This document shows, one piece after another, positions 1-64,000 of a stretch of DNA of 64,000 nucleotides (its first letter is position 1; the number at the start of each line of letters is the position of its first letter). The position numbers and the translations under genes were made by a program. The stretch covers positions 7,297,802-7,361,801 of the forward strand of contig NZ_CP160680.1 in NCBI RefSeq assembly GCF_040784935.1, in the 5' to 3' direction. The DNA comes from Lewinella sp. LCG006 (GTDB lineage: Bacteria; Bacteroidota; Bacteroidia; Chitinophagales; Saprospiraceae). The notes beneath the pieces were generated by a model. That model saw only the letters and a list, made by a program, of their open reading frames with translations, had not been told where the DNA came from and did no database searches.

Positions 1-3000
1 CGATACGTGGCTCATCAGAGTAAGAAGCTCCGATGTTACAGTAGCCTTGATCAAGATCATGGAAACCTAATGCTGTGCGAATCCATGGGAAACCAGAAGC
101 AGAAGGGTGAGGATTGCCGTTTGCATCAAGTGCAAAGTTTTCGTCACACTCCAAAGGAGCTACAAATGGAGGGAACACAATATCACCAATCGTTGGCTTA
201 CGGAAAGTAAGTATTTGAGCACAAGTAGCTGTGCGTGGAGCACCAATACAAGCACCGTCGTAACGATCTGATACCGTAAAGGTACGTGTCAAGGTAACAT
301 CACCACAATCACCAGCAGAGCTTACTGCATCAGACAAGGTAACTTTTACCGGGCCACAGTTGTCACCAACTACAGGGAAACCAGTGATATTAACTTTTGC
401 GATGAATGCATTCAAGGCTGCAGTGCTACCTCCGAAGAAGGTGTTACGTGTAGCAGTGAAATCCAATACACCAGCTGCACTAGCAATATAGTTTTGTGGG
501 AAAGTGAAACGGATGCCATCAATGTCATCACAAATCAAATCACGCGTATCAGTGACCATTAAAGGGGTAAACGCTGCACCTGATATACCCGTATTGTTAT
601 CAGAATAGATGTTTACTTTCCAATCACCGAACTGAGTCGTCAACCAGTTGGTCAATACCAGTGTATAGCTCGTATTGGGCTGTAGTGGCAAGCTCATACG
701 CAGTGCTGGATCGAAAACATTTCCACCAGGTACAAACGCATCATCAGAAGAACCGATGAGGTTCTCACAGGGTGCTGCAGGATCAAAGCCGCCTTGGAAA
801 AGGAACATGCTTCCATCTCCCCAAGTAGACTCCATCAGGATCGTGTATACGTCAACAGGAATAGCAAAATCTGGCGTAGTGAAAGTTACTACGTCATAGT
901 TATGCACACCGTCAGCCAGGAAGCCCTGGTTCAAACAGCTGAAATTGTTGAAGTTCAAGGTTGCATCACCAGCATTGAGGTTACCACTCGCTTCGTAAGC
1001 AGCATAATCCAGTGTTACAGAACTTGCATTAGCAGGACAAGTGATAATTGGATTGGTCTTATCTTCAGCGAAGATATCCCCCCAACAAGTATAAACGATT
1101 GCCCCATCTTCGATCACTTCGATCATGTAGGTATGAGGACCACAACCAGTGATTACGTCGGTGTTCAGGTCGTCTACCATGATATTAAAGTCATCAGCAC
1201 ATGCATATTGGCCTGTAAGTACCATTTCAGGAGTGATCGTAGCACTACAGTTTGCAACTAAGGTAACGTTAAGGTCACCAATACAACCGAAGTCGAAGGG
1301 TACATTAGCATCATCTATGTTAACAGTCACATCACAGCTTGCCGAAGTCCCTCCAGCACCAGTACCTGTCAGTGTTACGATGACTTGATCACCATCGGTA
1401 CAGTCGAAATCAAGCTGAGAAGCAGAGAATGTTACAACACCAACACTACCATCATCTAGATCGGCAATATCGATGCTAGCATTTCCATCTGCATCAAGCT
1501 GAACATCAATGCTAGTAACACAATTCACAGACAATGATTCGATCGTCACCGTGAAGTCACAAGTGGTTGAATTACCATTAATATCCGTAACGGTTACTGT
1601 TACCGTATTTACACCAGTGTCATTGATTGTGAAATCAGTTTGAGAAAAGGTAATGTCACCATCGAAAGCACAGTTATCAGTAACTACAAAAGCCTGCCCA
1701 TTAACTACATTATCGATAAAGTAGTCCATGATGGCTTGAACTTCGGTATTGCTTACTTCCGTTCCGTTACCTGCTCCGTTTTCAGTAGCAAATAATAGGT
1801 AGTAGATACGCTGATCAGCCGCCAATCCACTGACGGAATGGTCATCAAAATCCGTAGTAGCGGGAACTGTCTGAGTAGCACCTGCACCATCAGGAACGAT
1901 GATTAAATGATTAACTGACGCATCGCCCGTACCGAACACACGCTTCACAAAGCCTGTATATGCATTACCATCAGCATCTGTGTAGCTAAGAGATGCAGCA
2001 CTCGTAGAGCCGCCGCCATCAGCACCCAAATTACCGCTGATAAAGAACTCGTCTACCATGTCGAGGTCAGCAGCGAAAAGGAATAGTCCAGTCTGCTTAC
2101 GCGTAAAGTACTCTCCAGCCGCACCTACGGCAGCAGTTGTAGTAACTACACCGTCAGAATAAGGGATTAAAGTCGCAAGATCAGTATTAAGTTGATTTCC
2201 GGTATCATACATGTCGCTTCCACCGTCTCCAATGGATGTTCCAGTAACACCATCAGTAAAAGAAAAAGCATCAGGTACCAATCCGAGAAGTGCGCCTGCT
2301 TCCTGATCAAAATTAGCCAAGACAGCCGCTAAGCCGTCACCGGCAAAAACATCACCAGGCGTAATCGTAATGGTTTGACCATCCTCAATTGGGAATACGA
2401 GATCATTACATGCAGGAATCATTGGTCCTTCCGTATCGTTTACACATGCAGGGTTGTCGACGATATTAATAATCGCATCCCAACCAGAAGCATTTACGCT
2501 TCCGTCTGGAGTAAACAAAATAGTCAGACATTCACCATAAGCTCCCTGTACGGTAGTAATCGCACCAGTTTCTAATGGTTCACTTAGATCTACACCGTCG
2601 ACAAAGTATTCATCACAACAGTTCTCTAAGTTAAAAGAATTATAGGTAACAGAAATAGCTTGAGTAATGTCCGTTGGACATAAGATCAAAGTACCACTTT
2701 GGCTATCAGGATAATTTGAAGCAAAATCTCCAGCATCAGCGTAAGTAGCTCCATCTGCAAAGTCAACACCTGCCGTAAGAGTGACTGTAGCACCACCCAC
2801 AGGGTGAGTAATATCTGCCATAGGCGGAGGACCTACAATGGCAGTACTCAATGTGAAAGTTACCGACTGAGGAGCAGGAAAAGTAGAAATATGAATATAA
2901 TAAGTGGTTCCTGACACCAAAGGCCCAGCACCCGTAATAGATTCATTTCCACCTGAAGAGGTACTAGCTCCTAAACAATCAGCAGCTACTGCCACATCAG

Positions 3001-3295
3001 GACAAGCAGAAGAGATAGAGATACCCGTCCAAGTTCCTGGAGAGGTCATGGTTAAATCCATGAACTGTCCGTCGTCGGCAACAGTAGCAGTATAGACAAA
3101 CAAGTAGTCGTCTCCACCATCATAGTTGCCTAAACATACATTGTTGTCGTAGTTATCCCCACCTGTAGCAGTGTTCCCCGACTGAGGAATACCGGGAGTA
3201 AGGGGAATTGCAGTAGCACAAGTTCCCTGGGCGGCTACCCAAAGAGGAAGTGCAAGTAGTAACATAAATAAAGACAGATGCCTGCCAAAATTCAT
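1..3295 (-). CDS. Giant secreted HYR/adhesin-like protein, C-terminus cut by window edge
   Basis: The frame opens at an ATG at 3295 and runs through position 1 without a stop, giving 1098 visible codons. The start is followed by a clear signal peptide (MNFGRHLSLFMLLLALPLWV, cleavage after AAQ). Next comes a pre-peptidase-like/CUB-like stretch (about residues 25-260) rich in Cys and Asp. A HYR-like segment follows near residues 540-600 (DNCAFDG, then a VTVTVTDINGN strand). From about residue 715 to the edge the protein is close to residues 260-645 of the 1889-aa protein at 18709-24378, and the DNA aligns without net indels (offset 22448). By analogy the missing end probably carries a dockerin-like region and a T9SS sorting domain, but that is inference. 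It lies 426 bp downstream of another giant gene on the same strand. Function unknown; probably a cell-surface or matrix adhesin. Confidence 0.85.
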   Translation of the reverse strand, partial: MNFGRHLSLFMLLLALPLWVAAQGTCATAIPLTPGIPQSGNTATGGDNYDNNVCLGNYDGGDDYLFVYTATVADDGQFMDLTMTSPGTWTGISISSACPDVAVAADCLGASTSSGGNESITGAGPLVSGTTYYIHISTFPAPQSVTFTLSTAIVGPPPMADITHPVGGATVTLTAGVDFADGATYADAGDFASNYPDSQSGTLILCPTDITQAISVTYNSFNLENCCDEYFVDGVDLSEPLETGAITTVQGAYGECLTILFTPDGSVNASGWDAIINIVDNPACVNDTEGPMIPACNDLVFPIEDGQTITITPGDVFAGDGLAAVLANFDQEAGALLGLVPDAFSFTDGVTGTSIGDGGSDMYDTGNQLNTDLATLIPYSDGVVTTTAAVGAAGEYFTRKQTGLFLFAADLDMVDEFFISGNLGADGGGSTSAASLSYTDADGNAYTGFVKRVFGTGDASVNHLIIVPDGAGATQTVPATTDFDDHSVSGLAADQRIYYLLFATENGAGNGTEVSNTEVQAIMDYFIDNVVNGQAFVVTDNCAFDGDITFSQTDFTINDTGVNTVTVTVTDINGNSTTCDFTVTIESLSVNCVTSIDVQLDADGNASIDIADLDDGSVGVVTFSASQLDFDCTDGDQVIVTLTGTGAGGTSASCDVTVNIDDANVPFDFGCIGDLNVTLVANCSATITPEMVLTGQYACADDFNIMVDDLNTDVITGCGPHTYMIEVIEDGAIVYTCWGDIFAEDKTNPIITCPANASSVTLDYAAYEASGNLNAGDATLNFNNFSCLNQGFLADGVHNYDVVTFTTPDFAIPVDVYTILMESTWGDGSMFLFQGGFDPAAPCENLIGSSDDAFVPGGNVFDPALRMSLPLQPNTSYTLVLTNWLTTQFGDWKVNIYSDNNTGISGAAFTPLMVTDTRDLICDDIDGIRFTFPQNYIASAAGVLDFTATRNTFFGGSTAALNAFIAKVNITGFPVVGDNCGPVKVTLSDAVSSAGDCGDVTLTRTFTVSDRYDGACIGAPRTATCAQILTFRKPTIGDIVFPPFVAPLECDENFALDANGNPHPSASGFPWIRTALGFHDLDQGYCNIGASYSDEPRI

Positions 3296-3721
3296 GTTAA
3301 CACTAATTTTAGTTAACGCTTGTCGCATAAGATTACAATTTGTTATAAAAAAGTTATATGGTCAACATCCAAATAACCCGCCATCACTAAACGTAACAGC
3401 CTGGTTATTAACAATAATACAAAGGTCGTCGTCGATTTTCAAGGAATCCAAGATTTAGGTTTTTAAACAAAACCCAGCCCCGAGACCTTATAAATCAGCC
3501 TAAAGGTAAGATAAATTACCTTTTTTCATCACCCTAGAAGTACTTTTTTTTGGTCAATGATAAACTTATGCTCCTTCGTTCTTATTGACAATCGCCAATA
3601 CATGGTCTGTTGTTGTTCTCCAATTGCAACAGATTAAGTACACCAAAATAGGCATACTTTCCGGTTTTATGTCCATTAGCATTACGCAGAAAAAATGCAC
3701 ATTTCATTTTCGTGCTGATCC
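3296..3721. other. Intergenic region between two giant surface-protein genes
   Basis: This AT-rich stretch must hold the 3' end of the 3722-9049 transcript and the leader of the gene starting at 3295. I see no coding frame, no RNA gene and no convincing TAnnTTTG promoter. A weak inverted repeat (TCTGTTG ... CAACAGA) lies near 3606-3632 but lacks a T-tract. Confidence 0.4.
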
Positions 3722-6700
3722 CTAGAAATTACCATCCGCAGTACCGTTAACGTCACCAATTTTCACTCCGATAAACCCAGCGTTCAGTTCTTCCCCAATC
3801 AAGTCATTAAGATTGATCAGTTCCGGGAAGAATTCTACCCAGGGATTTTCAGGTTGCGGGAAGACATAATCCTGGTCGATAAAGCGCCAGCTGGTATTGC
3901 TGGGGAATTCTGTATAAATATTCAAGATCAGCTTACGCAATTGGATAATATCAAGGGTGGTGATCGATCCAGAACGGTTGACATCCGCTGCGATGCGCTT
4001 GTAGGGCGAATCAAGCGGGGCAAGTGCCAAAATATGCTTGCTGATCAGTACAATATCAAAGGTCGTCACCCCATTTAGCGGATCATCATTGCGATAAGCA
4101 GTAACCGTATAATCGAAGTCTTCTTCCAGGTTATCAAACAGATAAGAGCCATCCGGTGCGCTCATGGTAGTCATGGGCATTGGGCCACTGAGGCTCAAAC
4201 GGACATTGCCAATGGGTTCTTCTTCTTCCGTTGCAATCATCCCCCCAATGGCACCGAAAGCCAAACAAGCAAAGCCTGGTTGCACCAAAATATAGGTTTC
4301 ACAGAAATCGAAGTTGCCCTCACTATCGATAGCATAGATGTACAACACGGTTGTTGCTTCGTCTTCCATGGTCAAAACCAAGCCTGTATCTAAAGGACTA
4401 GGCACGAAATCAGGCCCAGCAGCCTCCACCTCAGCAGCTCGGTAAATGGCGTAGCCAATGGGTTCACTACAATCCGTAATCGGGCTACCCAGGAAATCCG
4501 ACACCCATATACTCGCATCACAAGTCCCTTCATCATTAGGAGATAAGGTCGCCGTGAGGCCATTAAGACAGATCGGGGCTGGTGCTTTACAATCAATGAC
4601 TTTGAAGGAAATATAGCGGACACTCGGGTTGCCACAACCGTCTACTGCTTCCAGTCGCAGGGTATGATAAACATTGGTTCCCTGCGATTGGTAGATGACA
4701 GGAGCATCGAAGCTAATGGAAAAGGTGGCATCTCCGTTGCTCATAAGCTGAGCCGTAACGTTCTCCTCAACCATGAATTCGTTGACATCGATTTGGCCAT
4801 CATTGTTATTATCTACAGCAAACCAATCGACGGTTGCCGTCGGAATTGATAGTACCAAATTGCCAGCGTTATCGAATACCTCACAGGCATCATCCAGGCT
4901 AATGTTAAAGCTCACCTGGGTTGCACATGTTTCGTTGTTCAGCGCGGGAAACTCTCCAATAGACAAATCAGGACAATCTGCCGTAGGGCCACCATAGGGA
5001 GCCACGGTAAAGGTCGGTAAGGAGTTGTCGTAAACTTTGATGAACTGGGTATAAGCCCAGCGACCAACGTTCTGTACAGCAGGTACCGCTGTGCTGTTAG
5101 GTAGATTAGAGTCGCAGCCTGGTTCGGGATGATTACGATCAATAATTGCGCCACTATCGGTAACCCTTACCACGGGGCGTTCACAAGCATCTACATTTGC
5201 GTTGTCGATGTCTGTATCACGAGCTACTTGATAAGCGGCAGATTCCCCGTCCCAGATACACCAATTGATCACATCGTAGGTGATACTAAGCTTGTAGCAT
5301 TCATCTCCAGTAGCGCTGAACCGCTGGGGGGTACCTACGTTGATGACGAGATTATCACAACCGCTGGTTTCCGTGACCAAGCCTGGAATATCAGGATCAA
5401 GGCAATCCGCATCGGCATCAGCGGGGAAATCAATAACGTATTGGTGGGTTTCGGTGATCGTAATGAGTTGGCTACAAGCATTGGTAGAACGCAATACTTC
5501 GTTGACATCAATAGCTCCATTGCCATTGACATCCCCTTCTGGCTTCAACTGCCACGCTTCAAATCGGCGGGTGATCGTACCCCAACCACACGCATTAATG
5601 TTGATCAATGGCGTACGCTCCACCAGGGTATCAACGGCACAATTGTCGGTACCCGTTGGGCCACCAAAAAGTTCGCTCATCAGTTGGGAAGTGGCTGCGA
5701 AGTCATCGTTGTAACCGTCTTCTATATCCCCCGAAAAGAGCAATGGCAGCTCGGCACAGCTAAGTGTTTGTGGTGCTGGTGCAAAACAGGTTGGTCGCAA
5801 TTTATCTTCGGGAGTCACTACTAGCCAGCACTGGTTGCTGTTGCCCACTTCGTCCGTTACCCTCAACTCAAGCGTAATCTCTTTGTTGATATCACAGCAG
5901 TAAAAATCAACAAAATCTCCCCAGGGAGAGAACTGGCTAGAACTAAGTCCACAAGTATTGTTGTTCCAGTAATTCCGGCGAACCTCCAATACCAATATTG
6001 AGGAACAATTGTCCACAGAACCTTCGTCAACACTAGTAGCAAATACCCGGGCAATGCCGTACAAGTTATTGGTGATATCTCCACCGCCAATTTGTACATT
6101 CAGTTGATCATCACAAATCACCGAAGGAGCGATCTCGTCACGGACAATAATGGGCATGATTTGGCACACCTCATTGTTACATTCATCCGTTGCGCAGTAT
6201 TCTAGTTGGTAACTTCCTGGTGGCACCGTAAATACCTGCCCCGATGTACCAAGAAAAAGGAAATTACCAGCCATGTCTCTAACGGTTACCTCCAATTCTG
6301 GAGGCCCTGAGCAAAAATCGTAGAGTTCCGTCGGAGCGGGGATTGCAATATTCGCTTCACAGGAATAGGGTGTGGTAGAAAATCGGCGTACATCGGGTAT
6401 ACCATCGTTATTGTAATCTACCGTAGGCAATACCAGCGTTGGGTCAGTAAAATCTTTGATTTTGATCAACTGATTGAACTCGATAATATTGGATAAATTA
6501 CATTTGTCAACGATAAACCATTCCCTGATGAAAGTGTAGGTACTACCACACAATTCGATGCGAGGACGATCCTGAAAAGAAGCGCCCAAATTACAATAAG
6601 TCTGATCGAGCAGATGAGGATCCACCTCCGGCGTTGAGGGATCAGCATCGAAGAAGCTGAATACGGCAGGGTAAGCTAATACACCAAGTGCTTCGTGAAT

Positions 6701-9049
6701 TTGTTGTGGGCTGGGATTGGTACTGCCACTAAAAGTAGCACAATCTAATTCTACTATATTGGGTGGCAAAATAACTTCGCTTAATGCAGGTTTTCTAAAC
6801 GAAATTTGCTGGGTGCAAATATTAGATAAATTAGAAGTCCCCTGGCAGGCAGATTCAAATTTATCTTCCGCAAAAAAAGTACGATTGATATAAGTCAAGC
6901 CACAATTTCCATTTTGTACAATTTGGTCAGAAACATAAACTCTTACAAAATCACAACCATCCTGTACAAGAGGATAGCCTGTTTGATCCAAGATAGCCGC
7001 TACTGCTGGATCAATATCCACCACCTGACCATCGCCATCGACGATATAAGCTACGGGCGTATTGAAAACTATCTGGTCAATATCTTCACAAAGAAAGTCA
7101 ACAATCCCTTCGGGAGTACTGCCCCCTGTAACGGCTGGCGGGCAGGTAATGACGGGCGCAGTGACATCGCGCGCAACTACATAACCCCAACAGGGAAAGC
7201 CACTTATACCATCTACCAAGACATCAACCATGTATTCATAAGTACCACACCCACTGAGGGTTCCGTCTTGTGAAATGAGCTCTCCATTTTGAAAAATACT
7301 GACTTGAAAATCGGCAGGAATCAAACATCCCCAATCCCCTACCAACACCATTTGTGGCGTCACCCGAGCACCACATTGTTGATTTAAACTCACATTAACA
7401 GCGCCCAAACAACCCAGGTAAACAGGTGGTTGTGGGTTCATACTAGCGATTAAATTATTAGTGGTTAAACTCACATCTCCACATACTAAACCACCGCTTG
7501 TATTCGCCCCTCCATCAACCAAACTAAGCTGATCAATGATTGCACTAAAACTGGCACCAATATTAAAATCAAATGGTGTAACTAAATCTAAATCTGTCGT
7601 CAGGTAATGCAGGCCGTGTATTCCATAATCACCAATTGGTAAACCTTCTAAATCAACGACGACAGTAGCTCCATTGGTTGGGTTGGCTATTGGATGAACC
7701 TGGACAATTTCGTCGCTTTCGTTAACCACCAGGATCACATAACTGTAATCAGTTGGTATGGACAGGGGAGCTATAAAATCATTTAAGCGCACAGTGATTT
7801 CCTGATCCGCATAAATGCCTAAAGTAGCGTTGCCACACATCACCAGGGTATTGGTGGTGGAGAGTCGTCCTGGACTTGGTAAACACTGGGGTTGATAGAT
7901 GAAATTATTATTGGAGAAACTCGTATTTGCATCGTCAATGGTAAACTCGTAGCGATTATCTACCGGACTAACAAGGTCGTAACCAGCAGCAAGCATCGTA
8001 CCGGCAACACTGCTTAAGCTAAGGCGATATTCACCGTAAGGAAGATGATTAAACACAAATACTCCTCCTGCTGCTGAAGTACGTGCCAGGGCAACATCGT
8101 CGGCATTACCCCATACACCATCTACACCATGCCAGTTGAGGGTAAAAGCAACACCATCAATTCCTGCTTCGTCAAAATCGAAGCCAAAATCATTGTCTGG
8201 CCAAACGGCACCACTAATCGTTCCTGGGCCAATAAAACCCGCATCAAAAGTGTAATCCACCGCAGTTGCAGAAAATGCAAAATCAGCCGTACTGGTTGGG
8301 CCGTTGCCCGCGGCGGGGTCTATTTTATTACCGTTATTGCCACTAACTACCGTACCAGAAGCCAAATAACCAGCTGGTGGTTCATATAGAAAAAAATAGT
8401 TATCAGCAGGTACAGCTGTGTACCAGTAATTACCGTCGACATTAGACGTAAAAGGTCCCATTGTCAGGCTTTCTTCGTCGGTATCTGCATCGTAAATCCG
8501 TGCTAGTACCTGGGGCAAGGGCACATCACTACCATCGTAAGCACCATTGTTATTGAAATCGATAAAGGTAAAATCACCCAAATCATCACAAAGGATGATG
8601 GAGATCGTGGCCATCGCCTGAGGCCGACAAGCATCATCAGCTGGATCAGGACTTACCAGGGCGTAAATATCATAACTACCTACTGCCAATTGATCCCCCA
8701 CTTCAAGTAGCTCGGCAATACCATTGTCAGGGATAACCTGACCTAATTCAATACCGTCAATGTAAGGATCTTCCGTCGCCCCAGCAGGTAAATAAACAAA
8801 ACGAACTTCAAAGTTGGTTTCATTATTCTCCGCAGCATCAAAGTCCTCCAAGCCAGTGGCTGCAAGGTTAAAAGGAAAGCCTTCACAAAAACTGAGTGGA
8901 GCCTCTAATGCGCCAATGGTAGGGCAAATAACCTGGCTTTGGGCATGCTGAACAGCAAAAAAGAATAGGAAAAATACTAAAAAAGCAGAACGACCAGCTA
9001 CAGTAAACTGCCACTGGTACTCTTGAGAAAGAGTAGTGTTGTTAGTCAT
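3722..9049 (-). CDS. Giant secreted protein with SdrD-B-like domains, HYR-like core and dockerin-like C-terminus, no T9SS signal
   Basis: About 1775 aa from the ATG at 9049. A longer frame begins at a TTG at 9136, but only the ATG at 9049 places a signal peptide (hydrophobic AFLVFFLFFFAVQHAQSQ) near the N-terminus. Two SdrD-B/carboxypeptidase-regulatory-like domains follow at about residues 155-270 and 275-395. A long Cys-rich core is clearly homologous to the 1889-aa protein at 18709-24378 (shared motifs EVRRNYW, WGDFVDFYCCDI, GTITRRFEAWQL). The end (about residues 1655-1775) is a carboxypeptidase-regulatory-like segment plus a dockerin-like pair (NGVTTFDIVLISKHIL; AADVNRSGSITTLDIIQLRK) and then KIGDVNGTA. 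It stops there, whereas the homologue continues into a cohesin-like domain and a T9SS signal. I find no remnant of these downstream, so it looks like a natural end. Role: probably extracellular; exact function unknown. Confidence 0.85.
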   Translation of the reverse strand: MTNNTTLSQEYQWQFTVAGRSAFLVFFLFFFAVQHAQSQVICPTIGALEAPLSFCEGFPFNLAATGLEDFDAAENNETNFEVRFVYLPAGATEDPYIDGIELGQVIPDNGIAELLEVGDQLAVGSYDIYALVSPDPADDACRPQAMATISIILCDDLGDFTFIDFNNNGAYDGSDVPLPQVLARIYDADTDEESLTMGPFTSNVDGNYWYTAVPADNYFFLYEPPAGYLASGTVVSGNNGNKIDPAAGNGPTSTADFAFSATAVDYTFDAGFIGPGTISGAVWPDNDFGFDFDEAGIDGVAFTLNWHGVDGVWGNADDVALARTSAAGGVFVFNHLPYGEYRLSLSSVAGTMLAAGYDLVSPVDNRYEFTIDDANTSFSNNNFIYQPQCLPSPGRLSTTNTLVMCGNATLGIYADQEITVRLNDFIAPLSIPTDYSYVILVVNESDEIVQVHPIANPTNGATVVVDLEGLPIGDYGIHGLHYLTTDLDLVTPFDFNIGASFSAIIDQLSLVDGGANTSGGLVCGDVSLTTNNLIASMNPQPPVYLGCLGAVNVSLNQQCGARVTPQMVLVGDWGCLIPADFQVSIFQNGELISQDGTLSGCGTYEYMVDVLVDGISGFPCWGYVVARDVTAPVITCPPAVTGGSTPEGIVDFLCEDIDQIVFNTPVAYIVDGDGQVVDIDPAVAAILDQTGYPLVQDGCDFVRVYVSDQIVQNGNCGLTYINRTFFAEDKFESACQGTSNLSNICTQQISFRKPALSEVILPPNIVELDCATFSGSTNPSPQQIHEALGVLAYPAVFSFFDADPSTPEVDPHLLDQTYCNLGASFQDRPRIELCGSTYTFIREWFIVDKCNLSNIIEFNQLIKIKDFTDPTLVLPTVDYNNDGIPDVRRFSTTPYSCEANIAIPAPTELYDFCSGPPELEVTVRDMAGNFLFLGTSGQVFTVPPGSYQLEYCATDECNNEVCQIMPIIVRDEIAPSVICDDQLNVQIGGGDITNNLYGIARVFATSVDEGSVDNCSSILVLEVRRNYWNNNTCGLSSSQFSPWGDFVDFYCCDINKEITLELRVTDEVGNSNQCWLVVTPEDKLRPTCFAPAPQTLSCAELPLLFSGDIEDGYNDDFAATSQLMSELFGGPTGTDNCAVDTLVERTPLININACGWGTITRRFEAWQLKPEGDVNGNGAIDVNEVLRSTNACSQLITITETHQYVIDFPADADADCLDPDIPGLVTETSGCDNLVINVGTPQRFSATGDECYKLSITYDVINWCIWDGESAAYQVARDTDIDNANVDACERPVVRVTDSGAIIDRNHPEPGCDSNLPNSTAVPAVQNVGRWAYTQFIKVYDNSLPTFTVAPYGGPTADCPDLSIGEFPALNNETCATQVSFNISLDDACEVFDNAGNLVLSIPTATVDWFAVDNNNDGQIDVNEFMVEENVTAQLMSNGDATFSISFDAPVIYQSQGTNVYHTLRLEAVDGCGNPSVRYISFKVIDCKAPAPICLNGLTATLSPNDEGTCDASIWVSDFLGSPITDCSEPIGYAIYRAAEVEAAGPDFVPSPLDTGLVLTMEDEATTVLYIYAIDSEGNFDFCETYILVQPGFACLAFGAIGGMIATEEEEPIGNVRLSLSGPMPMTTMSAPDGSYLFDNLEEDFDYTVTAYRNDDPLNGVTTFDIVLISKHILALAPLDSPYKRIAADVNRSGSITTLDIIQLRKLILNIYTEFPSNTSWRFIDQDYVFPQPENPWVEFFPELINLNDLIGEELNAGFIGVKIGDVNGTADGNF

Positions 9050-9275
9050 GGGATTATGGTTTAAGACAACCTGCATATACTCACGAAAAGTATACTCATA
9101 GGGTACCACTAAAGTAGTAGTGTTATTAAGTTTCAATCTACAAAAGGGAGTCTCTCAGAGTGGTTTCTCAAATATCGGTGATAAAGATAGTGTTTTGTCG
9201 TAATATAATGCAAACGAAGGCCGATAAATTAGGGAAGTGTTGGTTTTATACCATTTGGAAACCAGTACAAAATAA

Positions 9276-9309
9276 AATCCCGAACCTGTAGGCGTACAGA
9301 TTCGGGATT
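9276..9309 (-). terminator. Rho-independent terminator after the glutamine synthetase gene
   Basis: Stem AATCCCGAA (9276-9284) pairs with TTCGGGATT (9301-9309), with a second inner stem CTGTA/TACAG. Read on the minus strand it is followed by TTTTATTTTG, a good U-tract, so it should end transcripts of the nitrogen cluster. Confidence 0.75.
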
Positions 9310-9337
9310 ATTATCAATCTACATAAATTGGCAAAAT

Positions 9338-9363
9338 CTCACCCCAACCAAGGTTGGGGTGAG
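9338..9363. repeat. Perfect 12-bp-arm palindrome downstream of glutamine synthetase
   Basis: CTCACCCCAACC and GGTTGGGGTGAG are exact complements separated by only AA. It lies 58 bp beyond the glutamine synthetase stop and upstream of the terminator at 9276. It has no U-tract, so it is either an mRNA 3'-end stabiliser or a member of a dispersed palindromic repeat family. Confidence 0.55.
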
Positions 9364-9421
9364 CGATATAATCAATTCCTATGCAGGAACTAGAGCCAAT
9401 TTATAAGCGAACCCTTTTTTA

Positions 9422-10429
9422 TTAAAGCGCAGATTTAACCGTCTTGATGATACGAGCAGCCACTTTGTAAGGATCAGCCTCAGAGTTGGGGCGACGATCT
9501 TCCAGGTAACCTTTCCAACCGTTTTCTACCGTTACCACAGGGATACGAATAGAAGCACCACGATCAGAAATACCGTAACTGTACTGATCAATTGACTGCG
9601 TTTCGTGCAAGCCTGTCAGACGCATGTGGTTATCTGCACCATACACTGCAATGTGCTCAGCAGTAACTGGGCGGAAAGCTTCCAGAATTTTCTTATAGGT
9701 CTCCTCTGAACCACAAGTACGAAGTACTGAGTTAGAGAAGTTGGCGTGCATACCAGAACCGTTCCAGTCGCCTTTTACCGGCTTACAGTGCCAATTTACA
9801 ACAACACCATACTTTTCAGCAGTGCGCTCCAATAGGTAGCGACCTACCCAAATTTGGTCACCTGCATCTTGAGCACCTTTAGCAAAAATTTGGAATTCCC
9901 ACTGGCCAGCAGCAACTTCCGCATTGATACCTTCAATGTTCAGACCAGCATCGATACACAAATCCATGTGTTCTTCTACGATCTCACGGCCGTAAGCGTG
10001 GGTAGCACCAACACTACAGTAGTAGGGCCCTTGGGGAGCAGGGTACCCTTCTGCAGGGAAGCCTAAGGGCTTGTTTGTTGCAGGATCCCACAAGAAGTAT
10101 TCTTGTTCGAAACCAAACCAAAAATCATCATCCTGGTCGTCAATCGTAGCACGGCCATTACTAGGATGTGGCTTACCATCGGAAGTCAGTACTTCGGTCA
10201 TCACCAAGTAGCCATCGCGGCGGCCTGGATCAGGGTAAATAGCTACAGGCTTCAGCAAACAATCCGAAGAGTTGCCGGGTGCCTGCTGGGTAGAGCTACC
10301 ATCGAATGACCACATGGGACAGTCTTCCAGCTTACCGCTGAAATCCTTAACGATTTTGGTTTTGCTCCGTAATGTCTGGGTTGGTTTGTAACCATCCAAC
10401 CAAATGTACTCTAATTTGAACTTTGTCAT
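9422..10429 (-). CDS. glnA: Class II (eukaryotic-type) glutamine synthetase
   Basis: Makes glutamine from glutamate, ammonium and ATP in the cytoplasm. The 335-aa length fits GSII, not the roughly 470-aa GSI or 700-aa GSIII. Visible family motifs are EYIWLDG near the N-terminus, the beta-grasp WSFDGSST motif, GFEQEY (metal-binding glutamates), GINAEVAAGQWEFQ, the NGSGMHANFS loop, and RRPNSEADPY near the C-terminus. I start at the ATG at 10429; a TTG three codons upstream (10438) is possible but adds nothing conserved. It is the last gene of a same-strand series P-II, ammonium transporter, porin, glutamine synthetase. GSII lacks the adenylylation loop of GSI, so control is likely transcriptional or through the P-II/transporter pair. 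Identity is certain; the exact symbol (glnA or glnII) is a matter of convention. Confidence 0.95.
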   Translation of the reverse strand: MTKFKLEYIWLDGYKPTQTLRSKTKIVKDFSGKLEDCPMWSFDGSSTQQAPGNSSDCLLKPVAIYPDPGRRDGYLVMTEVLTSDGKPHPSNGRATIDDQDDDFWFGFEQEYFLWDPATNKPLGFPAEGYPAPQGPYYCSVGATHAYGREIVEEHMDLCIDAGLNIEGINAEVAAGQWEFQIFAKGAQDAGDQIWVGRYLLERTAEKYGVVVNWHCKPVKGDWNGSGMHANFSNSVLRTCGSEETYKKILEAFRPVTAEHIAVYGADNHMRLTGLHETQSIDQYSYGISDRGASIRIPVVTVENGWKGYLEDRRPNSEADPYKVAARIIKTVKSAL

Positions 10430-10465
10430 TTTTAACAATAAAATTTATAGTTCTGCAATAGGAAT

Positions 10466-10509
10466 GGGAAACCCCAACTTACCGACCAAGTCGGCCGCTG
10501 GGTTTTCCC
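10466..10509 (-). terminator. Branched hairpin between porin and glutamine synthetase
   Basis: Nested stems GGGAAA/TTTCCC (10466-10471 and 10504-10509), CCCA/TGGG and an inner CCGAC-caa-GTCGG (10482-10494). On the minus strand it lies just after the porin stop but is followed by ATTCCTATTG rather than a strong U-tract. It may be a partial terminator or an mRNA processing/stability element that sets porin and glutamine synthetase levels separately. Confidence 0.5.
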
Positions 10510-10532
10510 TAAAATAATTTCAATCAACTGCT

Positions 10533-11687
10533 TTAAAAGGCATAAACCCCTGCCAGAACGAAAGAAGCCAGTGATGACGTAGCTTTTCCGTCACCATCTA
10601 GGAACACATCCTCTGAAGCTGAATCCAAACGGATTTCAGGGATCAATGTCAAGTTACCTATGGCTATGTTGCCAGATAGTGTCAAGTCAATTATACTGGC
10701 AGACAAATCCATATCATAAGCACCAATGATTCCGTAGCCGGTGTTGTTCTCACCGAAATACTCACCTCTTAGGCCCAGTGCAAAGCTTTCGCTGAGTGCA
10801 TACTGTAAGTAACCGGCAAAACCGTAAAAACCAGGGCGATCAGTGCCCTCACTTGGTTCGTAAGAGTTCATGGTAGCATTAACACCTACGTAGAAATCTT
10901 CGGTAACATCAAATCCTGCTGTCAAATCAACCTGAAACAGTGCACCAGCACTACCTTCTGCATCACCATCCTGGTCGCCATATAGCAGGTTAAGGTAAAC
11001 ACCTTTATAACCAAGCTGAGCACCGTAGGAATAAGAACCAATGTAGTTCGCTTCCGTCAGGTCAGTAGGGTTGAATACCCCCAACATCAAGCTGATGTCT
11101 TCTCCCAAACCGATGTCCGCTTTGATACCAGTGTGAGAAAATGGGCCGTAGGAGAACATGTAAGAAGTAGAGTAATTGAAGTTCCCTGTAGGTGAAATCA
11201 CTTCATAACCAAGAAAGGTATTGAAGTTACCCAAAGTCAAGGTTACGTTATCACTAGCATTGAAGTACACGTACAGCTGGTTCACGAAAGTAGAAGCATT
11301 TGCTGCTAAACCACCTAAGGTAGGTACGGCAGAAGCGAATACGGCATCACCACCACGAGGGCCGAACACCAAATCGCCAACAAAACCTGCTTTCTTACCT
11401 TCGTGGGTACCAATAAGATTAAACATACCCAAGCTAAAACCAGGCAGATTGGCAAATGAAGTCACCGGAGCCTGATCATTAGTACTAGCGCGGAAGTAAG
11501 CATCGGCAGAACCAGAAAGCGTAAACTTCGCCTCCTCTTCGTCTTCTTCTTCCTCCTCTCCAACGGGAGGATCTTGTTCAAGGACAGCTGGTACTGAAAC
11601 AGGACCCGCAGTCACATTCTGAGCCTTTGCCCCGAATGATAAGCAAAAAAATACAACTAAACTGAAAATTTGTACAAGCTTTTTCAT
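10533..11687 (-). CDS. Outer-membrane beta-barrel porin, OmpL/BBP2-like
   Basis: 384 aa from the ATG at 11687. A signal peptide (MKKLVQIFSLVVFFCLSFG, cleavage after AKA) is followed by a short Pro/Glu-rich acidic linker (EEEEEDEEE, residues 45-53). About 320 residues of alternating beta strands with aromatic girdles follow, ending in an aromatic (VYAF), as expected of an outer-membrane barrel. The layout resembles the putative beta-barrel porin-2 family. It lies between the ammonium transporter (272 bp upstream) and glutamine synthetase (103 bp downstream), all on one strand, so I infer a channel for small nitrogen compounds across the outer membrane. The substrate cannot be read from the sequence. 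Hairpins on both sides suggest its mRNA level is set separately from its neighbours. Confidence 0.8.
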   Translation of the reverse strand: MKKLVQIFSLVVFFCLSFGAKAQNVTAGPVSVPAVLEQDPPVGEEEEEDEEEAKFTLSGSADAYFRASTNDQAPVTSFANLPGFSLGMFNLIGTHEGKKAGFVGDLVFGPRGGDAVFASAVPTLGGLAANASTFVNQLYVYFNASDNVTLTLGNFNTFLGYEVISPTGNFNYSTSYMFSYGPFSHTGIKADIGLGEDISLMLGVFNPTDLTEANYIGSYSYGAQLGYKGVYLNLLYGDQDGDAEGSAGALFQVDLTAGFDVTEDFYVGVNATMNSYEPSEGTDRPGFYGFAGYLQYALSESFALGLRGEYFGENNTGYGIIGAYDMDLSASIIDLTLSGNIAIGNLTLIPEIRLDSASEDVFLDGDGKATSSLASFVLAGVYAF

Positions 11688-11916
11688 AACAGTGTGTATT
11701 GTTGGGTAGGTTGCCCTACTTGTTGATCAAAAAGAATTAGAAATTAATTTTGCCAACGGTAAACCACACTGCATTTTCCAAGTATCCCCCGCAAAGAAGA
11801 CATACAGGCAAGGCCTAAATGATTCCTGATCGGGATAATTTGATACAATACTTGAACAAAACAGCCTGAAACTGTATTTTTACAGCTGAGTTAGTTAGCG
11901 GTTTACCGTTATCTAC

Positions 11917-11949
11917 AGTCCCCGTTGGTGTTGCCGCACCGCGGGGACT
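11917..11949 (-). terminator. Hairpin after the ammonium transporter gene
   Basis: Stem AGTCCCCG (11917-11924) pairs with CGGGGACT (11942-11949), with inner GGTG/CACC. It lies 10 bp downstream of the transporter stop on the minus strand. No strong U-tract follows (GTAGATAACG), so termination may be incomplete and allow read-through to the porin. Confidence 0.55.
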
Positions 11950-11959
11950 CGTTGTTTTA

Positions 11960-13216
11960 TTACTTTACGCTCATCTGAAACGACGATTCTTCGACCGATT
12001 CCGCGTAAGCGTGCATTTCGTGCTCCTCTACATCAAGGCCTTTCACTTCTTCCTCTTCCGTCACGCGGATACCCATGGTCACCTTGAGGAGGTACATCAA
12101 TCCATAAGCAAAAACAAAAGTGAAGGCAACAACGGCGAGTACACCGTACAACTGAATCCACAGCTGCTTGAGACCAGCCATGCTTCCAAAAATGCCTACG
12201 GCTAGTGTTCCCCAGATACCACAAACGAGGTGTACAGAAGTAGCTCCTACCGGGTCATCAATTTTCACCCGATCAAAGAAAACAACAGACAGAGGAATAA
12301 TGAATCCCGCAATCAAACCAATCAAAATAGCCGACATAGGGCCCATCTGATCCGCTCCTGCGGTAATACCGACCAAGCCTCCCAGAATACCATTTAGTAC
12401 CATCGAAAGGTCATGGGTTTTGAACATTGCATAAGAAACAATGAATGCGCCAATAGCACCTGCGGAAGCAGCAAGCGAAGTAGTGACAAATACCAGAGAA
12501 ACCGCTACGGGGTCGGCACTTAAAACTGAACCACCATTGAAACCAAACCAGCCGAACCAAAGTAGAAACACACCCATTGCCGCGAGTGGCATACTATGTC
12601 CAGGAATAGGTTTGATTTTTCCACTGGCCGTGTATTTTCCTCGGCGTGGGCCTAAGACCAAAACAGCAGCTAGTGCAGCAGCACCTCCCATGGCGTGTAC
12701 CAGGGTAGAACCCGCAAAATCGTAGAAACCTGCCTCGTTGAGCCAGCCTCCACCCCACTTCCACATCCCGGTGATAGGATAAGCAAGGGAAACTAAAACA
12801 ACCGAGAAAATGAGGAAGGAATTAAGTTTGATCCGCTCAGCTACTGCTCCCGAAACAATGGTAGCGGCTGTAGCCGCAAACATGCCCTGGAAGATAAAGT
12901 CGGTCCAGTAGGTATAACCACCACTGGCATAGTCGATAGCTCCAGCATCGCCTTCGGGCATAGACAGACCAAAGCCGCTAAAACCGAAAAAGCCCCCCGC
13001 AAAAGCTTCGCCAGGATACATTAAGTTGAAACCTACAACACAGTAAGTCAACAAACCTATCGCAATAATCATTGCGTTCTTAAAAATAATATTGACAACG
13101 TTCTTCTTTTGAACGAACCCGGCTTCCAAAGTCATAAAGCCGAGGTGCATTAGGAATACCAGGCAGGTTGCCACCAGCATCCAAACGTTATTTGCTGTAA
13201 ATAATCCTTGTTCCAT
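11960..13216 (-). CDS. amtB: Ammonium transporter, Amt family
   Basis: 418 aa inner-membrane channel moving ammonium into the cytoplasm; the family works as a trimer. About eleven hydrophobic segments can be counted. The twin pore histidines are visible as H174 (STLVHAMGG) and H329 (GATSVHLVCG). FVQKKNVVNIIFKN near residues 34-47 and DDPVGATSVHLVCGIWGT are typical of the family. The C-terminal tail (TMGIRVTEEEEVKGLDVEEHE) is the part that couples the subunits and contacts P-II in characterised members. The ATG at 13216 opens directly into the first membrane segment. The P-II gene is 143 bp upstream on the same strand, the classical glnK-amtB pairing, so transport is expected to be blocked by P-II when nitrogen is sufficient. 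Confidence 0.95.
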   Translation of the reverse strand: MEQGLFTANNVWMLVATCLVFLMHLGFMTLEAGFVQKKNVVNIIFKNAMIIAIGLLTYCVVGFNLMYPGEAFAGGFFGFSGFGLSMPEGDAGAIDYASGGYTYWTDFIFQGMFAATAATIVSGAVAERIKLNSFLIFSVVLVSLAYPITGMWKWGGGWLNEAGFYDFAGSTLVHAMGGAAALAAVLVLGPRRGKYTASGKIKPIPGHSMPLAAMGVFLLWFGWFGFNGGSVLSADPVAVSLVFVTTSLAASAGAIGAFIVSYAMFKTHDLSMVLNGILGGLVGITAGADQMGPMSAILIGLIAGFIIPLSVVFFDRVKIDDPVGATSVHLVCGIWGTLAVGIFGSMAGLKQLWIQLYGVLAVVAFTFVFAYGLMYLLKVTMGIRVTEEEEVKGLDVEEHEMHAYAESVEESSFQMSVK

Positions 13217-13359
13217 GATTGCCCTAGATTGTAAGATTGTTTAACTAGCACGAACAGGTACCTGATTTTCAAAGAGGTACTTCTTTCGCGTTGGTTTTCG
13301 TAATTGGTTGAATAAAAATCTGGTTGGTGGGTAGGGCGATCCTTTGGGATCAGAAAAAA

Positions 13360-13698
13360 CTAGATGGCTTCGGCGCCAATTTCGAAAGTGCGGATACGCA
13401 CAACGTGCTCTAAATCAATAACAATAATCTTACCATCACCGACTTCACCGGTACGACCAGAAGATACGATGGCGTTAATGATTTCATCAACTTTATCAGT
13501 ATTACAGAATATGTCAATGCGCAAGCGAGCGATGTAATCAGCATCGTAAACGCTGCCTCGGTACATGAGCTGTTCGCCTTTTTGCAAACCAAAACCTTTC
13601 ACTTCGGTAAGGGTGAAAAAGTTGACGCCGATTTCTGCCAGCGCATCCCGAATACGTTCGAAGCGGGATAAACGAACAATAGCTTCGATTTTCTTCAT
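13360..13698 (-). CDS. glnK: P-II nitrogen regulatory protein
   Basis: 112 aa, the usual P-II length. The start MKKIEAIVR is canonical. The T-loop (about residues 37-55, GLQKGEQLMYRGSVYDADY) keeps Gln39 and Tyr51, the residue uridylylated in proteobacteria. The B-loop TGEVGDGKI, which binds ATP/ADP, is intact at about residues 83-91, and the C-terminal RIRTFEIGAEAI resembles the R-T-G/E-AI ending of the family. It should sense ATP/ADP and 2-oxoglutarate and close the neighbouring ammonium transporter by inserting its T-loop. It is the first gene of the nitrogen cluster. The RH of the usual GRQKGH motif is replaced by L/E, so T-loop contacts may differ. Called glnK rather than glnB because of its link to amtB. 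Confidence 0.93.
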   Translation of the reverse strand: MKKIEAIVRLSRFERIRDALAEIGVNFFTLTEVKGFGLQKGEQLMYRGSVYDADYIARLRIDIFCNTDKVDEIINAIVSSGRTGEVGDGKIIVIDLEHVVRIRTFEIGAEAI

Positions 13699-13740
13699 CA
13701 GTTTGTTAGATTTGTGGTCAATAATATTTTTTTTGATTCC

Positions 13741-13758
13741 TGACCAGAGCTCTAGTCA
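13741..13758. promoter_or_regulatory. 18-bp dyad, candidate operator upstream of the P-II gene
   Basis: TGACCAGAGCTCTAGTCA reads TGAC-n-AGAGCTCT-n-GTCA, a two-fold symmetric site with 16 of 18 positions matched. It lies 43 bp upstream of the P-II start, in the 232-bp divergent region also serving the gene at 13931. It resembles a dimeric regulator site but matches no operator I can name. Confidence 0.35.
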
Positions 13759-13930
13759 CCAGGAAAAAGGAAGGAAGCAATGACCCTTTCTTATTTCCTC
13801 ATTGCAAGAGCAAATCTAGGGCGTCGCCTAAGTTTTCCCTAACCATTGTTGTCCTTTTACTGTTACCTCCACCACACCATTAACTAGAATAAACAACTGA
13901 CTATCAACCTTTAAAAAGAAAAAATCTGGC

Positions 13931-15445
13931 ATGTCTACCAGCAATAAGGACCCTCTATTCAGGTTGATAAAATCTTTAAGCAAACCGGAGAAGCGCCATT
14001 TTCGCCTCTATGTCAACCGTACGATGGGTGATCAGGAGCGAAAATTCATTGTTCTTTTTGATTTATTGGACAAGCAGGAAGCGTATGACCACGAACAATT
14101 ACTCAAAAAACTTCCCGGCAAAACCACAAAGGGCAAGCTCTCCAACCTAAAAAGGCACCTTTTCAAGCAATTGCTGACCAGCTTACGGCTTACCTACATC
14201 AATAAGCTTATTGATATTGAAATCAGAGAACAACTCGATTTTGCCCGTATCCTCTATAGTAAGGGGCTTTATATGGAGAGCCTAAGGCTATTAGAGCGCA
14301 TCAAGGACATCGCCAATGAACACCATCAGGATATCCTTCACTTAGAAATCATTGAGTTCCAAAAACTGATCGAATCCCGACACATTACCCGTTCCCGACA
14401 GGTAGAGAAAAAAATGGAACGCTTACTCGAAGAATCAACGCTACGAAGTCGGGTCACCCAGACGGCAAGTGAGATGATCAATCTCTACATTCAGATTCAT
14501 GGCTACTATATTGTTCATGGATTTACATACACCGAAGCACAAGTCGCAGATTTGAATCAGGCCTGGCGAAAAATGCAGCCAGAACATCATCACAACCGTT
14601 TCGCAGATACCTTTTTCGAAAAAACACATCGTTACCAATCCTATTTGTGGTACCGGTATATTCAACTCGATTTTGCAGGTGCCCTTAGTCATGCCCTTGA
14701 ATGGGTAATGCTGTTTGAGGTGCACGAACCCATGAAATACAAGGACCCCGATTTATACCTACGAAGTCTTTATTACCTCTTAACCCTGCTCTATCTTACC
14801 GGTGATACCGGGCAATACCACAAGTACCTGCAGCAGCTTGATCAATACGTGGAGGAAGTAGAGGAACAGCTTAATCCCAATAGCCAACACGTAAAATTTG
14901 TCTACCAAAACCTAAGCAAACTCAACTACTTTTTTCTCAATAAAGATTTTAAGCAAGCTTACCTATTAAGTGAGGAAATTTTTGCTCAATTGAGTGAGCA
15001 TCGAGATCTCATGGACGACCACCGAATTCTTCTTTTCCACTATAAATTTGCAGCGGCTGCCTTTGGCTACGGTAAATATGAACTTGCGTTAGAGCGCCTT
15101 CACCCCATCCTCCACCAGGGAGACAAACTGCTGCGTAAAGACATGGACATCAATGCTCGACTCTTGGAGCTCCTCTGCCTTTATGAAACCTCAGCTTTTG
15201 ATCGCATGAGCTATCGCCTGATTTCCTTTGGTCGAAGTGTAGTAAAAACCCAACAGGCGACCAGCCTACAACTGAGTACCCACAAAATGTTGCGGGCCTT
15301 ACTTCAGCTCTACCCTGAAAATAGTAGACCCTTCCTTCAGCAGCAGCTGATTGCTTTCCGAGAAAAAGCAACCCAACCAAGGGAACAGATGTTTCTAAAG
15401 TACCTGGATATTATTGCTTGGATGGAGAAGGTGGTTGATGGTTGA
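13931..15445 (+). CDS. Conserved hypothetical protein, helical TPR-like
   Basis: 504 aa, no signal peptide or membrane segment, so probably cytoplasmic. The N-terminus (DPLFRLIKSLSKPEKRHFRLYVNR, about residues 7-30) is basic and amphipathic. The rest is almost entirely alpha-helical with many Leu, Tyr and paired helices (for example LYLRSLYYLLTLLYLTGDTG near residue 280), as in tetratricopeptide-like solenoids. I do not recognise a named family. It is divergent from the P-II gene with 232 bp between them and is followed 223 bp later by a DUF5686 gene on the same strand. A scaffolding or regulatory role is possible, but no function can be assigned. The ATG at 13931 is the first in a long open frame and the sequence is well-formed throughout. 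Confidence 0.7.
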   Translation: MSTSNKDPLFRLIKSLSKPEKRHFRLYVNRTMGDQERKFIVLFDLLDKQEAYDHEQLLKKLPGKTTKGKLSNLKRHLFKQLLTSLRLTYINKLIDIEIREQLDFARILYSKGLYMESLRLLERIKDIANEHHQDILHLEIIEFQKLIESRHITRSRQVEKKMERLLEESTLRSRVTQTASEMINLYIQIHGYYIVHGFTYTEAQVADLNQAWRKMQPEHHHNRFADTFFEKTHRYQSYLWYRYIQLDFAGALSHALEWVMLFEVHEPMKYKDPDLYLRSLYYLLTLLYLTGDTGQYHKYLQQLDQYVEEVEEQLNPNSQHVKFVYQNLSKLNYFFLNKDFKQAYLLSEEIFAQLSEHRDLMDDHRILLFHYKFAAAAFGYGKYELALERLHPILHQGDKLLRKDMDINARLLELLCLYETSAFDRMSYRLISFGRSVVKTQQATSLQLSTHKMLRALLQLYPENSRPFLQQQLIAFREKATQPREQMFLKYLDIIAWMEKVVDG

Positions 15446-15668
15446 CCTTCCCTTAATGATGATGACAAGTTCCTCAGGCAACCTAAACAAATAGATAATG
15501 TTCTTTTCATAGGGGGAAATGCCCTGCCCTGGCATCAATGATCAGTAAGAGCTTGGTTAAAAATCATATAAAAACCCCACTTCCACTGCTTTAATCACGG
15601 CAATCCGTTACATTGCTTGTTGATATTTTAACATTGTAGAAAATCAAGCCCCAATTCCCCAAAACAGC

Positions 15669-18227
15669 TTGAAAAACGTGAAAACTATTAAAATTCAACT
15701 TCCACTTATTGCTATCTGGTTCAGCAAGATGTTACCTGCTGGATTGTCGTTGTTATTTTTATTCTCCCTGCTCCACCCTTTAACTGCTCAGCAGTACCTC
15801 TTCACCGGACGAGTTATCGATGCCGACACCAAAGAAGGTATTCCTTTTTGTAATGTTTACTACGAAGGAACAACCATGGGTGTTTCCACCGATGTAGACG
15901 GTTATTATGAATTGCGTGTCCCGGTGCTGCAAGCGAATCTTACCGCTTCGGCCATTGGCTATACGTCCATAGCTAAACCCACGAATACCGAAGCCCAACA
16001 GACCATCAACTTCAGCTTGGAGAGTGCCAATACTACCCTCGACGAGATTGTAGTCATTGCTGGAGAGAATCCCGCAAATGCAATTGTGAAGGGAATTATT
16101 CAGAACAAGCCCCGCAATGACCTTGAGCAACAGCCTGCCTATCAATACGAAAACTACACCAAGATAGAGCTTGATTTTGAAAAAATTCCCGACCGGATTC
16201 GACAGAACAGATTGATGGATCCCTTTGAATTTGTCTTTGAAAATATAGACAGTACTTCTGATGAAAAGCCTTTCCTGCCTATCTATATCAATGAAGCACT
16301 GAGCGATGTTTACTACTCCGAAGAAGTAGGTAGATCAGCCCAGGTGATCAAAGCTCAACGTGCTTCAGGCACTGACAACCAATCATTTATCGAGTTCGTA
16401 AAAAAAGTACATACGCCTTTTAATGTCTATAACAACTATATTGACATCATTGAAAAGCGGTTTATCAGTCCATTTTCTGATGCCGGACTAGGCTTTTACG
16501 AATATTACATTCTGGACAGCGCACTGGTCAATGGCCAATGGAGCTACAAACTGAAATTTAAACCTCGCCGTAAACAAGAGAACACTTTCTACGGTGACTT
16601 TTGGGTTGCCGACAGCACTTTTGCCATCCAAAGGCTCAACATGAGGATGGCCCCTGATGTCAACATCAATTTGGTAAAAAGAATCATCATTTACCAGGAA
16701 TACGAGTTGAATGAGACCTTGTGGTTACCCGTTAAGCAAAAAATGATCGTCGATTTTACACTTACCGAGAAATCGCCCGGTATGATTGCCCGCCGTACAG
16801 AATCGTTCCGTGACTACCGCCTCAATCCATCTATTATCCAAAATAATTTTCCGGAAAGGAAAAGAGGATCGAGTGAGCCACCACCGCTGAATAGCGATGA
16901 AGATTATTGGCAAAGCGTACGGCATGAGCCGCTCACCGAGACCGAATCTACGATTTACGCACTGGTCGACAGTATTCAAAATGTGCCCGCATTCAAAACC
17001 TATGGAGATATCTTCGGTACCATCTTCGGTGGATATTTCGACTTGGGAAAATTTGAAGTAGGTCCTTATTTTTCTGTTTACAGCAGTAACCCCGTTGAAG
17101 GCACTCGCCTACGTCTGGGCCTACGTAGTGATGACGACCTAAGTCCAAATTTGCGCATTGATGCTTATGGTGCCTACGGTTTCCTCGACGAAAAGTGGAA
17201 ATATGGCCTCGAAGGCAAGTGGCTTCTTCGTCAGTATCCCTGGACCATTGTCGGCGCCGCGCACCGTAAAGATATTAGCTTGAACAGCGAAAATAGCGAA
17301 GCCTTTCAAGAAGGCAACTTGTTTTCCTACTCCTTCCGTCGGGATGTATACCTTAAGCTGATCGATGTTACCGAAACAAAAGTCTACTACGAAAGGTATT
17401 GGGACAGCGGTATTTCCAATCGAGTAACCTTCCTGAATCGCCAAATGGACCCTTACGGAAATACCCAAACAGGAGGCTTTAACTATGCCTTCATCAAACC
17501 AGGTGGTGAGGCCATTGATACGACCCTCAATACCACGGAAGTGATTGTCAAGTTTCGTTATGCTCCTGGGGAAACCTTTTTAGGAGAAAGGTTTAACCGG
17601 GTTAGTTTTGGCACACCGAAGCCTATTTTAGAAGCACAATATACGCTTGGCCTACAGGATGTTTTTGGCAGCCAATTCAGCTACCACAAGTTCTCGCTCA
17701 AATTGAGGCATTGGTTCAACATCAGCCCTATTGGTTGGTTCTCTTACCGGGTTAACGCCGGAAAAACCTTTGGCACACTGCCTTTCTTGCTCCAGGAAGT
17801 ACATCCTGGCAACGAGGCCGTATTCCTTTCGCGCTCCGTGTTCAATACCATGAACAGCTACGAATTTGTCAGTGATACTTATGCCAGTGTTTTTTTGGAA
17901 CACCATTTTGAAGGCTTTTTCTTCAACCATATTCCGCTGTTACGTAAATTAAAACTGCGAGAAGTAGCCAGCTTTAAAGCCGTCATCGGCAGCATGTCCG
18001 AAAAGAACCAGATGGCCAATCGCCTCAATGCGTTCCAACCTCAAAGCGGAGTCGCTCTTTATACCGGCTTCCGTTCTCCTACGGATCGTCCCTTCCTGGA
18101 AGCCGGAGTGGGTATTGAGAACATCCTTAAATTCATCCGCGTCGATGCACTTTGGCGCCTCACTTATCTCGACAATCCCGAAGCCAGTCGGTTTAGCATT
18201 GTTGTAGGTACTTATTTTGCTTTCTAA
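15669..18227 (+). CDS. DUF5686/carboxypeptidase-regulatory-like outer-membrane protein
   Basis: 852 aa if begun at the TTG at 15669. The next in-frame ATG (15729, residue 21) also leaves a hydrophobic signal but without the basic n-region, so the TTG (or a GTG at 15678) is preferred. After the signal (LSLLFLFSLLHPLTAQQ) comes a CarboxypepD_reg-like domain at about residues 45-125 (GRVIDADTKEGIPFCNVYYE ... STDVDGYYEL), typical of TonB-receptor-like and DUF5686 proteins. The remainder matches the DUF5686 layout: a mixed region with YGDFWVADSTFAIQRLN, then many beta strands to the final YFAF, compatible with an outer-membrane barrel. In this family the role is unknown. It follows the 504-aa gene on the same strand. 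No hairpin terminator is obvious downstream. Confidence 0.8.
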   Translation: MKNVKTIKIQLPLIAIWFSKMLPAGLSLLFLFSLLHPLTAQQYLFTGRVIDADTKEGIPFCNVYYEGTTMGVSTDVDGYYELRVPVLQANLTASAIGYTSIAKPTNTEAQQTINFSLESANTTLDEIVVIAGENPANAIVKGIIQNKPRNDLEQQPAYQYENYTKIELDFEKIPDRIRQNRLMDPFEFVFENIDSTSDEKPFLPIYINEALSDVYYSEEVGRSAQVIKAQRASGTDNQSFIEFVKKVHTPFNVYNNYIDIIEKRFISPFSDAGLGFYEYYILDSALVNGQWSYKLKFKPRRKQENTFYGDFWVADSTFAIQRLNMRMAPDVNINLVKRIIIYQEYELNETLWLPVKQKMIVDFTLTEKSPGMIARRTESFRDYRLNPSIIQNNFPERKRGSSEPPPLNSDEDYWQSVRHEPLTETESTIYALVDSIQNVPAFKTYGDIFGTIFGGYFDLGKFEVGPYFSVYSSNPVEGTRLRLGLRSDDDLSPNLRIDAYGAYGFLDEKWKYGLEGKWLLRQYPWTIVGAAHRKDISLNSENSEAFQEGNLFSYSFRRDVYLKLIDVTETKVYYERYWDSGISNRVTFLNRQMDPYGNTQTGGFNYAFIKPGGEAIDTTLNTTEVIVKFRYAPGETFLGERFNRVSFGTPKPILEAQYTLGLQDVFGSQFSYHKFSLKLRHWFNISPIGWFSYRVNAGKTFGTLPFLLQEVHPGNEAVFLSRSVFNTMNSYEFVSDTYASVFLEHHFEGFFFNHIPLLRKLKLREVASFKAVIGSMSEKNQMANRLNAFQPQSGVALYTGFRSPTDRPFLEAGVGIENILKFIRVDALWRLTYLDNPEASRFSIVVGTYFAF

Positions 18228-18425
18228 AGTTGCACCTCACCCGCATCGAGAAAACTACAGGAGTAGTTAAAGCCTACTACGACTTATTCCTGCCTAATTG
18301 CTTCTACAGGATTTGATATTGCAGCCTTGATTGTTTGTGAACTAACGGTTAGAAAAGTAATGGTAAGCACACCTGTTCCTTTTGTTATTCTCTGTATTCA
18401 TCATTAGTCTGCTTAAGATTTATTG

Positions 18426-18623
18426 CTAACAAAAAGGATTAATCCAGCTCAAAATTAGACGCTCCTCATTTCGATTCAAATGTATTTTTTGTTGTTCATC
18501 AAGTGGAAATTCTCTTTCCTCTATTGGCTTTTTAGCAATTAGGTTTTCTTTTTTTAAAATCTCATTTTTGATCACTGTTAAGTTCTTTGATTGTATTGGG
18601 AGTGTTTTTTTACATTTATTCAT
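18426..18623 (-). CDS. Small hypothetical protein, doubtful
   Basis: 65 codons from the ATG at 18623 (MNKCKKTLPIQSKNLTVIKN...), Lys/Glu-rich with a hydrophobic WINPF ending. A TTG at 18662 would add 13 residues. It sits alone between the DUF5686 gene and the terminator of the 1889-aa gene. The basic, leader-like N-terminus recalls precursors of Bacteroidota ribosomal peptides, but there is no Ser/Thr/Cys-rich core and no maturation enzyme nearby. It may simply be a chance frame. Confidence 0.25.
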   Translation of the reverse strand: MNKCKKTLPIQSKNLTVIKNEILKKENLIAKKPIEEREFPLDEQQKIHLNRNEERLILSWINPFC

Positions 18624-18662
18624 AGCATTGTATTTAATCTTTTTCAAGACAAGGAAAATCAA

Positions 18663-18689
18663 GTTAGGGGGAATTCAAGCCCCCCTAAC
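18663..18689 (-). terminator. Rho-independent terminator after the 1889-aa surface protein
   Basis: GTTAGGGGG (18663-18671) pairs with CCCCCTAAC (18681-18689) over a 9-nt loop. It lies 20 bp beyond the stop at 18709 and is followed on the minus strand by TTGATTTTCC. It probably ends the four-gene surface-protein transcription unit. Confidence 0.7.
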
Positions 18690-18708
18690 ATGATTTTGTA
18701 GACAACGA

Positions 18709-21700
18709 TTATTTTACTACAATCATCTTCTTAGTTGCAGTGAACTCCCCGGCCGTTACCGTGTAAGTCAATACACCCGTAGCACCTTGGATCATCTCCT
18801 TGGTTAAGTTGATCGTATTGTAACCAGCGGCGTAATCACCACGTACTACATTCAGTACGCGACCACTTGCGTCGCTGATCGTTACCGAGACGGATGTCAA
18901 TCCGTCTCTACCCGCATCCGCTGGCAGACCTGCCTGCCGGTCAGGCAGGCTGAAACCGATCAAGGTTTCTACCGCGAATGGGTTTGGCGTGTTCTGGAAC
19001 AGTTCAAAACCTGCAGCAATAACTTCTCCGCTGTTAAACACCACCCCTAAACCAAGCACCTGTTCTCCCCTCTCAGGGGAGATGTCCGCGAGGACAGAGG
19101 GGTAGGCCTCTGCAGCCGTGTAGCGGCTAGATACGTTGATGATATCGCTCAACTCAGCATCTACCGTTGGGCGGATCACCAGGCTGAATAGAACATCGTC
19201 GTGGGAGACGGATGTCAATCCGTCTCTACTGCCGCCGTTCTGGTTCCAGCTCATCGTGATGGCACCTTCAGCAGCGTAACGCATACCGAAGTTCTCAGCA
19301 ATTGCTACACCGTACTCCATGTCTACCAGTTCTGCACCATTCAGATTCAAGGTACCCTGGTAGCCTTCAATAGTCGACATATTCTCACCCGTAATCGCTA
19401 CGGTGTAAGTGTTGCCTGCCTTCATGGAAATATTCTCAGCAACCAGATTGAACTGGCCATTCAGCGTACGATCATCACCCGCCAAGGCATTGGCTTGCGC
19501 TGATCCGTTCACATCACCGATCTTCACACCCACGAAGTCCGCATCCAGTACATCACCCGCCAGGTTGTTCTCATTGATCAACTCGGGGAAGACTTCTGAC
19601 CATGGATTCGTTGGAACAGGGAAGCTATAAGCAGCTTCCACAAAGCGCCAGCTCGTGTTGTTCGCAAACTGCGTATCAATGTTCAAGATCAGTTTACGGA
19701 TCTGGATCATATCCAGCGTCGTTACCGTTCCACTACGGTTGGCATCCGCAGCGATCAGCTTGTAAGGGCTGTTCAACAGTTGCGTTCCTAAGACGTGCTT
19801 GCTGATCAGGATCAAGTCAAACGTCGTCACTCCGTTCAGCGGGTTGGCGTTCAGGTAAGGCGTTACCGAGTAGTCACCGCCTTGGGTCAGGTTGCTGAAG
19901 CTGTAGGTGCCCGTCGTATTTGTAGTCATCGTAGCGGTCATGCCGCCGTTGATACTCACCTCGACCCCTTCGACTGCTTCGTTGGATTCCGTCATGATTA
20001 CACCAGCGATGGTGCCATCACCAGGATCACCACAGTCAACGTGCTGCTGTACCAATACATACGTCTCACAGTAATCGTAGTTACCTTCTTCGTCGAAAGC
20101 GTAGACGTATACTACTGTCGTAGCTTCGTCATCCTGCGTCAATACCAATCCAGTATCATCTGGGCTTGGTACGAAGTTTGGATCAGCTTCTACATCTGCT
20201 GCACGGTAGATAGCGTACTTCGTCACGCGAGGTAGACCACCGAACAGTTCTGGTCCCTGACCAGTACAGTCACTGATTGGTGAACCTTCGAAGTCAGAAG
20301 CCCAGATTGCCATGGCACAACCACCTTCTTCTTGTGGCATCAAGGTTACGGTCAAGCCGTTGATACATACTGGTGCTGGTCCTTTACAGTCGATCACATC
20401 GAACACGATGGTCTCGCTGGTCTGGTTACCACAACCGTCCTCAAACAATACGCGTACTGCGTGGTAGATGTTATCACCCATTGCAGAAGTAATGATTGGG
20501 AAAGTACCTGCGAATACGTAAGTACCGTCACCGTTGTCGGTGATGTTACCCAATACGTTCAAGTCTGCTACGAATTCGTTCGACTTGATGTCGCCGTCGC
20601 CGTTAGCGTCTACTGCAAATGCGTCTAGCTGTGCAGATACCAGGCTTACTACCAAGTTTCCGTCACCGTCAAACAATTCACACTCGTCAGCTACGCTGAA
20701 TGGAATGCTTACTGCTTCTTCACAGTTGCCGTCGTCATCACCAAACTGACCAGCCAATAGGTCAGGACAGTTAGCCGTAGGACCTCCGTACTCACCAACA
20801 GTTACTACTGGTGCGGTTGAGTCATATACTTTCACGAATTGCGTGTAGATGTAACGACCGAAGTTACGACGACCAAACTGGTCAGCAGGAATACAGCCGA
20901 TGCCGTTACCTGGGATGTTGTCGTATACGGTGTTAGGAATATCAGAATCTCCGTCACGGTCATTGTGGCGGCGATCGATCACTACGCTGTACTGGATACC
21001 GGGTTGAGGATCAACTTCGTTATCACAGTTGTTGTCTACTGGTCCGAAGCCACTCACCACCCGTACTACTGGGCGCTCGTTGCCTTCTACCGCACGGTCT
21101 ACAGGAAGTGCCTCACCGTCGTCTTCGGTCATGCGAGGAAGAACAAGTCCTTCGTACTCACCATCCCAAACACACCAGTTGATCACATCGTAAGTGATCG
21201 AGAACTTGTAGCATTCATCACCCGTAGCAGAGAAGATCACTGGCTCACCAATGTTTACGCTCAATACATCACAACCTACAGTGGTCGTAATGATCGTCGG
21301 TACATCAGGATCGCCACAATCAGCATCAGCATCTTCTGGGAAGTCGATCGTGAAGTCGTGTACTTCCGTGATCGTGATCAGCTGGCTACAGCTGTTCGTT
21401 GAACGGAATACTTCGTTGATGTCAATAGCTCCGTTGCCGTTAGCATCGCCCTCTGGGCGCAACTGCCAAGCTTCGAAACGGCGGGTGATAGTTCCCCAAC
21501 CACAATCGTTAACCTGGATGTTTGGCGTACGCTCTACGATGGTGTCAACAGCACAGTTGTCTGTACCCGTTGCTCCTCCGAAGATAGAGCTCATCATGAT
21601 AGAAGTAGCAGCAAAGTCTTCGTCGTAAGCCGTAGCAATATCACCAGGGAAAGCCAATGGCAAGTTAGAACAAGTCAATGTTACTGGTGCTGGTGCATAA

Positions 21701-24378
21701 CAGAATGGGTTCAATTTATCTTCTGGAGTGATCACCATCCAACAGATGTTCTCGTTTCCTGACTCGTCAGTTACACGTAGTTCGATCGTGATTTCGTTGT
21801 CGATATCACAGCAGTAGAAGTCTACAAAGTCGCCCCATGGGCTCCAACGGTTAGCACTTGCATCACAAGTGTTGTTGCGCCAGTAGTTACGACGTACTTC
21901 CAAAGTTACTGCTCCACAGTTGTCGTTAGAACCTTCGTCAACGTCAGAAGCGAAGATGCGTGCGATACCCAGGATACCTTGAGCGGAGTCACCACCGCCA
22001 ATAGATACGTTCAATTCGTCGTCACATGATGCACTTGGCTCGATCTCGTCCGTTACGATCAAGTCGTACTCTTCACAAGTTTCGTTGCCACAGTCATCTT
22101 CGGCACAGATGATCAGGATGTGCTCACCAATTGGTGCTGATACTACATCTCCGTCACACAAGTCACCACCAGCGAAGAATGATTCGCCGAAAGCAAGTAC
22201 CGTGTAAGTCGTGCCAGCTACGCTTGAACAACCATTACCGTCGGTAAGGGTAGGACATGGAATCGCTACGTTCGCCAAACAGCTGAATGGTGAAGTAGAT
22301 ACGTTGATTACTGCTGGAATACCAGTGATTACTGGGCCAGTAGCATCAAATACTTTGATCAACTGCTGAAGCGTACCAGAACCGCCTGGGTTACACCAGT
22401 CGATGATGTTCCACTCACGACGAAGCTTGTAAGTACCTTCACAAACAGTGATACGTGGCTCATCAGAGTAAGAAGCTCCGATGTTACAGTAAATCTGATC
22501 AAGGTCGTAGAAACCAAATGCCGTACGCAACCATGGGTAGCCAGATGCTGATGGGTGAGGGTTGCCATTCGCATCAACAGCGAAGTTCTCGTCACACTCC
22601 AAAGGAGCTACAAATGGTGGGAATACCAAGTCGCCAATCGTTGGCTTACGGAAAGTAATCGTCTGCGTACATGCTGCCGTGCGTGGAGCACCTACACATA
22701 CACCATCGTAACGGTCTGAGACCGTGAACGTACGTGAAAGCGTTACATCACCACAATCACCTGCAGCACTTACTGCATCAGAAAGGGTAACTTTTACTGG
22801 ACCACAGTTGTCGCCAACTACAGGGAAACCAGTCAGGTTTACTTTTGCAATGAAAGCATTCAAAGCAGCAGTGCTACCTCCAAAGAAGGTGTTACGCGTA
22901 GCCGTGAAGTTCAAGGTACCATCTGCACTTGCAATCCATGACTGAGGCGTCTGGAAGCGGATGAAGTTGATATCGTCACATACCAAATCACGGGTATCGG
23001 TAATATTTACTGGGGTAAATTCTGGACCAGAAACACCCGTGTTGTTATCAGAATAGATGCTTACCGTCCAGTTACCAAACTGCGTCGTCAACCAGTTGGT
23101 CAATACCAAGGTATAGGTCGTGTTAGGCAACAAAGGCAGGCTCAAACGTAGCGCTGGATCGAATGGGTTACCTCCAGGTACGAAAGCATCGTCAGAAGAA
23201 CCGATGAGGTTCTCACAGGGTGCTGTAGGATCGAAACCGCCCTGGAACAGGAACATGCTTCCATCACCCCACGCAGTCTCCATCAAGATCGTGTATACGT
23301 CAACAGGAATAGCAAAGTCTGGCGTAGTGAAAGTTACTACGTCATAGTTGTGCACACCGTCAGCCAGGAAGCCCTGGTTCAAACAGCTGTAGTTGTTGAA
23401 GTTCAAGGTTGCATCGCCAGCATTGAGGTTACCGCTTGCTTGGTGAGCAGCGTAGTCCTGCGTTACGGTGCTTGTGTTCGCTGGGCAAGTAACTACTGGA
23501 TTGGTTTTGTCTTCGGCGAAGATGTTGCCCCAGCAGGTGTAAACCAGTTCGCCTTCTACATAAATTTCTACCATGTACGTGTGCTCACCACAACCAGTGA
23601 TCACATTAGAGTTACCGCCATCTACCGTCACAATCACTTCATCGGCACAGGCATAATTTCCAGTGATTACCATTGGTGCTACAATGGTAGCTGTGCATTG
23701 AGCTCCCAGGGTTACGTTGACATCAGCAATACAGCCTACTTCAATAGGATCGTCACAATCACAGGGAATGATAAAGCTATCCGGATTATTGTCTTCGTAA
23801 ATATCTTCACTAGGAGCATTATCAATGCTCATGGACATTTGGTTATTGAAGTTCGCACCCAGATTGTTGAAGATAGCTTGCTGGATCGCGCTGTCATTGA
23901 TCAAGACCTGAATATTTCCTCCATTACAACCTTCTGGCAGTTCAAAGGAAAAAAGAGGAATCGGTGTACCATTGACTACATTGTTCAGTATCGGTGAATT
24001 CTGTAGCACTACCTGGTAAACGTCGTTTCCTTGCAGGTCGGCTTCATCAAATCCCAGCATATCGTAAGTCGCAGGATCCACCAGCTGTGCTCCCCACAGT
24101 CCGGTAATATCCACAAATGAGCCCACCGCAGGGGCTGGACTTATCGAAGGATTGGTCACCGTACCTTCCGGTAAAAGAAATGTAAAGACTGCCGTAGAGA
24201 TCGTCACGTCAGTAGAGGAAAAATCAGGGTAAGCCAAAGCGGTGATCACCTGTGGTTCTCCCGCACTTTGTTGAAACCCGTAGGTGATTCCTTGCCCATG
24301 TATCGAGCCGGTAAAAACCAAGCTCAACAGGAGCAGTAAAAAAAGTAATGGTCGTTTCATTTTCGTCTTTTTATACAT
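18709..24378 (-). CDS. 1889-aa T9SS-secreted protein: shared N-module, HYR-like core, dockerin- and cohesin-like regions
   Basis: ATG at 24378. Signal peptide (MYKKTKMKRPLLFLLLLLSL, cleavage after HGQ), then a module of about 180 residues (YGFQQ ... ITALAYPDFSS ... NNQMSMSIDNAP) also found in the next two upstream genes. A long Cys-rich HYR/PPC-like core follows (about 210-1450), homologous to the genes at 1-3295 and 3722-9049. Then come a carboxypeptidase-regulatory-like segment (about 1455-1520), a dockerin-like pair (NGVTTFDLILISKHVL; AADANRSGTVTTLDMIQIRK, about 1520-1625), a cohesin-like beta domain (about 1640-1780, VAITGENMSTIEGYQGTLNL) and a type A T9SS sorting domain at the end (LFQNTPNPFAVET ... 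TKKMIVVK). It starts 12 bp after the stop of the 24391 gene, so they are surely co-transcribed. Short palindromes inside the last 350 codons add in-frame peptides. Role: cell-surface structural or adhesive protein, inferred. Confidence 0.9.
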   Translation of the reverse strand: MYKKTKMKRPLLFLLLLLSLVFTGSIHGQGITYGFQQSAGEPQVITALAYPDFSSTDVTISTAVFTFLLPEGTVTNPSISPAPAVGSFVDITGLWGAQLVDPATYDMLGFDEADLQGNDVYQVVLQNSPILNNVVNGTPIPLFSFELPEGCNGGNIQVLINDSAIQQAIFNNLGANFNNQMSMSIDNAPSEDIYEDNNPDSFIIPCDCDDPIEVGCIADVNVTLGAQCTATIVAPMVITGNYACADEVIVTVDGGNSNVITGCGEHTYMVEIYVEGELVYTCWGNIFAEDKTNPVVTCPANTSTVTQDYAAHQASGNLNAGDATLNFNNYSCLNQGFLADGVHNYDVVTFTTPDFAIPVDVYTILMETAWGDGSMFLFQGGFDPTAPCENLIGSSDDAFVPGGNPFDPALRLSLPLLPNTTYTLVLTNWLTTQFGNWTVSIYSDNNTGVSGPEFTPVNITDTRDLVCDDINFIRFQTPQSWIASADGTLNFTATRNTFFGGSTAALNAFIAKVNLTGFPVVGDNCGPVKVTLSDAVSAAGDCGDVTLSRTFTVSDRYDGVCVGAPRTAACTQTITFRKPTIGDLVFPPFVAPLECDENFAVDANGNPHPSASGYPWLRTAFGFYDLDQIYCNIGASYSDEPRITVCEGTYKLRREWNIIDWCNPGGSGTLQQLIKVFDATGPVITGIPAVINVSTSPFSCLANVAIPCPTLTDGNGCSSVAGTTYTVLAFGESFFAGGDLCDGDVVSAPIGEHILIICAEDDCGNETCEEYDLIVTDEIEPSASCDDELNVSIGGGDSAQGILGIARIFASDVDEGSNDNCGAVTLEVRRNYWRNNTCDASANRWSPWGDFVDFYCCDIDNEITIELRVTDESGNENICWMVITPEDKLNPFCYAPAPVTLTCSNLPLAFPGDIATAYDEDFAATSIMMSSIFGGATGTDNCAVDTIVERTPNIQVNDCGWGTITRRFEAWQLRPEGDANGNGAIDINEVFRSTNSCSQLITITEVHDFTIDFPEDADADCGDPDVPTIITTTVGCDVLSVNIGEPVIFSATGDECYKFSITYDVINWCVWDGEYEGLVLPRMTEDDGEALPVDRAVEGNERPVVRVVSGFGPVDNNCDNEVDPQPGIQYSVVIDRRHNDRDGDSDIPNTVYDNIPGNGIGCIPADQFGRRNFGRYIYTQFVKVYDSTAPVVTVGEYGGPTANCPDLLAGQFGDDDGNCEEAVSIPFSVADECELFDGDGNLVVSLVSAQLDAFAVDANGDGDIKSNEFVADLNVLGNITDNGDGTYVFAGTFPIITSAMGDNIYHAVRVLFEDGCGNQTSETIVFDVIDCKGPAPVCINGLTVTLMPQEEGGCAMAIWASDFEGSPISDCTGQGPELFGGLPRVTKYAIYRAADVEADPNFVPSPDDTGLVLTQDDEATTVVYVYAFDEEGNYDYCETYVLVQQHVDCGDPGDGTIAGVIMTESNEAVEGVEVSINGGMTATMTTNTTGTYSFSNLTQGGDYSVTPYLNANPLNGVTTFDLILISKHVLGTQLLNSPYKLIAADANRSGTVTTLDMIQIRKLILNIDTQFANNTSWRFVEAAYSFPVPTNPWSEVFPELINENNLAGDVLDADFVGVKIGDVNGSAQANALAGDDRTLNGQFNLVAENISMKAGNTYTVAITGENMSTIEGYQGTLNLNGAELVDMEYGVAIAENFGMRYAAEGAITMSWNQNGGSRDGLTSVSHDDVLFSLVIRPTVDAELSDIINVSSRYTAAEAYPSVLADISPERGEQVLGLGVVFNSGEVIAAGFELFQNTPNPFAVETLIGFSLPDRQAGLPADAGRDGLTSVSVTISDASGRVLNVVRGDYAAGYNTINLTKEMIQGATGVLTYTVTAGEFTATKKMIVVK
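18887..18908. repeat. Palindromic element inside coding sequence, family 1 copy 1
   Basis: GAGACGGAT-gtca-ATCCGTCTC, perfect 9-bp arms. Identical to the copy at 19205-19226, including flanking bases (TA after the right arm). In frame it encodes the peptide RDGLTSVS within the T9SS sorting domain of the 1889-aa protein. Confidence 0.75.
18929..18949. repeat. Palindromic element inside coding sequence, family 2
   Basis: CCTGCCTG-ccggt-CAGGCAGG, perfect 8-bp arms, 20 bp from the family 1 copy. In frame it encodes part of DRQAGLPADAG, an insertion between IGFSLP and the VTISDASGR strand of an otherwise standard sorting domain. Confidence 0.7.
19064..19102. repeat. Compound palindromic element inside coding sequence, family 3
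   Basis: Two adjacent hairpins, TCTCCCCT-ctc-AGGGGAGA (19064-19082) and TGTCC-gcga-GGACA (19083-19096), with an alternative outer pairing CCCCTCT/AGAGGGG (19067-19073 with 19096-19102). In frame it encodes PSVLADISPERGEQ in the linker before the sorting domain. Confidence 0.65.
19205..19226. repeat. Palindromic element inside coding sequence, family 1 copy 2
   Basis: Second exact copy of GAGACGGAT-gtca-ATCCGTCTC, 318 bp from the first. In frame it encodes RDGLTSVS between MSWNQNGGS and HDDVLFSLV in the cohesin-like domain, a surface-loop position. Confidence 0.75.
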
Positions 24379-24390
24379 GAGATTAAATTA

Positions 24391-25299
24391 TCAATTATCG
24401 ATTTTTACCAGTTTCGCTTTGAGTAGTAAGTCTTCAGCTTTACTGGTCAGGAGGTAACTCCCCGCAGGAAGTTGTGATAGATCTAGCTCCAGGGTGTTTA
24501 TTCCGGGAATAAAATGAGTCTTTTGCCGAAGTACCTCGCGTTGTCTTACATCATAGAGAATGAGTTCTCCCTCAGCACTAATATTAGACGTAATTACTAC
24601 GGTCGTAGAAGTTGTTGCAGGGTTTGGCTGTACCCTGAGCTTAGGTGCTATCGCTTGGTATTCGTTCGTCGACACAAGCAGCAAGGGACAAGCTATTTGA
24701 GCACTGAAAGGATCTTTTTCGTCGTAAATATCTACCGCCGGTTCATCCGCAATGCTTACAGACATTTGATTGTTAAAATTAGCGCCCAGGTTTTGCAGCA
24801 CTACCCCTCTGATCAAACCATCGTTGGTCAGCACCTCAATATTTCCCTCGTAGCAGTCGTCAACCAGGGTAAAGGAAAACAGAGGAATTCCTTCCCCCTC
24901 AACGATGTTATTGAACTCCGGAGAGCTTCTTAATACGACCTGGTAAACATCATTACCTTGTAAGGCTTGCCCGTTCAGCCCAACGCTGTTAAACACCTGC
25001 GGAGTGAGCTTTTGAGCTGACCAGCTGCCATTATGATCCACAAAAGCTCCAGCAGCAGGAACCACCTCGATGGAAGGGGTAATCGCTACTTCAGACGGTA
25101 TTGAAAAGGAAAAAACTGCCGTCACCATGGTCACATTGTCCGAGGAAAAATTCGGGATAGCTACCGCCGTGATACGCAATGGGTTTTCCGTATCCTGTAC
25201 AAAACCATAACGAATCGACTGTGCGAAAAGCCCCGTAACCAGTCCTTGAGAAAGGCACAGCAACAAAAACAAAAGATATTTTTGCTTTAAGTATTTCAT
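24391..25299 (-). CDS. Short T9SS protein: shared N-module plus sorting domain only
   Basis: 302 aa from the ATG at 25299 (MKYLKQKYLLFLLLCLSQGL...). An ATG at 25311 four codons upstream is equally open; the inner one gives a more typical signal peptide. After cleavage (near LFAQ) comes the shared module (YGFVQD ... ITAVAIPNFSSDNVTMVTAVFSF ... GANFNNQMSVSIADEPAVDIYDEKDP, to about residue 205). A linker and a complete type A T9SS sorting domain follow (LRVQPNPATTSTTVVI ... LDLSQLPAGSYLL ... KAKLVKIDN). It is thus the minimal version of the larger neighbours: the same module with a surface anchor and nothing else. Stop is 12 bp before the 1889-aa gene, and 61 bp separate it from the upstream gene. 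Possibly a docking or nucleating partner for the larger proteins, which is inference. Confidence 0.88.
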   Translation of the reverse strand: MKYLKQKYLLFLLLCLSQGLVTGLFAQSIRYGFVQDTENPLRITAVAIPNFSSDNVTMVTAVFSFSIPSEVAITPSIEVVPAAGAFVDHNGSWSAQKLTPQVFNSVGLNGQALQGNDVYQVVLRSSPEFNNIVEGEGIPLFSFTLVDDCYEGNIEVLTNDGLIRGVVLQNLGANFNNQMSVSIADEPAVDIYDEKDPFSAQIACPLLLVSTNEYQAIAPKLRVQPNPATTSTTVVITSNISAEGELILYDVRQREVLRQKTHFIPGINTLELDLSQLPAGSYLLTSKAEDLLLKAKLVKIDN

Positions 25300-25316
25300 G
25301 TCATTTATCATAAAAT

Positions 25317-25344
25317 GGGGAACCCGACTAAAGTCAGCTTCCCC
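25317..25344 (-). promoter_or_regulatory. Hairpin between the 2210-aa gene and the short module gene
   Basis: GGGGAA (25317-25322) pairs with TTCCCC (25339-25344), with inner GACT/AGTC. On the minus strand it follows the 2210-aa stop by 16 bp and is followed by ATTTTATG. It could be a leaky terminator that reduces expression of the two downstream genes. Confidence 0.45.
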
Positions 25345-25360
25345 TTATTAGTAAATCAAA

Positions 25361-28300
25361 TTATTGTGGTAATTGCTCAGGTATTACGAAAGTCTGCAGT
25401 CGAATAAAGTTGCGGGGATGACCATCAACATTATTGAAAATCGGATCTACATCATTGTTCTGCCCAGCGAAAATCGTCTCACCACTCAGGTTAACATCGC
25501 CAAGATTGTAGCCTGGCAAAATGAAAGTTTGAAGGCGCAAGAAGTTAGCAGTGGCCTGATCAATCTCGTTGAAAATCGGATCTTTATCGTTGGCCTGACC
25601 AGCATAAATAACCGAGCGATTGGCATTGGTGTTGCCCGCCCATAAGGCGTACTGACCATTGACCGTAATCTGCTCCAAGCCATCAAATGCAGGGGTGTTT
25701 TCCCACAATTCAGTAGCGAGGTTAACAAAATCAACTACCGTTGCCGTGGGCGACATTGCAATCGGATCAGCACTCATCGTTCCCAGGTGGTTGCGGTGCC
25801 GTACCGCTACGTAGTAGCTGCCCAGAGAAGATTGGGTGAAACACAGCGGGCTAACGCCGTCTACCTCCACAATATCTCCATCCCGCTGCACTAACCCGGA
25901 GCGAGTATCAACTACTTCCGTAGGATCTACTGCGCTTCTGAGCTCAACAAAAACCCAATCAACAATTGAATTAGCGCCGTAATCAGCAAATACTACCCCA
26001 GGGTTACTAATCGTTTCTCCGCCACCATTCACATGGGTGAAACCAAGCGCAGTGTAAGGCTCCGTAGTAGGAATCACACCGTCCTGTCTCAAATCATCAC
26101 GCATCAGGTTGTCAGGAGAACCAAGAAGAGCACCTTGTAACATTACGCGTGGCAATAGCTTAACCAATGGTTCTGGTATCAAGATCGTCACCGTCGGGTC
26201 GTCCTCGAAGTTATCGTTGTCATCAGACAAATCTGTTACTGGATCACCGTTGGGGTCGGTACCCGTAGCCAAAGCCTGGTTCGTAACACCACCGGCATCT
26301 ATATCCGCTTGAGTAATCACGTAGCTCGCGGTGAACGTCGTGTTGTCACTCGCACCTACCGCCAAGGTTGCCAGTGGGCCACCCATGACTGTGACCAGTG
26401 GGTCAGTGACCGTGACGTTGGTCAGGGTTACGTTGCCCGTATTCGTCACCGTGAACGCGTAGGTGATCGTCTCCCCTACTTGCGCAAAACCATCACCACT
26501 CTCATCCTGGAACGTGCCGCTCTTGATGATTGCAATCGCTGGGTTGATCGGCAGCGGCGTCACCGTTGGATCGTCCTCGAAATTGTCATTGTCATCAGAC
26601 ACATCCGTGGTAGGATTGCCGTTCGGGTCCGTACCCGTAGCCGTGGCCTGGTTCGTAACACCACCGGCATCTATGTCCGCCTGTGTTATCACATAAGAAG
26701 CTGTGAACGTCGTAGCGTCACTCGCACCTACCGCCAAGGTTGCCAATGGGCCACCCACCACTGTGACCAGTGGGTCCGTGACTGTGACGTTGGTCAGGGT
26801 TACGTTGCCCGTGTTCGTCACCGTGAACGCGTAGGTGATCGTCTCACCTACTTGCGCAAGGCCGTCGCCACTCTCATCCTGGAATGTGCCGCTCTTGATG
26901 ATTGCAATTGAAGGGTTGATCGGCAGCGGGGTCACCGTTGGATCGTCCTCGAAATTATCATTGTCATCGGAGATGTCCGTGGTAGGATTACCGTCAGGGT
27001 CGGTACCCGTAGCCGTAGCCTGGTTCGTAACACCACCGGCATCTATGTCTGCTTGGGTTATCACATAAGAAGCGGTGAACGTCGTGTTATCACTCGCGCC
27101 TACCGCTAAGGTTGCCAGTGGGCCACCCATGACTGTGACCAGTGGGTCGGTTACCGTGATGTTGGTCAGGGTTACGTTGCCCGTATTCGTCACCGTGAAC
27201 GCGTAGGTGATCGTCTCCCCTACTTGTGCAAAACCGTCGCCACTCTCATCCTGGAATGTGCCGCTCTTGATGATCGCAATCGCTGGGTTCTGGGGGAGAG
27301 ACGTCACGGTCGGATCATCTTCCAAGTTGTCATTGTCATCTGACACATCCGTGGTAGGATTACCGTCAGGGTCCGTACCCGTAGCCGTAGCCTGGTTCGT
27401 AACACTACCAGCATCTATGTCCGCTTGGGTAATCACATAAGAAGCTGTGAACGTCGTGTTATCACTCGCACCTACCGCTAAGCTCGCCAGTGGGCCACCC
27501 ATCACGGTTACCAGTGGGTCAGTGACCGTGACGTTGGTCAAGGTCACGTTGCCCGTGTTCGTCACGGTGAACGCATAGGTGATCGTCTCGCCTACTTGTG
27601 CGAAGCCATCACCACTCTCATCCTGGAACGTGCCGCTCTTGATGATTGCTATTGATGGGCTCTGAGGGAGAGACGTCACGGTCGGATCATCTTCCAAGTT
27701 GTCATTGTCGTCAGACACATCCGTGGTAGGATTGCCGTTCGGGTCCGTACCCGTGGCCGTAGCCTGGTTCGTAACACTACCGGCATCTATGTCCGCCTGT
27801 GTTATCACATAAGAAGCTGTGAACGTCGTGTTATCACTCGCACCTACCGCTAAGCTCGCCAATGGGCCACCCATCACGGTTACCAGTGGGTCAGTGACCG
27901 TGACGTTGGTCAGGGTCACGTTGCCCGTGTTCGTCACCGTGAACGCGTAGGTAATCGTCTCCCCTACTTGCGCAAAACCATCACCACTCTCATCCTGGAA
28001 TGTGCCGCTCTTGATGATTGCAATTGAAGGGTTGATCGGCAGCGGGGTAACCGTTGGATCGTCCTCGAAGTTATCATCGTCATCAGACACATCCGTGGTA
28101 GGATTACCGTCAGGGTCCGTACCTGTAGCCGTAGCTTGGTTCGTAACACCGCCGGCATCTATGTCCGCCTGTGTTATCACATAAGAAGCGGTGAACGTCG
28201 TGTTATCACTCGCACCTACCGCTAAGCTCGCCAGTGGGCCACCCACCACTGTGACCAGTGGGTCGGTTACCGTGATGTTGGTCAAGGTTACGTTGCCTGT

Positions 28301-31300
28301 GTTCGTCACCGTGAACGCGTAAGTGATCGTCTCGCCTACTTGTGCAAAGCCGTCGCCATTCGTATCCTGGAACGTGCCGCTCTTGATGATCGCAATTGCT
28401 GGGTTCTGGGGGAGAGACGTCACGGTCGGATCATCTTCCAAGTTGTCATTGTCATCAGACACATCCGTGGTAGGATTGCCATTCGGATCCGTACCTGTAG
28501 CCGTAGCCTGGTTCGTAACACCACCAGCATCTATGTCCGCTTGCGTCAATACGTAAGAAGCTGTGAACGTCGTTACGTCACTCGCGCCAACTGCTAGAGT
28601 TGCCAGTGGGCCACCCATCACGGTTACCAGCGGGTCCGTGACCGTGACGTTGGTCAGGGTTACGTTGCCCGTGTTCGTCACCGTGAACGCATAGGTAATC
28701 GTCTCGCCTACTTGTGCAAAACCGTCGCCATTCGTATCCTGGAACGTGCCGCTCTTGATGATCGCAATTGCTGGGCTCTGAGGGAGAGACGTCACGGTCG
28801 GATCATCTTCCAAGTTGTCATTGTCGTCAGACACATCCGTGGTAGGATTGCCGTTCGGGTCCGTACCCGTGGCCGTAGCCTGGTTCGTAACACTACCGGC
28901 ATCTATGTCCGCTTGGGTAATCACGTAGCTCGCGGTGAACGTCGTGTTGTCACTCGCACCTACCGCTAAGCTCGCCAGTGGGCCACCCATCACGGTTACC
29001 AGTGGGTCCGTGACCGTGACGTTGGTCAAGGTGACGTTGCCCGTGTTCGTCACCGTGAACGCGTAGGTGATTGTCTCGCCTACTTGTGCAAAACCGTCGC
29101 CGCTCTCATCCTGGAATGTGCCGCTCTTGATGATCGCTATTGCGGGGCTCTGAGGGAGAGACGTCACGGTCGGATCGTCTTCCAAATTGTCATTGTCATC
29201 TGACAAATCTGTTACTGGATCACCGTTGGGGTCCGTACCCGTAGCCGTAGCCTGGTTCGTAACACCACCGGCATCTATGTCCGCTTGAGTAATCACGTAG
29301 CTCGCGGTGAACGTCGTGTTGTCACTCGCACCTACCGCTAAGCTCGCCAGTGGGCCACCCATCACGGTTACCAGTGGGTCCGTGACCGTGACGTTGGTCA
29401 AGGTCACGTTGCCCGTATTTGTCACCGTGAACGCGTAGGTAATCGTCTCGCCTACTTGTGCGAAGCCATCACCGCTCTCATCTTGGAACGTACCGCTCTT
29501 GATGATCGCAATTGCTGGGTTCTGGGGGAGAGACGTCACGGTCGGATCGTCTTCCAAGTTGTCATTGTCGTCAGACACATCCGTGGTAGGATTGCCGTTC
29601 GGATCCGTACCTGTAGCCGTAGCCTGGTTCGTAACACCACCTGCTTCTATGTCCGCTTGGGTAATCACATAAGAAGCTGTGAACGTCGTGTTATCACTCG
29701 CACCTACCGCTAAGCTCGCCAGTGGGCCACCCATAACTGTGACCAGTGGGTCCGTGACCGTGACGTTGGTCAAGGTTACGTTGCCCGTGTTCGTCACCGT
29801 GAACGCGTAGGTGATTGTCTCGCCTACTTGTGCAAAACCGTCGCCGCTCTCATCCTGGAATGTGCCGCTCTTGATGATTGCTATTGCGGGGCTCTGAGGG
29901 AGAGACGTCACGGTCGGATCGTCTTCCAAATTGTCATTGTCATCTGACAAATCTGTTACTGGATCACCGTTGGGGTCGGTACCCGTAGCCGTAGCCTGGT
30001 TCGTAACACCACCAGCATCTATATCCGCCTGTGTTATCACATAAGAAGCTGTGAATGTCATGTTGTCACTCGCACCTACAGCTAAGCTCGCCAGTGGGCC
30101 ACCCATCACGGTTACCAGTGGGTCCGTAACCGTGACGTTGGTCAAGGTTACGTTGCCCGTGTTCGTCACTGTGAACGCGTAGGTAATCGTCTCGCCTGCT
30201 TGTGCAAAACCGTCGCCATTCGTATCCTGGAACGTGCCGCTCTTGATGATTGCAATCGCTAGGTTGATCGGCAGCGGCGTCACCGTTGGATCGTCCTCGA
30301 AATTATCATTGTCATCGGAGATGTCCGTGGTAGGATTACCGTCAGGGTCGGTACCCGTAGCCGTAGCCTGGTTCGTAACACCACCGGCATCTATGTCCGC
30401 TTGGGTAATCACATAAGAAGCTGTGAACGTCGTGTTATCGCTCGCGCCTACCGCTAAACTCGCCAGTGGGCCACCCATCACCGTTACCAGTGGGTCCGTG
30501 ACCATAACGTTGGTCAAGGTCACGTTGCCCGTATTTGTCACCGTGAACGCATAGGTAATCGTCTCGCCTACTTGTGCGAAGCCATCACCGCTCTCATCTT
30601 GGAACGTACCGCTCTTGATGATCGCAATTGCTGGGTTCTGGGGGAGAGACGTCACGGTCGGATCGTCTTCCAAGTTGTCATTGTCGTCAGACACATCCGT
30701 GGTAGGATTGCCGTTCGGGTCCGTACCTGTAGCCGTAGCCTGGTTCGTAACACCACCTGCTTCTATGTCCGCTTGGGTAATCACATAAGAAGCAGTGAAC
30801 GTCGTGTTATCACTCGCACCTACAGCTAAGCTCGCCAATGGGCCGCCACTCACTGTGACCAGCGGGTCCGTGACCGTGACGTTGGTCAGGGTGACGTTGC
30901 CCGTGTTCGTCACCGTGAACGCGTAGGTGATCGTCTCGCCTACCTGTGCGAAGCCATCACCACTCTCATCCTGGAACGTGCCGCTCTTGATGATTGCTAT
31001 TGCGGGGCTCTGAGGGAGAGACGTTACGGTCGGATCGTCTTCCAAGTTATCATTGTCGTCAGACAAATCTGTTACTGGATCACCGTTGGGGTCGGTACCC
31101 GTAGCCGTAGCCTGGTTCGTAACACCACCAGCATCTATATCCGCCTGTGTTATCACATAAGAAGCTGTGAACGTCATGTTGTCACTCGCACCTACAGCTA
31201 AGCTTGCCAGTGGGCCACCCATCACCGTGACCAGTGGATCCGTGACCGTCACATTGGTTAGCAGTGAATTACCTGTGTTGGTTACTGTAAAGGCATAGGT

Positions 31301-31993
31301 GATTGTCTCCCCTACTTGGGCAAAGCCATCACCGCTCTCATCCTGGAACGTGCCGCTCTTGATGATCGCGATCTCTGCGGTTAATAGCATACAAGGTAAA
31401 GAGAAAGAAGCAGGATTATTTCCTGCATAAATATCCATAGAAGGTGCGTCATCTACACTAATCGACATTTGGTTATTGAAATTCGCACCAAAAACTGCAA
31501 AAACCCCTTGTTGAATAGAACCATCATTGGTGAGCACTTCTACGTTGCCGCTCATACAGTCATTCGGTAATCTAAAAGAGAAAAGCTCAATTGGAGCTCC
31601 CGAAGTTGCGTTAGGAGATGGTGAGTTTTGCAAAACAACCTGATATACATCATAGCCGCCGAAGCCATTCGTTGTTCCCGCAAACATATCGTAAAGATCC
31701 TCCGTTAACAGCTGTGCAGTCCAGGAACCTGTAATATTGATAAAAGGTCCTGAACCAGGTAAAGGAGGAATAGCCGGATCGGTAACAGTACCCTCTGGCA
31801 AAATAAAGCTGAAAACAGCTGTAGAAATGGTTACGTTATTCGAAGTGAAATTCGGATAAGCAACCGCGGTAATATCCAAAGGATCATTTGGATCCTGGAT
31901 AAAACCATAGGTAACTTCATTCTGTCCCCAAAGGGAGGAAAAGGAAAGCAACCAAAGAAATACGATACTGATCACATTATAGTGAAACTTCAT
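25361..31993 (-). CDS. 2210-aa secreted protein: shared N-module, 14 DUF11-like repeats, unusual C-terminal module
   Basis: ATG at 31993; signal peptide MKFHYNVISIVFLWLLSFSS (cleavage after LWGQ). Residues 24-205 are the module shared with the two following genes. Residues about 205-1940 are fourteen near-identical 124-aa DUF11-like repeats (IIKSGTFQDESGDGFAQVGE ... TYAFTVTNTGNVTLTNVTVTDP), an Ig-like fold usual in bacterial surface stalks. The last 265 residues (from LVKLLPRVMLQGALLGS) contain two dockerin-like loops (NRSVIYAGQANDKDPIF; GDVNLSGETIFAGQNNDVDPIF) and end in VIPEQLPQ without a recognisable T9SS type A or B signal. The same C-terminal module ends the 2599-aa protein 77 bp upstream. 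Likely a long extracellular stalk or fibre; its attachment mode is unknown. Confidence 0.9.
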   Translation of the reverse strand: MKFHYNVISIVFLWLLSFSSLWGQNEVTYGFIQDPNDPLDITAVAYPNFTSNNVTISTAVFSFILPEGTVTDPAIPPLPGSGPFINITGSWTAQLLTEDLYDMFAGTTNGFGGYDVYQVVLQNSPSPNATSGAPIELFSFRLPNDCMSGNVEVLTNDGSIQQGVFAVFGANFNNQMSISVDDAPSMDIYAGNNPASFSLPCMLLTAEIAIIKSGTFQDESGDGFAQVGETITYAFTVTNTGNSLLTNVTVTDPLVTVMGGPLASLAVGASDNMTFTASYVITQADIDAGGVTNQATATGTDPNGDPVTDLSDDNDNLEDDPTVTSLPQSPAIAIIKSGTFQDESGDGFAQVGETITYAFTVTNTGNVTLTNVTVTDPLVTVSGGPLASLAVGASDNTTFTASYVITQADIEAGGVTNQATATGTDPNGNPTTDVSDDNDNLEDDPTVTSLPQNPAIAIIKSGTFQDESGDGFAQVGETITYAFTVTNTGNVTLTNVMVTDPLVTVMGGPLASLAVGASDNTTFTASYVITQADIDAGGVTNQATATGTDPDGNPTTDISDDNDNFEDDPTVTPLPINLAIAIIKSGTFQDTNGDGFAQAGETITYAFTVTNTGNVTLTNVTVTDPLVTVMGGPLASLAVGASDNMTFTASYVITQADIDAGGVTNQATATGTDPNGDPVTDLSDDNDNLEDDPTVTSLPQSPAIAIIKSGTFQDESGDGFAQVGETITYAFTVTNTGNVTLTNVTVTDPLVTVMGGPLASLAVGASDNTTFTASYVITQADIEAGGVTNQATATGTDPNGNPTTDVSDDNDNLEDDPTVTSLPQNPAIAIIKSGTFQDESGDGFAQVGETITYAFTVTNTGNVTLTNVTVTDPLVTVMGGPLASLAVGASDNTTFTASYVITQADIDAGGVTNQATATGTDPNGDPVTDLSDDNDNLEDDPTVTSLPQSPAIAIIKSGTFQDESGDGFAQVGETITYAFTVTNTGNVTLTNVTVTDPLVTVMGGPLASLAVGASDNTTFTASYVITQADIDAGSVTNQATATGTDPNGNPTTDVSDDNDNLEDDPTVTSLPQSPAIAIIKSGTFQDTNGDGFAQVGETITYAFTVTNTGNVTLTNVTVTDPLVTVMGGPLATLAVGASDVTTFTASYVLTQADIDAGGVTNQATATGTDPNGNPTTDVSDDNDNLEDDPTVTSLPQNPAIAIIKSGTFQDTNGDGFAQVGETITYAFTVTNTGNVTLTNITVTDPLVTVVGGPLASLAVGASDNTTFTASYVITQADIDAGGVTNQATATGTDPDGNPTTDVSDDDDNFEDDPTVTPLPINPSIAIIKSGTFQDESGDGFAQVGETITYAFTVTNTGNVTLTNVTVTDPLVTVMGGPLASLAVGASDNTTFTASYVITQADIDAGSVTNQATATGTDPNGNPTTDVSDDNDNLEDDPTVTSLPQSPSIAIIKSGTFQDESGDGFAQVGETITYAFTVTNTGNVTLTNVTVTDPLVTVMGGPLASLAVGASDNTTFTASYVITQADIDAGSVTNQATATGTDPDGNPTTDVSDDNDNLEDDPTVTSLPQNPAIAIIKSGTFQDESGDGFAQVGETITYAFTVTNTGNVTLTNITVTDPLVTVMGGPLATLAVGASDNTTFTASYVITQADIDAGGVTNQATATGTDPDGNPTTDISDDNDNFEDDPTVTPLPINPSIAIIKSGTFQDESGDGLAQVGETITYAFTVTNTGNVTLTNVTVTDPLVTVVGGPLATLAVGASDATTFTASYVITQADIDAGGVTNQATATGTDPNGNPTTDVSDDNDNFEDDPTVTPLPINPAIAIIKSGTFQDESGDGFAQVGETITYAFTVTNTGNVTLTNVTVTDPLVTVMGGPLATLAVGASDNTTFTASYVITQADIDAGGVTNQALATGTDPNGDPVTDLSDDNDNFEDDPTVTILIPEPLVKLLPRVMLQGALLGSPDNLMRDDLRQDGVIPTTEPYTALGFTHVNGGGETISNPGVVFADYGANSIVDWVFVELRSAVDPTEVVDTRSGLVQRDGDIVEVDGVSPLCFTQSSLGSYYVAVRHRNHLGTMSADPIAMSPTATVVDFVNLATELWENTPAFDGLEQITVNGQYALWAGNTNANRSVIYAGQANDKDPIFNEIDQATANFLRLQTFILPGYNLGDVNLSGETIFAGQNNDVDPIFNNVDGHPRNFIRLQTFVIPEQLPQ
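26172..31379. repeat. Fourteen tandem 372-bp repeats encoding DUF11-like domains
   Basis: The 124-codon unit recurs fourteen times with no length change; landmark positions such as 26463, 26835 and 27207 are spaced exactly 372 bp. Units differ mainly in a few third bases and in linker type (SLPQSP, SLPQNP or PLPINP). The linker order repeats in threes (units 1-3, 7-9, 10-12), showing a higher-order period of 1116 bp. Confidence 0.93.
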
Positions 31994-32070
31994 AGTTAGT
32001 AATTTTAATCAAATGACGTGATAATAAAGAGGAGGAAATCAGAGGAATCCAATTATTCTCTCAATCCTTT

Positions 32071-35000
32071 TTAGGGAGTTAATTCTTGTGCTAGCTGTTC
32101 AAGAATGATGAAGGTCTGTATCTTAAAGAAGTTAGCAGGATGCCCGTCGACATTATTGAAGATGGGATCCACATCATTTCTTTGTCCCGCATAAATGGTA
32201 TCACCATCCAGATTAACATCGGTTAGATTATACCCTGGAAGGATGTAAGTTTGAATCTTGAAAAAGTTGCCAGGAGCACTGTCAATCTGGTTAAAGATCG
32301 GGTCCTTGTCATTCAACTGCCCCGCGAAAACTACGCGATCATCACTCAGTGTATTCCCTGACCAAAGGGCATATTGTCCATTGACAACTATCTGTTCTCG
32401 ATTATCGAAACTTGGTTGATTATTCCACAAATCCAGATTCGTATCCATAAAGTTTACTTCGACACCTGAGGAAGTAAGCGTTATTGCATTGGCAGTCATC
32501 GTCCCTAAGTGATTGCGATGGCGGACTGCTACATGGTAGTCACCCGGCGTAGATTGTGTAAAGCATAAGCTACTTACTCCATCTACATCGACGACATCAC
32601 CGTCTTTCTGTAAAAGACCGGCGCGCGTTTCTACCACCATAACCGGATTGCTGGACGAGCGAAGCTCGACAAATACCCAGTCAACGATGGAATTATCGCC
32701 TAAGTCCGCAAAGACTGTCCCGGGGTCAGCTACCGTTTCGCCTCCGCCGGCTCCTACGTGGGTAAACGCCGCCAACGCAGTGTAGGGCTCAGTGCTAGGG
32801 AGCATGCCGCGTGCACGCAGGTCGTCCCGCATCAAACCATCCGTAGAACCCAATAATGCACCATGTAGCTGAACTTTGACCTCTAGCTTAACTAAAGGAG
32901 GTGACAGTAAGGTTACCGTAGGATCATCCTCCAGTGGATCATTGTCATCTGACACATCAGTTACCGGATCTCCGTTAGGGTTCGAACTCGTAACCGTAGC
33001 CTGGTTCGTAACACTGCCTGCATCAATATCCGCTTGCGTCAGTACGTAGCTGGCGGTAAAGGTTGTGTTGTCACTTGCGCCTACGGCCAAAGTTGCTAAA
33101 GGACCTCCACTCACGGTAACCAGTGGGTCTGTAACTGTTACGTTCGTCAACGTAACATTGCCCAGGTTCGTTACCGTAAACATGTAGGTAATCGTCTCGC
33201 CTACTTGCGCAAAACCATCACCGCTCTCATCCTGGAACGTACCAACCTTGATAATCGCTATTTCGGGGTTCTGAGGCAGAGGAGTCACCGTAGGATCGTC
33301 CTCGAAATTGTCATTGTCATCAGATACATCCATGACTGGATTACCATTGATGTCCGTACCCATGACCAAAGCCTGATTCGTAACGCTGCCTGCATCAATA
33401 TCTGCTTGCGTCAATATGTAGCTCGCCGTAAAGGTGGTGTTGTCACTTGCACCTCCAGCCAAAGTTGCCAAAGGTCCTCCACTCACCGTAACCAATGGAT
33501 CTGTAACCGTTAGGTTTGTCAACGCTTCGCTGCCCAGGTTCGTTACGGTAAACGTGTAGGTAATCGTTTCGCCTACTTGCGCAAAACCATCACCGCTCTC
33601 ATCCTGGAAGGTACCATTCTTGATGAGTGCTATATTTTCACACGAATCCGGAAGTCCATCCCCATCAGCATCAAGTGTATCTGGACCTTCACAACATTTA
33701 TCGAGACAGTCAGGTGTACCATCACCATCGCTATCCGCTTGGACGTAAGCGTAATACACACTAATGGTTCCTCCAAGCACAGACACCGCTGCAAGGCTTG
33801 CATCAAAGGTGATTTGTACCTCATCGAAATCCAAGGTGGTAGCAAAGCTCAGGTAGGTAACTTCACTACCATTATTCAGTAAACTGACACTCACCAATGG
33901 GTTACTTGTCAAAACTGTTTCCTGAGGAGTACCTCCCAAGTAGGTAGTGAGAGAGATATTATCCAGCAGACCTATATCTAGTAAACTCGGCTCTATACCA
34001 ATAGCATAACCAGCTAGACTCCCCCCCGCTACGACTGAAGTCGTAGCTACAGATAAGCTTACATCGCCCAAGGCCGCAGCTAACAAATCAATCGTTGTGG
34101 GCTGCGTCAGATCATCATCGATAAGGTTGGAGAGAGAATCAACGCTACACCCTACGCAAGCTACTCCGCTAAAACCACTTCTTTCGTAAACGATTCCTCC
34201 ACAGTAGTCAGAGGACGTAGTAAGCGGAGTTCCACAAAGATCCCTAATGTCGGTGATCGTATTGGCATCAAGACAGGACGTAGGCTCCGTAAAAGCATAA
34301 TAGATTCTCGCAGTCGTCAATAAATCTAACGAAGCAAGACCTCCCTGTATGATCAACTCCACCTCATCAAATGGCTGGGTGGTCACGAAAGCCAAACGCT
34401 GTTGCCCGTTCGCACCCAAGGCATCAAGGTTGAGTAAATTTGCACTTCCTATTCCTGCCTGTTCTGCTGGGACACCATTGTTGTAGGTCTGGATTGCGAA
34501 AACATCCAATAAATCCAGACTTAATAAACCACTAGGAAAATTCACCACAAAGCCCGTTCTCAATCCGGCAGGATATTCTTGGAGCGTATCTCTAACTGAA
34601 ATCAAACGGGTATTGCCTCCTAATAGACTCAAACTGAGCAGACTACTTTCTTCCGTAAAATTACTCAGGTCTCCATCCACCACATTATCAGCATCAACAT
34701 TGCCACAGTTGGAACAAGAACCATTATCATTGATGATCACGCCGGGGCCAACGATTGGGTCATTGCACTCAAGTGGCCCTTGCGAGGTGAAATACGCTAT
34801 GGCTATTGTATCCGCACAAACACCGTTCGACAGCTCGAACAGGTAGATGCCTTCCATATCTAATCCGGTAATGACACCCGCAGCATCAATACTTGCAGCA
34901 CTTGGATTGCCCATAACCGGCGACCAGGTTTCTCCGGCACCTGCTGGTGATAGGGTAAAGGTCGTAGCAGAAGTACACGCCGAGGCATCAACTCCTGCAT

Positions 35001-38000
35001 TAACCATACAGTCGTTATCGCAGAAATCGGGGGTTCCATCACCATCGGCATCAAAATTATCGTCGCCACCCGCACATTGGTCAACACAATCGGGATAACT
35101 ATCTCCATCGGTATCAGGACGCACAAAACCGTAATAGATGCGGTAGGTGGTGGCCAAGCTTAGCACGCTCGAAATCGTAATTCTTACTTGATCAAAAGCT
35201 TGGGTCGTAGGAAAACTAATCAGGTTAATATTTCCTGTCAATACCCCTACATTCGCTAATGAGCTATTAGCAACGAAGGTCTCCACCACACTACCATTGT
35301 CGTAGGTTTGGATCGTAATGCCACCCAGAACGTCCAGGGAAAGCAGACCGAGCAAGCCAACTTGCTCAATGGCAAAGCCAACCTCATAATTGGCAGGGAT
35401 ATCTTCACCGATGTCGATATCGAGATAATTAGATTCTGCTAATAGAAAAACATCTGACGCAAAGTCTGTTGTATTGGCATTCGTTGTATTTGAAAAGTTA
35501 TCAAAACCATCTTCCAGACAAGAAACCACAAACAACTCGCAATTGGTGCTAGCAGAAGCCATCGGATAATTGGCCGTTGTAAGGGTCGTAGCACAATTAT
35601 AGTCACATCCATCTACTTCTTCATAAGCGTAATAAACGCGCAACGCAGAGATCAGACTGAGGTTAGCGATGCCCGTCAGACGAAGTTCGACCTCATCAAA
35701 AGGCAGCGTCGTAAGAAAGTCCACTCTCCTCTTGCTTCCTGGTCCAGCAAGTAAAGCAAGGGAAATTGGCGAACCTTCGCCCCCAACCTGTGCTGTTTCT
35801 TGCAGTTGATTATTGAGGTAGGTACGAATTTCCAGATCATTCAACACATCTGCACCAATCAATCCACCCTCGGCGGAAACCACAAAACCGGTTCGCTGAC
35901 CCGCTGGGTAAGTATTATTGACATCTTTTACCGATACCAAAGAAACAGCACCCACCCCGATAAGGTCAGTACCGTTGAATGCGATAAAATTGGTTAGATC
36001 TCCATCTACGATTACATCTGAATCACTGGAGCCGGATAGTGCACTCACCAGACTACCCGCAAGCTGATCTACTACAACCCCTTTGCCTACGATGGGATCG
36101 TTACAGCCCACAACTGGAGGTGATGGAGGTAATGACGTTACGGTTGGATCATCCTCCAACGGATCATTGTCATCTGAATCATCCGTTACCGGATCACCGT
36201 TAGGGTTTGTACTCATGACCGTAGCCTGATTCATAACACTACCAGCATCAATATCCGCTTGCGTCAATACGTAGTTCGCCGTGAACGTTGTATTGTCACT
36301 CGCACCTGCTGCCAACGTTACCAAAGGACCACCACTTACGGTGACCAGTGGGTCCGTAACCGTTACATTGGTCAACGTAACGTTACCCAAGTTCGTAACT
36401 GTAAATGTATAGGTAATCGTTTCACCTACTTGTGTAAAGCCATCGCCGCTCTCATCCTGGAACGTACCACTCTTGATCATCGCTATTGCAGGGTTCTGAG
36501 GTAAAGAAGTCACCGTGGCGTCGTCTTCGAGGTTATCGTCGTCATCGGAAAGATCTGTTACCGGATCACCGTTGATGTCCGTACCCATGACCGTAGCCTG
36601 GTTCGTAACACTGCCTGCATCAATGTCCGCTTGCGTCAGTACGTAGCTGGCTGTAAAGGTGGTGTTGTCACTTGCACCTCCAGCCAAAGTTGCCAAAGGT
36701 CCTCCAATCACGGTAACCAGTGGGTCTGTAACTGTTACATTGGTCAACGTGACATTGCCCAGGTTCGTCACCGTAAACACGTAGGTAATCGTCTCGCCTA
36801 CTTGCGCAAAGCCATCGCCGCTCTCATCCTGGAAGGTACCAACCTTAATGATTGCTATTCCCGTGTTCTGAGGTAAAGAAGTCACCGTAGCGTCGTCTTC
36901 GAAATTACTGTCGTCATCGGACACATCCATGGCCGGATTGCCATTGATGTCCGTACCCATGACCAAAGCCTGATTCGTAACGCTGCCTGCATCAATATCT
37001 GCTTGCGTCAATATGTAGCTCGCCGTAAAGGTGGTATTGTCACTTGCACCTCCATCCAAAGTTGCCAAAGGACCTCCACTTACAGTAACGAGTGGATCTG
37101 TAACCGTTAGGTTTGTCAACGCTTCGCTGCCCAGGTTCGTCACTGTAAACGTGTAGGTAATCGTTTCGCCTACTTGCGCAAAGCCATCGCCACTCTCATC
37201 CTGGAATGTACCATTCTTGACAATCGCCAGATTTTCACACGAGTCTGGTAATCCATCCCCATCAGCATCAAGTGTATCCGGACCTTCACAACATTTATCG
37301 AGACAGTCAGGTGTACCATCACCATCGCTATCCGCTTGGACGTAAGCGTAATACACACTAATGGTTCCACCAAGCACAGACACCGCTGCAAGGCTTGCAT
37401 CAAAGGTGATTTGTACCTCATCGAAATCCAAGGTGGTAGCAAAGCTCAGGTAGGTGATATCGCTGCCATTGTTAAGTAAACTAGCGCTTACCAAAGGATT
37501 GCTGGTTACAACAGTTTCCTGTGGTGTACCTCCCAGATAAGTTGTGAGAGAGATATTATCTAGCAGACCTACATCCAGTAAACTGGATGCTATGCCGATT
37601 GCAAAACCGGCTATGCTTCCTCCATCCACCACGGTAGTGGTCGCTACGGATAAGCTTACATCCCCCAAGGCCGCAGCTAACAAATCAATCGTTGTGGGCT
37701 GGGTCAAGTCATCATCGATAAGGTTGGAAAGAGAATCAACACTACATCCTACACAAGCGACACCGCTAAAGCCACTTCTTTCGTAAACGATTCCTCCACA
37801 ATAATCAGAGGAAGCAGTAAGTGGAACTCCACAAAGTTCTGTGACATCTGTGATCGTATTGGCATCGGGACAGGAAGTAGGTTCGGTAAAAGCATAATAG
37901 ATTCTCGCAGTCGTCAATAAATCTAATGAAGCAAGACCTCCCTGTATAATCAACTCCACCTCATCAAATGGCTGGGTGGTCACGAAAGACAAACGCTGTT

Positions 38001-39870
38001 GCCCGTTCGTACCCAAGGCATCAAGGTTGAGTAAATTTGCACTTCCTATTCCTGCCTGTTCTGCTGGGACACCATTGTTGTAGGTCTGGATTGCGAAAAC
38101 ATCCAATAAATCCAGACTTAATAAACCACTAGGAAAATTCACCACAAAGCCCGTTCTCAATCCGGCAGGATATTCTTGAAGCGTATCTCTAACTGAAATC
38201 AAACGGGTATTGCCTCCTAATAGACTCAAACTGAGCAGACTACTTTCTTCCGTAAAATTACTCAGGTCTCCATCAACCACATTATCGGCATCAACATTGC
38301 CACAGTTGGAACAAGAACCATTATCGTTGATGATCACGCCGGGGCCAACGATTGGGTCATTGCACTCAAGTGGCCCTTGGGATGTGAAATAAGCTATGGC
38401 TATTGTGTCAGCGCAGATTCCATTCGAAAGCTCAAACAAGTAAGTTCCTTCTGTATCTAATCCCGTAATAACTCCGGCAGCATCAATACTTGCAGCACTA
38501 GGATTTCCCATAACCGGCGACCAGGTTTCGCCGGCACCTGCTGGTGATAGGGTAAAGGTCGTAGCAGAAGTACACGCCGAGGCATCAATTCCTGCATTAA
38601 CCATACAGTCGTTATCACAAAAATCGGGGGTTCCATCACCATCGGCATCAAAATTATCGTCACCTCCCGCACATTGATCAACACAATCAGGAAAACCATC
38701 GCCATCCATATCAGGACGGACAAAACCGTAATATATACGGTAGGTGGTGGCCAAGCTTAGCACGCTCGAAATCGTAATTCTTACCTGATCAAAAGCTTGG
38801 GTCGTAGGAAAACTGATCAGGTTGATATTTCCTGTTAACACACCTACATTTGCTAATGAGTTACTCGCAACAAAAGTCTCCACCACACTACCATTATCAT
38901 AAGTCTGGATCGTAATACCTCCCAATACATCAAGAGACAATAAACCTAGTAAGCCAACTTGCTCAACGGCAAAGCCAACCTCATAATTGGCGGGGATATC
39001 TTCACCGATGTTGATATCGAGATAATTAGATTCTGCTAATAGAAAAACATCTGACGCAAAGTCTGTTGTATCCGCATTGGTAGTGTTAGAGAAGTTATTG
39101 AAACCCACCTCAACACAGCCTATTACAAAGAGCTCACAATTGGTGCTAGCGGAAGCCAGTGGATAATTAGCCGTGGTAAGGGCCGTAGCACAATTATAGT
39201 CACATCCATCTACCTCCTCATAAGCGTAATAAACGCGAAGCGCAGAAATCAGGCTGAGGTTAGCTATGCCCGTCAGTCGAAGCTCAACTTCATCAAAGGG
39301 CAGCGTCGTAAGAAAGTCCACTCTCCTCTTGCTTCCTGGTCCAGCAAGTAAAGCCAGAGAAATTGGCGAACCTCCGCCCCCAACCTGTGCTGTTTCTTGC
39401 AGTTGATTATTGAGGTAGGTACGAATTTCCAGATCATTCAACACATCTGCACCAATCAATCCACCTTCGGCGGAAACCACGAAACCGGTGCGCTGGCCCG
39501 CAGGGTAAGTATTATTGACATCTTTTACCGACACCAAAGAAACAGCACCCACCCCGATAAGATCAGTACCATTAAATGCAATAAAATTGGTTAGATCTCC
39601 ATCTACGATTACCTCTGAATCACTGGAGCCGGATAGAGCACTCACCAGACTACCCGCAAGCTGATCTACTACAACTCCTTTCCCCACGATGGGATCGTTA
39701 CAGCCTACAAGTGGAGGAGGTGGCATAATCAGACTAGAAGAAAAATTAGAAGTGGTTGGGTCTTCACTTGAAAAAAGTGCAGTAAAAGCAGGAGAAACCA
39801 GAAAAAAAAAGAGAATAAGATTAAATCTAACCAACAACAAAAGCCAAAGCTGTAATTGCCTAAGGTACAT
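32071..39870 (-). CDS. 2599-aa secreted protein with duplicated 1199-aa block, TSP3 and DUF11-like repeats
   Basis: ATG at 39870, hydrophobic signal (LLLLVRFNLILFFFLVSPAF). The protein has two copies of a 1199-residue block. Each block has a beta-rich segment opening VGCNDPIVGKGVVVDQ, thrombospondin type 3-like calcium repeats (DMDGDGFPDCVDQC, DADGDGTPDFCDNDC), a second beta segment opening ECNDPIVGPGVIIND, more TSP3 repeats (DSDGDGTPDCLDKC) and then DUF11-like units, three in the first block and two in the second. The last 265 residues (LVKLEVKVQLHGALLGS ... QTFIILEQLAQELTP) match the end of the 2210-aa protein, with two dockerin-like loops and no known T9SS signal. It is the first gene of the four-gene series, preceded by 727 bp of AT-rich non-coding DNA. 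Probably a calcium-stabilised extracellular protein; function unknown. Confidence 0.9.
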   Translation of the reverse strand: MYLRQLQLWLLLLVRFNLILFFFLVSPAFTALFSSEDPTTSNFSSSLIMPPPPLVGCNDPIVGKGVVVDQLAGSLVSALSGSSDSEVIVDGDLTNFIAFNGTDLIGVGAVSLVSVKDVNNTYPAGQRTGFVVSAEGGLIGADVLNDLEIRTYLNNQLQETAQVGGGGSPISLALLAGPGSKRRVDFLTTLPFDEVELRLTGIANLSLISALRVYYAYEEVDGCDYNCATALTTANYPLASASTNCELFVIGCVEVGFNNFSNTTNADTTDFASDVFLLAESNYLDINIGEDIPANYEVGFAVEQVGLLGLLSLDVLGGITIQTYDNGSVVETFVASNSLANVGVLTGNINLISFPTTQAFDQVRITISSVLSLATTYRIYYGFVRPDMDGDGFPDCVDQCAGGDDNFDADGDGTPDFCDNDCMVNAGIDASACTSATTFTLSPAGAGETWSPVMGNPSAASIDAAGVITGLDTEGTYLFELSNGICADTIAIAYFTSQGPLECNDPIVGPGVIINDNGSCSNCGNVDADNVVDGDLSNFTEESSLLSLSLLGGNTRLISVRDTLQEYPAGLRTGFVVNFPSGLLSLDLLDVFAIQTYNNGVPAEQAGIGSANLLNLDALGTNGQQRLSFVTTQPFDEVELIIQGGLASLDLLTTARIYYAFTEPTSCPDANTITDVTELCGVPLTASSDYCGGIVYERSGFSGVACVGCSVDSLSNLIDDDLTQPTTIDLLAAALGDVSLSVATTTVVDGGSIAGFAIGIASSLLDVGLLDNISLTTYLGGTPQETVVTSNPLVSASLLNNGSDITYLSFATTLDFDEVQITFDASLAAVSVLGGTISVYYAYVQADSDGDGTPDCLDKCCEGPDTLDADGDGLPDSCENLAIVKNGTFQDESGDGFAQVGETITYTFTVTNLGSEALTNLTVTDPLVTVSGGPLATLDGGASDNTTFTASYILTQADIDAGSVTNQALVMGTDINGNPAMDVSDDDSNFEDDATVTSLPQNTGIAIIKVGTFQDESGDGFAQVGETITYVFTVTNLGNVTLTNVTVTDPLVTVIGGPLATLAGGASDNTTFTASYVLTQADIDAGSVTNQATVMGTDINGDPVTDLSDDDDNLEDDATVTSLPQNPAIAMIKSGTFQDESGDGFTQVGETITYTFTVTNLGNVTLTNVTVTDPLVTVSGGPLVTLAAGASDNTTFTANYVLTQADIDAGSVMNQATVMSTNPNGDPVTDDSDDNDPLEDDPTVTSLPPSPPVVGCNDPIVGKGVVVDQLAGSLVSALSGSSDSDVIVDGDLTNFIAFNGTDLIGVGAVSLVSVKDVNNTYPAGQRTGFVVSAEGGLIGADVLNDLEIRTYLNNQLQETAQVGGEGSPISLALLAGPGSKRRVDFLTTLPFDEVELRLTGIANLSLISALRVYYAYEEVDGCDYNCATTLTTANYPMASASTNCELFVVSCLEDGFDNFSNTTNANTTDFASDVFLLAESNYLDIDIGEDIPANYEVGFAIEQVGLLGLLSLDVLGGITIQTYDNGSVVETFVANSSLANVGVLTGNINLISFPTTQAFDQVRITISSVLSLATTYRIYYGFVRPDTDGDSYPDCVDQCAGGDDNFDADGDGTPDFCDNDCMVNAGVDASACTSATTFTLSPAGAGETWSPVMGNPSAASIDAAGVITGLDMEGIYLFELSNGVCADTIAIAYFTSQGPLECNDPIVGPGVIINDNGSCSNCGNVDADNVVDGDLSNFTEESSLLSLSLLGGNTRLISVRDTLQEYPAGLRTGFVVNFPSGLLSLDLLDVFAIQTYNNGVPAEQAGIGSANLLNLDALGANGQQRLAFVTTQPFDEVELIIQGGLASLDLLTTARIYYAFTEPTSCLDANTITDIRDLCGTPLTTSSDYCGGIVYERSGFSGVACVGCSVDSLSNLIDDDLTQPTTIDLLAAALGDVSLSVATTSVVAGGSLAGYAIGIEPSLLDIGLLDNISLTTYLGGTPQETVLTSNPLVSVSLLNNGSEVTYLSFATTLDFDEVQITFDASLAAVSVLGGTISVYYAYVQADSDGDGTPDCLDKCCEGPDTLDADGDGLPDSCENIALIKNGTFQDESGDGFAQVGETITYTFTVTNLGSEALTNLTVTDPLVTVSGGPLATLAGGASDNTTFTASYILTQADIDAGSVTNQALVMGTDINGNPVMDVSDDNDNFEDDPTVTPLPQNPEIAIIKVGTFQDESGDGFAQVGETITYMFTVTNLGNVTLTNVTVTDPLVTVSGGPLATLAVGASDNTTFTASYVLTQADIDAGSVTNQATVTSSNPNGDPVTDVSDDNDPLEDDPTVTLLSPPLVKLEVKVQLHGALLGSTDGLMRDDLRARGMLPSTEPYTALAAFTHVGAGGGETVADPGTVFADLGDNSIVDWVFVELRSSSNPVMVVETRAGLLQKDGDVVDVDGVSSLCFTQSTPGDYHVAVRHRNHLGTMTANAITLTSSGVEVNFMDTNLDLWNNQPSFDNREQIVVNGQYALWSGNTLSDDRVVFAGQLNDKDPIFNQIDSAPGNFFKIQTYILPGYNLTDVNLDGDTIYAGQRNDVDPIFNNVDGHPANFFKIQTFIILEQLAQELTP
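32920..39720. repeat. Tandem 3597-bp internal duplication
   Basis: About 39720-36120 and 36120-32920 are near-identical in long runs at a constant offset of 3597 bp (1199 codons), for example 34613 against 38210 and 35800 against 39397. The copies differ by scattered substitutions and by one DUF11-like unit. Confidence 0.9.
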
Positions 39871-40597
39871 ATTGTATTATTTTCATGTGATTAAAACACC
39901 CCTTTAAACCTAAACATAAGGGAGCTACTACGCTTTGCAACAAAGCGCACTAAAACTTAAACCTAACTGTAAATCAAAAAAAATAGAATTACTTTTCATC
40001 AGTGTACAAAACACCGATAAAACACGTAAACAACTAGACCTTATTCATCTACTTCAATACCTGGAAAGTCCATGTTTAGGCAAGGACAAAAAACAGTCCG
40101 TTAATGCATAAAAAAGCACTAACGACCAAGTATCGAAAAAACTCATAAAGAGTGATTTACGACAACCAAACTTGTTTTGAATCAGTGTATGTGTTGTTCG
40201 ACTAAACGGTAGATAAACACTAGACGCAAGTACCTAAGTACTCTACTTGAAATATAAATATTTATTGAATAAGCACATTTGACACAAACCCAAAGTGCTT
40301 CCATTACAATAATTGAACGCTAACAAGAAGCTAGCAAGAAATGTGTTGTTCAATTAAGGGTTTCTTTAGAGATCAGTTCATAATGATCGTAATACTATTA
40401 CAAATATATACTATATACACATGTGACGCAAGGGGTAAGGTAAAAAAATTAGATATTTAATTTTAAAACAAGACGCCACTCAACAACAGACAGTCTTAAA
40501 TAAAAACGATGCACTTGTATTTTACACTCAAACAAATAAAAATGAAACTTTTCTCATAAATCGATATCAAAATATCGTTTTCCCTAAAAAACGCTGA
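39871..40597. other. AT-rich regulatory region upstream of the surface-protein cluster
   Basis: 727 bp without a coding frame or RNA gene that I can support. It must hold the promoter of the 32071-39870 gene and the 3' end of the gene at 40598. Two similar phrases (GTTGTTCGACTAAACGG near 40193 and GTTGTTCAATTAAGGG near 40344) may be degenerate direct repeats. Confidence 0.4.
40401..40431 (-). promoter_or_regulatory. Candidate Bacteroidota promoter for the surface-protein cluster
   Basis: On the minus strand TTG (40431-40429), 20 nt, then TATATTTG (40408-40401) matches the TTTG-N19-TAnnTTTG pattern. It would leave a leader of about 525 nt before the ATG at 39870, which is long, so confidence is low. 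Confidence 0.3.
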
Positions 40598-41494
40598 CTA
40601 TCGCAACAACCCAACAATACTCCCCTGATTGACTATCTTTAGTCCATAACGGGCAAAGACAAACAGCTGAGATAATATAAAAGCACCAATGATGGTACTC
40701 AAAGAAGAGATTTCGAAAAGGCCTGTAAGGAAATAATTCACCGCAAACAGCAGCAATAAGATGCCAATATTAAGTAGATAAAGAGGATAAGCTTTTGGGA
40801 ACCTGCGAATCAGAAACCGGCCAGCCTCTCCTATCGGTGACCAGATAAAACGATGATCATTTTTCACCAGATACACTTTAGCATAATCCTGCCACATCAT
40901 AGGTACTGCTGCTACCAATACATAAAGCGGCACCAACCACCGCAAGGAGGAAGTAATGATACCTTCACTATCCAGCGCCTTCGGCGATAAGCCTTTTGTT
41001 ACTTGCATATAGAGCAACCCAAAGATCACAAGCACCAGCAGATGCACCACCAGGAAGAAGAGAGAAAGGCGTAGCATTCTCCAAAAATACCGAGCACTAC
41101 TGCTCCAAAACATAGGGCGCTGGTCTTGGCTAGGCTGTTCCCACAATACCTTTACTATTCCTCCGACAAAAAACACCAACAGCAGGTATTGCACTGCAAG
41201 TAAGAGTAAAGACTGGTTAAGCATCGGTGTAAAACCCGATCCATAATTCTGCATAAAGTCGTTGAGAAAAGTGTAGTCAAAGCCCTTTACCAAGTCTTTT
41301 ATCATTAGTGATTTGCCAGCTTCGGCCGCCAGTAAACTCCGAACGGGGATTGCAGCTAGTAAAGCCAAAACCAAGGTTGTGGCCCAGAGCAGCAGGCTCA
41401 TCCACCATTGCCTACAGGCAGCAGAGATGCCTTGTTTTAGCGCGGCAAATACACTTTGGGAAGAAGCGTTGCTGGCAGTGTCTAAATTTGTCAA
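40598..41494 (-). CDS. Integral membrane protein of unknown function
   Basis: 298 aa begun at a TTG (41494); no in-frame ATG precedes the first membrane helix. About six hydrophobic segments are visible (for example LLLWATTLVLALLAAIPV near residue 35, LLLLAVQYLLLVFFVGG near 97, LYLLNIGILLLLFAVNYFLTGLF near 238). Basic loops such as RFPKAYP lie between them. No catalytic motif or named family is recognised. It begins 32 bp after the stop of the M1 peptidase gene on the same strand and is probably its operon partner, perhaps translated from the same mRNA. An inner-membrane location is expected. Confidence 0.7.
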   Translation of the reverse strand: MTNLDTASNASSQSVFAALKQGISAACRQWWMSLLLWATTLVLALLAAIPVRSLLAAEAGKSLMIKDLVKGFDYTFLNDFMQNYGSGFTPMLNQSLLLLAVQYLLLVFFVGGIVKVLWEQPSQDQRPMFWSSSARYFWRMLRLSLFFLVVHLLVLVIFGLLYMQVTKGLSPKALDSEGIITSSLRWLVPLYVLVAAVPMMWQDYAKVYLVKNDHRFIWSPIGEAGRFLIRRFPKAYPLYLLNIGILLLLFAVNYFLTGLFEISSLSTIIGAFILSQLFVFARYGLKIVNQGSIVGLLR

Positions 41495-41526
41495 AATAAG
41501 TTTAGTTTATCTTTCGCTGATACTGT

Positions 41527-43530
41527 TTACACCAACGTGGCCATACTCACCATGGTCGCCTGCAACCAGGTGAGTACGGCAGTAAAGTAACGTAAAATTC
41601 CGGTCTGCTCTGGTTCCAATGTCTTGCTATTGTTGATCAGGTTAATATCTAGCGGTACTTTTCCAGCCGGGTCAATTTCCACACTTATTATCTTGCGCGT
41701 ACCAGTGTACGTCCACTCCATACTACGGCTCCGCCCATCCCATTGCTCTATTAATTCTTCTCCATCGTCAAAAACGATCTTCACTTCTTGGGGTACGACA
41801 AAAGCTTCATTGCGAAAAACAATAGCTTGTGCTTCGTACAGCACTTGGTCCTTATTCATTTCACTTATACAATCTTCGGTATTGTCGAAAAAGCCTACGG
41901 CAGCGGTTATTTCTTTGTTTACAATGTCGTGTACCTCGTAGTCACAAGCGGCTGTTCCGTAGATGAGTTGTTCTAAAAAATCGGCAATTTCCTGCTGCTT
42001 TTCCTCACCAAGCGTTTCTCCCACCACTATTAGTGCCTCCTCTACAAAAGCATGTCGACTAGGGTGTTTAAACTTCCATTGCTCAAAATAGCGCTGCATG
42101 ATTTTTTGCATTACCAGCTCCCCTACCAATCCTTCCAAAGTGCGCAGCCCAACTGCTGCTTTTCCGTAGACAATCTGTGCGTAGCTCCCATGCTCGAAAT
42201 GCCAACCAAAATCACTCAGGGGGTTTACCTTGATATTGTCGGCAGCAAGAAAACGACCACGCCGTAATTCCTCCGAGCCTACATTCATGGTCATATAGGG
42301 CCAGGAAAGTGTACCTTCTGGGTAATACTTGTCCAGAATTTTCGCTTCAAAATAAGAAGTAAACCCTTCATCCAACCAGGGTTCTTCCTGCTCGTTGGTC
42401 GCCAACATTTGCATAAAATACTGGTGAGTCAGCTCGTGAATCACCAAGGTCTCAGTGGTCTTTATGCCTGCGGGAAGACTGCAAAGCGTAGGTGCAGTGA
42501 TCAGGGTGGGGTATTCCATTGCGCCGGAATTGAGCCCATAAAACGGTGGACTCACAATCGTCAGCGTTGGATAGGGATACGGAGCTAGATAATTTGCAAA
42601 AAAGTCTAAGGTATGTTTTGCAGCACCTAAAAAGCGATCCTGGTTGCACTGGTGCTCTGGCCTGATAAGTAAACTGATTTTTGTATCTCGCCACTGGTCC
42701 TCCACAACGACAAAACCAGGGTGCGCTGTCCAGGCAAAATCGATAACGTCTTCCGCCAAGTAATGGTGGATAGTGCGATCTTCTTCATCTTTTTTGTCCA
42801 CCAAAAAACCACTCGCTCCTACTATATGGTCGCGGGGTACATTAAGTTTCACATCATACACTCCAAACTCTCCAAAGTATTCCGTCGCTGGATGGTATTG
42901 GTGGCAATTCCAATGACCTGCTTTCGCAAAACGCGTACCCGCAGGTTCGTATACACCAAGCTTAGGAAACCATTGCACCATGAAAAAGTAATCTTTGCTG
43001 TAACCCGTTCGGATCATCAAAGGGGGGATTTGTGATTCCCATTCCATTTCCAGGGTATAAGTACCATAAGGCATCACCGGTACCTCCAGTGTCAAATCGA
43101 GTACTGTATCATCATTGGTATTATCGTTATCTGGCTGTACGTAGCGCATTCTGCCGGTAAGGTCATTGCGTTGCTCATCCAACACCTTGGTCACTTCTAT
43201 CCAGCTCCAAACACACTGATCTATCTCCTCTTGATCCTTGGTTCTTGGTATCCGGCCACTCTCCGTGAAGAAGTCTGTCTTATTGTTTTTCCATGCATTA
43301 TAATACATGTGGAAACGCATATTTCGAATCGTATCTGACGAAGGATTTGTAAAAACCAGCGTTTGCTTTGCGTTGACTTTCTTTGCCTCTACATCCAGAT
43401 ACACCTCCATCTCATAACTAGCCGTACGAGGCGACAGCGGCGTAGCAAAAGACTGCGCCCAGGCCTGCCCTCCTGGCATCCAGCACCAAAGAATCCCCAA
43501 AATAAAAACACTTCTAATCATCATCACCAT
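41527..43530 (-). CDS. M1-family zinc metallopeptidase, exported
   Basis: 667 aa from the ATG at 43530; further ATGs two and three codons in are equally possible. A signal peptide (IRSVFILGILWCWMPGGQAWAQ) indicates export to periplasm or surface. The gluzincin signature is complete: HELTH at residues 365-369 and the third zinc ligand E388 in WLDEGFTSYFE, with the expected spacing. GAMEY at 336-340 is the counterpart of the GxMEN exopeptidase motif and is one residue off consensus. An N-terminal beta domain (residues 30-270) and a C-terminal helical part complete the M1 layout. It should cleave N-terminal residues from peptides. A C-terminal hydrophobic stretch (LQATMVSMATLV) is short. It is divergent from the gene at 43664 and heads a two-gene operon with the membrane protein at 40598. 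Confidence 0.9.
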   Translation of the reverse strand: MVMMIRSVFILGILWCWMPGGQAWAQSFATPLSPRTASYEMEVYLDVEAKKVNAKQTLVFTNPSSDTIRNMRFHMYYNAWKNNKTDFFTESGRIPRTKDQEEIDQCVWSWIEVTKVLDEQRNDLTGRMRYVQPDNDNTNDDTVLDLTLEVPVMPYGTYTLEMEWESQIPPLMIRTGYSKDYFFMVQWFPKLGVYEPAGTRFAKAGHWNCHQYHPATEYFGEFGVYDVKLNVPRDHIVGASGFLVDKKDEEDRTIHHYLAEDVIDFAWTAHPGFVVVEDQWRDTKISLLIRPEHQCNQDRFLGAAKHTLDFFANYLAPYPYPTLTIVSPPFYGLNSGAMEYPTLITAPTLCSLPAGIKTTETLVIHELTHQYFMQMLATNEQEEPWLDEGFTSYFEAKILDKYYPEGTLSWPYMTMNVGSEELRRGRFLAADNIKVNPLSDFGWHFEHGSYAQIVYGKAAVGLRTLEGLVGELVMQKIMQRYFEQWKFKHPSRHAFVEEALIVVGETLGEEKQQEIADFLEQLIYGTAACDYEVHDIVNKEITAAVGFFDNTEDCISEMNKDQVLYEAQAIVFRNEAFVVPQEVKIVFDDGEELIEQWDGRSRSMEWTYTGTRKIISVEIDPAGKVPLDINLINNSKTLEPEQTGILRYFTAVLTWLQATMVSMATLV

Positions 43531-43609
43531 TTATCTAAGTACCTCTATTATAAAAAACCACTCTCTACTCTTAGCAAAAATAATAAATCCCACTAAGCCC
43601 AATAAAGTT

Positions 43610-43640
43610 TTTGTGTAGCCCCACTTGGCCTGTATCTTTG
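43610..43640 (+). promoter_or_regulatory. Bacteroidota-type promoter for the 43664 gene
   Basis: TTTG (43610-43613), exactly 19 nt, then TATCTTTG (43633-43640) fits the -33/-7 consensus. Transcription would begin near 43647, giving a leader of roughly 17 nt before the ATG. Confidence 0.65.
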
Positions 43641-43663
43641 GTCATCATTAGTCCTCGTTTACT

Positions 43664-45769
43664 ATGCTGCGTTTATTACTAACTCTTGCTGTGGGCCTGC
43701 TAGCCTTCTTTCTTTCTGCGCAAACCGACAGCTTACCGCCTGACCCTACGCCAGATCTGAGTGAGCAGCGCCTCGAAGACCTCCTCCAAGATGCCGAAGA
43801 AGAAAGTGATTTCGACCTTAATACTATCTTTGAAGACCTCGCTATCTACCGCGAAAATCCTATCAATCTCAACACTGCAAGTGAGGAAGACCTCAGAGAC
43901 TTAGGCCTTCTAAGCGATGTCCAAATCAGTAACCTGCTCAACTACCGCGAACAGCTCGGCGGTTTCATCGCCATCTACGAACTCCAAGCCATCCCTGGCC
44001 TTGACCTCGAAACCATTCGGCGAATCCTCCCTTTTGTAGGATTGCGCAAAGAAGTAGATGACTTTCAAGCTTCCTTCAAAGAAATGTTTACGACCGGCGA
44101 CAACGAGCTATACATGCGCTGGAACCGTATACTGGAACAACAGCGCGGCTTTACGCCCTTACCCGAACGTCCTGACAGCACCCCCTATCTTGGCGATCCC
44201 AACCAGCTTTATCTGCGCTATCGTCATACCTACAGCAACCGCTTAAGCTATGGCTTCACGGCTGAAAAGGATCGGGGCGAAGAATTTTTTCGTGGTAGCA
44301 ACAAGAAAGGTTTTGATTATTACAGTGCTCACGTTTTCCTCAAAGACTACAACCGCACCGTCAAAGCAGTAGCGCTGGGTGATTACAGTGCCAATTTTGG
44401 CCAAGGGCTCATTCTTTTCACTGGCTTTGGCTACGGCAAGAGTACCCTCGTCACCAGTGTTCGCCGAGGAGGGCGCCCACTTCGGCAATACACCTCCGTC
44501 AATGAGGCCAACTTCCTCCGTGGTGCGGCAACCACGCTCAAGCTGAGTGATCAACTAGAATTTACTGCACTCATTTCACAAAGAAATAGAGATGGTAACC
44601 TACTGATTATCAATGACAGTATCGATATAGAACTACAAGGTTCTTTTACTGAATTTTCTTCCTTACAACTCAGCGGCCTCCATCGTACGGCCAGTGAAAT
44701 TGAAGATCGCAATACCATTGGTTATTTCACCACTGGGGGATCTCTCAAGTGGCAAGCCAACAAAGGCCACGTAGCGTTCAACGGAATCCATCACCGTTTA
44801 GACAAGGCCCTCACGCTTGCTCCTAGAATCTACAATCGCTATTACTTCCAGGGAGATCAGCTCACTAATCTCAGTCTCGACTACAGCTATCGTTGGCGAA
44901 ACCTTACTTTCTTTGGCGAAACTGCGGCCAGCGATAACAGTGCCATCGCTACGATCAATGGCCTGCTCACGACCCTTGACCAAAAAGTAAATCTGGCCAT
45001 TGTTCACCGCGCCTATCCCCGCGATTTTCAAGCGCTACTCGGTAATCCTTTTGGTGAAACGACTGGTGGACGTAACGAAAATGGCCTTTATTTCGGTATC
45101 GAGGTATTCCCCAGCAAACACTGGATCATTAATGCTTATTATGATGCCTGGCAACATCCTTGGCTCCGTTCAACAGTCGATGCACCGTCCACTGGCCATG
45201 AATACCGCTTACGACTCACCTATTTCCTCAAACGCAAACTTGATGTTTACGTCGAATTACGTGATGAAACCAAAGAAGTCAATGTCAGGCTGCTAGATAA
45301 CCAAATCGATGCCGTATTGCCGCAACGCCGCCTACAAATGCGCCTGCACTGCGCTTACCAGATCAACAAAGCACTGGAGTATCGTAGTCGCATCGACTGG
45401 GGCACCACCGATAATCCTGTCAACAACAAACAATCAGGCTTTGCTATTTACCAGGATCTCCTCTATAGCCCTATCGGCTTTCCCCTTAGCTTTACCAGTC
45501 GTATTGCCTTGTTTGATACGGATGGTTACCAGGTTCGATTTTACAACTACGAAAACGGCTTACTTTACAACTTCCGCATTCCTGCCTACTATAACCAGGG
45601 CAGTCGCTTTTACCTCAACCTCCGCTACAAAGGTATCCGCAACATGACCATTGAAGCCCGCTATGCGCGCCTCTTCTGGGCCAATTCCGCCACCATCGGT
45701 AGCGGACTCGAAAGCACCGGACAGCCTACCCGTACCGAACTCGCAGCGCAAATAAAAATAAAATTTTAG
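43664..45769 (+). CDS. Helix-hairpin-helix domain joined to an outer-membrane beta-barrel-like protein
   Basis: 701 aa. Signal peptide MLRLLLTLAVGLLAFFLSAQ. Residues about 65-150 contain ComEA-like tandem helix-hairpin-helix motifs (INLNTASEEDLRDLGLLSD; FIAIYELQAIPGLDLETIRR). From about residue 165 to the end it is a long run of alternating aromatic beta strands (LYLRYRHTYSNRLSYGF; RFYLNLRYKGIRNMTIEARYARLFW) ending LAAQIKIKF, as in outer-membrane barrels. This combination is known in Bacteroidota as an uncharacterised helix-hairpin-helix protein. Exported HhH domains in other bacteria bind DNA during uptake, so a DNA-related surface role is possible but unproven. A consensus promoter lies just upstream and a bidirectional terminator follows. 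Confidence 0.85.
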   Translation: MLRLLLTLAVGLLAFFLSAQTDSLPPDPTPDLSEQRLEDLLQDAEEESDFDLNTIFEDLAIYRENPINLNTASEEDLRDLGLLSDVQISNLLNYREQLGGFIAIYELQAIPGLDLETIRRILPFVGLRKEVDDFQASFKEMFTTGDNELYMRWNRILEQQRGFTPLPERPDSTPYLGDPNQLYLRYRHTYSNRLSYGFTAEKDRGEEFFRGSNKKGFDYYSAHVFLKDYNRTVKAVALGDYSANFGQGLILFTGFGYGKSTLVTSVRRGGRPLRQYTSVNEANFLRGAATTLKLSDQLEFTALISQRNRDGNLLIINDSIDIELQGSFTEFSSLQLSGLHRTASEIEDRNTIGYFTTGGSLKWQANKGHVAFNGIHHRLDKALTLAPRIYNRYYFQGDQLTNLSLDYSYRWRNLTFFGETAASDNSAIATINGLLTTLDQKVNLAIVHRAYPRDFQALLGNPFGETTGGRNENGLYFGIEVFPSKHWIINAYYDAWQHPWLRSTVDAPSTGHEYRLRLTYFLKRKLDVYVELRDETKEVNVRLLDNQIDAVLPQRRLQMRLHCAYQINKALEYRSRIDWGTTDNPVNNKQSGFAIYQDLLYSPIGFPLSFTSRIALFDTDGYQVRFYNYENGLLYNFRIPAYYNQGSRFYLNLRYKGIRNMTIEARYARLFWANSATIGSGLESTGQPTRTELAAQIKIKF

Positions 45770-45784
45770 CGTAGGGGCTGGCTT

Positions 45785-45819
45785 AGCTGGACTTTCGGCA
45801 AAATGCTGAAAGTCCAGCT
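45785..45819. terminator. Bidirectional terminator between convergent genes
   Basis: AGCTGGACTTTC (45785-45796) pairs with GAAAGTCCAGCT (45808-45819), with inner GCA/TGC. It separates the plus-strand gene ending at 45769 from the minus-strand gene ending at 45821. On the plus strand it is followed by CTTACTTCTTTT. Confidence 0.8.
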
Positions 45820-45820
45820 C

Positions 45821-47014
45821 TTACTTCTTTTCCAGAATTTTTTCCGTCTCCGAGTAATCCTGGCCAGTGGCTTTTGCCAGATCGATGGCTTTCAAAGCCG
45901 TTTCTTTGGCCATTTTCTTATTACCCGTCTTGTGGTAGAGCCAAGCCAGCGTATCCATGTTGGCGTATCCTGGATCCATCTCAACGGACATCTTAGCCCA
46001 GATGAGAGCCTGCTGGAGATGTTCTTTATTATCACTTGATTCAAAAATCGTCCAGGCGGCGGAGTTCAACTCCATGGCATTATCGCTTCCGTAGGTGCTG
46101 TAGTACTTTACGGCAGCGGGCACGTAGGCATCGTTGTCTCGCATCTGCTCGGCGTGGAGCATGGCGTAATGATCCATCAAGCGGGTAGCCATTCCACCGC
46201 CGTACTCCTGGTAGGTACTTGCGATGTCGGCTACTTCAGGAAGCTCGCCCAAATTGTTTTCCTCCATATAGTGCCCGATGATGGCTCGCTGCATGGTCAT
46301 CACAAAGGTGCTGGCACCTGCTATTTCTATCGCCTTGTCGGAGTTTTCCACGAGATACGTCATACGCTTGCCACCGAGTTCTCCGGGGTTAGCAATGATA
46401 AGTTCCAGCGTCGCAGGATCTGACCAGTCTTCCTGCATATCCAAGTATTCATTGGAGACTTTACTCGCTTTTTCCTGTTCGTAAACACTGGTAAGCAGAT
46501 CGCTATACTCGGCAAGGAATGCTACGCTGCGTTCGCCGTCGTCATAGCGTTTGTTCATTGCGCCAAGGTTGTTTTCGCCAATGGCGGCGTCGGCCAAGGC
46601 CAGAAATTCTTCCTGGGGGATGTAGCCAATACCTTTATGAACAATATCTCCGTTGCCATCAACAAACAAGTAGGTAGGGTAAACCATCACACTGTAGCGC
46701 TGTGCCATGGCTGGGCCTTCTCCTTTTTCCATATCAAACTTAGCGTTGATGAAGCGCTCATTGTAAACCTCCCCTACTTTGGCGTCGGGGAATACTTTCG
46801 CTGCCATCATTTTACAAGGACCGCACCAGGTCGTGTAGGCATCTATGAAAATAACTTTGTTTTCGTTTCGGGCTTGGGCCAATAGTGCCTCAAATGGTTT
46901 TTCTACGAAGTTCATACCTTCCGCGGCACCCTTAGGCACCGCCCTGGAGGTTTCGCTTTGGGCAAATACGCTCAGTGAGATGCAGCAGAGCAGAAGTAAA
47001 AATGAATATTTCAT
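45821..47014 (-). CDS. Exported thioredoxin-fold protein with helical C-terminal repeats
   Basis: 397 aa, ATG at 47014. Signal peptide MKYSFLLLLCCISLSVFAQ. Residues about 38-150 are a thioredoxin domain with the active site WCGPCK (C64, C67) and the cis-proline region VMVYPTYLFVD. The rest is helical and ends with a TPR-like pair (ALIWAKMSVEMDPGYANMDTLAWLYHKTGN...). This arrangement is common in Bacteroidota periplasmic thioredoxins that keep client cysteines reduced or repair them; the partner is unknown. It stands alone, convergent with the HhH gene and sharing its terminator. Confidence 0.88.
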   Translation of the reverse strand: MKYSFLLLLCCISLSVFAQSETSRAVPKGAAEGMNFVEKPFEALLAQARNENKVIFIDAYTTWCGPCKMMAAKVFPDAKVGEVYNERFINAKFDMEKGEGPAMAQRYSVMVYPTYLFVDGNGDIVHKGIGYIPQEEFLALADAAIGENNLGAMNKRYDDGERSVAFLAEYSDLLTSVYEQEKASKVSNEYLDMQEDWSDPATLELIIANPGELGGKRMTYLVENSDKAIEIAGASTFVMTMQRAIIGHYMEENNLGELPEVADIASTYQEYGGGMATRLMDHYAMLHAEQMRDNDAYVPAAVKYYSTYGSDNAMELNSAAWTIFESSDNKEHLQQALIWAKMSVEMDPGYANMDTLAWLYHKTGNKKMAKETALKAIDLAKATGQDYSETEKILEKK

Positions 47015-47222
47015 GGTGGTTGATGGTTGGTGGATAAAATTAAGGGTTTGGGTAATACCACCAGTAAACGACAGCGCTTTATAATAATTCTGTGGCTGTA
47101 GTTTTATTTATTAAGTGACGGAACTAAAAAAACTATGGCAGACGGGTGAAATTACCCCAACGTGTACAAGTCTACGTAATCTGATCAAGAAATGTATGCC
47201 TTTGCAATGAGGTGACCATAAA

Positions 47223-47254
47223 AAGAAGCGGCCCGCAAATGCGAGCCGCTTCTT
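47223..47254 (-). terminator. Orphan strong terminator
   Basis: AAGAAGCGGC (47223-47232) pairs with GCCGCTTCTT (47245-47254), with inner CGC-AAAT-GCG. On the minus strand the stem is followed by TTTTTATGG; on the plus strand by CAAATTTTTT. It lies about 200 bp upstream of the thioredoxin gene and nothing upstream on either strand obviously ends here. Confidence 0.65.
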
Positions 47255-47799
47255 CAAATTTTTTCCATCTGATACATCTTATAGAAGAATAAATCACTAG
47301 TTAGAGGGGAGTCGTACCAATGATTTATCTTCCTTTTATCTTTTACATCCGCAAAGCATGAGATAGTGATTTGCTGGGAGTTAAACTCCAAAAAAAGTTA
47401 TAATTTGTTATTAGCAGGATGAAAGATAGTTGCTATTATTTCGGTCGATGTGTCAAAGGTACACTAATTACCAAGTGGTACCCTATTAATTCTTGGCAAC
47501 TTAGAAAACGGTATAAAATCCACCCATTTTGGACACATTTCATCAGGGATCGGTAGCCTACTTATTGTGCAGCACACCGTCCAACTAGGAAACGGTAGTT
47601 TAACACAAGGGAATGGCATTTATAGGTCTAAGAACGTAGATAGCGGCACTACATTTTTTATAAAAAACCTGGTTTTATCGGACTAAACTAATGGAAGTTC
47701 AAGAATTAAGGGCTTAATGCTATTACAGCAAATACAGATTTTTACAACGGAGTAAGCGAAAATCCTACTAAAAATCAAAATGTTCTTAGCTAAAACATA

Positions 47800-47828
47800 T
47801 TTTTGCAAACAAAAAGAGGTTATATTTG
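47800..47828 (+). promoter_or_regulatory. Candidate promoter for the 47847 gene
   Basis: TATATTTG (47821-47828) is a good -7 element 18 bp before the ATG. A TTTTTG at 47800-47805 lies 15 nt upstream, closer than the usual 19, so the -33 assignment is uncertain. Confidence 0.4.
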
Positions 47829-47846
47829 TAGAAATACCACGAAACG

Positions 47847-48545
47847 ATGAAAAAACAAGCCGTTAATCGCAAGTATAATTTTCCTGATGCCGACTTATAC
47901 GTTCAATGCCTTGAACGTATTCGGTATGCACAACGTGATATTGCTGAATTTACTAAATACGGCTATGACAAGCACCGCTTAAAAGGATTCATGGACCGGT
48001 GTGAAAAATTTCGACAGCTCCCTGATGATGATGAAGTACTAGGTGACCAAATGGTAACCACCGAAAAGAAAAATACGGCCTCGGAGAAACTTAAAGGAGC
48101 CATCCGCTCCGTTATGACCAGAGTAGGGATGAAATACAGCAACCGCTCCGGGCGATACCGCAAATTTGGCACCGCCAAACTAGGAGATATGACCGATGCT
48201 CAGCTCCTTTTTTGTGGCCGTCGGGTTGCCAGGGTTGCTCGCCAACAGTTGGATTTTTTGGCGGAGGTCGGCATGAATGAAAATGTGATTCAAAAAGTAG
48301 TAGATGCCTGTCGACAATTCGAAAACGCCCTCAATATCCAGCAAGATAAAGTAGCAGAAAGAGACATTGCCGTAGAACGACGCACCGAACAAGGAAATGT
48401 TCTTTATGATGAATTAGTGACCCTTTGTAATATTGGTAAAGATATTTGGGCCGAAACCGATCTGGCCAAGTATGAAAATTATACCATCTACGAGAGCAAC
48501 AATGACCAAAAGATTGCCCGTAAGGAAAGGCTCGAAGATGCCTAA
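47847..48545 (+). CDS. Conserved hypothetical helical protein
   Basis: 232 aa, no signal peptide. Strongly helical with a repeated pattern: residues 10-60 (PDADLYVQCLERIRYAQRD ... YGYDKHRLKGFMDRCEKF) and 115-165 (MTDAQLLFCGRRVARVARQ ... VGMNENVIQKVVDACRQFEN) look like two copies of one helical hairpin, suggesting an internal duplication. A basic stretch (RSVMTRVGMKYSNRSGRYRKFGTAKLG) joins them. No named family recognised. A promoter-like TATATTTG stands just upstream and the stop lies 3 bp from the end of the convergent small membrane-protein gene. Confidence 0.65.
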   Translation: MKKQAVNRKYNFPDADLYVQCLERIRYAQRDIAEFTKYGYDKHRLKGFMDRCEKFRQLPDDDEVLGDQMVTTEKKNTASEKLKGAIRSVMTRVGMKYSNRSGRYRKFGTAKLGDMTDAQLLFCGRRVARVARQQLDFLAEVGMNENVIQKVVDACRQFENALNIQQDKVAERDIAVERRTEQGNVLYDELVTLCNIGKDIWAETDLAKYENYTIYESNNDQKIARKERLEDA

Positions 48546-48548
48546 AGT

Positions 48549-48908
48549 TCACTTTAAAGGAACAAAAACAACATTGTAAAGAAATACTGTACTCCAACCT
48601 AAGGTTACTAAGTGCATCATCAATGCAGCTACTAGTAAGGAATCGGCTTTTTCTTGTTTGATGGCACGTATTCCTGACAAGCTCCCCAAGCCAGCAAAGA
48701 GCCAAATGCCTACCACTCCCAAAGAAAACAGGTAAGTTGTCGTTATTCCCTCGTAGGAATATTCGCCACCACGTGTCAACCAAATTTGGCCCATCATCAC
48801 CACGCCAATCCCCAGGGAATACCACAAAAAACGAAAACACCGCTGACGATGCTCAGGTAATTCGGGTTCCAGATCATTCAAATCATCTAAGACATCGTTC
48901 TCTTCCAT
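48549..48908 (-). CDS. Small three- or four-helix membrane protein
   Basis: 119 aa from the ATG at 48908. An acidic N-terminus (MEENDVLDDLNDLEPELPEH) is followed by hydrophobic segments near residues 28-45, 57-78 and 90-112. No family recognised. It ends 3 bp from the stop of the convergent 47847 gene, so the two transcripts probably overlap. Divergent from the methyltransferase gene at 48965 with a 56-bp gap. Confidence 0.65.
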   Translation of the reverse strand: MEENDVLDDLNDLEPELPEHRQRCFRFLWYSLGIGVVMMGQIWLTRGGEYSYEGITTTYLFSLGVVGIWLFAGLGSLSGIRAIKQEKADSLLVAALMMHLVTLGWSTVFLYNVVFVPLK

Positions 48909-48964
48909 AGATAAAAAGTGAGCAGTATTAGGTACAAGCTACTAATTGATGGTATCTTTGCCTA

Positions 48965-50182
48965 ATGGCGCAAGATAAAACTATTGCATTATTCCCTCCG
49001 CATTTGCGGGCTATTGCCGAAGCACTTTCGGCTATTTTTCAAGATGGCTTCTATGCTGATAAAGTCATTGAACGCACCCTCAAAGCCGACCCACGCCGAG
49101 GAGCTGGCGACCGGGCATTCATTGCTCAAAATATCTATGAAATCGTTCGATGGTACCGACTTTTGTACACGATACGAGGAAGCGAACCACGTACCGAAAA
49201 CGACTGGTGGGAAATCATAGGTATCCGCTACATTATAGATGGCCATAAACTTCCAGATTGGAAAGAGTTTAAAAACCTGAGACCGGAGCTCATTCAGGAA
49301 AATTATCGAAAAGCCAAAGAACAACGTGCTGTTATTGAGTCTATTCCTGATTGGTTAGATGAATTAGGACAAAAAGAGTTGAAGGATCAATGGGCTCCTA
49401 CCCTACATGCACTCAATCGCCCAGCGGAGGTTGTCCTTCGAGTCAATACACTTAAAGGTGACGCCAAAGGATTGATAGCCTCGTTGGAAAAGGAAGACAT
49501 TCTCTGTAAAATGATTGACGACACTGCGGTGCTCGTCACCAAACGCAAATCGCTTTTTAAATCAGCAGCTTTCAGGGCTGGTCTTTTTGAAGTACAAGAT
49601 TACAGTAGTCAACAGGTTGCTCCTTTTCTGGATCTTGCTCCAGGTATGCGGGTCATTGATGCCTGTGCGGGCGGAGGAGGAAAAACACTCCATGTAGCTA
49701 ATCTTCTGGAGAATAAAGGTCAGATTATCGCCCTGGATTCCGAAAGCTGGAAATTAGATGAACTACGTAAACGCGCCCGCCGCAATGGTGTCCACATTGT
49801 AGATACCCGTCCTATTACCAGTAGCAAAGTGATTAAGCGCCTTAGTGAATCAGCTGATCGTTTATTGCTCGACGTCCCCTGCTCTGGTTTGGGGGTGCTG
49901 CGCCGCAATCCAGATGCAAAATGGAAAATAAGTACTGATTTCATCGAGCGCATCAAAACCGTACAGCAGGATATACTGCAATCCTATTCCCGTATGGTCA
50001 AAAAAGAAGGTAAACTGGTGTACGCCACTTGTAGTATACTTCCAAGTGAAAACCAGGAACAGGTACAAACCTTTCTGGCAAGTGAGCAAGGCCAGTCTTT
50101 TCAGTTAGAAGAACAACGCATCATTCTGCCACAAAATGAAGGCTACGATGGTTTCTTTATGGCCAGATTGAGTAAAAAATAG
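48965..50182 (+). CDS. RsmB/NOP-family rRNA (cytosine-5) methyltransferase
   Basis: 405 aa. Uses S-adenosylmethionine to methylate C5 of a cytosine in RNA, by family most likely 16S rRNA C967 (RsmB type). An N-terminal NusB-like helical region (residues 10-125, RRGAGDRAFIAQNIYEIVRWYRLL) precedes the Rossmann domain. SAM-binding motif I is DACAGGGGKT (232-241). The two active cysteines are C306 in DVPCSGLG and C356 in YATCSILPSENQ, with C356 expected to be the nucleophile. Length is typical of the family. A TATCTTTG box ends 4 bp before the ATG, so the mRNA may be leaderless. The distinction from other m5C methyltransferases such as RsmF or NOP2-like is not settled here. Confidence 0.9.
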   Translation: MAQDKTIALFPPHLRAIAEALSAIFQDGFYADKVIERTLKADPRRGAGDRAFIAQNIYEIVRWYRLLYTIRGSEPRTENDWWEIIGIRYIIDGHKLPDWKEFKNLRPELIQENYRKAKEQRAVIESIPDWLDELGQKELKDQWAPTLHALNRPAEVVLRVNTLKGDAKGLIASLEKEDILCKMIDDTAVLVTKRKSLFKSAAFRAGLFEVQDYSSQQVAPFLDLAPGMRVIDACAGGGGKTLHVANLLENKGQIIALDSESWKLDELRKRARRNGVHIVDTRPITSSKVIKRLSESADRLLLDVPCSGLGVLRRNPDAKWKISTDFIERIKTVQQDILQSYSRMVKKEGKLVYATCSILPSENQEQVQTFLASEQGQSFQLEEQRIILPQNEGYDGFFMARLSKK

Positions 50183-50839
50183 CTCTTCTCGCTATGTCGG
50201 CAGGCTGTCATTATTTTTAAATTTATTTTTTTCTGTAGGGGTTGGTATTTTTTTCTGTGTCTTTTTTAATGTACTGCATTATGAGAGAGCATAAAACGTT
50301 TACTCACTCAAAAGACGCTTTTACTCAGCATAACTTGTTTTACAGATATTTTTCCAATATTTTTTGGTTAAATGCAACGTTTTGGGAACGTTGAGCATAT
50401 TGTAAATGTAATACCTCATTATTTCACCCTCAACGTAACCATTATGTTAAATTGCAGAATTTATATCTGAAAAAAACGTTAATTTTTACAAATGAGGGAG
50501 CACAATTGGGTTTCACCCCGTTATATTTGCGAAAGCAGTTACAACACCACCTAGATAAGCCTAAGGTATTATCTCTAACAACCTAAAACACCATTTTTTT
50601 TTGATTCTCTGGATACATTGAACAACAACGCGCTCTAAACCTACTTTCACTTTCTGTAAGTAGTCATTTGAGCATCTGGTTTTGGAATTCAAAATAGACT
50701 AGCGTCAACGTTAGTCCTTGGATATTTATTTAATTTTCAGTGAGTAACATCATTGAAAAAACAGGTTTTTATTACCCATTATCAATATTGATTTCAAATC
50801 CCTAACAAAAGTGAAATCAATAATAAAACCCCGAATATC
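50183..50839. other. AT-rich intergenic region with inverted repeat
   Basis: 657 bp without a supported gene. A 19-bp dyad CAACGTT-ttggg-AACGTTG lies at 50375-50393, and a TATATTTG box at about 50522-50529 would give a roughly 300-nt leader to the gene at 50840. Neither is strong on its own. Confidence 0.35.
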
Positions 50840-51424
50840 ATGCGTTACTTCAAATTACTTTCTGTTAGCCTTACCATTATCAGTTTTTGTTTCCTGACGA
50901 TTTCTCCTCTTCAGGCACAAACTCGAAAAAAGATGCCTCATTGGGAAGTTCGAGCCGGCATTGGTTTACTTCCTACCTTTTTGAAAGATCACGCTAAAAC
51001 CGAGTTGCAGCCAGTGTCATTGGAGGTACGCTACCGACCTGCCCAAAAATTCAGCTTAGGCTTGCTGGCAGGAAATTCTATCAGCCAGGCCATGCAAGAA
51101 CACCATACTGGAGAAACGCGTATGGTACGCAACAATTTTAAAATGATTGCCCTGCGTAGTGCTATCCACTCTAATCCTTTCGAAAAACTCGAGCTTTATG
51201 GTGGATTGACAATAGCCTATACCAATAGTGATGTAGAATACACCTTACCAGGTGATGAAAAAGATAGCGAACCAAGCTTTTTTCCTACGCCCAAGGAAAG
51301 AGACGGACTTTTATTTTCCGCCTTCCTGGGCACTAGCTACCGGGTCTATAACAATGTTAACCTTTTTGGTGAATTGAGCTATGGCCTGTCGATAGCAACT
51401 GCTGGAGTAGCTGTGCGGTTTTAA
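50840..51424 (+). CDS. Small outer-membrane beta-barrel protein
   Basis: 194 aa. Signal peptide (MRYFKLLSVSLTIISFCFLT, cleavage after LQAQ) followed by about eight amphipathic beta strands (WEVRAGIGLLPTFL; VSLEVRYRPAQKFSLGLLAG; LELYGGLTIAYTNSDVEY; LFGELSYGLSIATAGVAVRF) and a terminal Phe, as in OmpA-type eight-strand barrels. No catalytic residues or ligand motifs. Isolated plus-strand gene with a long leader region upstream and a strong hairpin downstream. Function unknown. Confidence 0.75.
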   Translation: MRYFKLLSVSLTIISFCFLTISPLQAQTRKKMPHWEVRAGIGLLPTFLKDHAKTELQPVSLEVRYRPAQKFSLGLLAGNSISQAMQEHHTGETRMVRNNFKMIALRSAIHSNPFEKLELYGGLTIAYTNSDVEYTLPGDEKDSEPSFFPTPKERDGLLFSAFLGTSYRVYNNVNLFGELSYGLSIATAGVAVRF

Positions 51425-51455
51425 GACAACCAAGCTGATACTTCCGTAATAAAGA

Positions 51456-51483
51456 ACTGCCCCGAGCTTTCACTCGGGGCAGT
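51456..51483. terminator. Terminator between convergent genes
   Basis: ACTGCCCCGAG (51456-51466) and CTCGGGGCAGT (51473-51483) form a perfect 11-bp stem with a 6-nt loop. On the minus strand it is followed by TCTTTATTAC, so it should serve the 51568-56454 gene as well as the barrel gene ending at 51424. Confidence 0.75.
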
Positions 51484-51567
51484 CTCACATCACACTCGTG
51501 CTTAAACCGTATCACTTAAATTTTCGGTAGTCTTACGAGGTGCATGCAATCACACGCTCACTATATC

Positions 51568-54500
51568 TTATTTGGCAGTAATCACCTTGTGAGATACCAC
51601 TCCTCCTTTTGCAAATATTTGTACTTGATACATTCCAGCAGGAAGACCAGATAAATCCAAGCGAACTGTTCCTGTCGTATTGAATTCTCTTGATTGCATC
51701 AGTTGGCCTGATCCCATCGCACTAATACGTACGATGATTTCTTCACCAAAGCTTGCTGGAATTTCTAACCAAGCGAATCCATCAACTGCGGGATTAGGAT
51801 AAATGCGACTTCCTTCCAATACCACAACATCTCTTACTGAGGTAATACATTCCTCCTGGTATTCGTAAGCACCAATGTCACGACGATCGTTAAAGACCAT
51901 CAATCCACGCTGATCAGCTTCTGTATTATCAGGATTTCCTCCATCAATAGCTGGACTTGGACACTGAAGGGCATGGGTCATGGTAGCTCCACCATTGTCA
52001 GCCAACACATCAAGGTTAGCATCTACTGGCTGCGCCATTGTTCCTACGGTGTCGGTCATCATGGCAGTAAATGCGCCACTATCATCTATTCCGATAAGGT
52101 TGTAGCCAGCAGAGCCAATAGTTCCCATACCCGCAACATCGACTCCGGTAGTTCCTGTAAAGTTACCTGCAACTAAAGTGCTGTTCATGGTTGTAGTGGA
52201 AGTAGCTGTAGATTGAAAGCATCCACCACCCTCAACCATAGCAGTATTATTGGTAATCGTAGATGCCGTCACGTCTAGCGTTCCATTATTCGCGAAACCA
52301 CCTCCATTCTGAGTCACATTGTTACCACTGATGGTACTGTAAGTTACCCTAACGGTACCGTTGGCATCATTGTGAACACCGCCACCTGCGCCACTACCGT
52401 CAACAGTGTTGTTGGCAATCGTTGAAGCAACTATTTCTATGACACCACCAGCATTGAATACACCACCACCACCTTGGTCACTTCCGCTACCAGTAGCAGT
52501 GTTGTTCATGATACTCACTTCCGTAATCGTCATGGTACCACTACCGTTCCACAAACCACCACCTTCGGCAGTTGCAGTGTTACCACTCACGACACCACCA
52601 GAGATATTAGCAATACCAGCACCGGTAATGTGTAATCCACCTCCGTTGCCGGGTGCACTACCCGTTGTGTTATCCATCAACATTACATTCGTCAAGGTCA
52701 TTATACTAGCATCGCCGGATACATCTTCAATACCGCCACCGGCACGGATAGCACTGTTGCCGCTGATCGTAACATCCGAGATGTTTAGGGTTGCTCCTAC
52801 GTCATTGAGGATACCGCCCCCTGAACCAGCAGTTCCGGTAGCCATATTTCCACTGATGATGGTGTTACCGCTTACGTTTAGCGTTCCGCTAAGGTTGTAA
52901 ATACCACCACCACCTTGGTCAGATGCAGCACCAGCAGCACTATTGTTCTCTATGGTCACTCCTACTACAGCCATCGTACCAGCACCGTTCCACAAACCAC
53001 CGCCTTCGGCAGTTGCGGTATTTCCACTTACTACGCCACCAGTGATACTAACATTACCAGCGCCAGTAATATGTAAGCCACCTCCGTTTCCTGGAGATCC
53101 CCCCGTCGTGTTCGTCAACAACATGACGTTGGTCAAAGTTACTGTCGTAGCATCGCCGGATACATCTTCAATACCGCCACCGGCGCGGATAGAACTGTTA
53201 CCGCTGATGGTAGCGTCAGTGATGGTCAGGGTTGCTCCTACGTCATTGAGGATACCACCCCCTGAACCAGCAGTTCCGGTAGCCATATTTCCACTGATTG
53301 TCGTATTACCGCTTACACTTACCGTGCCACTGAGGTTGTAAATGCCTCCACCGCCTTGGTCAGCTCCAGGGCCGGCAGCACTGTTATTTTCGATGGTTAC
53401 GCCTACTACCGTCATGGTACCAGTACCGTTCCACAAACCACCGCCTTCAGCAGTTGCGGTGTTGCCACTCACGACACCACCAGTGATATCGACATCACCG
53501 TTTCCAGTTACGTGCAGACCACCTCCGTTTCCAGGAGCACCACCCGTCGTGTTGTTCATCAACATGACGTTGGTCAAAGTTACTATCGTAGCATCGCCAG
53601 ATACATCTTCAATACCGCCACCGGCGCGTACAGCACTGTTGCCACTGATGGTAGCATCTGTAACGTTCAGGGTCGCCCCTACGTCATTAAGGATGCCTCC
53701 ACCTGAACCAGCGGCTCCAGTGGCCATGTTTCCACTGATCGTAGTGTTGCCGCTTACGTTTAGCGTTCCGCTAAGGTTGAAAATACCACCACCACCTTGG
53801 TCGGGTGCAGCACCAGCAGCACTGTTGTTCTCTATGGTCACTCCTACTACCGCCATGGTACCAGCACCGTTCCACAAGCCACCACCTTCTAAAGTTGCGG
53901 TATTGCCACTCACGACGCCGCCAGTAATACTAGCGTTACCTGCACCGGTAATGTGGAAACCACCACCATTGCCAGGAGAACCGCCAGTCGTATTTGTTGT
54001 CAGCATTACATTGGTAAGAGAGACAAAGCCCATCTCGCCAGAATTATCTTCAATACCTCCACCCGCACGGATTGAGCTGTTTCCACTGATGGTAGCGTCA
54101 ATAATCGTAAGGGTACCTCCGGCATCATTGTGCACACCACCACCGCTGCCACCTGCGCCTGTAGCCATATTACCTGTGATAGTAGTATTGTTATTTATTA
54201 TCACGGCACCACCAGCATTGAATACACCACCGCCGCCTTGGTCGACACCTGCACCAGCAGCGGTATTGTTTTGAATCATCACTCCTGCTACCGTCATGGT
54301 GCCTGTACCATTCCATAGACCACCGCCTTCGGCAGTTGCGGTGTTGCCACTCACGACACCACCAGTGATATCGACATCACCGTTTCCAGTTACGTGCAGA
54401 CCACCTCCGTTGCCAGGAGCATCACCCGTCGTGTTGTTCATCAACATGACGTTGGTCAAAGTTACTATCGTAGCATCGCCAGATACATCTTCAATACCGC

Positions 54501-56454
54501 CACCAGCACGTACAGCACTGTTGCCACTGATGGTAGCATCTGTAACGTTCAGCGTCGCCCCTACGTCATTAAGGATACCTCCACCTGAACCAGCGGCTCC
54601 AGTGGCCATGTTTCCACTGATCGTAGTGTTGCCGCTTACGTTTAGCGTTCCGCTAAGGTTGAAAATACCACCACCACCTTGGTCGGGTGCAGCACCGGCA
54701 GCACTGTTGTTCTCGATAGTCACCCCTACTACCGCCATGGTACCAGCACCGTTCCACAAGCCACCACCTTCTAAAGTTGCGGTATTGCCACTCACTACAC
54801 CGCCAGTAATACTAGCGTTACCGGCCCCAGTAATATGGAAACCACCTCCGTTGCCTGGAGAGCCGCCAGTAGTATTTGTTGTCAGCATTACATTGGTAAG
54901 AGAGACAAAGCCCATCTCGCCAGAATTATCTTCAATACCTCCACCAGCACGGATAGAGCTGTTTCCACTGATGGTAGCGTCAATAATCGTAAGGGTACCT
55001 CCGGCATCATTGTGGACTCCACCACCGCTGCCACCTGCGCCTGTAGCCATATTACCTGTGATAGTGGTATTGTTATTTATTATCACGGTACCACCAGCAT
55101 TGAATACACCGCCACCGCCTTGGTCGACACCTGCACCAGCAGCGGTATTGTTTTGAATCATCACTCCTGCTACCGTCATGGTGCCTGTACCATTCCATAG
55201 ACCACCGCCTTCAGCAGTTGCGGTGTTGCCCACCACTATGCCGCCGCTAATTTCGACATTACCGGCACCTGTAATGTGCAAACCACCGCCATTACCAGGT
55301 GATCCGCCAGTGGTATTCCCACTCAAGGTTACATTGGTTAGAGTCACTGTAGTTGCGGCACCAGATACATCTTCGATGCCTCCACCTGCACGCACAGCAC
55401 TGTTGCCACTGATGGTAGCGCCTGTAACGCTTAAGGTTGCACCTACATCATTGAGGATACCACCACCTGAACCAGCGGTTCCGGTAGCCATATTCCCCAT
55501 GATCATGGTATTTCCCGTAATTTCTACCGTACCACTGAGGTTATAAATACCACCTCCACCTTGGTCGGCGCCAGGGCCAGCAGCACTGTTGTTTTGAATA
55601 GTAACATTGGTTATGTTCATGAGACCGGCTCCATTCCACAAGCCTCCTCCTTCGGCAGCAGCAGTGTTGTCACTCACTACACCGCTAGTAATGTTCACAT
55701 TACCAGCACCTGTAACGTGCAAACCACCGCCGTTACCAGGGGCGCTACCCGTATTATTTCCAGTAAGCATTACATTGGTGAGCGTCACTAGGCCCATAGC
55801 ACCAGCGTTATCTTCGATGCCTCCACCTGCGCGACTTGCGGAGTTGCCGCTAATCGTCGTATTAATAATAGTAAGGCTACCACCATTTAAATTGAGAATA
55901 GCACCACCGCTGCCACTGAGCCCAACAGCTCTGTTGTTGGTAAGTTGGCTGTTGCTAATCGTGACTGCGCCACCGCTATTGACAATAGCACCACCTCCTT
56001 GTGTGGCCAATAGCCCAAGAGCTTGGCAGTCATCGATGATAACATCGTCTATTACTAGCGTGGCATCGGTATTGGAAATCGCACCGCCACTAATTGTAGA
56101 GGAGGCATTGAAAATCCGTAAACCGGTAATTTCTACTGCTATATCTCCGGAAATTTCAAAAGCCTGAAAAATACCAAGGCCATTAATATTACTCATCGCC
56201 GATCCGTTACCCCGGATCACCAAAGATTTATTAATGGTAATTGGTCCACTGACCAGGTTAAAGTTCAAGCCGTTGGTCGCTGAAGCAAAAACTAGTGTAT
56301 CTCCATCTACAGCGCTGTTGATGGAAGACCTTAAAGAACCAACGATATCATCTGTATTGGTAGACACGATGATTGTTCCTGCCTTAAGAGATGAAAAGGA
56401 GGAAAGAAAGACTCCTAAAAGAAGCATGATTGAGAGTTGGACGGTTTGTCGCAT
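51568..56454 (-). CDS. 1628-aa T9SS-secreted right-handed beta-helix protein
   Basis: ATG at 56454. Signal peptide (VQLSIMLLLGVFLSSFSSLKAG). An N-terminal segment (TIIVSTNTDDIVGSLRSSIN) is typical of CSLREA/Pmp-like polymorphic surface proteins. Residues about 115-1470 are Gly/Asn-rich beta-helix coils with recurring GGGI, SGNSA and GNTA motifs. Within this are eight 147-aa units (each with RAGGGIED ... GNGGGLHITG ... EGGGLWNG ... DQGGGGI ... GSGGGI). The end holds a type A sorting domain (IYPNPAVDGFAWLEI ... LDLSGLPAGMYQVQIF ... KVITAK). It should be exported through the T9SS and attached to the surface. Similar helices are found in adhesins and polysaccharide-binding proteins; no lyase active site is evident. 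Stands alone between hairpin terminators. Confidence 0.9.
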   Translation of the reverse strand: MRQTVQLSIMLLLGVFLSSFSSLKAGTIIVSTNTDDIVGSLRSSINSAVDGDTLVFASATNGLNFNLVSGPITINKSLVIRGNGSAMSNINGLGIFQAFEISGDIAVEITGLRIFNASSTISGGAISNTDATLVIDDVIIDDCQALGLLATQGGGAIVNSGGAVTISNSQLTNNRAVGLSGSGGAILNLNGGSLTIINTTISGNSASRAGGGIEDNAGAMGLVTLTNVMLTGNNTGSAPGNGGGLHVTGAGNVNITSGVVSDNTAAAEGGGLWNGAGLMNITNVTIQNNSAAGPGADQGGGGIYNLSGTVEITGNTMIMGNMATGTAGSGGGILNDVGATLSVTGATISGNSAVRAGGGIEDVSGAATTVTLTNVTLSGNTTGGSPGNGGGLHITGAGNVEISGGIVVGNTATAEGGGLWNGTGTMTVAGVMIQNNTAAGAGVDQGGGGVFNAGGTVIINNNTTITGNMATGAGGSGGGVHNDAGGTLTIIDATISGNSSIRAGGGIEDNSGEMGFVSLTNVMLTTNTTGGSPGNGGGFHITGAGNASITGGVVSGNTATLEGGGLWNGAGTMAVVGVTIENNSAAGAAPDQGGGGIFNLSGTLNVSGNTTISGNMATGAAGSGGGILNDVGATLNVTDATISGNSAVRAGGGIEDVSGDATIVTLTNVMLMNNTTGDAPGNGGGLHVTGNGDVDITGGVVSGNTATAEGGGLWNGTGTMTVAGVMIQNNTAAGAGVDQGGGGVFNAGGAVIINNNTTITGNMATGAGGSGGGVHNDAGGTLTIIDATISGNSSIRAGGGIEDNSGEMGFVSLTNVMLTTNTTGGSPGNGGGFHITGAGNASITGGVVSGNTATLEGGGLWNGAGTMAVVGVTIENNSAAGAAPDQGGGGIFNLSGTLNVSGNTTISGNMATGAAGSGGGILNDVGATLNVTDATISGNSAVRAGGGIEDVSGDATIVTLTNVMLMNNTTGGAPGNGGGLHVTGNGDVDITGGVVSGNTATAEGGGLWNGTGTMTVVGVTIENNSAAGPGADQGGGGIYNLSGTVSVSGNTTISGNMATGTAGSGGGILNDVGATLTITDATISGNSSIRAGGGIEDVSGDATTVTLTNVMLLTNTTGGSPGNGGGLHITGAGNVSITGGVVSGNTATAEGGGLWNGAGTMAVVGVTIENNSAAGAASDQGGGGIYNLSGTLNVSGNTIISGNMATGTAGSGGGILNDVGATLNISDVTISGNSAIRAGGGIEDVSGDASIMTLTNVMLMDNTTGSAPGNGGGLHITGAGIANISGGVVSGNTATAEGGGLWNGSGTMTITEVSIMNNTATGSGSDQGGGGVFNAGGVIEIVASTIANNTVDGSGAGGGVHNDANGTVRVTYSTISGNNVTQNGGGFANNGTLDVTASTITNNTAMVEGGGCFQSTATSTTTMNSTLVAGNFTGTTGVDVAGMGTIGSAGYNLIGIDDSGAFTAMMTDTVGTMAQPVDANLDVLADNGGATMTHALQCPSPAIDGGNPDNTEADQRGLMVFNDRRDIGAYEYQEECITSVRDVVVLEGSRIYPNPAVDGFAWLEIPASFGEEIIVRISAMGSGQLMQSREFNTTGTVRLDLSGLPAGMYQVQIFAKGGVVSHKVITAK
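52314..55842. repeat. Eight 441-bp tandem repeats with an 882-bp higher-order period
   Basis: The 147-codon unit occurs eight times without length change. Two pairs of units (roughly 53400-54270 and 54290-55150) are almost identical over long runs at an offset of 882 bp, for example 53504 against 54386, indicating duplication of a two-unit block. Confidence 0.85.
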
Positions 56455-56547
56455 AGTATAATGTGGTTAGTTGGAGAATTAATTCACACTTACTTACGAG
56501 GAAAACTATCCAGCTGGATTTATTTCTATAAAAAAAGAATAAAAAAA

Positions 56548-56575
56548 AGAAGCTACCCCTAGTGGAGTAGCTTCT
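56548..56575. terminator. Terminator after the PUR-domain gene
   Basis: AGAAGCTAC (56548-56556) pairs with GTAGCTTCT (56567-56575), flanked by A8 on the left and T6 on the right, so it works in both directions. It lies 23 bp after the minus-strand stop at 56598. Confidence 0.8.
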
Positions 56576-56597
56576 TTTTTATCTTTTTAAACCCTTG

Positions 56598-56987
56598 TTA
56601 CCAAGTCATATCTTCTTCATTTTCCAGCTCAGCGGGTTCTATCGGAGCCTTTTGGTAACTGTCTTCCGTATCACGCTGCGCTTCAAATTCTTCGTGCCGA
56701 CGGGTGAACTCGTCGTAATCATAATCTGGCATCAGCTCCGTTTTCACGTAGTTAATGGCATCTTCGAGACCTGCGATAAAGCGATTAAAATCCTCTTTGT
56801 ACAAGAAAATTTTATGCCGCTCGTAGCCATCATTGTCGAATCGCTTGGTACTTTCTGTGAGCGTAAGATAAAAGTCATCGCCTTTGGTACGGCGCACGTC
56901 GAAGAAATAGGTCCTCCTTTTTCCAGCGCGGACTTTATTCGAATATTCACTTTCCTGACGCTGCCTGTTGTTGTTATCGTTGTCCAA
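56598..56987 (-). CDS. PUR-alpha-like DUF3276 nucleic-acid-binding protein
   Basis: 129 aa begun at a TTG (56987); no ATG is available before the conserved core. Residues about 18-85 form the PUR fold characteristic of DUF3276 (KVRAGKRRTYFFDVRRTKGDDFYLTLTEST ... KIFLYKEDFNRFIAGLEDAINYVK). The C-terminal tail is acidic and lacks structure. PUR proteins bind single-stranded DNA or RNA; BpuR of Borrelia is a characterised bacterial relative. Targets here are unknown. It has its own promoter candidate (57027-57056) and terminator, so it is likely monocistronic, downstream of and parallel to the ABC exporter gene. Confidence 0.88.
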   Translation of the reverse strand: MDNDNNNRQRQESEYSNKVRAGKRRTYFFDVRRTKGDDFYLTLTESTKRFDNDGYERHKIFLYKEDFNRFIAGLEDAINYVKTELMPDYDYDEFTRRHEEFEAQRDTEDSYQKAPIEPAELENEEDMTW

Positions 56988-57026
56988 GACTGCTGATTTT
57001 ATTTGCCAAATGAGGTGGTTGATCTA

Positions 57027-57056
57027 CAAAAGTAAATATTTGGCGAAAAAACCAAA
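57027..57056 (-). promoter_or_regulatory. Bacteroidota-type promoter for the PUR-domain gene
   Basis: On the minus strand TTTG (57056-57053), 18 nt, then TACTTTTG (57034-57027). Transcription would begin near 57020, about 33 nt before the TTG start, supporting that start. Confidence 0.55.
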
Positions 57057-57072
57057 ACAATTGGGCTAAAAA

Positions 57073-58860
57073 TCAGAGCGCTTCTTCTAAAGACTGCTTT
57101 TCATACATATCCGCGTAGTAGCCTTTCCGCTCAATGAGTTCCTGGTGAGTACCTTGTTCCGCAATTTGGCCATCTTCAAGAACAATGATTTTATCAAAAG
57201 AAAGCAAGCTGTAAATACGGTGGGTAATGATGATGGTGGTCTTATCCGCCAACGACGCATTAAAGTAACCTAAAATTTGTTTTTCGGTATTGGTGTCGAC
57301 TGCTGAAAGGCAATCATCGAGAATGATAATATCTGGCTGCTTGATCAAGGCCCGGGCTATCGAAACCCTTTGCTTTTGTCCACCTGAGAGGGTCACGCCA
57401 CGTTCACCTACCAAGGTAGCAAAGCCGTTTTTCAATCCTTCAATATCTTCATAAACGGCAGCATAACGGGCAAACTGTTCGATTTCCGCTTGCGCTGCAT
57501 CCCGTTTACCAAAAGCGATATTGTTCCCTACGGTATCAGAAAACAGGAATACATCTTGCGGTACGTAACCGATTCTTTCGCGCAGATTGGCCAGGTCATG
57601 TTCCCTGATGTCTTTTCCATCAATTTTAATGGAGCCCTCACTCACATCATACATACGTAAAAGAAGGTCGGCAATACTAGTTTTACCCGCCCCAGTTTTA
57701 CCAACGATGGCCAATTTCTGGCCGGGCTCAAGCTTCAAACTAAGCCCTTCGATAGCTTTGATACCCGTATCTGGATACACAAAAGTGACCTTATCAAATT
57801 CGATGGCACCGCGCAAGGGTTGAGGAACACCATTGCTTACGGGATTGGCTATTTCTGGTTTTTGATCCAAAAATTCGTTGATCCTCCTTTGCGAAGCGGA
57901 AGCTTGCTGAATGATCGAAGCGACCCAACCTACGGCCGTTACGGGCCAGGTAAGCAAATTGACGTAAATAACGAATTCTGCAATATTTCCGGCGGTGATC
58001 GTTCCTTTCACTACCTGTAAGCCACCAATGTAGACCGTCAGGATAGTACTTGCACCAATCATTACCAGCATGAGAGGGTAGAAAAAAGCATCGACTTTGG
58101 CCAGATCTAGCGACTTGTCTTTGAATTCATCTGACTGCCCAGTAAAAAACTTGCGAATCGCCCGTTCTTGTACATAGCTTTTGATGACCCGGATACCACT
58201 ATAGGACTCCTGTGCGGTACTGTTCAAGCTGGCAAGTTGCTGCTGGATCAGGTAGCTTCGTTTATTGATAATATTACTGACGTAATAAATGCTAATAGAC
58301 AGAAAAGGTAGTGGTGCCAGGGAATAGAGCGTCAATTCTACACTTACCTGCAACATACTGTAGACGACCAATACCACGGTAGAAATCAAGTTGATGCCAT
58401 ACAATACCGCAGGGCCGATGTACATTCTGACTTTACCAACGTCCTCCGTAATTCGGGCCATCATATCGCCCGTCTTGTTTCGCTTATAAAAGGCTTGGGT
58501 GAGGTTTTCGTACTGCTGGAAGATTTCCTTGCGCATGTCGTACTCAATAAGGCGCGACATGACAATGATGGTTTGCCGCATCAAGTACATAAATACGCCC
58601 ATAACCAGGGCTAGGAACAAGACCAACAACCCGTAGTACAGCAGGGTTTGTGCTAAAACGCCGTAAAATTCTGATTGCAACGCAAACCCATCGAAGAGGC
58701 GATACATGCTGATGTGCTCGACCACCAAATCAAAACCCTCACGGATCATCTGTGGTTGGAGTACCCGAAAATAATTGGATAGGGTAACGAATACGATGCC
58801 AAGCAGCAACCGCGTACGGTACTTCCAGAAAAACTTATTCAGATACTTTAAATGCTCCAC
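57073..58860 (-). CDS. ABC exporter half-transporter (MsbA/multidrug type)
   Basis: 595 aa from a GTG at 58860. Six membrane helices occupy residues about 15-320, followed by a full nucleotide-binding domain: Walker A GKTGAGKTS (387-395), Q-loop near YVPQD (433-437), signature LSGGQ (491-495), Walker B IIILDD (511-516) and switch histidine in IIITHR. The residue after Walker B, normally the catalytic Glu, is Asp (D516, in LDDCLSAVD). That is usual for the degenerate site of heterodimeric exporters and is also seen in some single-gene exporters, so slow hydrolysis or a partner elsewhere is possible. It exports lipids, drugs or peptides; the substrate cannot be told. Parallel to the thioredoxin gene 85 bp upstream. 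Confidence 0.93.
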   Translation of the reverse strand: MEHLKYLNKFFWKYRTRLLLGIVFVTLSNYFRVLQPQMIREGFDLVVEHISMYRLFDGFALQSEFYGVLAQTLLYYGLLVLFLALVMGVFMYLMRQTIIVMSRLIEYDMRKEIFQQYENLTQAFYKRNKTGDMMARITEDVGKVRMYIGPAVLYGINLISTVVLVVYSMLQVSVELTLYSLAPLPFLSISIYYVSNIINKRSYLIQQQLASLNSTAQESYSGIRVIKSYVQERAIRKFFTGQSDEFKDKSLDLAKVDAFFYPLMLVMIGASTILTVYIGGLQVVKGTITAGNIAEFVIYVNLLTWPVTAVGWVASIIQQASASQRRINEFLDQKPEIANPVSNGVPQPLRGAIEFDKVTFVYPDTGIKAIEGLSLKLEPGQKLAIVGKTGAGKTSIADLLLRMYDVSEGSIKIDGKDIREHDLANLRERIGYVPQDVFLFSDTVGNNIAFGKRDAAQAEIEQFARYAAVYEDIEGLKNGFATLVGERGVTLSGGQKQRVSIARALIKQPDIIILDDCLSAVDTNTEKQILGYFNASLADKTTIIITHRIYSLLSFDKIIVLEDGQIAEQGTHQELIERKGYYADMYEKQSLEEAL

Positions 58861-58945
58861 AGTGTGCTATAAAGATGAAAGGTAAGAGATGATAGACAGC
58901 TAACAAGTATTAACCCTGGCTGTACGAAAAAGTTGCCTTGTTAGA

Positions 58946-59497
58946 TTATTTACCCTGACTAAGCTTAAAATCATCGAAAGAAGTGGTCTTAAAATGATCT
59001 TCTCCGATAAACTGCAATTCCAAATCCATTGCGGCCGCCTCTTTGTAGCCCGGTGAGATCGTGATCCGATTCCGGTTTTCGTCCAGGTAAACAAATGAGG
59101 GGTAACTCATCCGATTATCAAGCAATGCGACGGCCAGTTCATGAACACCTCGGCGGCCTACATCAGATCGGTAAGTGAAGGTATGGTTATCGTAAAGAAT
59201 ATTTTCTTTCTGCTCAGCATCCAATTTTACGGCATAGAAATGCTCGTTCATTTGCTTTACCACCGCAGGATCAACAAACGTGCTGGCATCCATGCGCTTG
59301 CACCATCCACACCAATCCGTGTAAACATCAACAAAAACTTTCTTAGGTTGGGATGCCATTCGGGTCATGGCTTCCTCCCAGCTCAACCACTCGATGGTGG
59401 TATCATCAACAGGAGAAGATTTTGTTTCTGAAGTAGAATTCCAGAAAAACAAGCAGCAGGCAACCAGTGTTAGACCAAGTATTGGGAAATAACGCAT
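58946..59497 (-). CDS. Membrane-anchored thioredoxin-fold protein
   Basis: 183 aa from the ATG at 59497; a TTG at 59539 would add a poorly fitting 14 residues. The N-terminus MRYFPILGLTLVACCLFFWN is either a lipoprotein signal (LVAC, Cys14) or a signal anchor; the hydrophobic run continues past the Cys, so this is open. Residues about 35-165 are a thioredoxin domain with the active site WCGWCK (C63, C66) and MSYPSFVYLDE as the cis-proline region. WCGWCK proteins of this type act in reductive thiol pathways of the periplasm. It lies 85 bp upstream of the ABC exporter gene on the same strand, possibly co-transcribed. Confidence 0.85.
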   Translation of the reverse strand: MRYFPILGLTLVACCLFFWNSTSETKSSPVDDTTIEWLSWEEAMTRMASQPKKVFVDVYTDWCGWCKRMDASTFVDPAVVKQMNEHFYAVKLDAEQKENILYDNHTFTYRSDVGRRGVHELAVALLDNRMSYPSFVYLDENRNRITISPGYKEAAAMDLELQFIGEDHFKTTSFDDFKLSQGK

Positions 59498-59539
59498 AAT
59501 TTTCAATTTTTGACAAAGTAACGGGGGCTTTTTACACAA

Positions 59540-60026
59540 CCCCGTAAAATTACAAAGGTAGAAAGCCAGCGTTGGATTTTATTGAAAATGCGTTCTAATC
59601 CTGCCTAAATGCAGTAAAAAGGCCCTGTTGTCACCAACAGAGCCTGTATTTAAAGATGCTCTTGTATTCCGAAGAATATTTAAGCTTCTCCCCTAAAATA
59701 TTTTAAGCACAGTAATTCAACAGTGTGTTTATTTATTTCGGCGAGCAACAAATGGGTTATTAGGTGTGAATATGGGTTTCAGTTGCTCTTTTGATAGGTC
59801 AAAGATAAGGTCAATTAGAGCAGCTTTGGGAGCGTATAAAAGCTTGTTTTATAAAACAGGCATAGTTACCTGTTTTGGACAAAGTATAAACACGCAGTGC
59901 TATCCGGGTATTTATACGGGGTTTCACTTATTTTCGGCGAGCAGACTATAAAACTGGCAACATTGTATTAAATTAATGTCGTGAAAACCTTTTTTATTCA
60001 CTCACTTACCCCTAATTCAATTCATT
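59540..60026. other. 487-bp non-coding region with palindromes and direct repeats
   Basis: No supported coding frame. It contains the hairpin at 59620-59645 and two copies of TTTCGGCGAGCA (59736-59747 and 59932-59943, 196 bp apart). It also has a perfect 14-bp palindrome TGTTTTATAAAACA (59845-59858) and an overlapping inverted repeat AAAACAGG-N8-CCTGTTTT (59853-59876). This pattern suggests regulatory sites or a small structured element. Confidence 0.5.
59620..59645 (-). terminator. Orphan terminator on the minus strand
   Basis: AGGC-c-CTGTTG (59620-59630) pairs with CAACAG-a-GCCT (59635-59645) over a 4-nt loop. On the minus strand it is followed by TTTTTACTGC. No minus-strand gene ends here; the nearest genes to the right are on the plus strand. 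Confidence 0.6.
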
Positions 60027-60746
60027 ATGTCCACTCGTTCTTATGCAGCTTGGCAAACCTGCTTACCTGGAAACCTACCGACTTTATTTTATGCCTTTGA
60101 TGAAAGTGAAAATCAAACAGAGCGTGTAGCTGCTTTCAGAATCACGGATCAGGTAGAACTGAATAATCTGCTGCTAAGTAAACCTGAACGTCTACGAATT
60201 CACCTGGGAGCCGATCCGGGTTTTGATTTCAATACCGTCCCGTCTAGCCCTGCTGTAGAATTTTATTTCGAGGGGCTCACCAAAGGGGGGACTAATATTA
60301 CCCTAGCGTTTGAATGGGACCCTAATCCCCCCTTTTTAGAAGATGGTACGTACGGTCCCAATAGTGGACCCGATGAAATTCCACCCGATGGGGCTATCCT
60401 TTTTGCCAAAGCCTGGATGGAAACGCCCTACAATATGATCGGTGATGCCTTTGAAGGATATGATTCCAAAAATCTGGTCCAAAGAGTAAAATCCTACACG
60501 TTCCAAGAAGACGAAACCGCAGCTCTCCTTTCCAACCTCGAGAAGGGCCTGGCAAGTAATGAAACGCATGTTTGCCTCTATCTTGGCAATAGCATCCCTG
60601 TATCCGGTCATCCTTTCGGCTTCAGGCCCGTCATTGAAATTCGTCCGATAACCAATAGCAGAAAGACAAAAACCTTAAATGGAGATGGCAGTGGAAGTAG
60701 CTTTTTTGACTTTTCTTCTCCTTGTCCACCCGTTTGTAGTGAATAA
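60027..60746 (+). CDS. Hypothetical protein, no recognised family
   Basis: 239 aa, no signal peptide and no membrane segment. The sequence is mixed alpha/beta with many Pro and Gly, for example VEFYFEGLTKGGTNITLAFEWDPNPPFLEDG near the middle, and a Cys-containing end (FFDFSSPCPPVCSE). I do not recognise it. It is followed 28 bp later by a membrane-protein gene that leads into a two-component system, so all four genes may form one transcription unit and this protein could be part of the signalling pathway; that is inference. The ATG at 60027 is the first in frame. Confidence 0.65.
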   Translation: MSTRSYAAWQTCLPGNLPTLFYAFDESENQTERVAAFRITDQVELNNLLLSKPERLRIHLGADPGFDFNTVPSSPAVEFYFEGLTKGGTNITLAFEWDPNPPFLEDGTYGPNSGPDEIPPDGAILFAKAWMETPYNMIGDAFEGYDSKNLVQRVKSYTFQEDETAALLSNLEKGLASNETHVCLYLGNSIPVSGHPFGFRPVIEIRPITNSRKTKTLNGDGSGSSFFDFSSPCPPVCSE

Positions 60747-60774
60747 TCCCTTTTAGAAACGCACCTCTGAGACC

Positions 60775-61422
60775 ATGGAAGAATGCCTCGCCAGATTTTT
60801 TATTTCTACCTCTACCTACTCTGTAGCATTGCCACTAGTGGTAGGACTATTGAGGCTAAAGCGTTTACAAATCATTCAGCGGTATGTCCTCGCCCTGATC
60901 GTTTTTTCCATTTTAGTGGAGTTGGCGGCCGTTTTATTGGGCCGCTTACTCCACTTAAGAAACCTACCTTTACTGCATGTTTTTTCAGTAGTCCAATTTA
61001 CCCTGCTGTGGCTCATTTTTGCCCAACGATTAATCCCTCCCTTCTCCAAAAAGCTTTTTGGGGGAATATTAGGTATCTTTTGGATTTTTGCCATCGTTTG
61101 TGCAATCTGGATAGACGGGATCTTCAACTTCAATGCACATGCCCGCTCTTTTGGTGCTATCCTCATCATTGTTTTTTGCTTAAGTTATTTTTACCAACGG
61201 CTGCGCAAACTTGATCTGGAGAACCTGGAAACAGACCCCCTTTTCTGGGTAGCAACAGGCAGCTTAATTTATTTTTCTGGCAGTCTAATCCTTTTCATCA
61301 TAAGCAACTACATATTAGCTAATGAATCCATGTCTTTTTCGATGTGGGGAGTGCACGGAATATTCAATACCTTTAACAACTTGTTCTTTATGATTGCATT
61401 ATGGGTACAGCCAACGAAGTAG
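60775..61422 (+). CDS. Seven-helix membrane protein upstream of a histidine kinase
   Basis: 215 aa with about seven hydrophobic segments (for example YVLALIVFSILVELAAVLLG near residue 42, LFGGILGIFWIFAIVCAIWI near 98, LIYFSGSLILFIISNYI near 163), so an inner-membrane protein. It overlaps the histidine kinase gene by 22 bp, showing tight translational coupling. The kinase itself has only one membrane helix and no sensor domain, so this protein is a good candidate for the sensor or signal-transducing partner. No named family is recognised. Confidence 0.78.
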   Translation: MEECLARFFISTSTYSVALPLVVGLLRLKRLQIIQRYVLALIVFSILVELAAVLLGRLLHLRNLPLLHVFSVVQFTLLWLIFAQRLIPPFSKKLFGGILGIFWIFAIVCAIWIDGIFNFNAHARSFGAILIIVFCLSYFYQRLRKLDLENLETDPLFWVATGSLIYFSGSLILFIISNYILANESMSFSMWGVHGIFNTFNNLFFMIALWVQPTK

Positions 61423-62219
61423 GTCTATCTTTTTCACTGTTGCTTTTCATTGTCATTGCCATGCTTTCGCTGGCAATTGCAATTGTGGTATTCTTTATTG
61501 TGTACCAAAAGCGCCTGCTTTTACAGCAAAAACAAATTCGCGATATTGAATCCAGTCAGCAAAAACGCTTGATGCAAGCGGTCGTCTCTGCACAAGAAGA
61601 AGAGCGCCGCAAGTTGGCATCGGAACTTCACGACGGCATCGGCAGCCTTATTTCTGCGGGTAAATTGTATCTGAAAAAAATTGAGAGCTCAACGTCCGTA
61701 CAAGCTTCTAAACCACTGATCATCGAAGCGGGAAGTATTCTCGACGAAAGTATGCGTACCATGCGTGAGTTGAGCAGTAACCTCTCACCTGCCAGCTTAC
61801 AGCGTTATGGGTTGGTCGCAGCCATTGAAGACTTGTGCCAACGCGTAAGAAAGCTACAAAGCCATCAAGTAACATTTGAGTGTCAAGGAGAAGTTATTCG
61901 CTTACCCGAAGAGGTGGAAAGTTCGCTGTTTCGCGTAGCGCAAGAACTCGTCAACAACACCCTCAAACACGCTGAAGCCAGTAAAATAGACCTTAGTCTG
62001 CGTTTCCTGCCAGATCATCTCCACTTCCTTTACCACGATGACGGGAAGGGCTTTGATCACGAGGCACCTAAACCCAACACTACTAAAAGTTTTGGCCTCA
62101 TCAATATCGAAAGCCGCGCGCAACTCATGGATGCACAACTCCACCTGGACACTAGCCCGGGTGAAGGGATGAACCTTTTACTCATTATTCCAAAACCACT
62201 GCCAAATGTCGCCCATTAA
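61401..62219 (+). CDS. Sensor histidine kinase, NarL/LuxR-partner type (HisKA_3)
   Basis: 272 aa. One membrane helix (residues 9-35) is followed by a short coiled-coil and a HisKA_3 dimerisation domain with the phospho-accepting H77 in ELHDGIG. The HATPase_c domain occupies about 150-265: N-box ELVNNTLKHAEAS, DDGKGFD, and SFGLINIESRAQLM. There is no periplasmic sensing domain. The kinase should phosphorylate the response regulator whose gene overlaps its 3' end by 14 bp. It overlaps the membrane-protein gene upstream by 22 bp, which suggests a three-component unit. Confidence 0.9.
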   Translation: MGTANEVGLSFSLLLFIVIAMLSLAIAIVVFFIVYQKRLLLQQKQIRDIESSQQKRLMQAVVSAQEEERRKLASELHDGIGSLISAGKLYLKKIESSTSVQASKPLIIEAGSILDESMRTMRELSSNLSPASLQRYGLVAAIEDLCQRVRKLQSHQVTFECQGEVIRLPEEVESSLFRVAQELVNNTLKHAEASKIDLSLRFLPDHLHFLYHDDGKGFDHEAPKPNTTKSFGLINIESRAQLMDAQLHLDTSPGEGMNLLLIIPKPLPNVAH

Positions 62220-62859
62220 AGTTGCCCTGGTCGATGACCAAACCTTATTTTTAAAAGGCCTTCGGTTGATTCTTGAAGAATATCCTGAAATAGACATTGT
62301 AATAGAGGCCAACAATGGGCAAGATTTCCTGACTGCCGTAGCAAAAGAGGAACCACACGTGGTATTACTCGACCTGAAGATGCCCGGCATGGACGGCATA
62401 GAAGTGGCCGAAAAACTAAAGACGATCGCCCCCGAGGTGAAAATCATTTTGCTCACTATGCATGATGATGAGCACTTTATCCACCACGTTCTCTCCTTGG
62501 GTGCCAATGGCTACCTACTCAAAAACGAAGAACCAGCTATTTTGCGGGAAGCTATTCAGAAAGTAATGACCCAGGAGTATTATCTCAACGATTATGTAGC
62601 CAAGGCACTGCTAAGCAATATCAAAAAGAAAGACACTTATTCCTCCGATCAGGCAAAGGACGCTTTGTTCACACTCACCCCTCGCGAAAAAGAAATCCTC
62701 CAACTGATCTGCGAAGAACATACTACCGGCGAAATCGCACAGCAATTGTTTATCAGCAAAAGAACAGTTGAAGGACATCGGCAAAATCTGCTCGACAAAA
62801 CCGGGGTACGCAATACTGCCGGCTTGGTCATTTATGCCTTAAAAAACCAGCTGGTTTAG
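62206..62859 (+). CDS. Response regulator, NarL/FixJ (LuxR) family
   Basis: 217 aa. The receiver domain (residues 4-120) has the acidic pocket D10/D11, phospho-acceptor D56 in LLDLKMPGMDG, T84 and K106. A LuxR-type helix-turn-helix occupies about 150-215 (LTPREKEILQLICEE ... IAQQLFISKRTVEGHRQNLLDKTGVRN). Phosphorylation by the kinase encoded just upstream should control DNA binding. Its targets are unknown. Its 3' end overlaps the convergent CDGSH gene by 4 bp. Confidence 0.92.
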   Translation: MSPIKVALVDDQTLFLKGLRLILEEYPEIDIVIEANNGQDFLTAVAKEEPHVVLLDLKMPGMDGIEVAEKLKTIAPEVKIILLTMHDDEHFIHHVLSLGANGYLLKNEEPAILREAIQKVMTQEYYLNDYVAKALLSNIKKKDTYSSDQAKDALFTLTPREKEILQLICEEHTTGEIAQQLFISKRTVEGHRQNLLDKTGVRNTAGLVIYALKNQLV

Positions 62860-63095
62860 AGTGCTTTATGGCTGCCGTCGCAAAAACCAGGTCTAGTGGT
62901 ATGCTTGCATTGACACATCCCGTAGCTTTTGGTTTCTTCCACTTGAAAGATTACAGGTGAGAAAGCTGATCCTTTGTGAGACCCGTCGCAAAAAGGTTGA
63001 TTTGATGATGCTCCACAAGCACACCATGCGTAATTCTTTCCCGCCTCTAACTCCACACGTACAGGTGCTTTGGCAGCAATTTTTGGTTGTTCCAT
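62856..63095 (-). CDS. Double-CDGSH iron-sulfur protein
   Basis: 79 aa from the ATG at 63095, where the conserved MEQPKIAAKAP start lies; another ATG at 63116 would add seven residues. Two CDGSH clusters are complete, each with three Cys and one His: CACG ... PFCDGSH and CQCK ... GFCDGSH. Each should bind a 2Fe-2S cluster, as in bacterial tandem MitoNEET-like proteins. Likely role in redox or iron-sulfur handling in the cytoplasm; partner unknown. Convergent with the response regulator gene with a 4-bp overlap. Confidence 0.88.
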   Translation of the reverse strand: MEQPKIAAKAPVRVELEAGKNYAWCACGASSNQPFCDGSHKGSAFSPVIFQVEETKSYGMCQCKHTTRPGFCDGSHKAL

Positions 63096-63232
63096 CTTAT
63101 TTTTGATTGTTAGCATTTAAAAGACCAAGCTAATAATTAATGCTTACACACCATCTGTATTGACATCAATTTAGAATCAATCTAAGCTTGATTTTCAGCT
63201 ATTGCGACTAGCATTAAGTTGTCAATGGAAGA

Positions 63233-64000
63233 TCACCTCCTGTGCTTTCGCCACCAGGAATAACCGCCAAAACCAACCAATAAGGCCAGTGCCCACCAGG
63301 TGTACTTCCACCATCCTGTGCCCGAAGGAGGCAAGGGTTGGTTATCGCCGTAATAAGTTAATCCCGCCCAGTAGTAAGGTGATTTTTGAAAGGAAGGAAC
63401 AGTGGGGTTATCCAAGAAAGATAGTTTTGCCTGCCGCAGTGCCTCTGCTTTGGTTTGGTGTGCTGCTAAGTGTTGGTAAAAATCTCCCATCAACTGGCTG
63501 GTATAGCGATCATTGAGGTTCCACAAACTGGCGATAACACTGCCCGTACCAGCATAGATAAATGCGCGACCCAAGCCCAGTACCCCTTCTCCGCTAGCGA
63601 GTTGCCCGGTTTGAGTCTGGCAAGCACTCAGTACCACCAAATCAGCAGGAACAGACAGCTTGTAAATATCAGCCATAGTAAGCAGACTGTCGTAAAAAAC
63701 AATGTGTGGTGGCTGCTCTGGCGTGTAGCCAAAAGCATGGGTAGAAAGATGTAAAATTTGGCAAGTCTTCTGCCGGGAGAGGAAAGCCTGCCGCGTAGCA
63801 ACTTGATCCTTAAGCACCTCTGTAGGGAAGTATTGACGAATAGCCGCCAATTCTTCTCCACTATAAGAAAGCTGTGCATATCCACTCCGACCGTTCCCTG
63901 CAAAGGGAGCCATAGCCAGTAAGGGTTTCGCAGACAAACGAATAGGTTGTTTTTTCAAATGCGCATAAAGCGTCGCAGAATAAGCATAAAGCAAACGTGA
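63233..64000 (-). CDS. CHAT-domain protein with C-terminal membrane helix, 5' end beyond the window
   Basis: The frame is open to the right edge, so the start lies outside; 255 codons plus the stop are visible. The visible part is a CHAT (caspase HetF-associated) peptidase domain with the His of ILHLSTHAFG and the Cys of VVLSACQTQTG, the expected catalytic pair, and the typical AFIYAGTGSVIASLWNLND and KSPYYWAGLTYYGD motifs. A single membrane helix (WALALLVGFGGYSWW) and a basic tail (RKHRR) end the protein, so the peptidase domain should be held at a membrane. In the family TPR repeats usually precede this domain; here that is not visible. A role in signalling or defence is known for some CHAT proteins, but no partner is seen in this window. 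Confidence 0.88.
   Translation of the reverse strand, partial: SRLLYAYSATLYAHLKKQPIRLSAKPLLAMAPFAGNGRSGYAQLSYSGEELAAIRQYFPTEVLKDQVATRQAFLSRQKTCQILHLSTHAFGYTPEQPPHIVFYDSLLTMADIYKLSVPADLVVLSACQTQTGQLASGEGVLGLGRAFIYAGTGSVIASLWNLNDRYTSQLMGDFYQHLAAHQTKAEALRQAKLSFLDNPTVPSFQKSPYYWAGLTYYGDNQPLPPSGTGWWKYTWWALALLVGFGGYSWWRKHRR

Follow-up and report, generated by a model that had tools for sequence, protein, structure and literature searches.

Cohesin–dockerin pairs are the closest described counterpart of the gene cluster analysed here; the dockerin loop unit is about 22 aa long, the canonical dockerin calcium loop has 12 residues, and non-cellulosomal cohesin and dockerin modules exist outside cellulose degradation. 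With the cellulosomal systems, including X-module–dockerin dyads (PDB 4wi0 and 2b59), the cluster shares a weak cohesin-like fold match of an N-terminal module, a C-terminal putative ligand (hereafter the tail) in which a duplicated loop–helix unit follows a transthyretin-like domain, and candidate receptors that carry anchor signals, stand several to a protein in relatives and occur as matched families within one cell. It differs from them in that neither module nor tail is recognised by Cohesin or Dockerin sequence models, the tail loop unit is ~45 aa long with a non-canonical loop, the presumed cargo is a repeat adhesin-like protein rather than enzymes, anchoring is by the type IX secretion system (T9SS), and one protein, B, bears both an N-terminal candidate receptor and a C-terminal candidate ligand. 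The non-cellulosomal modules are similar in placing cohesin- and dockerin-like parts outside cellulose degradation, but module and tail match no named Pfam family and the tail none in NCBIfam. A further point of comparison is provided by the T9SS sorting domains of types A, B and C, of which type B signals need more than 200 residues according to PMC10202324. The tail is C-terminal like these domains, but none of the models for types A and B recognises it, which sets it apart from these two types. No description of a module–tail pair was found in full-text literature searches or in passages of PMC10202324.

The window, the whole 64,000-nucleotide stretch of Lewinella sp. LCG006 DNA that was analysed, contains the following features.

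32071–39870, minus strand: gene A, 2599 aa, with large repeats, five DUF11-type repeats and the tail, and no N-terminal module
32074–32898, minus strand: tail domain of A
25361–31993, minus strand: gene B, 2210 aa, with N-terminal module, 14 DUF11-type repeats and tail
31376–31921, minus strand: N-terminal module of B
26189–31375, minus strand: repeat region of B, 14 DUF11/DUF7507 repeats of ~124 aa each
25364–26188, minus strand: tail of B, transthyretin-like part and then two loop–helix repeats (~25364–25657)
24391–25311, minus strand: gene C, 306 aa, N-terminal module plus T9SS type A signal; proposed surface receptor
24685–25221, minus strand: N-terminal module of C, modelled with AlphaFold2
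24403–24627, minus strand: T9SS type A sorting domain of C (residues 229–303)
18709–24378, minus strand: gene D, 1889 aa, with N-terminal module, long ectodomain and T9SS type A signal, and with carboxypeptidase-regulatory-like and dockerin-like stretches, both below the Pfam cut-off
23755–24294, minus strand: N-terminal module of D
19687–19830, minus strand: Dockerin_1-like stretch of D, below the Pfam cut-off
18718–18897, minus strand: T9SS type A sorting domain of D (residues 1828–1887)
23287–28245, minus strand: 4,959-bp tract identical in a second cluster within this genome (C1:3391610-3396568)

The sequence-only reading had proposed that D, C and B share one N-terminal module of ~180 aa, and this was confirmed for three consecutive minus-strand open reading frames (ORFs). 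The two other modules are 49% and 51% identical to the C copy over ~180 aa, the genome-search E-values for these two modules outside C (1.0e-50 and 7.8e-57) are far beyond chance, and in all three proteins the module is preceded by an apparent signal peptide, as read from the sequence. The short gene is a real ORF that spans 24391–25311 when counted from its first ATG, and the 25299 originally given fits an internal ATG. The 14 DUF11-type repeats assigned to B were recovered as DUF7507 and TIGR01451 matches, and the T9SS type A signals assigned to C and D scored just above the cut-off (23.3 and 26.4 bits against 23). The HYR core assigned to D was not confirmed, as no HYR Pfam family was found there at E≤1, nor was a Cohesin family at the same threshold, and the dockerin-like region of D does give a Dockerin_1 match, but a sub-threshold one (16.9 against 22.9 bits). 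B had been read as ending without a signal; no T9SS signal match was found in it (E≤1), but its end is a conserved domain, the tail. A likewise showed no match to known T9SS signal models, and neither A nor B contains an enzyme family above its cut-off. By eye, gene A also carries a large internal duplication, and no clear Pfam family could be assigned to its CNDPIVGKG-type domains.

In an alignment of 29 module copies, 18 columns are invariant. The structure check called for by the sequence-only reading was run, and in the AlphaFold2 model of the C module (mean pLDDT 92.7, pTM 0.88, mostly beta) residues ~24–205 form a compact domain. In the Foldseek search against the PDB, ranks 1–12 were drawn from five entries, with eleven chains coming from the cohesin-titled entries 5lxv, 2vo8, 4n2o and 2jh2 and the remaining one, 4fl4_K, from a scaffoldin complex, and unrelated chains followed from rank 13 on. 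Because the best E-value was 0.026 and no match reached 0.001, with query TM-scores of 0.31–0.42 in the top 12, the cohesin-like fold assignment is consistent but weak. The cohesin-like strand pattern noted earlier is thus matched by a consistent series of cohesin chains, but all of these matches are weak, and no module matched Pfam Cohesin at E≤10 (0/29 and 0/39); the window module also gave no PDB sequence match. The B, C and D copies were not cleanly separated in a tree of the 29 modules, so that ancestral position-specific modules were discarded; in some lineages (L053 and L056) the modules group by locus.

The module might alternatively bind a glycan or host surface, its repetition in adjoining genes giving avidity. 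Sugar binding is common among beta-sandwich domains, the proteins resemble repeat adhesins, and rank 29 of the Foldseek search (E 0.36) is a CBM3-bearing enzyme, but the window copy matched no Pfam family, carbohydrate-binding families included, no carbohydrate-binding protein is named in the Foldseek top 12, and the tail family match described below would be left unexplained, so we hold this explanation to be very improbable.

The tail (~270–275 aa) ends both A and B and is alike in the equivalent genes of related genomes. In its AlphaFold2 model (mean pLDDT 69.5), the first ~160 residues form a mostly confident beta domain (block means 59–93), and the loop–helix remainder is of low confidence (block means 36–63) with two short helices. 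In 69 of 71 tails (z>4) the final ~100 residues consist of a tandemly duplicated loop–helix unit. Foldseek aligned this first part with transthyretin-like folds, including X-module–dockerin chains (4wi0_B, rank 3, E 0.089; 4u3s_B, rank 5, E 0.14; 2b59_B, rank 39, E 0.76), but general transthyretin-like folds rank equally high, and since the X-module–dockerin alignments span 75–88 columns, they probably cover the X-module only. In the window tails the position-12 acid of the calcium loop is replaced, as judged by eye against the general loop rule. Among 22 tails scanned, none was named by a Pfam or NCBIfam family, none matched Pfam Dockerin, and none matched the T9SS sorting models of type A or type B in either collection; searching PDB sequences yielded no known-family match for the tail. 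Tandem runs of stand-alone tail proteins (~260–320 aa) were observed in two relatives (L136:5847-9405 and L142:5497-7491).

Distribution was assessed for the module kind of the window, termed type-1. It is strong in 12 of 398 genomes of the family, with four more weak, is found in four of 298 genomes of the order, all four from the same family, and in two of 395 genomes of the phylum, the genome analysed here and G678 (weak, E 6.9e-9); the G678 match was not reproduced by hmmsearch on the G678 stretch, where the gene upstream of the weak match ends in a tail. The genome-collection scan, which used two short peptide patterns and may miss loci, returned 15 module loci, 14 of them with a tail gene, and in the remaining locus (L059) a module gene of 415 aa stands alone, with no tail in the examined stretch. 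Because the module is rare in family and phylum genomes and linked to tail genes, a universal T9SS leader, the alternative raised in the sequence-only reading, was rejected. The arrangement A, B, (C), D is found again in other loci, the repeats being of DUF11 type in L041, from the window's genus, and cadherin-like, as seen by eye, in L042 and L043. The tail itself is present in 193 of the 398 family genomes, in a survey that scored ~6 candidates per genome, tail copy numbers being lower bounds.

A set of 74 loci containing 104 tail ORFs was analysed. The sample is non-random, as L124–L143 and most of L144–L182 were chosen from top-scoring tail matches and L180–L182 for weak module matches, and it includes near-identical, non-independent genomes (e.g. 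L148/L151 and L159/L161). Beside 30 type-1 genes, these loci hold 54 genes of two further N-terminal module families, so that the family sizes are 30, 30 and 24, plus three singletons, and hhalign indicated that the three families are homologous (probabilities 97.6, 98.2 and 99.8; pooled 96.2). A tail is present in 47 of the 51 module-bearing loci overall, many of which were selected for holding one; no tail lies in the examined stretches of the multi-module loci L180, L181 and L182. With kinship and genome size uncorrected, all 12 strong type-1 genomes among the 398 searched are tail-positive, against 193/398 overall, and so are all 37 genomes found to carry the other two families among 247 searched. 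In L148, whose modules belong to another family, a module+tail gene (2168 aa) occurs with a module+T9SS gene (280 aa) and a gene of three modules and a T9SS type B signal (1896 aa); this gene set recurs in L151, L130 and L147 agree with it up to the limits set by their contig ends, and L126, L159 and L161 hold parts of it. The long anchored genes of L147, L148 and L151 carry T9SS type B signals, and TIGR04183 was found in nine of ten short module+anchor genes hand-picked from the other module families, the one without being in L141. Two to seven modules are present in 9 of 89 module ORFs, all from relatives (seven in L182, five in L181 and three in L180), a scaffoldin-like arrangement, and the three multi-module ORFs with a complete end all carry the T9SS type B signal TIGR04131 above cut-off. 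The earlier suggestion that the short module-plus-anchor gene is the receptor recruiting the others gains from its recurrence in other clusters and would fit these gene sets, but the partner it would recruit is probably the tail that ends A and B, instead of the dockerin-like loops of D.

The position of the tail raises another explanation, namely that it represents a novel sorting domain of T9SS type, comparable to the large type B signals and exporting A and B, with the module being an unrelated adhesive domain. Among 103 3′-complete ORFs the tail lies within 30 aa of the C-terminus in 101, but two tails (L152 and L156) are internal, and 13 proteins of at most 340 aa comprise little beyond a tail. 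That A and B match no T9SS signal and that type B signals are themselves long, as cited above, would agree with a sorting role, but 0 of 22 tails match the type A or B sorting models of Pfam and NCBIfam. A 736-aa lookalike (by eye) of what we take to be an M43 metalloprotease (L143:6056-8266) has the tail at its end and no T9SS signal; a metalloprotease of this kind usually has a sorting signal at the position where the tail sits, which is a point in favour of sorting. Against sorting, a signal for export would have no need to follow the family of the module.

Further evidence on this question came from L053, a locus in the metagenome-assembled genome (MAG) 'bacterium isolate RI_153' (0.55–0.63 G+C), where a module+tail gene (813 aa) adjoins a gene with a module and a different end reading YYLPTIKR (594 aa). 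In this MAG, the completeness of which is unstated, SprA_N and PF18962 gave 0 matches each, whereas two Lewinella-like control genomes were positive, each with a single SprA gene (two matches) and 150 or more PF18962 matches. Since L053 keeps the pair and no T9SS was found there, the genome speaks against the tail being a T9SS signal only, and we judge the sorting-domain explanation unlikely, if still worth weighing. Among 150 genomes searched the module occurs in the L053 genome only, and its absence from the 149 relatives suggests that it was gained horizontally. The YLP motif is a usual protein end in some other phyla, and six other open frames of the L053 genome end in a similar motif, all of 256 or 507 codons (507 being the whole examined stretch); against five control-pattern matches, the motif is not enriched by count. 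A 188-aa protein near the third module gene of this genome also has a YLP-type end. By eye, a small canonical-cohesin lookalike with a YLP-type end (L196:4437-5003) lies in the same genome beside a dockerin-like protein start (L196:1-4425), near the third module gene.

The relation between the two domains was also examined by comparing their families. A module gene lies within three same-strand ORFs of 71 of the 104 tail ORFs, and for these the nearest tail from another locus shares the module family in 71/71 cases by the loop–helix part and in 68/71 by the transthyretin-like part. In the genome analysed here a type-1 set coexists with a set of another module family (module gene L124:921-7250, tail C1:401429-402211), each with its own tail family, and therefore the match is not simply one family per species. 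In a distance test on 40 loci, in which the module was taken from a gene without a tail, module distance correlated with the loop–helix part at r 0.887 and with the transthyretin-like part at r 0.658, and the partial correlations were 0.791 (p 0.001) and 0.102 (p 0.018), respectively. The other 33 tail ORFs have no module gene within three same-strand ORFs of the examined stretch, and since tails are commoner than modules, many may have other partners.

Inheritance of entire clusters can explain part of this matching. Taken further, module and tail would not bind at all, and duplicated, shuffled surface genes would merely be kept together, with families matching because whole clusters are inherited. 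Within single families the Mantel partial r values (loop–helix/other) were 0.326/0.099, 0.722/0.623 and 0.401/0.451, a contrast that is weak or absent, as this explanation would have it, but over all 40 loci the module tracks the loop–helix part better than the rest of the tail. The grouping of modules by locus in L053 and L056 and the variation of repeat types between genera also agree with co-inheritance, whereas the tails present in 37/37 and 12/12 module genomes, and the pair adjoining in the genome with no detected T9SS, whose 149 other searched relatives lack the module, argue against it.

A sign of homogenisation that favours co-inheritance comes from the genome analysed here. In its 7.5 Mb the type-1 module occurs at six places, in the window cluster and a second copy, beside two modules of a distant family. 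The cluster as a whole exists in two copies, which lie 3.9 Mb from each other in opposite orientation. C is identical at 921 of 921 bases between the copies, D is 90.7% and the end of A ~77% identical, and the identical 4,959-bp tract covers part of the B repeats and tail, C and the head of D; B differs in length (2210 vs 3449 aa, ~ten repeat units apart). Recent gene conversion, or recent copying, between old paralogues would be expected to leave such a tract and fits better than a mobile element because the clusters are diverged paralogues with a single identical tract, and a mobile cassette was rejected on the same ground. Weighing these points together, we regard co-inheritance without binding as improbable. 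Separately, window positions 2–1226 (minus strand) match the core of the second D copy with ~82% DNA identity over 1,225 bp and mark another paralogue, with no module match at these positions.

We therefore favour, with a probability of roughly 0.58, the reading in which a cohesin-like receptor, the module, binds a dockerin-like ligand, the tail, and so tethers tail proteins to T9SS-anchored partners. C and D would be exported and fixed to the surface by the T9SS, presenting the module, and A and B, which have no known T9SS signal, would be held at the surface through tail–module docking. We infer the module–tail binding, its calcium dependence, the surface location of A and B and their crossing of the outer membrane. 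In form, the proposed pair works like cohesin–dockerin, but it is not classed as a cohesin–dockerin system proper, because module and tail lack the sequence matches that define both families. As B has a receptor head and a ligand tail, its head-to-tail polymerisation is conceivable, giving a fibre tunable by repeat length, seeded on anchored C and D and ended by A, which has the tail without the head; we consider such a fibre unlikely and put it forward as speculation.

The fibre, if it exists, would represent a novel type of self-assembling filament on bacterial surfaces, with several plug-and-socket families that exclude one another in a single cell, and orthogonal plug-and-socket pairs would be useful for protein assembly. 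Module and tail are two unnamed domain families, for which the two families within this one genome provide a built-in specificity control. The attachment role, if true, would explain the surface retention of many signal-less giant proteins of Bacteroidota, given that 193 of the 398 family genomes surveyed contain the tail.
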